Below are positions 1-35,926 of a stretch of 35,926 nt of DNA, one piece after another. Below the pieces are notes generated by a model, which saw nothing but the letters and a program-made list of their open reading frames with translations, made no database searches and was not told the DNA's origin. The position numbers and the translations under genes were made by a program. The first letter of the stretch is position 1, and each line of letters starts with the position of its first letter. This DNA is from Geobacter sp. (GTDB taxonomy: Bacteria > Desulfobacterota > Desulfuromonadia > Geobacterales > DSM-12255), in assembly GCA_009886125.1 (NCBI GenBank), contig VFJK01000115.1, forward strand, positions 1 through 35,926, read 5' to 3'.

Positions 1-81
1 CCGGCAACACCGGCAACACCGGCAACACCGGCAACACCGGCAACACCGGCAACTCCGGCAACTCCGGCAACTCCGGCAACA
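1..81. repeat. 9-bp tandem repeat, nine units
   Basis: Nine head-to-tail copies of CCGGCAACA fill the left edge; units 6-8 carry a final T instead of A. The array is cut by the window edge, so its true length is unknown. Because the unit is a multiple of three it stays open in several frames: Pro-Ala-Thr in frame 1 (stop at 103-105), Gly-Asn-Thr/Ser in frame 3 (stop near 217-219), and Leu-Pro-Val/Glu on the minus strand. It may be the low-complexity tail of a protein starting outside the window, but the frame cannot be decided here. Confidence 0.9.
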
Positions 82-105
82 CATGCACAGCCGGCAGTGA
101 GATGA

Positions 106-356
106 TTGATCCCCGCCGGGTTATCGATTGGAAACCCTCTAGGGAGGTTGCAAAGGCCTATGGAGTATTCGCATGCATGGCCATTGGCGACTCTTTTTTG
201 TTTCGAAGACGGTAATGATTGTTGATTACCATTAAGGGCCTTGCTGCAAAGCCGGCGATTCTAATTTTTCATTTAGCGGTTTTCAGTTGAAAAATTCCTT
301 GCTTTTTTAGCAATCTCCCTGTATTTAACAGGTTACAAGTTAATGTTCACTACTAA
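106..356. other. gene-free stretch upstream of rimP
   Basis: No convincing gene is visible. The Gly-Asn-Thr frame of the left-edge repeat continues to about 219, but its non-repetitive part has no recognisable motif. The last 100 bases are AT-rich and probably contain the promoter of the rimP operon. TTGCTT (299-304) and TATTTA (322-327) with a 17-nt spacer is only a weak match. Confidence 0.5.
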
Positions 357-386
357 AAAGTGAGCTCTTCCAGGCTCGCTTTTTTT
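357..386 (+). terminator. terminator-like hairpin just before rimP
   Basis: AGTGAGC (359-365) pairs with GCTCGCT (374-380), with one G-U pair and an 8-nt loop. An uninterrupted run of T follows (380-386). The T-run ends only 11 nt before the rimP ATG. It is either the terminator of the upstream unit or an attenuator in the rimP-nusA-infB leader. Its position inside the apparent leader favours attenuation, but this is an inference. Confidence 0.65.
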
Positions 387-397
387 ATTGGTTAATC

Positions 398-877
398 ATG
401 GCAAAAGTCGACACCGTCGAAAAGATCACTTCCGTTGCACTGTCGCTGCTGGATTCTCTCGGCATTGAGCTCGTTGAACTCGAATACCGCAAAGAGGGGC
501 AGGGTATGGTTCTGCGGCTCTTTATCGACAAGCCGGGCGGGATAATGCTTGACGACTGCGCCGATGTAAGCCGTGAGCTTTCCGAGCTTCTTGATGTGGA
601 AGAGGTCATCGAAAGTCACTACAATCTTGAAGTGTCATCGCCCGGTCTTAACCGGCCGCTTACCAAGCCTGCTGATTATGAACGCTATGCAGGCAAGCTG
701 GTGAAGGTGCGGACTTTCGAGATGGTACCCGATGATGCCGGCAACATGAGAAAGACTTTTCTCGGGCTGCTTGTCGGTTTGAAAGACGGTGTTGTCCTGC
801 TGACTCTCAAAGAGGGCCAGCCAGCTTCCATTCCGTTTAATAAGATTGCAAAAACCAATCTGGAATTTGAGTTTTAA
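398..877 (+). CDS. rimP: ribosome maturation factor RimP
   Basis: The 159-aa protein has the RimP hallmarks: an N-terminal alpha/beta domain with GIELVELEYRKEG, then LRLFIDKPGGIMLDDCADVSRE and YNLEVSSPGLNRPL, followed by a C-terminal SH3-like domain. RimP binds free 30S subunits and assists their maturation. Length and motifs fit the full-length family. It is the first gene of the conserved rimP-nusA-infB-rbfA operon; nusA begins 35 nt downstream. A terminator-like hairpin lies directly before the ATG, so expression may be controlled by attenuation. No Shine-Dalgarno sequence is obvious before the ATG. Confidence 0.95.
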   Translation: MAKVDTVEKITSVALSLLDSLGIELVELEYRKEGQGMVLRLFIDKPGGIMLDDCADVSRELSELLDVEEVIESHYNLEVSSPGLNRPLTKPADYERYAGKLVKVRTFEMVPDDAGNMRKTFLGLLVGLKDGVVLLTLKEGQPASIPFNKIAKTNLEFEF

Positions 878-912
878 TACTATAGAGTAAAAGAAAAGAC
901 AGGAGATGCCAC

Positions 913-2082
913 GTGGAAACAACTCTCAGCCTCAAGCATATAATCGACCAGATCGTCAAGGAGAAGAGCATTGACAAGGCTATTGTGATTGAGGCTCTTG
1001 AACAGGCTGTGCTTTCCGCAGCGAACAAGAAGTTTCGCAATACCAGAGAACTTGAGGCACATTTCAATCAGGACCTTGGAGAAGTCGAGCTTTTCGAGTT
1101 TGTCGAGGTCGTTGATGATGTTGAGGACTCATACCGGCAGATAACCCTTGACGAGGCTCAGGAGCAGGACCCTGAAGTCGAGTTGGGTGATACGATAGGG
1201 ATGAAGCTCCCTTCGAGCGAGTTCTCGCGCATTGCTGCACAGACTGCAAAGCAGGTGATCATCCAGAGGGTCCGTGAGGCTGAGCGGGAGACCATTTTCA
1301 ACGAGTTCAAGGATCGTGTCGGCGAGCTTATCAACGGACTGGTCCGCAGATTTGAAAAAGGCGATCTCGTTATCGACCTCGGTCGTGTAGAAGCGATACT
1401 TCACCATAAGGAGCTTGCTCCGCGTGAAGTATACCGTCAGGGCGACAGGATCAAGGCTCTTATCACCGATATCAGGATGACGACCAAGGGCCCCCAGATC
1501 CTTCTTTCGCGTACAGCTCCGGCCATGCTTGCCAAGCTGTTCGAGGCTGAGGTGCCGGAGGTCGCTGAAGGGATCGTCGAGATCATCAATGTCGTTCGCG
1601 AGCCGGGCAGCCGTGCCAAGATAGCTGTCTACTCCAATGATTCCGATGTCGATCCAGTCGGTGCCTGCGTCGGTATGCGCGGTAGCCGCGTGCAGAATGT
1701 CGTGTCTGAGCTTCGCGGTGAAAAGATAGATATCATCCCCTGGTCAGACGATGTTGCCCGTTTTGCCTGCAACGCGTTATCCCCTGCTGTTGTATCGAAG
1801 GTCTTTGTTGAGGATGAGACTCGCGCCATGGAGATCATCGTCCCTGACGATCAGCTTTCGCTTGCTATCGGCAAGCGCGGTCAGAATGTGCGGCTTGCTG
1901 CCAAGCTTACCGGCTGGAGGATCGATATCAAGAGTGAGACCCGCCAGGCAGAGGCCGAGCTTCTTCAGTACTCATCATATGACGGTGCGGCCGAAGAGGA
2001 AGAAGCAGAGGCAGAGGCAGAGCAGCCTGCAGAGGCGATTCCAGCTCCCTTTGATATCGAATCTTCAGAGCTTAAGGCTTAG
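913..2082 (+). CDS. nusA: transcription termination/antitermination factor NusA
   Basis: NusA binds RNA polymerase and nascent RNA and controls pausing, termination and antitermination. The 389-aa product has the RNAP-binding N-terminal domain (about residues 1-125), an S1 domain (about 134-200), KH1 (about 230-285, with VGMRGSRVQNVVSEL) and KH2 (about 300-345, with AIGKRGQNVRLAAKL). It ends in an acidic Glu/Ala-rich tail. It lacks the two acidic repeats of the E. coli protein, as most NusA proteins do. The GTG start at 913 is supported by an AGGAGA ribosome-binding site at about 900-905. ylxR follows after 5 nt, so the genes are almost certainly cotranscribed. Confidence 0.96.
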   Translation: METTLSLKHIIDQIVKEKSIDKAIVIEALEQAVLSAANKKFRNTRELEAHFNQDLGEVELFEFVEVVDDVEDSYRQITLDEAQEQDPEVELGDTIGMKLPSSEFSRIAAQTAKQVIIQRVREAERETIFNEFKDRVGELINGLVRRFEKGDLVIDLGRVEAILHHKELAPREVYRQGDRIKALITDIRMTTKGPQILLSRTAPAMLAKLFEAEVPEVAEGIVEIINVVREPGSRAKIAVYSNDSDVDPVGACVGMRGSRVQNVVSELRGEKIDIIPWSDDVARFACNALSPAVVSKVFVEDETRAMEIIVPDDQLSLAIGKRGQNVRLAAKLTGWRIDIKSETRQAEAELLQYSSYDGAAEEEEAEAEAEQPAEAIPAPFDIESSELKA

Positions 2083-2087
2083 TAGCC

Positions 2088-2681
2088 GTGGTTAAGGCTG
2101 ATCCTCAAAGGAGTTGCCTCGGTTGTCGCGAGGTAAAGCCGAAGGATGATCTGCTACGGTTCGTGCTCGACCCGGACAGATTGGTACTGCCTGATATCTC
2201 AAGAAAGCTTCCCGGGCGCGGCGCTTATACTTGCTTCAGTAGAAGCTGTCTTCAGGCAGCGATCGGCAGGCGACAGTTTTCCAGAGCGTTCAAAGGTGAG
2301 GTGACGTTGCTCCCTGAGGACGAACTGAACACGATGATTACAAAGCTGCAGTATGAGAGGATTATTTCTCTCATCTCTATGGCGAACAAGGCTGGAAAGG
2401 CTGTTTCAGGAAGTGACAAGGTTATGGATGCCCTTCGCAAGGGCTCGGTTGCATTACTTGTTCTGGTAAAGGATATATCTCCGGACAGCAGGTCAAGGTT
2501 TGCAGCAATAGCTGAGAAAACAGGGGTTAAAGTGATCGACTTCTCATTCAAGGAGAAGTTGGGCGCAACGCTTGGCAAGGAGATACGGACTGCAGTCGCC
2601 GTTATCTCGGTACCTTTTGCCGACGCCCTTGACAGGGAATTGACAAGATACTGGAACTTCTTTGAGGGAGGGGCTAAATAG
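2088..2681 (+). CDS. ylxR: YlxR (DUF448) fused to an L7Ae/YlxQ-type RNA-binding domain
   Basis: The 197-aa product joins two RNA-binding modules that are separate genes (ylxR and ylxQ) in Bacillus. Residues 1-80 show the YlxR signature: [19 protein letters not shown], then LPGRGAYTC and a third Cys. YlxR/RnpM of Firmicutes has been linked to RNase P. Residues about 85-190 resemble the L7Ae/L30e fold, with [19 protein letters not shown] and the strand [11 protein letters not shown]. The GTG start lies 5 nt after the nusA stop. The infB start overlaps the end region, so translation is probably coupled. Domain assignment is by motif recognition, and the exact role in this phylum is not established. 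Confidence 0.88.
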
Positions 2682-2682
2682 G

Positions 2683-5418
2683 ATGAGCAAGATTCGAGTA
2701 CATGAGCTTGCGCAGAAGATGGGGATCGAGAACAAAGAGCTGATAGGCAGGTTGAAGGAGCTCGGTGTTGAGATCAGTAACCATATGGCTGCCATCGATG
2801 AAGATGTGGTTAAAAAGCTCCAGGCACCCGCTACCGTCACCATGACGGTGAAGGATGTCTCTCAGGAAGAGACCAGGGTGACTTCAACAGTTATCCGTCG
2901 TCGGGCAAAAGTTGTTGAAAAGCAGGTCGAGGTCTCTCCCGAAGAGGTTGCCGGCAGCGCTCCTTCCGAAAGACTGACCGTTACGGAAGCTGAAAGCGCT
3001 CCGGAACATCCGGTAAAGTCGAAAGAGCCGGTTACTGTCAATGCAGCCGAAGATACGACTGCGGCTCAGAAAGCGGCGACAGCTCAGCCGGATCCAAAGA
3101 AGCCGACCGCAAACCGGGCAGTCATACTCGGAAGGGTCGAACTCCCTGCTCCAAAGCCGGAGAGGCCTTCTGAAAGACCCGCAGATCGTTCATCAGATCG
3201 TCCTGCAGACAGGCCTGCTCAGCGTCGTGAGGTCATCCCTACAAACCGGCCTGCACATCCGGGCGGTCAGAATCGCGACCGTACCACTCCAGGCGGTGCA
3301 CCAGGTCAGAACCGCGGGGGAGCAGCTTTCCCGAGGACCGGACAGTCGCCTTCGGCACGTCCTGCTGATACAGGTTTTGTAAAACCGGTCGTCCCTTCGC
3401 CGGCTGATGCGCCTCCAGGTGCGGATGATCGCAAGGGCGGCGGTCGTAAAGGCCCTCCTAAAAGCGGACCTGGCGGAGATGCCGGGCGTCCGGTCAAGAA
3501 AGGTGCCGCTCCGGACAAGCGAAAGGAACTTCTTCTCAGGGAAGAGATTGCCGAAAAACGTGAACGGGTTTTTGAGCCTGGTAAAGGTCCCAAAGGGAAG
3601 AGAAAGCAGTTTAAGGCCGAGCGTGTTTCTTCAGGCAAGAAGACCGAAATCACAACCCCGAAAGCGATCAAGCGGATCATCAAGATAAGCGAATCGATAA
3701 CTGTCGGTGAACTTGCGAAACGAATGGGTATCAAAGCGAACGACCTGATCCGGGCGCTGATGAAAATGGGGCTCATGGCGACCATCAATCATCCGCTGGA
3801 TGTCGATACATCAATTCTTCTTGCCAATGAATTCGGCTATGAGATCGAAAATGTTGCTGTCGATCTTGACGAAATACTTGAATCTGTCCCTGATGAACCG
3901 GAATCACTTGAAACCCGGCCACCGGTTGTAACGATCATGGGGCACGTCGATCATGGCAAGACATCACTGCTTGATGCAATCCGCGAGGCAAATGTCATCG
4001 CAGGCGAGGCAGGGGGGATTACCCAGCACATCGGTGCGTATGATGTCGAATTGAACGGCAGGAAGATCACGTTCCTCGACACACCGGGTCACGAGGCGTT
4101 TACCGCAATGCGGGCACGTGGCGCCAAAGTCACCGACATCGTCATCCTTGTCGTAGCTGCAGATGACGGTGTCATGCCGCAGACAAAAGAGGCGATAAAT
4201 CACTCGAAAGCGGCCGGTGTCCCAATCATCGTCGCTATCAACAAGATCGACAAGCCTGATGCAAACGCAGAGCGTGTCAAGAGAGAGTTGACCGAGCAGG
4301 GCCTGGTCTCCGAAGAGTGGGGCGGCGATACGACCATGGTAGAGGTCTCGGCCAAGAAGAGACTGAATCTTGATGGGCTTCTGGAGATGATCCTTCTGCA
4401 GGCCGACGTAATGGATCTCAAGGCGAATCCTGACAAGTCTGCGAAAGGGACTATCGTCGAAGGCAAGCTGGACAAGGGCAGGGGGCCTGTTGCTACCGTT
4501 CTGGTGCAGGACGGGACACTGAAAACAGGTGATTACTGTGTTGTCGGCATTCATTCAGGTCGAGTCCGGGCGATGCAGAATGACCGGGGCGAAAAAGTTC
4601 TCGAGGCAGGTCCGTCCATGCCGGTCGAACTCGTCGGTCTGTCCGGTGTTCCGGATGCCGGTGATGTGTTTGTGGCGATGAAGGATGAGCGCCAGGCAAA
4701 GGAGATCGCGACCCTCCGCCAGATCAAGCAGCGCGGGATCGAGCTGGCAAAGCATACCAAGCTTTCGCTTGAAGATCTCTATACCAAGATCCAGGCAGGT
4801 GAAGTCAAGGATCTCAATGTCATTGTCAAAGGTGACGTACAGGGTTCTGTCGAGGCCGTCGGAGAATCGCTCCGCAAGCTTTCGACCGCTGCAGTCCGTC
4901 TGAACGTGATGCACTCTGCTGTCGGTGCCGTTAATGAGACAGATGTCAACCTTGCATCAGCCTCCAATGCCATCATCATAGGGTTCAACGTCCGTCCTGA
5001 AGTAAAGGCCCAGTCGCTGGCCGAGAAGGAAGGGGTCGATATCCGGCTTTACAGCATCATCTACAATGCTGTCGATGATGTCAAAAAAGCCATGGAAGGG
5101 CTCCTCTCGCCGATCTTCAGGGAGAAGTATCTTGGCAGGGCAGAAGTGAGAGAAGTCTTCTCTGTGCCCAAGATCGGCAATGTAGCCGGCTGCTACGTGC
5201 AGGACGGCAAGGTCATACGGAACGCTCAGGTACGTCTCACCCGCGACAACATCGTCGTCTATGAAGGGAAGATGTCCAGTCTCCGCAGATTCAAGGATGA
5301 TGTCAAGGAAGCTGCCTCAGGGTATGAATGCGGTATCGGACTTGAGAATTACAACGATATCAAGACAGGCGATATAATCGAGGCGTTCGAGATGGAAAAG
5401 ATCGCCGCAACTCTGTAG
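2683..5418 (+). CDS. infB: translation initiation factor IF-2
   Basis: IF-2 is the GTPase that delivers fMet-tRNA to the 30S subunit and promotes subunit joining. The ~911-aa protein has an N-terminal IF2_N domain ([19 protein letters not shown]), then a long Pro/Arg/Asp-rich linker containing short repeats such as RPADR and SDRPADRP. A second IF2_N-like segment ([20 protein letters not shown]) follows. The GTPase domain shows GHVDHGKTS (G1, near residue 420), DTPGHEAF (G3), NKID (G4) and a SAK motif (G5), followed by domains II-IV. A TTG at 2662 in the same frame is possible, but ATG 2683 has GGGAGGGG upstream and begins at the conserved MSKIRV, so it is preferred. It follows ylxR with essentially no gap. 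Confidence 0.97.
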
Positions 5419-5420
5419 AA

Positions 5421-5497
5421 AAACAGGAACGAGGATAGAGGAACGAGGATAAAGGACAACAGCCTTTCCTCGAACCTCGTTCCTCGTACCTCATGCC
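5421..5497. repeat. heptamer-periodic inverted array 1 (infB-rbfA gap)
   Basis: The left arm is five 7-bp units ending in AGG (for example AACGAGG at 5428 and 5442). A short spacer follows, and then the right arm is units of the inverse form (CCTCGAA 5468, CCTCGTT 5475, CCTCGTA 5482, CCTCATG 5489). The arms can pair into a long imperfect hairpin. It fills the whole gap between infB and rbfA and runs into the rbfA ribosome-binding site. A second array of the same design is at 8164-8237. Confidence 0.85.
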
Positions 5498-5507
5498 TGA
5501 GGCCCTA

Positions 5508-5876
5508 ATGTTCAAACGTTGTGAAAAAGTGGGTGAAGCCATACATAAAGAGATCTCAACGCTCCTTATTAACGGAGTGAAGGATCCGAGGGTCGGTCTG
5601 GTAAATATTACCGGGGTGAAGGTGACGGATGATCTCCATCTTGCTACTCTTTATTACTCGGTTATCGGGACAGACGTTAGCCGGAAAGATGCCGAAGCCG
5701 GTCTTAACAGCGCTAAAGGTTTTCTACGGCGTGAAATAGGCAAAATACTCAGAATGCGATTGGTTCCCGACCTGCTTTTCCGTTACGATGAGTCTATCGA
5801 CTACGGCAGCAAGATAGAGAGTATTCTCAGGCAGATCCATGAAACGGACGAGACGGATGCTGAAAAAGATACATGA
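5508..5876 (+). CDS. rbfA: ribosome-binding factor A
   Basis: RbfA is a small KH-fold protein needed for late 30S maturation and 16S rRNA 5'-end processing. The 122-aa product shows FKRCEKVGEAIHKEISTLL, then KDPRVGLVNITGVKVTDDL and the RREIGKILRMRLVPDLLFRYDES region, all typical of the family. An in-frame ATG at 5493 lies inside the heptamer repeat with no ribosome-binding site. ATG 5508 follows a TGAGG at about 5496-5500 and begins at the usual position, so it is chosen. The 3' end overlaps nrnA by 38 nt. Confidence 0.93.
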   Translation: MFKRCEKVGEAIHKEISTLLINGVKDPRVGLVNITGVKVTDDLHLATLYYSVIGTDVSRKDAEAGLNSAKGFLRREIGKILRMRLVPDLLFRYDESIDYGSKIESILRQIHETDETDAEKDT

Positions 5877-6807
5877 GCTTATAGCAAACCACAGTACATT
5901 CCTCATAACCTCTCACGAAAGCCCTGATGGTGATGCAATAGGGTCATCTCTTGCGCTCGCGAATTATCTTTCCGAACTGGGGAAGGATGTCACGGTGCAT
6001 CTCTGTGATCCGGTCCCTGAAATCTACCGCTTTATGCCGATGGCTGACAAAGTCGTTACTGATCTCCCGGATCGTGACTATGACATCTGTTTTGTGCTGG
6101 ATGTCGGCGAATTCAGGCGTGCAGGAAGTCAGATCGGCAATTGCCGCAGGATCGGATACTTCATAAATCTTGATCATCACAAGACAAGTGAGAGTTTCGG
6201 GCTTGTGAATCTTGTCGATATTTCCGCTGCTGCGACAGGCGTCCTGATCTACCGTCTCATAAAAGAAGCAGGCGGAGAGATCTCCTATGCGACCGCACTC
6301 TGCATCTATGTTGCTCTTATAACCGATACCGGCTCATTCAGGTACTCGAATGCGAATTCCGAGGCTTTTGCAGTCGCCGGAGAGATGATCGCAAAGGGAG
6401 TAGATGCCTGGGACATAACAGCGCAACTTTACGAAAACCAGCCCCGGCAGCGGATCGAACTTCTGGCACTGGCACTCTCAAAACTTGCTTTTTCAGAGTG
6501 TGGAAGATTTGCCTCTCTTGCGGTGACTCTTGATATGTACGAAAAGACAGGTACTGATGCCGAGCTGACTGACGGCTTTGTCAATTATCCGCGGTCAGTC
6601 AGTGGTGTTGAGGTGGCGATTTTCTTCCGGCAGCTCTCTGCTGAATCTTTTAAGGTAGGGTTCCGCTCGAAAGGCAAGGTCGATGTATCCCTCCTGGCAG
6701 AGGGTTTTGGCGGCGGCGGACATCACAATGCTGCAGGCTGTGTCGTATCCGGCACTCTCGACGAAGTCCGTCAAACAGTATTTTCCCATCTCCAGGATGT
6801 CCTTTAG
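5839..6807 (+). CDS. nrnA: DHH-family bifunctional oligoribonuclease/PAP phosphatase (NrnA-like)
   Basis: NrnA-type DHH phosphoesterases degrade 2-5-nt RNA oligomers and dephosphorylate 3'-phosphoadenosine 5'-phosphate. The 322-aa product has the N-terminal metal motif HESPDGDAIGSS, the DHH motif at residues 112-114 (NLDHHKTSESFG) and a C-terminal DHHA1 domain ending in GFGGGGHHNAAG. An alternative in-frame ATG lies at 5857; neither has a strong ribosome-binding site, so the start is uncertain by six codons. The gene overlaps rbfA at its start and shares one base with truB at its end. The rbfA-nrnA-truB order is conserved in many bacteria. Confidence 0.9.
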   Translation: MKRTRRMLKKIHELIANHSTFLITSHESPDGDAIGSSLALANYLSELGKDVTVHLCDPVPEIYRFMPMADKVVTDLPDRDYDICFVLDVGEFRRAGSQIGNCRRIGYFINLDHHKTSESFGLVNLVDISAAATGVLIYRLIKEAGGEISYATALCIYVALITDTGSFRYSNANSEAFAVAGEMIAKGVDAWDITAQLYENQPRQRIELLALALSKLAFSECGRFASLAVTLDMYEKTGTDAELTDGFVNYPRSVSGVEVAIFFRQLSAESFKVGFRSKGKVDVSLLAEGFGGGGHHNAAGCVVSGTLDEVRQTVFSHLQDVL

Positions 6808-7733
6808 TGTTTGACGGTTTTCTGGTCGTAGATAAACCATCAGGCATGACCTCCCATGACGTTGTCAGCATCCTTAGACGTACTCTGAAACAGAAAAAAA
6901 TCGGCCATACCGGCACACTCGACCCCTTTGCAACCGGAGTCCTGCCGATAGCACTCGGAGAGGGAACAAAAGCGATCCCCTATCTTGATGAATCATTCAA
7001 GGTGTATTCAGCAGTCATGCGACTGGGGATTTCCACCGATACCCTCGATTATACCGGGGATGTCATTGCCGAGAAAGAGTGGCGCCATGTTACGCCGGAG
7101 ATGGTCTTCGAAGCCATTCCACGCTTTATCGGCTCCATCCAGCAGATTCCACCGATGTTCTCGGCGCTGAAGCGCGATGGAGTGCCACTCTACAAACTTG
7201 CCAGAAAAGGGGAGACAGTGGTTCGCGAACCACGCCGGATCGAGATCCGATCTCTCCATATAGACCGGGTCGACCTCCCGTATGTCGCCTTTACGGTCAA
7301 ATGCTCCAGAGGTACGTATGTAAGGACGCTTGCTGATGATATCGGCGAACTGCTCGGAACGGGTGCACACCTGACCGAGCTGAGAAGGCTCGCCAGCGGC
7401 TCGTTTACCCTTGCTTTTGCGAAGACATTCGAAGAGATAGCAGCATCAGCCGGCAGCGCACCTGAGGCTCTCCTGATCACGTTACGCGATGCCCTCGCTC
7501 ATCTTCCTGAGATCATGATCACTGAGCCGGTTTTCAACCGGCTTAAAAATGGCATTGCTCCTTTATTGAGCGATATCGAAAATAATCCCGGTACTATTCC
7601 AGATTCCGGGCTGGTCAAAATCATATACAGAGACGAACTGGCGGCGATATGCGATTCTGTTCCAATCGGGAATGGCTCTCTCAGGATAGAGCGCGTTTTT
7701 AACCAGTTTTCTGCTTTACAGCAATCAGTTTAG
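6807..7733 (+). CDS. truB: tRNA pseudouridine(55) synthase
   Basis: TruB isomerises U55 in the T-loop of tRNAs. The 308-aa protein has DGFLVVDKPSGMTSHDVV at the N-terminus and the catalytic motif GHTGTLDPFATGVLP, whose Asp is residue 39. KCSRGTYVRTLADDIGE and a C-terminal PUA-like region follow. The GTG start overlaps the nrnA stop by one base, which suggests translational coupling. rpsO follows after 78 nt with its own strong ribosome-binding site. Confidence 0.95.
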   Translation: MFDGFLVVDKPSGMTSHDVVSILRRTLKQKKIGHTGTLDPFATGVLPIALGEGTKAIPYLDESFKVYSAVMRLGISTDTLDYTGDVIAEKEWRHVTPEMVFEAIPRFIGSIQQIPPMFSALKRDGVPLYKLARKGETVVREPRRIEIRSLHIDRVDLPYVAFTVKCSRGTYVRTLADDIGELLGTGAHLTELRRLASGSFTLAFAKTFEEIAASAGSAPEALLITLRDALAHLPEIMITEPVFNRLKNGIAPLLSDIENNPGTIPDSGLVKIIYRDELAAICDSVPIGNGSLRIERVFNQFSALQQSV

Positions 7734-7811
7734 TGTGTTATAAGAAAGTTTCGCAAAATGCCTGAAAATAATAAGGAAATACAAATTTATTAGGAAAGGG
7801 GGGGTGTACTG

Positions 7812-8078
7812 ATGTTGGCTACAGACAAGAAACAGGAGATTATCAACTCCAACAAACTGCATGAAAGCGATACCGGTTCTCCGGAAGTCCAGATTGCAAT
7901 TCTTACCGAGCGTATTATCTATCTCACCGAGCACTTCAAAACTCACAAAAAGGATCACCACAGTCGTCGTGGTCTTTTGAAGATAGTCGGTCAAAGACGT
8001 CGTTTGCTTGATTATGTTAAAGGGAAGAGCGTAGACCGTTACAAAGGCATTATAGAGAAACTCGGCATACGCAGATAA
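7812..8078 (+). CDS. rpsO: 30S ribosomal protein S15
   Basis: The 88-aa length is exactly typical of S15. The sequence has the family core [17 protein letters not shown], then [19 protein letters not shown] and [28 protein letters not shown]15 binds the 16S rRNA central domain and is an early assembly protein. A purine-rich GGAAAGGGGGGG precedes the ATG. A strong intrinsic terminator follows immediately, so rpsO ends a transcription unit or is partly separated from pnp. The AT-rich 78-nt gap before it may hold a promoter or an S15 autoregulatory leader, but no specific structure was identified. Confidence 0.97.
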
Positions 8079-8083
8079 TACAG

Positions 8084-8127
8084 GGCAGTATATCCTGATC
8101 TCGGGATATATTGCCTTTTCGTTTTTT
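8084..8127 (+). terminator. intrinsic terminator after rpsO
   Basis: A 12-bp stem pairs GGCAGTATATCC (8084-8095) with GGATATATTGCC (8104-8115), with one G-U pair and an 8-nt loop. It is followed by TTTTCGTTTTTT. It lies 6 nt after the rpsO stop. Partial read-through would let the operon continue into pnp. Confidence 0.9.
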
Positions 8128-8163
8128 CACAATTTAAAGTTGGGGGCGTGGATAAAGCGGCTA

Positions 8164-8237
8164 AATGAGGTTCGAGGAAAAAGGTACGAGGAGCGAGGTT
8201 AACCCCGTTCCCCGTTCCCCTCACCTCGTTCCTTTCA
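8164..8237. repeat. heptamer-periodic inverted array 2 (rpsO-pnp gap)
   Basis: Five consecutive heptamers end in AGG (AATGAGG, TTCGAGG, AAAAAGG, TACGAGG, AGCGAGG; 8164-8198). After TTAA come five inverse heptamers (CCCCGTT, CCCCGTT, CCCCTCA, CCTCGTT, CCTTTCA; 8203-8237). It has the same architecture as the array at 5421-5497 and could fold into a long imperfect hairpin. Confidence 0.85.
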
Positions 8238-8263
8238 TTCAGCCTTTTTCTCGACGGCCCCAA

Positions 8264-8279
8264 CACCTGTTTTCAGGTG
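8264..8279 (+). promoter_or_regulatory. small hairpin touching the pnp ribosome-binding site
   Basis: CACCTG (8264-8269) and CAGGTG (8274-8279) form a perfect 6-bp stem with a TTTT loop. It lies immediately before AGGAG (8280-8284), the ribosome-binding site for the ATG at 8296. It could modulate pnp translation or mark a processing site. In E. coli pnp is autoregulated through a 5'-leader stem, but no homology to that leader is claimed. Confidence 0.5.
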
Positions 8280-8295
8280 AGGAGAATCAAATAAC

Positions 8296-10389
8296 ATGGC
8301 ACATCATATTGTAGAACTTGAATTCAGTGGGCGTAAGCTCACTATCGAAACCGGGAAGATGGCCAAGCAGGCCAATGGCTCGGTTGTGGTCCGAAGCGGA
8401 GATACCATGGTGCTGGTCACAGCCGTGGCATCCAAATCAGCCAAAGAGGGACAGGATTTTTTCCCCCTCACCGTCAATTATCAGGAGAAGGCGTATGCAG
8501 GGGGGAAGATCCCCGGAGGCTTTTTCAAACGTGAAGCACGTCCTTCTGACAATGAAACCCTTACCTGTCGCTTGATCGACCGCCCGATCCGCCCGCTCTT
8601 TCCGGAGACATTCCTGAACGATACCCAGATCATGGCTACCGTTATCTCGGCAGACAAGGACAATGACCCCGGCATCCTCTCCATGATCGGTGCTTCAGCC
8701 GCCCTCGAGGTCTCTGACATCCCGTTTGCCGGCCCCATAGCAGGCGTAAAGATCGGTCGTGTGAATGGCGAATTTATCGCCAACCCGACAGCTGAGCAGC
8801 TTCAACTGAGCGACATGGAGATAATCGTTGCTGCCAGTCGTGACGCCATCTGCATGGTCGAAGGCGGAGCCGACGAACTGCCGGAAGATGTCCTGCTCGA
8901 TGCAATTTTCTTTGGGCACAAGGTTATTCAGCCGATACTCGATGCACAGGAAAAACTGAAATCGTTGGCTGCCGTTGCCAAGCGCGAAGTGCTCCCACCG
9001 GTTGTTGATACCGAACTGAAAAAGAAAGCAGCTGATCTTGCCTATGCTAAAATCAAGGATGCCGTGAAGATCAAATCCAAGCAGGAACGGCATATTGTAA
9101 TCGATGCGGTCACTGCCGACACCGTTGCAGCGCTTTCTGCAGAGTACGAAGGGCGTGGCAAGGAGATCAAGGGCTTTATCGGTGATTTCGAGTATGAGCT
9201 TGTCCGTGAACATATCCTCAAGGACGGCGAGCGGATTGACGGACGTGATATGAAGACGGTCAGGCCGATCACGAGTGAAGTCGGGCTGCTGCCCCGTGCA
9301 CACGGCTCAGCTCTCTTTACAAGAGGGGAGACCCAGGCCCTGGTAGTCGCAACCCTCGGGACCTCAATCGATCAGCAGAGAATCGACTCGCTGTATGGCG
9401 AGAGTAAGAAAAAATTCATTCTTCACTACAATTTCCCTCCGTTCTCCGTCGGCGAGACCAGCTTCCGTCTCGGACCTGGCCGCAGGGAGATAGGTCATGG
9501 CGCTCTGGCTGAACGCGCCGTTTCAGCAGTGCTGCCAGCACATGACGACTTCCCGTACACGATCCGGATAGTTTCCGAGACCCTGGAGAGTAACGGTTCA
9601 TCTTCCATGGCTGCAGTCTGCGGTAGCTCACTCTCCATGATGGATGCCGGTATTCCTCTTAAGGCGCCGGTTGCCGGGATTGCCATGGGACTCATCAAAG
9701 AGGGCGACGATGTTGCCATCCTCTCAGATATCCTCGGTGATGAAGATCATCTGGGCGATATGGATTTCAAGGTAGCCGGAACAGCAGCAGGTGTTACCGC
9801 TCTGCAGATGGACATCAAGATCACTGGTGTCTCACGGGAGATCATGAAGACGGCTCTTGAGCAGGCCCGTGAAGGCCGGCTGCACATACTCGGAAAGATG
9901 GCGGAGTCGATTGCCGCTTCCCGTACCGATATGTCGGCCTATGCACCCCGCATCACGACCATCTTCGTCAAGACCGACAAGATCCGTGACGTTATCGGTA
10001 CCGGCGGCAAGAACATCCGCAATATCACCGAGACAACCGGCGTTGTTGTCGATATAGACGATACCGGCCGGATCAACATCGCCAGCACCGATAAGGCTGC
10101 CTGCGATCTTGCCATCAAGATGATCCGTGATCTTACGGCTGAGGCTGAAGAGGGTAAACTCTACATGGGGACTGTCAGGAAGATCATGGATTTCGGCGCC
10201 TTTGTCGAGATCTTCCCGGGAACTGACGGCCTTGTCCATATTTCAGAGCTTGATACTGAAAGGGTCAAGAATGTCTCCGATGTCCTGAAAGAGGGGGACA
10301 AGGTCCTCGTCAAGTGTATCGGCATCGACAAGCAGGGCAAGATCAAACTTTCGCGCAAAGAGGCTCTTGGGGCAACTCAGGCTGAGTAG
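8296..10389 (+). CDS. pnp: polyribonucleotide nucleotidyltransferase (PNPase)
   Basis: PNPase degrades RNA 3'-to-5' phosphorolytically and is a core part of RNA turnover. The 697-aa product has two RNase PH-like halves: the first contains [20 protein letters not shown], the second [20 protein letters not shown] and a [19 protein letters not shown] active-site segment. These are followed by a KH domain ([14 protein letters not shown]) and an S1 domain ([18 protein letters not shown], then GLVHISEL). Length is normal for the family. The ATG has a good AGGAG site. It lies 217 nt after rpsO, separated by a terminator and a repeat hairpin, and is followed by a strong terminator. Confidence 0.97.
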
Positions 10390-10420
10390 TCTCATCACCG
10401 GATGTTTCAGTACGTATACA

Positions 10421-10446
10421 GGGCGGCAGCGATGCCGCCCTTTTTT
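10421..10446 (+). terminator. intrinsic terminator after pnp
   Basis: GGGCGGCA (10421-10428) pairs perfectly with TGCCGCCC (10433-10440) around a GCGA tetraloop, followed by TTTTTT. It closes the rimP-to-pnp gene block. Confidence 0.95.
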
Positions 10447-10476
10447 CATAATTCATACAATTCAACTGCCGTTGTC

Positions 10477-10504
10477 TTGCCAAATCCATTTGTAAAGTTA
10501 TAGT
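10477..10504 (+). promoter_or_regulatory. sigma70-type promoter for the M16 peptidase gene
   Basis: TTGCCA (10477-10482) and TATAGT (10499-10504) match the -35 and -10 consensus at five of six positions each, with a 16-bp spacer. The -10 box ends only 6 nt before the ATG at 10511, and there is no ribosome-binding site. Transcription would therefore start at or next to the start codon. Confidence 0.6.
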
Positions 10505-10510
10505 TATCCC

Positions 10511-11767
10511 ATGGTAAATATCTCTACTCTACCCAACGGCATAAGGGTCATCAGCCAGCGTATTCCGCACTCCTGCTCTGTCACACTCGGCTTATGGGTT
10601 GTCGGCGGTTCACGGCATGAAAAGCCGGAGCACGGCGGTGTATCGCACTTCATCGAGCATCTTCTGTTCAAGGGGACCGGGAAACGAAGCTCATTCGAGA
10701 TCGCCCGCGAGATCGATTCGATGGGTGGATTCATGAACGCCTTCACCGGGCGTGAGTTTGTCTGCTATTACACAAAGGTGTTGGCGGAGTTTTTCCCCAA
10801 GGCACTCGACCTCATGGCGGACATCTTCCTTGATTCGCGCTTTCCTGAGGATGAACTGGAAAACGAACGGAAGGTCATCCTGCAGGAGATCCGGATGCTC
10901 GAGGACAATCCTGACGACCAGCTGCACGAGCTTTTTCATAAAAGTCTCTGGAGCGGTCATCCTCTCGGGATGCCGATCATCGGTACTGTTGAAAGTGTCC
11001 AGGGGATGTCCAGGGATTTTCTCGCAGAGTATAAGAGGTCGACATATCGTGCCGGAGATATAATCATAGCCGTAGCAGGGGCGGTCGAACACCATGAGCT
11101 AATGGCGCTGCTCGGGCCGTATTTCGATTCGATCCCTCCAGGGAGCAGCCGCGGTCTGATCACCCCGCCGACGTACTCAAAAAAATGCGCGAAGATGGAC
11201 CGCGGTCTTGAGCAGATCCTCTTCTCCCTTGGCACCAAAGGCCTTCCCCAGAACCATCCCGGAAGATACGATCTCCTTATCCTCAATACCATTCTTGGCG
11301 GCAGCATGAGCTCAAGGCTGTTCCAGGAGGTGAGGGAGAAGGCGGGGCTTGCCTACTCCATCTATTCGTTCCTGACTTCCCACTCCGATACCGGGGCACT
11401 CGTGATCACTGCCGGTACAACAGCAGACAAGTTTCCTGAAGTCATGAGTATTGTCATGCGGGAACTGCGTCGCCTCAAAGAGGAACCCATCCCGGAAGAG
11501 ATCCTTTCATCCGCCCGGGAACAGCTGAAAGGCAATATTTTGCTCTCTCTCGAAAGTAGTGATAATATTATGTCCAAACTTGCCAAAAATGAGATATATT
11601 TGGGCGGGTATCAATCTATCGAGCAGGTCATCGCCGGGTTCTCTGCAGTTAACGGAGAGACGCTTCTTGACCTCTGCAATGAGCTTTTCGATGAAAACAA
11701 TTTTACACTGCAGCTGCTTGGCAGCATGTCGGAAATAAATTTTGACATTTCAGACCTTTCCATATGA
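10511..11767 (+). CDS. M16 family zinc metallopeptidase
   Basis: The 418-aa protein is a mitochondrial-processing-peptidase-like M16B protease. The inverted zinc motif HFIEH is at residues 46-50, and the third ligand is probably Glu126 in ERKVILQEI, about 76 residues later as expected. The C-terminal half contains the R-Y-type segment [25 protein letters not shown]. It is usually annotated as an insulinase-family protein downstream of pnp, with unproven substrates. No signal peptide is visible. The ATG has no Shine-Dalgarno sequence and a promoter ends 6 nt upstream, suggesting leaderless translation. dut overlaps its 3' end. Confidence 0.93.
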
Positions 11768-12230
11768 GACCCCGAAAAAGTCGGAGCAGATCAAGGTAGC
11801 AATCAAGCGGATCCGTCCTGAAACTGACATCACTCTCCCCTGTTACATGACGCAGCATTCGGCCGGAATGGATCTCTATGCTGATATTACGGAAGACGTC
11901 ACGCTTCTTCCCGGAGCACGTGCACTTGTGCCGACCGGTCTCTCTATCGCCCTCCCTGACGGATACGAAGCACAGATACGTCCTCGCAGCGGGCTTGCCC
12001 TGAAGCACGGGGTGTCGCTTCTCAATAGTCCGGGGACAATAGATTCCGACTACCGCGGCGAGATCGGGGTGATACTTGTCAATCACGGAGCTGAGCCGTT
12101 CGTAGTCAGACGGGGAGAACGCGTTGCCCAGATGATAGTCGCCCCGTACAGTCGTATCGTATGGGATGAGAAGGCTGAACTCGATGATACTGCCCGGGGA
12201 GAGGGCGGATTCGGCCATACCGGAAGGTAG
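11742..12230 (+). CDS. dut: dUTP diphosphatase
   Basis: dUTPase hydrolyses dUTP to dUMP, keeping uracil out of DNA and feeding dTMP synthesis. All five family motifs are visible: [44 protein letters not shown] and the C-terminal GEGGFGHTG that closes over the active site. The start is unclear. The only usual initiation codon in frame upstream of the conserved region is TTG 11742, giving 162 aa with a ~15-residue non-conserved N-terminal extension. Nearby ATG codons (11726, 11764) are out of frame. The gene overlaps the M16 peptidase gene by 26 nt, so it is probably translationally coupled. Confidence 0.92.
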
Positions 12231-12238
12231 GGGATTCT

Positions 12239-12434
12239 TTGAATCCGTGACGGTGAGAACCGTCTCTCACTGCAACGCCTTTTGCAAACCCCTCTAAATC
12301 TCCCCTTGTCAGGGGAGACTTCAAAGCTTCCCCCCTGATAAGGGGGGACAGAGGGGGGTTGATTTTAGCATACCATGCCGGCGATCAGCCCCGGCTGTTT
12401 CCGTTCGATACGGCTCTCACCGTCACGGATTCAA
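12239..12434. mobile_element. MITE-like element with 25-bp terminal inverted repeats
   Basis: The 25-bp ends (12239-12263 and 12410-12434) are inverted copies differing at one position; the core is GAATCCGTGACGGTGAG. Inside is a second, imperfect palindrome (about 12286-12362) rich in runs of C then G, of the CCCCTCT...AGAGGGG type. There is no coding capacity. The 196-bp length, long inverted ends and intergenic position fit a non-autonomous transposable element or a mobile hairpin repeat. Clear target duplications were not seen. It fills nearly all of the dut-aminopeptidase gap. Confidence 0.75.
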
Positions 12435-12489
12435 GCTAAAGCGAAGAAAATCCGAAAACAATACATTCAAAACTTGTACAGGAGTGGCA

Positions 12490-13602
12490 GTGAGAGATTC
12501 ACGTATTACAGAATGGGCGAAGGTTCTGGTCGAATATTCAACACGGGTGAAAAAAGGTGATGTCGTCCTGATATCTGCCGGGGGTATCGAGGCGCTTCCA
12601 TTGGTCAAAGAGTTGTATGTTGCCTGTCTGGCAAAAGGGGCGAAGTATGTCGAATATGAGTTCGCACTTCCCGAGATAAACAGGCATTTTTACAATTCAG
12701 CAAGCCGTGAACAGTTAGCCTATTTCCCGGCCCACAGACTCGACTTCATGAAGCAGGCGACCGTCTATATAGCTATCGGCGCTGCCGACAACTCGATGGT
12801 CATGGCTCAGGCGAATCAGAAGAACATGATAGCCTACTCGAAGATAACCCGACCGATCGTCGATCAACGGGTGAAGCACACCCGCTGGGTCGTGACCCGT
12901 TATCCTACGCACGGAGCTGCTCAGGAAGCGAGGATGAGTCTGGAGGAGTATGAGGATTATGTCCTCAGTTCATGCTGTCTGGACTGGGGAGTCGAGTCCA
13001 GGAAACAGGAGAAGTTGAAAAAAATGATGGACAGGACCGACAGGGTACGGATAAAGGCTTCCGATACGGACCTTCTCTTCAGTATACAAGGGCTTGACGG
13101 GATAAAATGTGACGGCAGATACAATATCCCGGACGGCGAGGTCTTTACCGCACCGGTGAAAGAATCTGTCGAAGGGTATATCACCTATAACTGCCCGACC
13201 ATTTATCAGGGTAAGGAGTTCAACAGTATCAGGCTTGAATTCACGAAGGGGAAGATTGTAAAAGCCGATGCCGGGAAGATGACAGCCGATCTTAACAGGA
13301 TTCTCGACACTGATGACGGCTCCAGGTTCATAGGCGAGTTTGCGATCGGCGTAAATCCGGGCATCCGTCGCCCTATGAGGAATATTCTTTTTGACGAGAA
13401 GATCTTCGGTTCGATACACTTCACCCCGGGTCAGTGCTATGATGAGTGCGACAATGGCAACCGTTCTGCTGTCCACTGGGATATGGTCAAGCTCCTGGAG
13501 GGTGACGGCGAGATATGGTTCGATGATCTCCTGATACAGAAGGACGGCCGTTTTGTTCATAAAGACCTTCTTCAGTTGAACCCGCCTGATCTCCCATGCT
13601 GA
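12490..13602 (+). CDS. M29-type (aminopeptidase T/S-like) metallopeptidase
   Basis: The ~370-aa product resembles M29 metallo-aminopeptidases, which remove N-terminal residues using two metal ions. The conserved C-terminal metal-binding series is present: NIPDGEVFTAP, then IGEFAIGVNPGI, FDEKIFGSIHF and SAVHWDMVKL, supplying the expected Glu, Glu, His and His/Asp ligands. Two GTG codons compete for the start. GTG 12484 overlaps the AGGAG site (12480-12484), whereas GTG 12490 lies 5 nt after it, so 12490 is preferred. The next gene overlaps by 7 nt. The natural substrate is unknown. Confidence 0.88.
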   Translation: MRDSRITEWAKVLVEYSTRVKKGDVVLISAGGIEALPLVKELYVACLAKGAKYVEYEFALPEINRHFYNSASREQLAYFPAHRLDFMKQATVYIAIGAADNSMVMAQANQKNMIAYSKITRPIVDQRVKHTRWVVTRYPTHGAAQEARMSLEEYEDYVLSSCCLDWGVESRKQEKLKKMMDRTDRVRIKASDTDLLFSIQGLDGIKCDGRYNIPDGEVFTAPVKESVEGYITYNCPTIYQGKEFNSIRLEFTKGKIVKADAGKMTADLNRILDTDDGSRFIGEFAIGVNPGIRRPMRNILFDEKIFGSIHFTPGQCYDECDNGNRSAVHWDMVKLLEGDGEIWFDDLLIQKDGRFVHKDLLQLNPPDLPC

Positions 13603-14213
13603 TTGAGATAAACCCTGATAATCCGCAACCGCGCCTGATAGCCAAAGTCGCAGCAGCGCTGGAGGCAGGAGCGGTCATTGCGTATCCGACAGATACGACG
13701 TACGGCATCGGCTGTAGTATATTCAATAGAAAGGGGATTGAACGGATCTATCAGATTAAGCAGAGAGAGAAGAACAAACCTTTTTCCTTTATCTGCGCCA
13801 ACCTGTCCGATGTCGCAAAATATGCCAAGGTCAGCAACTACGCTTTCAGGCTCATGAAAAGGTATCTTCCCGGGCCATATACGTTCGTCCTTGATGCGAC
13901 GAGGATTGTGCCGGACCTCGTCCAGACGAAGCAGAAAACCGTCGGGATACGGATCCCGGATAACAGGATATGCCTTGACCTGGTAACGGCTTTCGGGCAT
14001 CCACTTGTGACTACCAGTGCAAACCTCTCAGGCGAGGAGCCGATCGGTGATCCCGGAGTCATCTTCGACTCCATGAATAATCAGCTTGATATCGTAGTCG
14101 ATGGAGGGTTCCTCCCGCCTGACGTAAGCTCGGTTGTCTCCCTTATCAGCGACACAGCTGCAGTGCTTCGTAAAGGGGTCGGTGATGTCAGCTGGTGTGC
14201 GGATAGGGGATGA
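13596..14213 (+). CDS. YciO/TsaC (Sua5-YrdC) family protein
   Basis: The 205-aa protein belongs to the Sua5/YrdC/YciO superfamily, whose TsaC members make threonylcarbamoyl-AMP for the t6A modification of tRNA. Visible motifs are AYPTDTTYGIGCSIF, IKQREKNKPFSFIC, LPGPYTFVLDAT and TTSANLSGE. The opening NPDNPQPRLI and overall length match E. coli YciO more than TsaC. The nucleotide-binding motifs are intact, so enzymatic activity is plausible. Whether it is the cell's essential t6A enzyme depends on other paralogs outside the window. Its ATG lies inside the end of the aminopeptidase gene, and its own stop overlaps the next ATG (ATGA). Confidence 0.85.
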   Translation: MLIEINPDNPQPRLIAKVAAALEAGAVIAYPTDTTYGIGCSIFNRKGIERIYQIKQREKNKPFSFICANLSDVAKYAKVSNYAFRLMKRYLPGPYTFVLDATRIVPDLVQTKQKTVGIRIPDNRICLDLVTAFGHPLVTTSANLSGEEPIGDPGVIFDSMNNQLDIVVDGGFLPPDVSSVVSLISDTAAVLRKGVGDVSWCADRG

Positions 14214-14566
14214 GAAAAAGGACAGTACGAAAAGGCCTCCGGCTTCTTGCAGTCGCACTGCTGCTCCTTGTGCTCGGGACATTCTACAGCCAGCAGGTAA
14301 ACACGATATTTGCTCTCCCCGCAGACGGGGCGACAGAGTTTGTGCGCCTTGCGCTCTTCTGGGGAGGGATGTTAGGGGGAGCTGCAATAATCATACTGTC
14401 TGTCGGCCTTGTCCAGAGGTCAAGCGGGGATGAAGGCATCAGGCTTTTCCCGGCGGTTTTACTGATACTGATAATGACGGCTCTTTTTTTCGCTCTTTTT
14501 TATCGGTCACTCACAGCTCCTCCTTCGCAAAAACCACTTCGTCCCGGTGAGACCCTGATCATATGA
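14210..14566 (+). CDS. small three-TM membrane protein, unknown function
   Basis: The 118-aa product is very hydrophobic, with three probable membrane segments: about residues 10-28 (LLAVALLLLVLGTF), 44-66 (LALFWGGMLGGAAIIILSVGLV) and 79-98 (LFPAVLLILIMTALFFALFY). The N-terminus is strongly basic (MRKRTVRKGLR), which fits a cytoplasmic N-terminus. No recognised domain. Both ends overlap neighbours by ATGA, so it is clearly translated as part of this operon. It may partner the NERD-domain membrane protein that follows, but this rests only on the overlap. Confidence 0.8.
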   Translation: MRKRTVRKGLRLLAVALLLLVLGTFYSQQVNTIFALPADGATEFVRLALFWGGMLGGAAIIILSVGLVQRSSGDEGIRLFPAVLLILIMTALFFALFYRSLTAPPSQKPLRPGETLII

Positions 14567-16164
14567 ACAGACTCAAGTTTCCTGAATACAGATATATCCT
14601 GTTGAGTCTGACCAGATTCATTCTGATCCTTGCGGTATCTCTTTCACTGGCTACTTTCCTCAACCGCGATACGTATCAGGATTTCTACGGTAAAAAGCTT
14701 TTCAGGCTCCATACGTTGGACCTGAAAACTATTGCCGAACAGATGACAATCAAGGTCAATTTCTTCCTTTCGCAAGGGAGCAGGGAGAGTCTGCAGGATG
14801 TTCTCGATGCAGGATTCGGCTATTTCGGATTTGTCGTTACAGACTGCACCTCGATTGAGAAAACATGCCCGGAGCAGAAGATCCTCTTTGCTTCTGATAA
14901 AAGTCTTCCCTGGCTGCATTTCCCATCTGTCTCCACCCTGCCAAAAGGTTCCTTTACCGTTCTGAAACGGCTTGATCATGCTGGTGATGCTGCCCTGGCT
15001 GCTCCTCATAATAAGCGCCTGGATGTGATAATCGGTCGTCTTTATGTTATCAGGAATATTCCGGTAAGCTTCGCTGATGATTTCCTTGGCTGGATGCACG
15101 CTCCTTTCAGTGACATCGGGGCACGGCGCTTCTACCTCAGGACGACTCTTGCTTTTATCGCCGGCTCAGTCATCTTCTGGGGGCTTGCTGAACTCTATTT
15201 CATGATCCGCCGGAGACAGCGGAAACTCCTGCGGCGTAGAGAGATCGAGTTAAAACAGTCAGTCAACCGGCAGATGAAACAGTTAACTGAAAACGATGCT
15301 CATATCACCAGGCTGAACGAACAGACGACGCGTCAGTATGAGGCGTATGTAGATAAAATCCGTTCTCTGAACAGGAAAATGAAGAACGAAGAGGAGTGCC
15401 GTGAACTTGCCGAACAGATCATCAGCGAGCTTGAACACGACAAATCGCTTGAGGCTGCCAAGTACTCTGAAGATCTGGCAAACGTGCGGCGTGAGATGGA
15501 GCGCCTTGAAGGGAAGGTCAGGGAGTTCGAGGACTCTTCGGACCAGACGCGCGAGTCTTCCTACAAGGAGCTTGAAGATGCGGTGAGGATGCCTCTTTTT
15601 TCCAATCATTTCGAAAACCGGATATTCGAGGTCATATCATCATCTGAAAACTACAGGAAAGGGAGCTGGCGTCTGGTCAGCAATTTTGATGTCGCTCCAG
15701 GACGCAACTATCGGCAGTTCACCGACTTTATCCTCTTTAATCAGGATGCGGTTATTATTATAGAGGCAAAATATTATCCTGGTCTGATTGATTCGCCCGG
15801 AGATTTCCTCAACGACATCTGGCTGAGTACCGGTTCGCAGAAGAAAAAAATCGATTGCCTCTGGGGAGAGAACCCGTATCACCAGATAAATGAATATTCC
15901 AAGAGCCTGATGAAGATCCTGAAACAGAGAAGCCCCTGGAGTTTTCAGATTTTCGGCGTAATCCTCTTCCCGGATGAAGCTGATATCTCAAAAGTCGGGG
16001 AACATCTCGGCAAGTTTTATCGGGTTACTAAAGTCTCCGGACTCCTGAATATGGCTGAAGGGATATTTGATGAGGCACGCCGCTTCCAGTCTGCAAAAAA
16101 CCCCAGGAGGCCCAAGGCGGAGCAGGTTGAAGATATGCTCCGTGGCCGCAAGGTGTCGTCATGA
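14563..16164 (+). CDS. membrane-anchored coiled-coil protein with NERD nuclease-like domain
   Basis: The 533-aa protein has a TM segment near residues 11-32, a ~150-residue extracytoplasmic region and a second TM at about 190-212. A long charged coiled coil (about 220-340) follows, then a C-terminal NERD-type domain (about 344-480). The NERD core is visible: Asp388 in QFTDFILFN, then Glu401 and Lys403 in IIEAKYY, matching the D...ExK pattern of restriction-endonuclease-like folds. The layout suggests a sensor outside the membrane and a cytoplasmic nuclease-like output, but no activity is known. It overlaps both neighbours by ATGA and is followed by yacG. Confidence 0.82.
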
Positions 16165-16361
16165 AATCATCGGTGAAGAGTTCATTTAAAATCAAATGCC
16201 CGATCTGCAAAAAAGAGGTCGGATGGGAAGAGACCCCTACTCGACCGTTCTGTTCCGAGCGCTGCCGGCTTATAGACCTTGGTTCCTGGGCTTCAGGCGA
16301 GTACTGCGTCCCTGGCAGAGAAGTTCTGAACGAGAATGAAGACGAAAAGGAACAGTTTTAA
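16161..16361 (+). CDS. yacG: zinc-binding protein YacG (DNA gyrase inhibitor family)
   Basis: The 66-aa product has the YacG four-cysteine site, Cys13-x2-Cys16 and Cys31-x3-Cys35 (CPIC...FCSERC), followed by the diagnostic [13 protein letters not shown]. In E. coli YacG binds GyrB and inhibits gyrase. The acidic C-terminal tail ([10 protein letters not shown]) is usual. Its ATG overlaps the stop of the NERD gene, and gltX begins 17 nt after its stop. Confidence 0.9.
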
Positions 16362-16378
16362 TCCACAAGGAGTTGCAC

Positions 16379-17791
16379 ATGTCCAAGATCCGTCTACGCT
16401 TCGCCCCCAGTCCGACCGGTTATCTGCATATCGGCGGAGCACGCACCGCTCTGTTCAACTGGCTTCTTGCCAGGAAAACAGGCGGGACGTTCATCCTCAG
16501 AATCGAGGACACCGATGTAGCCCGTTCAACCCAGGAGTCCGTAGATGCCATACTTCAAGGTATGGAGTGGCTTGGTCTGGATTGGGATGAAGGGCCTTTC
16601 TACCAGTCCGAGAACTTTCCGCTCTACAAGGAGAAGGTTCAGGACCTGCTTGCAGCAGGCAAGGCATACCGGTGCTACTGCAGTGCGGAAGAACTGGAGG
16701 CCAAGCGGGAGAAGGCACTTGCAGAGGGGAGAAAACCTAAATACGACGGTACCTGTCGCAATCTGGGCGGTTCCGATGATGGCAGACCGTTTGTTGTCCG
16801 CTTCAAGGCTCCCCAGTATGGGGTCACATCTTTCATTGACCTGATCAAGGGACCGATCTCCTTTAATAATGAAGAGCTGGACGACCTGATCATCCAGCGG
16901 AGCGACGGCACGCCGATCTACAATTTTGTCGTTGTCGTTGACGATGCCATTATGGGAATAACCACGGTCATTCGTGGCGATGACCATATCAACAACACGC
17001 CGCGTCAGATCCTGCTCTATGAGGCCCTTGGCTACGCTGTGCCGACCTTTGCTCATGTACCGATGATCCTCGGCAGCGACAAGACCCGTCTTTCCAAGCG
17101 TCACGGCGCGACAAGCGTCATGGCATACCGCGACATGGGGCTGCTGCCGGAAGCTATGATCAATTACCTGGTCAGGCTTGGCTGGAGCTCTGGTGATGAG
17201 GAGATATTCAGCAGGGAAGAGCTGATAGAGAAGTTCTCTATCGAAGCAGTAGGAAAGTCTGCCGGGGTGTTCAATCCGGACAAGCTGCTCTGGTTGAATG
17301 CTCATTACATCAAGACCGGCGATACCGAACGTCTCGCCGGTCTGCTGCTCCCTTTTCTGGCTGAGCGCGGGATCGATCCTGCTTCCGGCGGACCCGACCT
17401 TCAGGCTGTTGTCAAGACTCTCCAGGAGAGGGCAAAGACCATGCTGGAGATGGCAGACGGTGCGGTTTTCTATTACACCCCGGAGCTTTCTTATGATGAA
17501 GAGGCTGTGGCCAAGCAGATCAAACCTGAGACTTCAAGTTATCTGCAGAGTCTGACGACAGCCCTCAAAGCCGGCCCTGAGTTCAGTCACGATGGAATAG
17601 AGTCGATATTCAAGGAGGTCTGCGCCGGACTCGGGATCAAAATGGGCCAGATCGGCCCTGCGGTCCGGATCGCATTGTCCGGCGGTACTGTCTCGCCAAG
17701 CATCTATGAAGTTATGGAAGTGCTGGGAAAGGAAGAGACCTGTCGCCGTCTTGAGCGCGCTATTGCCCGTTTTACGGCAGGGCAGGGGTAG
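16379..17791 (+). CDS. gltX: glutamyl-tRNA synthetase
   Basis: GluRS charges tRNA-Glu (and in many bacteria lacking GlnRS also tRNA-Gln). The ~470-aa class I synthetase shows [21 protein letters not shown] with the HIGH-type motif and the KMSKS equivalent in [11 protein letters not shown]. The C-terminal helical anticodon-binding region is complete. A TTG at 16373 would add two residues, but ATG 16379 has AAGGAG at the right distance. It is the last protein gene of the overlapping run and lies 48 bp before tRNA-Gly. Confidence 0.96.
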
Positions 17792-17798
17792 AAATCGA

Positions 17799-17828
17799 TT
17801 GACAGGAAGGGTGACTCTGGGGTAAAAA
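17799..17828 (+). promoter_or_regulatory. candidate promoter for tRNA-Gly
   Basis: A perfect TTGACA (17799-17804) is followed after 18 bp by TAAAAA (17823-17828). Transcription would start about 5 nt before the mature tRNA 5' end. The tRNA could also be read from the gltX operon. Confidence 0.5.
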
Positions 17829-17839
17829 CATACTCCATC

Positions 17840-17914
<75 letters not shown>

Positions 17915-17921
17915 TAAATTC

Positions 17922-17955
17922 AAAGGGTTAGGCAAGTTGCCTAGCCCTTTACCTT
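17922..17955 (+). terminator. tRNA-Gly terminator supplied by the element
   Basis: AAAGGGTTAGGCAA (17922-17935) pairs with TTGCCTAGCCCTTT (17937-17950), with one G-U pair and the inner bases forming the loop, followed by ACCTTTT. It lies 7 nt after the tRNA, on the element side of attL. A different terminator follows attR. Confidence 0.75.
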
Positions 17956-17958
17956 TTC

Positions 17959-17978
17959 ATAGGGCACACATAGGGCAC
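17959..17978 (+). repeat. left pair of 11-bp-spaced ATAGGGCAC repeats
   Basis: ATAGGGCAC occurs at 17959-17967 and 17970-17978, with starts 11 bp apart (about one helical turn). A matching pair (ATAGGGTAC) with the same spacing and orientation is beside attR at 35140-35159. They are probable integrase arm-type or excisionase sites. Confidence 0.7.
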
Positions 17979-18046
17979 GCCATAAGCAAAATGGAAACAT
18001 TCAGCAACGCCAGTAAGTGATTCCGATTCGTCAATTCCCCCGTAAG

Positions 18047-18076
18047 ATTTCCTGATATTTCCTCATTTTCCCTCAT
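18047..18076. repeat. three tandem decamers (iteron-like)
   Basis: ATTTCCTGAT, ATTTCCTCAT and TTTCCCTCAT follow each other without gaps. The 10-bp period matches one helical turn. They may be protein-binding repeats for the replication protein or excisionase. The array is short, so chance cannot be excluded. Confidence 0.5.
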
Positions 18077-18888
18077 ATTGTATTATTGTCCTGATCGCGC
18101 CGTCGTAAAAAGGCATTCACATCACCCCGCCTCCATTACACTACGGGAGCCCCGCCATGCGCAATTAAGCCGCGCAATTCGGGACGCCCTCCGTTTCATT
18201 CCAGCAGCGTCATGATCACCAAACCTACACCGCCCTGCAAAGTACGATAAGACTACACCTTGCAGGACAGAGGCAAGCGCAACACGCCACCATGACAAGA
18301 GTCGCGCCCGGAAAGATCACCCGTTCACGTCTCTTGCTTGCGGCGTATTCCGCCCGCAGGCAGATAGGCGCTGCGCAAAACGGGTTGAAGCCCCGTATTG
18401 CTTGCAGAGGCAGTCAGGTTTTGTGCGCCCGGAAGCGCACAATTACCCCTGTCAGTGCGTCTGGATGACGAAAGGCACCAAGTAGGGAGCACAGCACAGG
18501 ATATGCCAGCACCCCCCGCCGTCCCTTCCCCCCTCTGGACACCCCCCATCCCCGGCATCCCCCCCGAACCGTAACTCCCAAAGGGGGGAAGGGCACTCTT
18601 GGGGGGAGTTGCTGCTTCTGGCCGACCCTCCATCGGTTCGTCTCATTGCGGCAAAAGACGCTGCCCGCCATGATAGAAACGATTGCGGTCAGCGGCCACA
18701 ATGGACTCACGCATATCCTGTGCAAACCGTGCTCCCGATAAAGGCACATTCCCCCCGCCCGCCCAGCGGACAGGCTCGGACTTTGTGCTCTTCCCGTCGC
18801 GCCCTCCGGATACCGCCCAAGCCCGAGCCTGACCGCTTCCCGTCCGCCCCCTCGGGGGCTCCCTTTTCTGTAGTCTCTCCCTCATTGC

Positions 18889-18906
18889 AATACAGTATTC
18901 TGTATT
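18889..18906. promoter_or_regulatory. 18-bp perfect dyad, possible operator
   Basis: AATACAG (18889-18895) and CTGTATT (18900-18906) are perfect inverted 7-mers around TATT. The size fits a dimeric repressor site. It lies about 180 bp before the AlpA-like gene. The half-site orientation is opposite to the E. coli LexA box (CTGT-N8-ACAG), so LexA is not assumed. Confidence 0.4.
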
Positions 18907-19021
18907 ACCTGTCAGCTCCCGTGACACGGCGCTGTACAGGTGTTTTACCTCTATTACTGCGCTATGTAGTGGCTTATTCAGCTAAATACAGAAATATCTA
19001 TATATATCAACATGTTACGGC

Positions 19022-19050
19022 TTGATTTGCCGTTTATTAGTCAGTATGTT
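19022..19050 (+). promoter_or_regulatory. candidate promoter of the alpA-replication operon
   Basis: TTGATT (19022-19027) and TATGTT (19045-19050) with a 17-bp spacer match consensus moderately. They overlap a small dyad ACGGC/GCCGT (19017-19021, 19029-19033). The gene's ribosome-binding site AAAGGAGA lies at about 19071-19079. Confidence 0.4.
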
Positions 19051-19086
19051 GGAGTCATGACAAATTGCTGCAAAGGAGATTAAACC

Positions 19087-19299
19087 ATGACTGACAAACT
19101 GATGACCCAAAGAGAAGTGAAAGAGATTACCGGATTGGCCGACAGTACCCTTGAACAATGGCGGCTCAAGGGCAAAGGACCGAAGTTCATTAAGCTTGGG
19201 CGCTTGGTGCGTTACCGTACGTCAGATGTGCAGGCGTACATTTCCGGCTTGCGAGGATTCGCCAGCACCACCGAGGCAGACACAGCCAAAGGACAATAG
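19087..19299 (+). CDS. AlpA/excisionase-like helix-turn-helix protein
   Basis: The 70-aa product has the MerR-like winged HTH of AlpA and HTH_17 proteins: LMTQREVKEITGLADSTLEQWR, then GPKFIKLGRLVRYRTSDVQAYI. Such proteins in tRNA-inserted elements act as transcriptional activators of integrase genes or as recombination directionality factors. A strong AAAGGAGA precedes the ATG. The replication gene begins 2 nt after its stop, so the two are coupled. Whether it regulates excision or replication here is an inference. Confidence 0.85.
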   Translation: MTDKLMTQREVKEITGLADSTLEQWRLKGKGPKFIKLGRLVRYRTSDVQAYISGLRGFASTTEADTAKGQ

Positions 19300-19301
19300 C
19301 C

Positions 19302-21695
19302 ATGTCTCAAGAAGATGATTTCAGACAGGCTATGCAGGCCGCCGGGATTGACCCGCCCGCCGAACTTCTGGCCGATGGTGCTTTGCACCGTTTCAGCTCT
19401 ACTGGCGACCGTTCAAAAAATTGCTGGTATATCCTGTTTGCCGATGATCCGGCAGCGGGTAAATTCGGCTGCTGGAAGCGGGGCATTGCCGAGACGTGGT
19501 GTAGTAAAGGATACCAGAGTCTTGACCCTGAAGAAAAAGCCCGTTATGCGGCAAATATGGAAGCCGCAAAACGCCAGCGGGACGCCGATTTATCCCGCTT
19601 GCAGGCCGATTGCCGTTCATGGTGCGCCGACAGGTGGAAGCAGTCCAAAAACGCCAGCGACAACCACTCCTATTTGCAGAAAAAGGGTGTCCATGCCTAC
19701 GGTCTGAAGGTGATGAAAGATTCTCTCATGGTTCCGCTTTACGATACTGCCGGGAACATCCAGGGGATGCAGTTCATCCAGGCAGACGGGAGCAAGACCT
19801 TCAAGACCGGGACTGCCAAGCAGGGGAGTTATTACCCCATAGGCAAGCCGAAGGATAATACCCTGCTGATCTGCGAAGGGTACGCCACCGGTGCAAGCCT
19901 GCATGAGGCCACCGCCCACGCTGTAGCAGTTGCCTTTGATGCAGGTAACCTCAAGCCGGTTGCCGAGGCGCTGCGGGCAAAATATCCCGCCCTGCGCCTG
20001 ATTATCTGCGCTGACAATGATCAATGGAGTGAGATAAACACCGGCGTTGTCAAGGCTACTGAAGCGGCCCGAGCCGTGGGCGGAATGCTAACAATTGCTA
20101 ACATCCCGGACAACGGCAGCAAACGGACCGACTTCAACGACTTGCATCAGATTGCAGGAATTGGAGAAATTAGGAGACAAATAGAGACGGCAGAAGAAAT
20201 TGGCCTGAGTTTGCCTAAGCTGGAAACCGGAAATACCCTAACAAAACCTAACATTGAAACAGACGCTGAACCACTTCCGCTTACCCGCCCCATGCAGGCT
20301 AATGAACCGTTCCCGGCTGAAGTTCTTCCGCCTGTCATGCGTGCGGCTGTCTTACGTGTGCATGAGGTTGTCCAGGCACCTCTGGACATGATTTGTCAAT
20401 CCTTCCTGGCAGCGGCGACGCTGGCAGTGCAGCCCTATGCGGATATTCTGATAGACGGCAGACGTTTCCCAGTATGCAATAACTTTGTTGCCGTCGGTGA
20501 ATCAGGAGAACGGAAGTCAGCTACCGACCGGATCGCAACCGGCCCGATCAAGGAACGGCAGCGCAATGAATGTGAAATCTTCTATCAGGGGAAGCAGTCG
20601 CATGAAGCGGAAACGGCGGCATGGGAAAAGGCTCGTAAGGCGGCGCTGAAGGAAGATAGCAAGGATGTCATCGAGGCGCTGCTGAAGCAGTTGGGTGAAG
20701 AGCCAAAGCATGTTCAGCCGTTCTACCTGTTTGAAGAGCCTTCATTCGAGGGGATAGAGCGGGCTTATGCTGAAGGGCGCTACACGCTGGGGCTGTTCTC
20801 CGATGAAGGCGGGCGCTTTCTGGGTGGCTATGCCATGAGCAAGGACAACCAGACCAAGACCGTCACCGGGCTGTCAAAGCTCTGGGATGGTGAACCGATT
20901 GACAGGGTACGGGGCGGCGACGGCTTGAGCGTCCTCTATGGGCGGCGCTTCTCCATGCACCTGATGATTCAACCGATACTCTGCGGGAATCTTTTCGGTA
21001 ACGCCATGATGACCGGTCAGGGGTTTCTTTCCCGTTGTCTCTGTTCCTATCCTGCATCAACAATCGGCTGGCGTCCGTATAGGGCGCAAGACTTGAGCGC
21101 CGATTCCGCCATACTTGCCTACAATGCCGCCATCAACGGTATTCTGGACAAACCTTTGCCGCTGGATCAACGCGCTGAAATGGGATTGAAACCGGCAATG
21201 TTGACTTTGGCAACAGATGCAAAAAATACCTGGATCGCCTTTGCCGATCACATCGAGATATTGCAGAGAGAAGGCGGCGACCTCTACCCGATCAAGGGTT
21301 TTGCCAGCAAGGCAGCAGAACATGCCGCCCGGATTGCCGGTGTTCTGTCAATCTTCGAGACTCCTGATTCTGCGGAGATTTCCGCCGATGCTGTAAATGG
21401 TGGTATTGCCATTGCGCAATATTACATCGGTGAGGCGCTGCGTCTGTTCCATTCCGCCAGTGACGATCAAGAGCTGATACTTGCCCAGAAGGTCTTTGAC
21501 TGGGGGATGCAGCAGGGGGGCGGCATGATAGCCCTTGCCGAACTGTACCGCTGCGGGCCAAATGCTGTTCGGGATAAAAAGACTGCCACCAGGATGATAG
21601 AGATTCTGGAGCAGCACCATAGGACGACAAGGATTGAAGGGGGCGCAGAGATTAACGGCAAGCCTCGCCGGGATGTCTGGCAGCTGCGGGGTTAA
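19302..21695 (+). CDS. Toprim and DUF3987 replication protein (primase/helicase-like)
   Basis: The 797-aa protein begins with a Cys-containing segment resembling primase N-termini of mobile elements. A Toprim domain follows (about residues 185-290): LLICEGYATGASLHEAT with the catalytic Glu, then LIICADND with the Asp pair, and DFNDLH. From about residue 330 it matches DUF3987, with a Walker A-like GESGERKSA near residue 400. The combination is typical of satellite and plasmid replication initiators that prime and unwind their own origin. It is coupled to the AlpA-like gene upstream and the small zinc protein downstream. Catalytic activity is inferred only. Confidence 0.85.
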   Translation: MSQEDDFRQAMQAAGIDPPAELLADGALHRFSSTGDRSKNCWYILFADDPAAGKFGCWKRGIAETWCSKGYQSLDPEEKARYAANMEAAKRQRDADLSRLQADCRSWCADRWKQSKNASDNHSYLQKKGVHAYGLKVMKDSLMVPLYDTAGNIQGMQFIQADGSKTFKTGTAKQGSYYPIGKPKDNTLLICEGYATGASLHEATAHAVAVAFDAGNLKPVAEALRAKYPALRLIICADNDQWSEINTGVVKATEAARAVGGMLTIANIPDNGSKRTDFNDLHQIAGIGEIRRQIETAEEIGLSLPKLETGNTLTKPNIETDAEPLPLTRPMQANEPFPAEVLPPVMRAAVLRVHEVVQAPLDMICQSFLAAATLAVQPYADILIDGRRFPVCNNFVAVGESGERKSATDRIATGPIKERQRNECEIFYQGKQSHEAETAAWEKARKAALKEDSKDVIEALLKQLGEEPKHVQPFYLFEEPSFEGIERAYAEGRYTLGLFSDEGGRFLGGYAMSKDNQTKTVTGLSKLWDGEPIDRVRGGDGLSVLYGRRFSMHLMIQPILCGNLFGNAMMTGQGFLSRCLCSYPASTIGWRPYRAQDLSADSAILAYNAAINGILDKPLPLDQRAEMGLKPAMLTLATDAKNTWIAFADHIEILQREGGDLYPIKGFASKAAEHAARIAGVLSIFETPDSAEISADAVNGGIAIAQYYIGEALRLFHSASDDQELILAQKVFDWGMQQGGGMIALAELYRCGPNAVRDKKTATRMIEILEQHHRTTRIEGGAEINGKPRRDVWQLRG

Positions 21696-21697
21696 TT

Positions 21698-21982
21698 GTG
21701 GCGCTCTTTGCAAAGTTTGAAATAAAGCCGGTTGCGAAAGCTGCGAAAGTAGAGAAAGTGGCAACACCTGAAACGGTTGATTCTCAGTTTTCGCAACTTT
21801 CGCAGACGGTACGTTTTGAAAAGTTGCCCCATTTACCGCTTTCCCAACGTGTCTGCTACTGCTGTAAGTCAACTGACTTCTGGCAATCCGCTGTTCATGC
21901 TGATCGCTGGATATGCCGAAGATGCCACCCGCCAGCACCAAACGCGGAGCGGCTCAACGTAACTCAACGAAAAGGCATATAA
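21698..21982 (+). CDS. small zinc-finger-like protein, unknown function
   Basis: The 94-aa product has two CxxC pairs (CYCC and CRRC) about 20 residues apart, a probable zinc ribbon, after a Lys/Val/Glu-rich N-terminus (MALFAKFEIKPVAKAAKVEKV). The GTG start lies 2 nt after the replication-gene stop, so it is probably coupled to it. It may assist replication or bind DNA, but no function is known. Confidence 0.7.
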   Translation: MALFAKFEIKPVAKAAKVEKVATPETVDSQFSQLSQTVRFEKLPHLPLSQRVCYCCKSTDFWQSAVHADRWICRRCHPPAPNAERLNVTQRKGI

Positions 21983-21983
21983 A

Positions 21984-22010
21984 TTGACAATACTCCAAGA
22001 ATATTATAGA
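21984..22010 (+). promoter_or_regulatory. candidate promoter of the cargo genes
   Basis: A perfect TTGACA (21984-21989) is followed after 15 bp by TATAGA (22005-22010), in an AT-rich tract between the replication module and the metalloprotease gene. The spacer is short, so strength is uncertain. Confidence 0.35.
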
Positions 22011-22061
22011 AATACTAATCTTATGATTTAACTCTATTGAATACATCGGGGTGCTTAACAA

Positions 22062-22949
22062 ATGGAACAGATGAATTTGTTAGGTCCCCCGGAAGATGAA
22101 ATCGCAAAATCCCTTCTCTCTAATCTGCTGGATCAAAGCCGACTCTACCACCAATCAAAAGACTACAAAGAACTGCTGGACTTCATAACCAGGTTACGCA
22201 ACTTCGCGCCCTTTAACGCTTTTATTCTCAACCTGCAGAAGCCAGGTTTACGGTTTGCCGCATCGCAACACGACTGGCGGCAGCGTTTCGGGAGAGACGT
22301 AAAGGAGGGAGCACGACCGCTGCTCATCCTCTGGCCCTTTGGCCCGATTGCGCTCGTTTATGATGTTGACGATACTGAAGGCGAGCTACTCCCAGACAGT
22401 GTGCTTCAGGCTTTTCGGGCTGTAGGCGAATTGACAAAGAATCATATCATTGGCTTTATGCAACCGCTTCAGGGGCAAGGCATTGAACTGAAGCTGATAG
22501 AGTATGGTGATGCCCATGCCGGACATATACAATCCGGGCAGAAACCCGAAGGCCTGGAGATCGGACAACGTTCAACCGATGCCAAGAAGCGTCCTGCGTA
22601 TCTTATCCGCGTCAACAGCAAGCATGATCCCAATGTCCAGTTCGTCACCTTGATACACGAACTTGCCCACCTATATCTTGGTCATCTCGGACCTGACAAA
22701 TATCTGAAGATAGCTGAACGCAGTCGTCCCAAGCATGAGCAAAGAGAGCTTGAAGCTGAATCGGTCGCCTATCTCATCTGCAAGCGTAACGGGGTAGAAT
22801 CCAAATCTGAAGAGTATCTGGCAAACTTTGTCAACGCAAACACGACTATGGGAAACCTTGATTTTTACCTGATCCTGAAAGCTGCCGGTCAGATTGAGAC
22901 AGTCCTACAACTTGGGGATATGGTCAGTTTTGGGCCTCGTGTGAAATAG
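22062..22949 (+). CDS. ImmA/IrrE-type zinc metalloprotease with ArdC-like N-terminus
   Basis: The 295-aa protein has a zincin motif, HELAH (residues 199-203) in VTLIHELAHLYLGHLG, with a third-ligand Glu in ELEAESVAYLICKRNG. These are typical of ImmA/IrrE (DUF955) proteases, which cleave repressors in mobile elements and stress systems. The N-terminal half (FAPFNAFILNLQKPG, then DWRQRFGRDVKEGARPL) resembles the N-terminal region of ArdC-like proteins. No HTH domain is present, unlike many ImmA-family antitoxins. The next gene, a coiled-coil membrane protein, starts 31 nt downstream with a strong ribosome-binding site. The substrate is unknown; the partner gene product or an element repressor are candidates. 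Confidence 0.82.
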   Translation: MEQMNLLGPPEDEIAKSLLSNLLDQSRLYHQSKDYKELLDFITRLRNFAPFNAFILNLQKPGLRFAASQHDWRQRFGRDVKEGARPLLILWPFGPIALVYDVDDTEGELLPDSVLQAFRAVGELTKNHIIGFMQPLQGQGIELKLIEYGDAHAGHIQSGQKPEGLEIGQRSTDAKKRPAYLIRVNSKHDPNVQFVTLIHELAHLYLGHLGPDKYLKIAERSRPKHEQRELEAESVAYLICKRNGVESKSEEYLANFVNANTTMGNLDFYLILKAAGQIETVLQLGDMVSFGPRVK

Positions 22950-22980
22950 CTTTATATGAAGTCAATGATAAGGAGGACTT

Positions 22981-23997
22981 ATGTCCACAGAGTTAATGCA
23001 AATCGAAACCCGAGAAGCTTTGGATCGTATACAACAATTTGATGTATTATCCCTCGGTCGTGAAGATGACTTAGGGAGACAATTGAATTTTTCAGAAGCC
23101 ATACCGGAAGCAAAGGCTATTATTGGTGTTTATAAACGTATTCCATTGTCAGTTCTTGAGGACTTTTCGGATACCCAACTGAAAGTAATAAAAAATAATG
23201 CTCAGGCAGATTTCAATACCTTCAATCAGATACTTTCTTTTGACGCCACTGCCGGTGATGCTTCTTCAAGCCGAACCACTATCATAAATAATATCAAAGC
23301 TCGGCGAGACCCACTTTTTGATCTACTCTGGCAATTCAGTGCCTATGGTGTTGCCCGGATTACCGACACGGCTTTGTTGGAGACACAAGCTCGTTCAACA
23401 ATCCAATCTATTAAAGATCAATCCGAAAAGCTAACCGAACAACTACAAACTGCGAAGGTGGAGGCAGATAATGCTCTATCAGCAATTCGAGCTGTAGCTG
23501 CTGAACAAGGCGTTTCTCAGCAGGCAAATTACTTTAGAAAGGAAGCCGATGAGCAAGAAATCTTGGCCGATCAATGGCTCAAATATACATACAGATTTGC
23601 GACTGCAGTCGGTATGTTTGCTGTCATTAGTTTATTTCTTCATAAAATCGAATTTATCAAGCCAGCGAATAATCCCGAAACTTTTCAGTTGATCACCAGT
23701 AAGTTTCTTGTTTTTGCCGTGTTAGCTTACTTGTTGATTATGGCTGCTCGCAATTACACCACACATAAACATAACGCTGTAGTAAACCGTCACCGCCAAA
23801 ATGCTTTACTTACCTACCGTGCTCTTGTTGAAGCCGCTGTAAACCACGGGACTGAAGACATTGTGCTTGCACATGCTGCTTCATGTATATTTTCACCTCA
23901 AGAAACAGGCTTTTCTCATGGTAAGGGAGACTCATCATCAGGCTCGAAGTCTGTTCTTGAACTAATGACTAAGAGCATCACAAAGGTTCAAGAATGA
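22981..23997 (+). CDS. coiled-coil protein with two TM segments, unknown; possible defence effector
   Basis: The 338-aa product is not assigned to a family. It has a helical N-terminal region, a coiled coil at about residues 131-190 (LETQARSTIQSIKDQSEKL), two membrane segments at about 205-225 and 240-258, and a C-terminal helical domain of ~80 residues. The bases look more AT-rich than those of hsdM and hsdR, suggesting separate acquisition. It is preceded by AAGGAGGA and follows the metalloprotease by 31 nt, with hsdM 73 nt downstream. The architecture resembles membrane effectors of abortive-infection systems, but this rests on layout and context only. Confidence 0.75.
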   Translation: MSTELMQIETREALDRIQQFDVLSLGREDDLGRQLNFSEAIPEAKAIIGVYKRIPLSVLEDFSDTQLKVIKNNAQADFNTFNQILSFDATAGDASSSRTTIINNIKARRDPLFDLLWQFSAYGVARITDTALLETQARSTIQSIKDQSEKLTEQLQTAKVEADNALSAIRAVAAEQGVSQQANYFRKEADEQEILADQWLKYTYRFATAVGMFAVISLFLHKIEFIKPANNPETFQLITSKFLVFAVLAYLLIMAARNYTTHKHNAVVNRHRQNALLTYRALVEAAVNHGTEDIVLAHAASCIFSPQETGFSHGKGDSSSGSKSVLELMTKSITKVQE

Positions 23998-24070
23998 TCC
24001 ATTCTAACCAGAAAGGCGGAGTATAAACGCTCCATATTTCGCGGTATCATTGCCATACTAAAGGAACCAC

Positions 24071-26035
24071 ATGCAAAACCATTCCGAAATCGCTGAGTTT
24101 CTCTGGAAAATAGCCGACCTTGTTAAAGATGACTACGACGCCAAGGATTATGAAGACGTTATCCTTCCTTTTACCCTGCTACGCCGCCTTGACTGCGTCT
24201 TGGAGCCGACCAGGCTGGCGGTTCGTGAAGCTGCGGAGAAGTATAAGACACAGCCTGACAACCTGCGCGATATGCTCCTGAAAAAAGCCGCCGGGCAGTC
24301 GTTCTACAACACCTCTGAATATTCCCTAGTTGAACTGCTCAAGCGCCCCAACGACCTTGGCCCCAACTTTTCCGCCTACCTGTCCGGATTCTCGGCCAAC
24401 GTCAAGGACATCCTCTATAACTTCTCCGGTGGCGAGGAAAAAGGCTTGAATCCCATCTACGAAACCCTGCTGAGAAAGCGCCTGCTGTTCAAGGTGACGC
24501 AAGCTTTCAGTGACGTGCAGCTTGATCCCGAAACCGTGGATAATCACGGCATGGGAACGATATTCGAGTATCTCATCCGCAAGTTCAAAGAGGCCAGCAA
24601 CGAAGCAGCTGGGCAGTTCTATACCCCCCGTGACATTATTCGCCTGATGGTCAAGCTGATGTTCGAGCCGGACCGCGACAAACTGGCCAAGGAAAAGCTG
24701 CTCGGCATCTATGACCCTGCCTGCGGGACCGGCGGCATGCTGACCATTGCCAAGGAATACCTCTTGGCAGCGATCAACCCGGAACTGGAAATTTCCGTAT
24801 TTGGCCAGGAGATCAACGAAAAGACCTACGCTATTGCCAAGGCCGATATGCTGATGAAGGGGGAAGACCCGGAGAACATCAAGCGAGAAAACACCCTCAG
24901 TCATGACCTGCTCCCCGGCAGGCAGTTCAACTACATGCTCTCCAATCCTCCCTTTGGTAAGGACTGGAAGAACATCCGCGATGAGATTGAGGCAGAGCAC
25001 GCCCTTGGCGATGCTGGTCGCTATGGCCCCGGCCTTCCTGATGTTGGCGACGGTGCGATGCTCTTCCTGCTGCACAAGATGAGCAAGATGACACCCAATG
25101 GCTCCAAGATCGCCATCATTTTCAATGGCTCCCCCCTGTTCAACGGCGACGCCGGTAGCGGCCCCAGCAACATCCGCAAACACATCCTTGAAAACGACTG
25201 GCTTGACGCCATCGTGGCAATGCCCAATGACCTCTTTTACAACACCGGTATTGCCACCTATATCTGGCTGATCAACAACAACAAACCTGTTGCCCGACGT
25301 GGCAAGGTCCAGCTCATCAACGCAACAGGAGAAGAGTTCCGTACCATGCTGCGGCGCAACCTCGGGAAAAAGCGAGTGGAGATCAGCGAAGACCAGGCGT
25401 CTTCCATCCTCGGCATCTATGACGCCTTAGAAGAGTCGAAATTCTGCAAGCTCTTTGATACGACCGATTTCGGCTATACCAAGGTGACTGTTGAGCGCCC
25501 CCTACGTCTGCGCTTCGATCTGACGCCGGTACAACGGGATGCATTGCGGCTGGATGCATCAATCCTCAAGTTGAAAGATGACAAGGGTCAACAGCTAGAA
25601 ACGGCCCTTGACAAGGTAACAAACAAAGTCCCCTGGTTGGACGATGGACTGTTCTTTGCCGCCCTGACGGATGCGCTCCCCTACAAGCTCTCCCAAGGAT
25701 TGATCAAGAGTATCCGGTCAGCCCTTGCTGTGCGCCATGAAACCGCCGAACCGGTGCGAGATGCCGATGGAAAACAGGTGCCGGACTCTGAATTGAGGGA
25801 TTGTGAGAACGTACCGCTGAAGGATGATATTGACGCCTACTTTGCCCGTGAGGTGCTGCCGCACGTGCAGGATGCCTGGATGGACCGGAGCAAGGACAAA
25901 ATCGGGTATGAAATCAGCTTCACCAGGTATTTCTACGAGTATACCCCGCTGCGCTCCACCGGGGATATTGCCGCCGAGCTACTGGCGCTGGATGAGGAAA
26001 CGGAGAATCTGTTGCGGGAGATAGTCCGGGGATGA
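24071..26035 (+). CDS. hsdM: type I restriction-modification DNA methyltransferase subunit
   Basis: HsdM methylates adenine in the bipartite site selected by HsdS and is also required for restriction. The 654-aa protein has the N-terminal HsdM helical domain (EIAEFLWKIADLVKDDY, then VILPFTLLRRLDCVLEP). The SAM-binding motif I DPACGTGGML starts at residue 215, and the catalytic NPPF starts at residue 292, characteristic of N6-adenine methylases. A longer than usual C-terminal region (from about 470) is present. Its stop overlaps the hsdS ATG (ATGA). A good AAAGGAA site precedes the start. Confidence 0.94.
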   Translation: MQNHSEIAEFLWKIADLVKDDYDAKDYEDVILPFTLLRRLDCVLEPTRLAVREAAEKYKTQPDNLRDMLLKKAAGQSFYNTSEYSLVELLKRPNDLGPNFSAYLSGFSANVKDILYNFSGGEEKGLNPIYETLLRKRLLFKVTQAFSDVQLDPETVDNHGMGTIFEYLIRKFKEASNEAAGQFYTPRDIIRLMVKLMFEPDRDKLAKEKLLGIYDPACGTGGMLTIAKEYLLAAINPELEISVFGQEINEKTYAIAKADMLMKGEDPENIKRENTLSHDLLPGRQFNYMLSNPPFGKDWKNIRDEIEAEHALGDAGRYGPGLPDVGDGAMLFLLHKMSKMTPNGSKIAIIFNGSPLFNGDAGSGPSNIRKHILENDWLDAIVAMPNDLFYNTGIATYIWLINNNKPVARRGKVQLINATGEEFRTMLRRNLGKKRVEISEDQASSILGIYDALEESKFCKLFDTTDFGYTKVTVERPLRLRFDLTPVQRDALRLDASILKLKDDKGQQLETALDKVTNKVPWLDDGLFFAALTDALPYKLSQGLIKSIRSALAVRHETAEPVRDADGKQVPDSELRDCENVPLKDDIDAYFAREVLPHVQDAWMDRSKDKIGYEISFTRYFYEYTPLRSTGDIAAELLALDEETENLLREIVRG

Positions 26036-27360
26036 GCCAATCTAATTTTAATGACATGGTTGTCTCCTGGATGGGTACGATTCCGACAGGATGGGAATTA
26101 CGTCGGTTAAAGACATTAATTTCTGAACCCATTACAGATGGCCCTCACGAAACCCCTGAGTTTCTTTCTGAAGGTATACCTTTTCTTTCTGTTGATGGTA
26201 TTCAAGAGGGTGAACTTGTTTTCGATGGATGCCGCTTTATCTCTCAGGCTGCACACAACGAATATCAAAAAAAATGTTTACCTCGTCTTGATGATCTTCT
26301 CCTTGGCAAAGCTGCATCCACTGGCAAGATCGCCAGAGTGAAGGTGGATTTCGAATTCAGCATCTGGTCACCACTCGCATTAATTCGGCCAAAGCAATCT
26401 GAAATTATTTCAGATTTTTTAGAGTATTCCCTAAAAGACTTTACGACTCAGGCGCAAATTGACTGTCTTTGTACAGCCAATACTCAGAAAAATATCAGTA
26501 TGCAGGAAATCCCGCTTTTAATCCTGAGTGTCCCTTCTAAACACGACCAACGTCGCATCTCCACCTATCTAGATGATCAGACTGCCAAGATTGACCGACT
26601 GATAGAGATGCGGCGGCGACAAATGGAACTTTTGAAGGAACAGCGAGCTGCCCTTATTCTGCAAGCCGTCACCCGAGGTCTTAATTCTGATGTACCGATG
26701 AAGGATTCCGGTATTTCCTGGCTGGGTGAGATTCCGTCGCATTGGAGTATGACTACACTTGGTCGCTTGGCAACACTTCTGCAAACAGGCCCTTTTGGTA
26801 GTCAGTTGCATTCGCATGAATACATCGAAGATGGTATCCCCATTATCAATCCCTCGCACATGGGCGAAGGATTGATCCTACATGATCCCAAATGTACTGT
26901 AGATGAGGAAACCGCCAGCCGATTATCGCGGCACTTCTTGCAGCTTGGAGACATTGTCTTTGCACGGCGAGGGGAGATTGGTCGTTGTGCTCAAGTTCAT
27001 AAAGATGAAGTCGGCTGGCTGTGCGGTACCGGAAGTATGTTAATGCGGCCAGATAGCAGAGTGCTAGAGCCTGCATTCCTCGTCACTTTATTTCAATTGA
27101 AAAACCTAAAAGAATCGTTAACACTTCAGTCAGTTGGCTCAACAATGGACAATTTAAACACTGGCATTCTTGCTGGGATAAAACTTCCATTGCCGCCTCG
27201 TGAAGAACAATCTGATATTCTACGGTTTATTCAAAGCAAGAGCTCTAAGACAGACGACCTGATTTCCGCCTATTCCCGCCAACAATCCCTCCTTACTGAA
27301 TACCGCGCCGCTCTGATTCACGAATGTGTAACCGGGCAGCGAGAAGTAAAGTTGACGTAG
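26032..27360 (+). CDS. hsdS: type I restriction-modification specificity subunit
   Basis: The 442-aa HsdS has the usual repeated design. Target-recognition domain 1 begins WMGTIPTGWELRRLK and is followed by the conserved helix IDRLIEMRRRQMELLKEQRAAL. Domain 2 begins WLGEIPSHWSMTTLG and is followed by a second conserved helix near the C-terminus (SLLTEYRAALIHECVTG). Each domain would recognise one half of a split site; the sequence itself cannot be predicted. The first domain looks more AT-rich than hsdM and hsdR, consistent with exchange of specificity domains. ATG overlaps the hsdM stop by 4 nt; hsdR follows after 51 nt. Confidence 0.93.
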   Translation: MSQSNFNDMVVSWMGTIPTGWELRRLKTLISEPITDGPHETPEFLSEGIPFLSVDGIQEGELVFDGCRFISQAAHNEYQKKCLPRLDDLLLGKAASTGKIARVKVDFEFSIWSPLALIRPKQSEIISDFLEYSLKDFTTQAQIDCLCTANTQKNISMQEIPLLILSVPSKHDQRRISTYLDDQTAKIDRLIEMRRRQMELLKEQRAALILQAVTRGLNSDVPMKDSGISWLGEIPSHWSMTTLGRLATLLQTGPFGSQLHSHEYIEDGIPIINPSHMGEGLILHDPKCTVDEETASRLSRHFLQLGDIVFARRGEIGRCAQVHKDEVGWLCGTGSMLMRPDSRVLEPAFLVTLFQLKNLKESLTLQSVGSTMDNLNTGILAGIKLPLPPREEQSDILRFIQSKSSKTDDLISAYSRQQSLLTEYRAALIHECVTGQREVKLT

Positions 27361-27411
27361 AGGTACATATACACATTTTATTTACGTAATTAGGGTGCCG
27401 GGAGAAAGAGC

Positions 27412-30411
27412 ATGCTCAAAACCAGCCGAGTTTCTGAACAGGCCGCCGAGGAAGGGATTGTTGCTTCCCTGGCTATCAGTCCTATGTATCACGAGCGGAT
27501 AAATACAAACTTTGACGCCTCATCGATGCTTGATATTGCAGAAACCGCCACATTTATCCAGGCCACCCAGCCGAAGGAATGGGCCAAGCTCAGCAAGCAG
27601 TTTTCTGGTGGCGAACAGGAGGCGCTGGCGGCCCAGCTTTCCTTGCTGCTGCAAAAGCGCGGCACATTGGAAGTGTTGCGCAACGGAGTATCATTCAACG
27701 GTATCAATCTGCAGCTTGCCTACTTCCGCCCCTCTGCCGACGGTAACCCTGAACATCAGTCCCGCTACCAGGCAAACCGCTTTGCCGTTATGCGTCAAGT
27801 GCATTTCTCCACCAAGACCCCAGACCAATCTATCGACGTGGTGGTTTTTCTCAACGGCCTGCCCATCATTTCCATCGAGTTGAAAAATCACTTTACCAGC
27901 CAAAACGTACATCATGCCATTGCCCAATATCGGCGGCGTGACCACCGGGAGCAGTTCTGGGGGCGCTGTCTGGTCCATTTCGCGCTTGATGATGATTCTG
28001 TCTACATGACGACCAAACTTGAGGGCAAGGAGACCGGCTTTCTACCCTTCAATCGTGATACCTTCAACCCAATTATTTACGAACGTTTCGCTGCTTCGTA
28101 CCTGTGGGACGACTTCACCGACGAAGATGGCGAACTGCAACCGGGAATATTGCGGGCAGACTCGCTGCTGTTGTTGATTCAAAACTATCTGCACGCGGAA
28201 CGATCCGAGAAGACCGGCAAGGAGAAGTTCATCTTTCCCCGCTTCCATCAACTCATGGCCGTGCGCAAAATGCTGGCTCATGCCAAGTCAAACGGCAGCG
28301 GCCACAATTACCTCATCCAGCATAGCGCCGGTTCCGGCAAGAGCAACAGCATTGCCTGGCTGTCTCACCAGCTTGCCAACCTCTGCGGCACGGATGGTCA
28401 GCCGGTATTCGACAGTATCGTAGTAATCACCGACCGCCGGATTCTGGACAAACAACTTCAGGACACTATCAAGCAGTTTGAGAAGATCAAAGGGGTTGTC
28501 ACCAAGATCGACCGGAACACCAAGCAGCTGGTAAAGGCGCTGGAGCGCGGCGACAAGATCATTATCACCACCCTGCAGAAGTTCGGCTTCATTGGCGAAA
28601 TGGTCAAGTTGGACAAGCGTTTTGCCATTATTGTAGACGAAGCGCACAGCTCACAGACCGGCGAAAATGTCAAAGACCTGAAGATTGTGCTGACATCGGA
28701 TGAACAACTTCGCGTGGCGCTCGACAAGGATGAAGAAGAAGAGATGGACCCGATCGAGGTGGAGCTGGAGAAGATCCAGAAGGCCCGGCAACGGCTGCCA
28801 CACCTGTCTTTCTTTGCTTTCACCGCCACCCCTAAGGACAAGACGCTGGAGCTGTTCGGCACCAAAGACCCTACCGTGAAGAAGGGTTTCCGCCCTTTCC
28901 ATCAATACACCATGCGTCAGGCGATTGATGAGGGCTTCATCCTTGACGTACTGAAAAGCTATACAACCTACAAGACCTACTTCGAGCTGATTGAAAACGA
29001 GAAAGCCGAAGGAGAGAAGGAAGTTGAAAAGCTCAAGGCGCGGCGGCTCCTGCTGGAATATGTGGATCAGCACGAGTTCGCTATCAAGCGCAAGGCCCAT
29101 ATCATCGTCGATCACTTCACCCGCAAGACCGCCCACAAAATCAAGGGACAGGCCAAGGCGATGGTCGTCACTCATTCCCGTGCCCATGCCGTTCGGTACA
29201 TGCAGGAGATCAGTAGTGTCATCAGCGAGCAGAACCTGAACTATGGCGTTCTGGTTGCCTTCTCCGGCACGGTAACTATCAACGAGCAGAAATACACCGA
29301 AGAAAGCATGAATCCACCAGGCACCGGTGACATTGCCGAGGCATTCAAGAAACCGGAACAGCGAATGCTGGTGGTGGCGAACAAGTTCCAGACCGGTTTT
29401 GACCAGCCTTTATTGCATACGATGTACGTGGACAAGAAGCTTGGCGGCGTGGCAGCAGTCCAGACCCTGAGCAGGCTCAACCGGACCGCACCGGGCAAGC
29501 AGGATACGATGGTGCTGGACTTTGTGAACAGCCAAGAGGTTATCGAGGCATCATTCCAGGATTACTACCAGCGTACTGAACTGGAAGGGGAAACCGATCC
29601 GAACAAACTCTACAATCTGAAATACTCCCTGGAAAAGATGAAGGTATTCAGTGCTGATGACGTGACCGAGTTTGTTGAGCTGTTCATTGTAAAGAAGGTG
29701 CCGTCAGAAAAGCTGCAACCGTTTTTCCAGCGTATCGTGGAGACCGGCTACAACAACCTTGCAGCAGAGCACAAAGAGAAAAAGGACTATGAAAAACTGA
29801 AAGCGGAAGCACAGGACAAATTCCGCAAGGAAACCGCCCGCTACGTCAAGCAGTACACCTTCATCAGCCAGATAATGACCTTTACGGATACCTCACTGGA
29901 GAAGTTCTACCTGTTTGCCAAGCTGTTGTTGAAACAACTCCCGTACCAGAAAAAGTCTCTGCCACTGGAAGTAGTCGAGATGATCGACATGGATAAATAC
30001 CGGGTGCAGGAGGAGCAGAACGGCAGCATTGTACTTGTCGGAGAAGATGGAACGCTGACCCCTTCAGCGGACGACGGGCACCGTGGCGGAAAAGAGCAGG
30101 AGAAAGAGACTCTTAAAATCATCATCCAGAAATTGAATGAGGAGTATGGCATCCCCTTTGAAGAGGCCGACCGGGTTATGAACGCTATCAAGCAAAAGCT
30201 GGAAGAAGACGATGCTTTGCGCTCCGCCTTCAAAACCAGCGACATTGATCACCTGCGGCGCGACAAGCTCAATCGCAGCATCAAGGATGCCTTCCTGAAT
30301 AACGCCGATGAGTTCCTGAGCTTCATGGCAAAGACTGAAACAGATCCCGGCTTTGGTAAGTTTTTCTTCTCGGAAATGTTCAAGTGGTATTCGGGGACGG
30401 TGAAGGGATAG
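27412..30411 (+). CDS. hsdR: type I restriction endonuclease subunit
   Basis: HsdR is the motor and nuclease of type I systems. The 999-aa protein has an N-terminal PD-(D/E)xK nuclease with GLPIISIELKN (Glu156, Lys158). The SF2 helicase has Walker A HSAGSGKS (residues 304-311), IVDEAHSSQTG (DEAH at 409-412) and FFAFTATPKDKTLELFG. Helicase domain 2 contains VVANKFQTGFDQPLL and TLSRLNRTAPGK. A helical C-terminal region, which would bind HsdM/HsdS, completes it. All key motifs are intact, so the system looks active. GGGAGAAAGAG precedes the ATG. Confidence 0.95.
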   Translation: MLKTSRVSEQAAEEGIVASLAISPMYHERINTNFDASSMLDIAETATFIQATQPKEWAKLSKQFSGGEQEALAAQLSLLLQKRGTLEVLRNGVSFNGINLQLAYFRPSADGNPEHQSRYQANRFAVMRQVHFSTKTPDQSIDVVVFLNGLPIISIELKNHFTSQNVHHAIAQYRRRDHREQFWGRCLVHFALDDDSVYMTTKLEGKETGFLPFNRDTFNPIIYERFAASYLWDDFTDEDGELQPGILRADSLLLLIQNYLHAERSEKTGKEKFIFPRFHQLMAVRKMLAHAKSNGSGHNYLIQHSAGSGKSNSIAWLSHQLANLCGTDGQPVFDSIVVITDRRILDKQLQDTIKQFEKIKGVVTKIDRNTKQLVKALERGDKIIITTLQKFGFIGEMVKLDKRFAIIVDEAHSSQTGENVKDLKIVLTSDEQLRVALDKDEEEEMDPIEVELEKIQKARQRLPHLSFFAFTATPKDKTLELFGTKDPTVKKGFRPFHQYTMRQAIDEGFILDVLKSYTTYKTYFELIENEKAEGEKEVEKLKARRLLLEYVDQHEFAIKRKAHIIVDHFTRKTAHKIKGQAKAMVVTHSRAHAVRYMQEISSVISEQNLNYGVLVAFSGTVTINEQKYTEESMNPPGTGDIAEAFKKPEQRMLVVANKFQTGFDQPLLHTMYVDKKLGGVAAVQTLSRLNRTAPGKQDTMVLDFVNSQEVIEASFQDYYQRTELEGETDPNKLYNLKYSLEKMKVFSADDVTEFVELFIVKKVPSEKLQPFFQRIVETGYNNLAAEHKEKKDYEKLKAEAQDKFRKETARYVKQYTFISQIMTFTDTSLEKFYLFAKLLLKQLPYQKKSLPLEVVEMIDMDKYRVQEEQNGSIVLVGEDGTLTPSADDGHRGGKEQEKETLKIIIQKLNEEYGIPFEEADRVMNAIKQKLEEDDALRSAFKTSDIDHLRRDKLNRSIKDAFLNNADEFLSFMAKTETDPGFGKFFFSEMFKWYSGTVKG

Positions 30412-30474
30412 GGTGGTTATTTTGTTTCGTACTGTCTTGTTGTGTATTAACTATACCTGTGGTATTTAATAGAT

Positions 30475-31077
30475 ATGTGCATTCATCTGACATTCAAATA
30501 TGAAACCGCGACACAAGCCCTGAACTATCTTGCGGCCAAATCAGGCGGCACAATCAACAAACTGAAGGCTCTGAAACTGATTTTCTTTGCTGATCGTTTT
30601 CACGTGAGGAAATACGGGCGTCCGGTAACTGGTGACGAATATCTGGCCATGACATACGGCCCGGTAGCATCTAGCGTCAAGGACATTGCCGAGATGTCCG
30701 GCTTTCTTGATTCTAAAGTAGCCAGATATGCCAAGCATTATATTAAGCCGGTCAACAAGTATGGTTTCCGTTCTATTGCCGCCGTTGACTCCGACCAGCT
30801 ATCAGAAAGCGATATAGAGGCGCTTGATTTTGCTTGGAACAACTTCAGTAAATTTGGCAAGTATGAACTTGCAGAGATTACCCACGCATACCCGGAATGG
30901 AATCGCCACGAATCAGCCGTGAAGCATTTTGGCAATGTGCGAATGGATTACCTTGATTTTCTGGGTGACCCACCTGCCGACTGCGACCCTTGTTTTCCAC
31001 TAACCGCTGATGACAAGATAGTAGTTGCTGAAATGCTCAAGGAGAAGTCGGAGATTGCGCGGCTGATTCTCGGTTAG
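30475..31077 (+). CDS. Panacea (DUF4065/SocA-like) antitoxin
   Basis: The 200-aa product carries the Panacea domain core: INKLKALKLIFFADRFHVRKYG, then PVTGDEYLAMTYGPVASSVKDI. This domain is a versatile antitoxin module that neutralises many unrelated toxins in bacterial and phage TA pairs, and is related to the proteolytic adaptor SocA of Caulobacter. There is no clear ribosome-binding site before the ATG. The upstream 60 nt are AT-rich and may hold the promoter. The putative toxin starts 5 nt after its stop. Antitoxin-first order is common in TA operons. Confidence 0.85.
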   Translation: MCIHLTFKYETATQALNYLAAKSGGTINKLKALKLIFFADRFHVRKYGRPVTGDEYLAMTYGPVASSVKDIAEMSGFLDSKVARYAKHYIKPVNKYGFRSIAAVDSDQLSESDIEALDFAWNNFSKFGKYELAEITHAYPEWNRHESAVKHFGNVRMDYLDFLGDPPADCDPCFPLTADDKIVVAEMLKEKSEIARLILG

Positions 31078-31082
31078 CCGTT

Positions 31083-31526
31083 ATGGTTCAGATTTCGCCA
31101 GAAGTCCAGATAAGAGCAGCTATCAAACCAGGTTCGGTTTATTACTTCCCGGAAGCCTCGTTTTCCTCCCCAGAGCCCCATTATTTCGTCGTCCTAAATC
31201 ACAACCCTTTAACCGATACGTTTCTTGTCCTGGTCTGCGCTTCATCACAGATCGAGAATGTAAAGAGACGACGGCTTAACTGCCCGGCTTCCACGCTTGT
31301 GGAAATGACACCTGCTGATTATGCCAGCTTTACCAAGCCAACAATCATTGATTGTAATGATGTCCATGAACACACGATTGATGATCTGGTAAGCATGCGG
31401 GGTAAATACGACTTGAAAACAAAGCCGGAGATGGCTACCGCTATTCTTGAGACCCTCCGCCAGGCTGTTATTGCCAGTCCGCTTGTCACCGGCAAAATCA
31501 AGGCAATGCTGAAGCCGTCCGCCTAA
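31083..31526 (+). CDS. putative toxin of the Panacea-linked pair
   Basis: The 147-aa product has no confident family assignment. Its N-terminal half (KPGSVYYFPEA, then PHYFVVLNHNP and FLVLVCASSQIENVKRRRL) is beta-rich and loosely recalls the SH3-like barrel of PemK/MazF-type proteins. The rest is helical. Position directly behind a Panacea antitoxin, with a 5-nt gap, makes a toxin role likely. It ends only 3 nt from the convergent zinc-motif gene, with no terminator between them. RNase activity is a guess from fold resemblance. Confidence 0.7.
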   Translation: MVQISPEVQIRAAIKPGSVYYFPEASFSSPEPHYFVVLNHNPLTDTFLVLVCASSQIENVKRRRLNCPASTLVEMTPADYASFTKPTIIDCNDVHEHTIDDLVSMRGKYDLKTKPEMATAILETLRQAVIASPLVTGKIKAMLKPSA

Positions 31527-31529
31527 CTG

Positions 31530-32135
31530 TTATCCGATCATTCCTTTGAGAGCCTCCATTCTCGACTCCAGCCAATCTAATCCCTGCCATTCTGCATTGC
31601 GATATTGCCAGCGTAACCGTTCCCATGTCCGTTGGTGCATCCCTTTCGGCTTCAGATAAAGGCTCTTGTCGTCGCCACCCAGCCTGGCTTTTATCTTGTC
31701 CCGCACCCTCCAGCTTCGGTCTATCGTATCCTCATTACAGCTTGCATAAGTCAACTTGAGACAGTGGCGGCAGGCTACATGCTCACCGTTCACGACCACT
31801 ATAGCAACACGGCGGGAACAGTAGGGGCAGACGAACCAAGGGCGCGATCCGCCGTAAGCACATGCGGTATGTGCAAGGCTGACAACCTGCTCTTTTGATT
31901 GCCACTCGTCGATTGAGTTTATTCGCCACCGGTAGGTAACCGTCATGCTCTCATCAGCTACGATCCGGATATTGACATTGCCCGACGGCTGACCGTTTCT
32001 GTTCCAGGATAAGCTGTAATACCCGCTCCGCAACATTCCTTGTTTTTTCAGATAACGGATGTCCAGGCGACTTGAAGCGTCAAGAGTACCCTTTGTGCTG
32101 TATCGGTAACGACGACCTGAACCGCAACCACCCAT
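31530..32135 (-). CDS. zinc-motif protein, unknown function
   Basis: The 201-aa product opens MGGCGSGRRYRYS and contains CPYC and CRHC in the centre, a probable zinc ribbon, and ends in a Trp/Arg-rich helical tail (RTWERLRWQYRNAEWQGLDW). Proteins with this beginning recur in integrative elements, but no role is known to me. GGAGAAAATC precedes the ATG. A promoter with perfect -35 and -10 hexamers and a palindrome over the -10 lies upstream, so it is probably separately regulated. Convergent with the toxin gene. Confidence 0.75.
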   Translation of the reverse strand: MGGCGSGRRYRYSTKGTLDASSRLDIRYLKKQGMLRSGYYSLSWNRNGQPSGNVNIRIVADESMTVTYRWRINSIDEWQSKEQVVSLAHTACAYGGSRPWFVCPYCSRRVAIVVVNGEHVACRHCLKLTYASCNEDTIDRSWRVRDKIKARLGGDDKSLYLKPKGMHQRTWERLRWQYRNAEWQGLDWLESRMEALKGMIG

Positions 32136-32178
32136 GATTTTCTCCTATTTTACCGAAATCATTTGGCAAATTCATATT

Positions 32179-32214
32179 GGCTGTATTATAAAACAGCCTG
32201 TCATGCCTTGTCAA
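32179..32214 (-). promoter_or_regulatory. consensus sigma70 promoter with an operator-like palindrome
   Basis: On the minus strand a perfect TTGACA (32214-32209) is followed after 18 bp by a perfect TATAAT (32190-32185). The -10 box sits inside a perfect palindrome, GGCTGT (32179-32184) and ACAGCC (32193-32198) around 8 bp, which looks like a repressor site. The start codon of the zinc-motif gene is about 50 nt downstream. Confidence 0.8.
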
Positions 32215-32237
32215 ATGCGGCTTTACAGGTGATTTTA

Positions 32238-32939
32238 TTATTGCGGTTTTAACCTCATTTTTCTCTTTATGTAGGTTGCTGCTTCCGGCACACGCACCTC
32301 TATCCATATCAAGTGATTATCGCGCCGTAACTCAAACGGTTCATCAGATTGTGGACGTTGTGCTATCCACTGGAAGAACTCTTGTTGCGGATATTTTCGA
32401 TAGTATGCGTCAAGAAGGGTTTCCATGTTGGCGGTAAAATTGTAAAAAAACCAAGGGTTCTTGACCTTCCTCCACTCTAGGATTTTCCAGGCAGCAGTTG
32501 CCGCATCTTTTATCTTCAGCCCGAAATACATTCTGATGCTGTTCACATCGAAATAAAAAGCCTGCCTGTTCCTGGAATAGAGTTTTTTGATGGTTTCCTG
32601 TTTGTCTTCATCGGAAAGGCCAAACGCATCATCCAGAGTAAAACTAAGTTCATGCTCCATCTCTCTTTTCTGAAAATGGTATTCAAAAGCTTCTGCCACG
32701 GACTTGAAAGCCCATTTGGGGACAGGGACGGTGCCGCTGCAACAGTCATTGAAATAATCAGGATTGCAGTTCAGAAAAGAACGAAAGAAGCTGGTTAGGA
32801 TCAGGAATTTATTTTCTGCTTTGTGGTAATCTGATTCAGAAAGTTGTGCTTCTTCAAAAAAGTGCTTACAGATGCCGTCCTCGTTGATTTCACGTTTGGG
32901 AAAACATCTATGTGGTTTACTGGATTCCTTGTCTGACAT
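32238..32939 (-). CDS. unknown protein B of a tandem paralog pair
   Basis: The 233-aa product is mainly helical, with no TM, signal peptide or known domain. It is clearly homologous to the gene upstream on the same strand. Shared blocks include VPKWA followed by VAEAF, ETIKKL with RN, a VN.RM.FGL segment, W near the KNP..FYNF region, LLDAY or MLDAY, and a C-terminal RVPEAATYIKRKMRL (RVPEAATFIKRKIRL in the partner). Its ATG is one base after the upstream stop, with GGAGGG inside the end of that gene, so the two are coupled. Both are far from identical, indicating an old duplication or two subunits of one complex. Confidence 0.75.
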   Translation of the reverse strand: MSDKESSKPHRCFPKREINEDGICKHFFEEAQLSESDYHKAENKFLILTSFFRSFLNCNPDYFNDCCSGTVPVPKWAFKSVAEAFEYHFQKREMEHELSFTLDDAFGLSDEDKQETIKKLYSRNRQAFYFDVNSIRMYFGLKIKDAATAAWKILEWRKVKNPWFFYNFTANMETLLDAYYRKYPQQEFFQWIAQRPQSDEPFELRRDNHLIWIEVRVPEAATYIKRKMRLKPQ

Positions 32940-32940
32940 T

Positions 32941-33705
32941 TCACCCTCCGCAAGTGGTCTCTGTATCTGTCTTTGGATTTCTGAGCCTTATTTTGCGTTT
33001 GATGAAGGTAGCTGCTTCCGGTACTCGTTCCTCAATCCATTTCAGGTACTTCGCCTTAAAACTTTCAAAATCAGTCTTGGCGTAACCAAGTAATTGGCTC
33101 CATTCCTGAACCCACTCCATGAAGGTCGGGAGTGGGTATGCCCGATGATAGGCATCAAGCATTGATTTCTGGCTCGCTCTAAAATTGTAGTAGAATCCGG
33201 GCTTGTTGTTCTTCTGCCATTGAACGATTTTCCAGGTAACAGCAACAGCATCATTGACGTTTAAGCCAAATACCATTCGGACCATATTGACTCGATCAAG
33301 GAACCTCTTCTTATTGCGCTGTTGCAGCTTCTTGATAGTTTCTTTCTTGCTTTCGGACTGAATGCCAAAGGACTCTTCAAGGGTTGCTTCAAGATCATGT
33401 TCAATATCCGTTCGATGGGCGTAACGCTGGAAGGCTTCTGCTACGGCCTTTACGGCCCATTTCGGCACACGAATATTGCCGTCAGTCTCATCAAGCAGGC
33501 CAGGGACGTCTGATAGTAACGCTTGATAGAAAGAGGAAAGGTATTTGAAGTTCTCGCCTTCATTCTTGTAATCTTCAGCTGTGTACTTGCCCGTAGCAAA
33601 GAGTTTCCAGTAATCTTCATTTTCCTTTGTGATGCCCAGCAGATAAGATTGAGAGGCCATGCCTATGCCAGTTAAACCGGCAATTGCAGGATGCGGGTAG
33701 GTCAT
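32941..33705 (-). CDS. unknown protein A of a tandem paralog pair
   Basis: The 254-aa product is helical, rich in Lys, Glu and aromatic residues, with no recognised domain. A variable N-terminus (MTYPHPAIAGLTG) is followed by a helical block (NFKYLSSFYQALLSDVPGLL) and the core shared with protein B. The ending EERVPEAATFIKRKIRL is very basic, which suits nucleic-acid or protein binding. GGAGGGCG precedes the ATG. It lies downstream of the integrase on the same strand, separated by a GC-rich hairpin. The reading through integrase, A and B suggests a link to integration or to defence cargo, but neither is shown. Confidence 0.75.
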   Translation of the reverse strand: MTYPHPAIAGLTGIGMASQSYLLGITKENEDYWKLFATGKYTAEDYKNEGENFKYLSSFYQALLSDVPGLLDETDGNIRVPKWAVKAVAEAFQRYAHRTDIEHDLEATLEESFGIQSESKKETIKKLQQRNKKRFLDRVNMVRMVFGLNVNDAVAVTWKIVQWQKNNKPGFYYNFRASQKSMLDAYHRAYPLPTFMEWVQEWSQLLGYAKTDFESFKAKYLKWIEERVPEAATFIKRKIRLRNPKTDTETTCGG

Positions 33706-33746
33706 TGTTGCGCCCTCCGGTGGCTTATTCTCCGAGATGCTGCAAA

Positions 33747-33801
33747 CGCGGGAAACCGGGTCGGAGTGTCCCGGTTTGTCGGCCCGTCGGCCTATCCCGC
33801 G
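33747..33801 (-). other. GC-rich nested hairpin between integrase and paralog A
   Basis: An inner perfect stem AAACCGGG (33753-33760) and CCCGGTTT (33770-33777) sits within an outer CGCGGG (33747-33752) and CCCGCG (33796-33801). There is no T-run, so it is not a standard terminator. It may attenuate transcription from the integrase into the paralogs or stabilise the message. Confidence 0.55.
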
Positions 33802-33810
33802 AAATCGTGT

Positions 33811-35121
33811 TTATGCTTGTAGTGCCGCTTTCTTCCTACGGTTACCGTCGATATTGATAACCTTGGCCGGCTGCTTCTCTGCCAGCATTCCTTTGATCGT
33901 ATCCGTTACCTGCTGCATTGGCAATCGGAGTTTATCCACGCTCAGGATGATGTAACCCTGTGTCACGTCCTTGTCGGAATGGTTCATCAGGCGCTTGAGT
34001 ACCGAATAAGAAACCACGCTTTCGGCAATGCTGGCAAATGTCCGACGGAGGTCATGCAGGCAGAAGCGGATTCCCGGCTTGATCTTGTCGGCTGGCTGTT
34101 CCTTGATGAGCTTTTCCAGATCCTCGTCAGTCTCGACGCCGTTGAGCATCTTCTTTGTTTCTCGCTCGATGAAATCAACCTGACGCTTTGTCTCGCTCAG
34201 GTGACCGCTTTTCCCGCTGCCGGGAAATACAAAGTCGTTTTCTCTGACATCAAGTCTGCCCTGGAAAAGATCTTTCAGGTAGTTACTCATTGGTAGGGTG
34301 TGTGCCTTTTTGTTCTTGGCAATCTCTTTGCGAATCGTGAAGGTCTGGCCCTCCATGTCAACATCTTCCCAGAGGAGGGATAGCCCTTCATTCTCCCGCA
34401 AGCCGGTAAACATGAGCAGCAGCAGATAATCCCGAATAACCGGATTGCTGATTTTCTGGACTCCCTTATGCCATGTCGGAAGCTCATAGTCCTTCAGTAC
34501 GGTCTGGCGGCGATCCACCTTGAACCATTGCCCTTCAAGAGCATCCTTTACAAGATCACGATCCAGAGTTTCCTTGAGGCTTCGCCCAGCGAACCGATGC
34601 AGCCGACGGAACAGACGCATGACGTTGTTGCCGGTATTCGCTCCGGAGTCTTTGGCAACCTTCAGATGGCGGCGTTTAACCATATCATCGGTAATGTCGC
34701 TGATTGGTTTCTTGAGCCAGTCTGACAGGTGGCAATTGAGAAGGCTTGTATCAACCGATTTAGTGCGGTCTTTCATGGCAGGGCGGGCGGTCTGGTAATC
34801 CTCATAAACCTTTTCAAGGGTAATGCCGCGCTCCATCGACTTTGCTTTTTCCCGGTTGATGTCAATGCCCTTGCGCAGATCGGTAAAGGCGTCCTTGGCA
34901 TCATTGCGGGCATCGTCGGCAGTGGCGATGCCATGCCTGCCGAGGTTGACCCGCGTCATCTTGCCGTTGATCCGCTTGCGGACAAAGTAAACCTTTGAAG
35001 TAGCCGACACGCGCACCCCGAAGGCGGGTAACTCGGTGTCATAATAATCAACTTGCTTCCCTTTTTCAGAGTATGGTAGTTTGTCAACGGCGATTTTGGT
35101 GAGCTTGATCTTGTCGGGCAT
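33811..35121 (-). CDS. int: tyrosine-type site-specific integrase (DUF4102/P4 type)
   Basis: The 436-aa recombinase has the N-terminal DUF4102 arm-binding domain (KLPYSEKGKQVDYYDTELP, then GVRVSATSK), a SAM-like core-binding domain and the catalytic domain. The catalytic set is complete: Arg242 (FTGLRENEGLSLLW), His356 and Arg359 (HDLRRTF), His381 (MNHSDKDVTQ) and Tyr390 (TQGYI). It should integrate and excise the element at the tRNA-Gly 3' end. GGAGGTAC precedes the ATG. It reads inward from attR. Paired 11-bp-spaced repeats lie just before its start, so the integrase may repress itself by binding them. Confidence 0.95.
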   Translation of the reverse strand: MPDKIKLTKIAVDKLPYSEKGKQVDYYDTELPAFGVRVSATSKVYFVRKRINGKMTRVNLGRHGIATADDARNDAKDAFTDLRKGIDINREKAKSMERGITLEKVYEDYQTARPAMKDRTKSVDTSLLNCHLSDWLKKPISDITDDMVKRRHLKVAKDSGANTGNNVMRLFRRLHRFAGRSLKETLDRDLVKDALEGQWFKVDRRQTVLKDYELPTWHKGVQKISNPVIRDYLLLLMFTGLRENEGLSLLWEDVDMEGQTFTIRKEIAKNKKAHTLPMSNYLKDLFQGRLDVRENDFVFPGSGKSGHLSETKRQVDFIERETKKMLNGVETDEDLEKLIKEQPADKIKPGIRFCLHDLRRTFASIAESVVSYSVLKRLMNHSDKDVTQGYIILSVDKLRLPMQQVTDTIKGMLAEKQPAKVINIDGNRRKKAALQA

Positions 35122-35139
35122 GGCGTACCTCCATATTTC

Positions 35140-35159
35140 ATAGGGTACATATAGGGTAC
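35140..35159 (+). repeat. right pair of 11-bp-spaced ATAGGGTAC repeats
   Basis: ATAGGGTAC occurs at 35140-35148 and 35151-35159, with the same spacing and orientation as the pair at 17959-17978 (one C/T difference per unit). The pair lies in the integrase leader, between the likely promoter region (TTGACA on the minus strand at 35180-35175) and the gene. Confidence 0.7.
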
Positions 35160-35265
35160 ACTATACACGAAATATGTCAATACTGGAAGAAACAAGACAT
35201 GGGTTATATGCAGTATTTACAGGGTTTTACGGTATGTGCTAATACACAAAATAACAATGGAGTTA

Positions 35266-35313
35266 AGCTTCCCAAGCTGAAGGTCGCGGGTCCGAATCCC
35301 GTCTCCCGCTCCA
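35266..35313 (+). repeat. attR: truncated tRNA-Gly 3' copy
   Basis: This is a 48-bp copy of the tRNA-Gly 3' half including CCA. The T-loop reads TCCG instead of TTCG. There is no 5' half upstream, so it is not a functional tRNA gene. Confidence 0.93.
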
Positions 35314-35321
35314 ATAATAAT

Positions 35322-35355
35322 AAGGGCTTAGCCATTACTGGTTAAGTCCTTTTTC
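35322..35355 (+). terminator. original terminator of tRNA-Gly, displaced by integration
   Basis: AAGGGCTTAGCC (35322-35333) pairs with GGTTAAGTCCTT (35340-35351) over 12 bp with two G-U pairs, followed by a T-run to 35355. It follows attR at the same distance expected for a tRNA terminator, so it probably served the tRNA before insertion. Confidence 0.75.
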
Positions 35356-35860
35356 GTTATTTTGAGTTTATTGTTTCCGTTTTTGTTTTCGTTTTGCAGA
35401 AAAAAATCAATTGATTGTAGCGCCTCGCGTGGTTTGGTAGTAATTCGCGTTTAATTTGGCAGTAAACTGGTTTAGGATTATGCGAATTTTAAGGGGGCTT
35501 TAAACCCCCTATTTCATGCAGGTCAAATTATTGGTATTTTATACCATTTTCTAATTTTGAGGGTGTCCGGAGAGGTGATTTTGAAGCAGGCTCTCAGGAT
35601 TGCCCAGGAGTGGATTTTTCGGCCTGGCCAATACCCCACTATGCCTTACTGAGTCTGTTTATAGAGCCTTTTTGGTCGCTTCGCTCCCGCTGTCATATTT
35701 CCGGTTGTTGAATTATAATAAATTAACCTCATTTCCCGTTTTGGCACCCATTAAAAATTGAATATCGAGGGTGGTGGCCAGGCTGGTCCAGGATTGCATT
35801 TTTCGACCCGGAGCCTGTCAAACTACGCCCTTACCAAGACGTCTCCTAAGCCATCCTCCG
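35356..35860. other. gene-free right flank with degenerate repeats
   Basis: No credible gene. Noted elements: TTTGGTAGTAA (35433-35443) and TTTGGCAGTAA (35455-35465), 22 bp apart; a perfect hairpin AGGGGG/CCCCCT (35492-35497, 35505-35510) with a weak T-run; and two similar segments starting CAGGATTGC (35595 and 35789), each followed within 25 nt by ATTTTTCG and a Gly/Pro-rich-looking GC stretch. These could be decayed insertion sequences or intergenic repeats. Confidence 0.5.
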
Positions 35861-35926
35861 TCACCAGTTCCGGTAGATCAGCTCCTTCCGCCCTTTGCCT
35901 TTGCCGCCTCCGCCGATGGTGTAATC
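35861..35926 (-). CDS. 3' end of a gene running off the window
   Basis: The last 66 bases on the minus strand encode 21 residues ending GKGRKELIYRNW and a stop (TGA at 35863-35861). The Gly/Lys-rich end followed by ELIYRNW faintly recalls the C-terminus of D12-class DNA adenine methylases, but this is too short to assign. Another minus frame is open to about 35826, so even the reading frame is uncertain. Confidence 0.3.
   Translation of the reverse strand, partial: DYTIGGGGKGKGRKELIYRNW

Follow-up and report, generated by a model that had tools for sequence, protein, structure and literature searches.

Two tandem genes of an unnamed family beside the integrase of a Geobacter tRNA-Gly element, and the int-alpA RNA upstream of them

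What role might two adjacent, related genes of no recognised family have immediately behind the integrase of a mobile element? The question is raised by a contig of Geobacter sp. (VFJK01000115.1, assembly GCA_009886125.1), analysed here over its full 35,926 nucleotides and referred to as the window. A first-pass annotation, made from the sequence alone, had described the genes as two divergent tandem paralogs of 254 and 233 amino acids, lying beside the integrase and matching no known family, and had proposed that both copies are kept because they form a heteromeric complex. We re-examined the pair, its relatives and its surroundings, and find that interpretation partly supported.

A tandem pair in an element at tRNA-Gly

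The description of the two genes, here orfA and orfB (Table 1), holds up well. Both reading frames are intact, the two proteins are 43% identical over residues 35-243 of orfA (E 1e-53, far above chance), orfA is the next gene 3' of the integrase, and searches of Pfam, PHROGs, PADLOC and NCBIfam gave no meaningful match to either protein. Among the blocks listed as shared, VPKWA, ETIKKL and RVPEAAT.IKRK.RL are indeed common to both, and FYNF shrinks to YNF, the actual readings being FYYNF in orfA and FFYNF in orfB. The strongly basic common C-terminus was also borne out, the last 40 residues having a pI of 9.9 in orfA and 10.0 in orfB. The annotation further held that the genes, one base apart, are made together. 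The one-base gap is there, and the junction reads GCGGAGGGTGAAATG, that is, a stop, one base, and then a start preceded by GGAGG; this placement of the orfB ATG makes translational coupling plausible and production of the two proteins together likely, where it had been stated as fact.

Against its counterpart in the closest relative (L003, below), orfA has a dN/dS of 0.115, indicating purifying selection, and the pseudogenisation that the annotation had named as a ground for doubt does not apply to it. Between orfA and orfB, pS is 0.80 and pN 0.38; synonymous sites are saturated, and for this reason we give no ratio for the pair. AlphaFold models, built from alignments of three sequences each, have a pLDDT of 54.6 for orfA and 58.2 for orfB, and because they are poor we take from them only that the proteins are helical. 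The two are tandem copies from an unnamed family whose fold is probably helical; orfB, the diverged second copy, may be dispensable.

Table 1. Features of the element and its attachment sites (positions in the window)
Feature	Position	Strand	Description
tRNA-Gly	17840-17914	+	3' end is the attachment-site repeat
Attachment-site repeat, first copy	17867-17914	+	3' end of tRNA-Gly, 48 nt
AlpA-like helix-turn-helix protein	19087-19299	+	70 aa; HTH_17 2.3e-8, 34.6 vs cut-off 27 bits; Phage_AlpA 21.4 vs 21 bits, a narrow pass
Primase-like protein	19302-21695	+	797 aa; DUF3987 4.2e-84; Toprim_3 1.6e-11
Cargo	22062-31526		M78 peptidase, 338-aa unknown ORF, hsdM- and hsdS-reading ORFs, HsdR-type subunit, Panacea-domain protein, 147-aa ORF
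Two-CxxC-pair protein	31530-32135	-	201 aa; gene directly following orfB; retained in L003
orfB	32238-32939	-	233 aa; diverged tandem paralog, one base downstream of orfA
orfA	32941-33705	-	254 aa; first ORF 3' of integrase; P-x-W / FG[LI]..A family member
int-alpA RNA (Rfam RF02996)	33732-33802	-	whole model 1-71; 41.3 bits, gathering cut-off 35.8
Tyrosine integrase	33811-35121	-	436 aa; Phage_integrase 6.9e-18; Arm-DNA-bind_3 5.4e-11
Attachment-site repeat, second copy	35266-35313	+	beyond integrase

The pair belongs to a 17.4-kb element bounded by tRNA-Gly repeats, the copies of which lie 17,399 bases apart and align over 61 nt at 90% identity, with one mismatch in the 48-nt core (counted by hand). 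Reading inward from the right end on the minus strand come the integrase, orfA, orfB and the CxxC protein, for which no family exceeded its cut-off; inward from the left end come the AlpA-like protein and then the Toprim-DUF3987 primase. A Panacea-domain protein and the type I restriction subunit are part of the cargo, whose hsdM and hsdS are putative, assigned by reading the ORFs. Between orfB and the CxxC gene (32185-32214, minus strand) stands a 12/12 match to a sigma-70-type promoter, TTGACA-18-TATAAT, which suggests that the CxxC gene has a promoter of its own; the scan found 6 promoter-like sites where 4.5 were expected. The first-pass annotation was silent on the attachment repeats, the AlpA-like ORF, the primase and the structured RNA upstream of orfA.

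The closest relative of the element was found in a Geobacter metagenome-assembled genome (L003, the same DNA as genome G005). Identity to the window is 89% for the integrase, 85% for orfA and 94% for AlpA, the attachment core matches at 47 of 48 nt (blastn, 97.9%), and the CxxC protein and primase are retained; homology to the window spans about 6.4 kb from att to its end, and a search of L003 for a second att copy found none. Restriction genes and window-type cargo ORFs are absent from L003, and orfA is kept. Just past its att core lies a second, different integrase-reading ORF (L003 2104-3405), which suggests neighbouring elements.

L003 has a single gene in place of the pair, with no separate orfB. 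This gene tracks orfA up to the common end block (for example, 28/30 to orfA versus 14/30 to orfB in alignment columns 220-229), its last ten codons favor orfB (23/30) over orfA (19/30), and the DNA 3' of it aligns with the DNA 3' of orfB. An orfA-like body joined to an orfB-like tail and flank indicates that the one-gene and two-gene forms are separated by an exchange in the common 3' block, near RVPEAAT..IKRK, as judged from a tail signal that is short.

A diverged family in the slot behind the integrase

A search with orfA over 147 relatives gave matches in its own genome, in G005 and in G127, where the matching protein (P0004) is 23% identical to orfA (E 1.3e-7). The G127 protein in turn matched 4 of 277 class genomes, G062 being new (P0004 versus P0005, E 6.2e-6), and profile A3 added G119 (3.4e-9). 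Profile A5 (P0004-P0008), which included G038 and a second G127 locus, both first spotted behind integrases, matched 11 of the 277 class genomes at E<=0.1. It newly found G098, G101, G041, G141 and G229 (1.5e-13 to 7.3e-7) and gave weak matches to G023 (0.075) and G077 (0.076); the former (L100) was retained for its slot, its PPVW block and, later, its RNA, and the latter (L101) was dropped. With all 14 proteins (profile A8), 15 of 317 phylum genomes matched at E<=0.1, the new clear matches being G370 (7.9e-20), G471 (5.1e-17) and G491 (1.9e-6). Profile A3 over another draw of 395 genomes matched the own genome only.

In this way a family with no curated entry was followed through 17 proteins. 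Its core is approximately P-x-W-(I/V/A) ... F-x-x-Y ... L-(D/E)-x-x-F ... F-G-(L/I)-x-x-x-x-A, subject to numerous deviations; a larger proteobacterial family has a similar LDEAFGL block. The relatives of orfA and orfB, each compared with some of Pfam, PHROGs and NCBIfam, matched no curated family, and no title or abstract in the open literature searched describes the family. Profile A3 matched no PDB sequence, five scans of viral contigs found no relative, and short orfA patterns scanned over genome contigs found L003 alone. Searches by tblastn with P0002, P0004, P0005, P0014 and the L115 protein gave nothing convincing in phages or in plasmids (best E across both, 0.1). Several candidates were rejected: iterations 1-2 of an iterated HMM, which drifted into long proteins picked for weak similarity; ten A3 matches (L019-L028, E 0.01-0.6; ORFs of L020, L025 and L028 inspected); and nine matches of the A8 search (L117-L125, E 0.02-0.08; L123 inspected).

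Profiles made without orfA, orfB and L003 do not lead back to them: A5 misses all three at E<=0.1, and A9 finds nothing in G000 and G005 at E<=1. The pair is tied to the rest of the family through the G127 protein as an intermediate and through a profile-profile match of A6 to A9 (probability 96.2%, E 2.2e-9, 162 columns); comparisons with single-protein profiles gave E 1.8e-4 at 48% probability for P0007 and a weak E of 0.049 for P0008. The wider family around orfA and orfB appears well supported but indirect, and would unite slot genes that have diverged strongly within a single phylum. Every locus found other than the window has one recognisable copy, G127 having two on different contigs, so pairing is not the rule; mostly single-copy homologs were what the annotation had said would count against its proposal.

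At 11 of 13 class-level loci the member follows a same-strand integrase on its 3' side, directly or, in G101, as the next gene but one, with a gap of 3-130 bp in nine loci, 302 bp in G023 and 445 bp, holding an 84-aa ORF, in G101. Setting aside the window as the query, and G038 and G127:C123, which were first seen via their integrases, the count is 8 of 10. The integrases of G101, G141, G229 and G023 were called by motif together with a small profile (E 1.9e-16 to 9.5e-8, 12-sequence set). G098 has no integrase motif within 9 kb; its 3' ORF reaches 26.5 bits against the HTH_17 cut-off of 27, and another ORF reads as a primase. G041 has no integrase directly upstream, and AlpA follows the member. 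On the other strand of that locus (L104), 4.5 kb from the member, an integrase adjoins the tRNA-Gly core already seen in the window (15725-15769; 45 nt, 97.8%). None of the three phylum loci (L127, L128 and L129) has an integrase motif, in 4.6, 12 and 18 kb respectively, so that constant proximity to integrases, which the annotation had asked to be checked, holds for most class-level loci and fails in the DNA fetched for these more distant ones. A random gene would be expected in this slot rarely, the loci here being counted raw.

We also read by eye the 3' slots of 60 integrase loci (L030-L089); besides loci already known, L031 and L057 are family-like among the slots listed. Behind related integrases, the slots of L038, L059, L075, L077, L036 and L037 hold other ORFs of 247-300 aa, among which two pairs are related (3.6e-58 and 8.4e-20), and in L036, L037 and L059 a short GGLRHLIF ORF follows the slot gene.

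The int-alpA RNA ahead of the start codon

The gap between the integrase and orfA, 105 bp long, holds a copy of the int-alpA RNA, which reportedly originates from the 2017 survey of Weinberg and co-workers. The match has an E of 5.4e-7 in its own genome, and 0 of 14 control genomes match RF02996. A 113-nt stretch from integrase to orfA folds more stably than its shuffled versions, with a z of -2.33, 4 of 200 shuffles being equally good. The gap is identical to that of L003 at 94 of 105 positions; third codon positions agree with L003 at 287 of 436 (66%) in the integrase and 166 of 244 (68%) in orfA. A covariance model that we had built for the gap was set aside because Rfam already had RF02996.

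The RNA scores above its cut-off at 6 of the 13 member loci searched (the window, G005, G101, G023, G229 and G370), and at all six it ends 21-26 nt ahead of the member's ATG, 26 nt in the window, with a purine-rich stretch between; the G023 spacing is counted from an internal ATG, 33 bases into the ORF as listed. It was not found at the other seven (L010, L011, L110, L029, L109, L106 and L103), nor for L104 among the best 150 candidates in genome G041. With the best 150 candidates taken per genome, at least 5 of 12 genomes (11 with members, plus G074) match RF02996, and four of these five copies had already been named. The new one (L132, G062:C83:63435-63500) stands 15 nt ahead of an ORF of 212 aa to which the family profile gives no match; the RNA may also precede slot genes of other kinds. 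Of the seven copies examined, six end 21-26 nt ahead of a family member. In L127, the member (3276-4266, minus strand) has the RNA 21 nt upstream and adjoins a 601-aa ORF that by eye resembles a tail tape measure protein, in what looks like a phage tail region; RNA and protein may thus travel together outside satellites.

A proposed role, its alternatives and known systems

The slot behind the integrase has a precedent. The passages of PMC10803314 drawn on here describe PICMI115, a satellite of Vibrio that carries int, iolg and alpA along with a primase. Once iolg was deleted, this satellite no longer underwent helper-induced excision, and its transfer fell under detection; it is the one satellite for which they report that excision needs the slot gene. 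In those passages the authors propose an Int-AlpA-IOLG excision complex, and the iolg deletion was complemented by int and iolg jointly, with int alone rescuing an int deletion. The iolg deletion may therefore act through int.

Since orfA occupies the iolg slot of PICMI115, we take it, and orfB with it, as an accessory of the integrase and AlpA. The orfA/orfB family would then belong to the module by which satellite-like elements integrate and excise, with the int-alpA RNA as a leader, a reading whose chances of being right we judge to be about even. The gene is read in the direction of the integrase and, in a subset of loci, begins 21-26 nt past the int-alpA RNA. That RNA would be a 5' leader setting the amount of protein made, by acting on translation, and the protein would join integrase and AlpA-like protein in an excision complex, as proposed for iolg. 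Both the function of orfA and orfB in the element and the leader role of the RNA are what we infer from this arrangement. More tentatively, it is possible that RNA leader (perhaps protein-bound) and protein form one control device, setting the level of the integrase partner, timing excision and reaching phage-like elements beyond satellites. New here is the tie of a slot and an RNA, both already known, to one protein family; if the link between RNA and family is true, the orphan int-alpA RNA gains a target gene.

It is unlikely, though worth serious attention, that orfA and orfB instead regulate by binding RNA or DNA, for example as autorepressors on the int-alpA RNA or the gap, and take no part in an excision complex. 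The spacing of a structured RNA to the start codon at six loci, the helical, low-confidence models and the basic last 40 residues of the six proteins computed (pI 8.6-10.9) would all suit such regulators, but Pfam recognises no nucleic-acid-binding domain in them, P0004 is acidic overall (pI 5.3), P0010 has an acidic C-terminal stretch, and seven of the 13 loci searched lack a detectable RNA. That the genes are passengers or defence genes merely travelling beside the integrase is quite improbable: the restriction subunit and Panacea-domain protein of the cargo, and the restriction-like (L128) or phage-like (L127 and L129) neighbors of relatives, as read by eye, could point that way, but PADLOC matches neither protein, L003 keeps orfA without restriction genes, and the same slot is occupied in 11 of 13 loci, four of them with integrases that a search with the window integrase missed. 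An obligate heteromer of orfA and orfB, as first proposed, is very improbable: the tandem arrangement with GGAGG ahead of orfB and the old divergence of two intact frames would fit it, but the other loci found make do with one recognisable copy, and the closest relative has orfA and no separate orfB.

A role for the family in integration and excision, which we prefer, can be set beside several known systems. Gram-negative PICIs, in the portions of PMC10111431 and PMC6092414 consulted, have an integrase, an AlpA-like protein and a primase as in the window; unlike in those elements, no capsid or terminase gene was recognised among the window ORFs searched. The element of one relative (L010) has an Sf6-type small terminase. 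The PICMIs come closer. Their iolg/icg genes, which the same passages of PMC10803314 divide among 13 families without a known function, lie like orfA beside int in elements with AlpA and a DUF3987-type primase, the PICMI primase profile there taking in DUF3987. The window element has the co-located genes by which PICMIs are recognised (int, alpA and a DUF3987 or DUF5906 primase), and orfA, like an icg gene, is contiguous with int without overlapping it. However, the element sits at tRNA-Gly instead of fis, and for this reason we do not file it as a PICMI. It also differs from PICMIs in having two copies of the slot gene and in placing AlpA and the primase at its opposite end, and where PICMI115 iolg overlaps int by ATGA, the window has a 105-bp gap holding an RNA. 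The likeness of orfA to PICMI115 iolg drawn here is one of gene position. As to the RNA, the name of which occurs in one paper of the open literature searched (PMC12370729), the window copy spans RF02996 from end to end with a score over the curated cut-off; its type in Rfam is gene/sRNA, whereas here it lies mostly just ahead of the start of one protein family.
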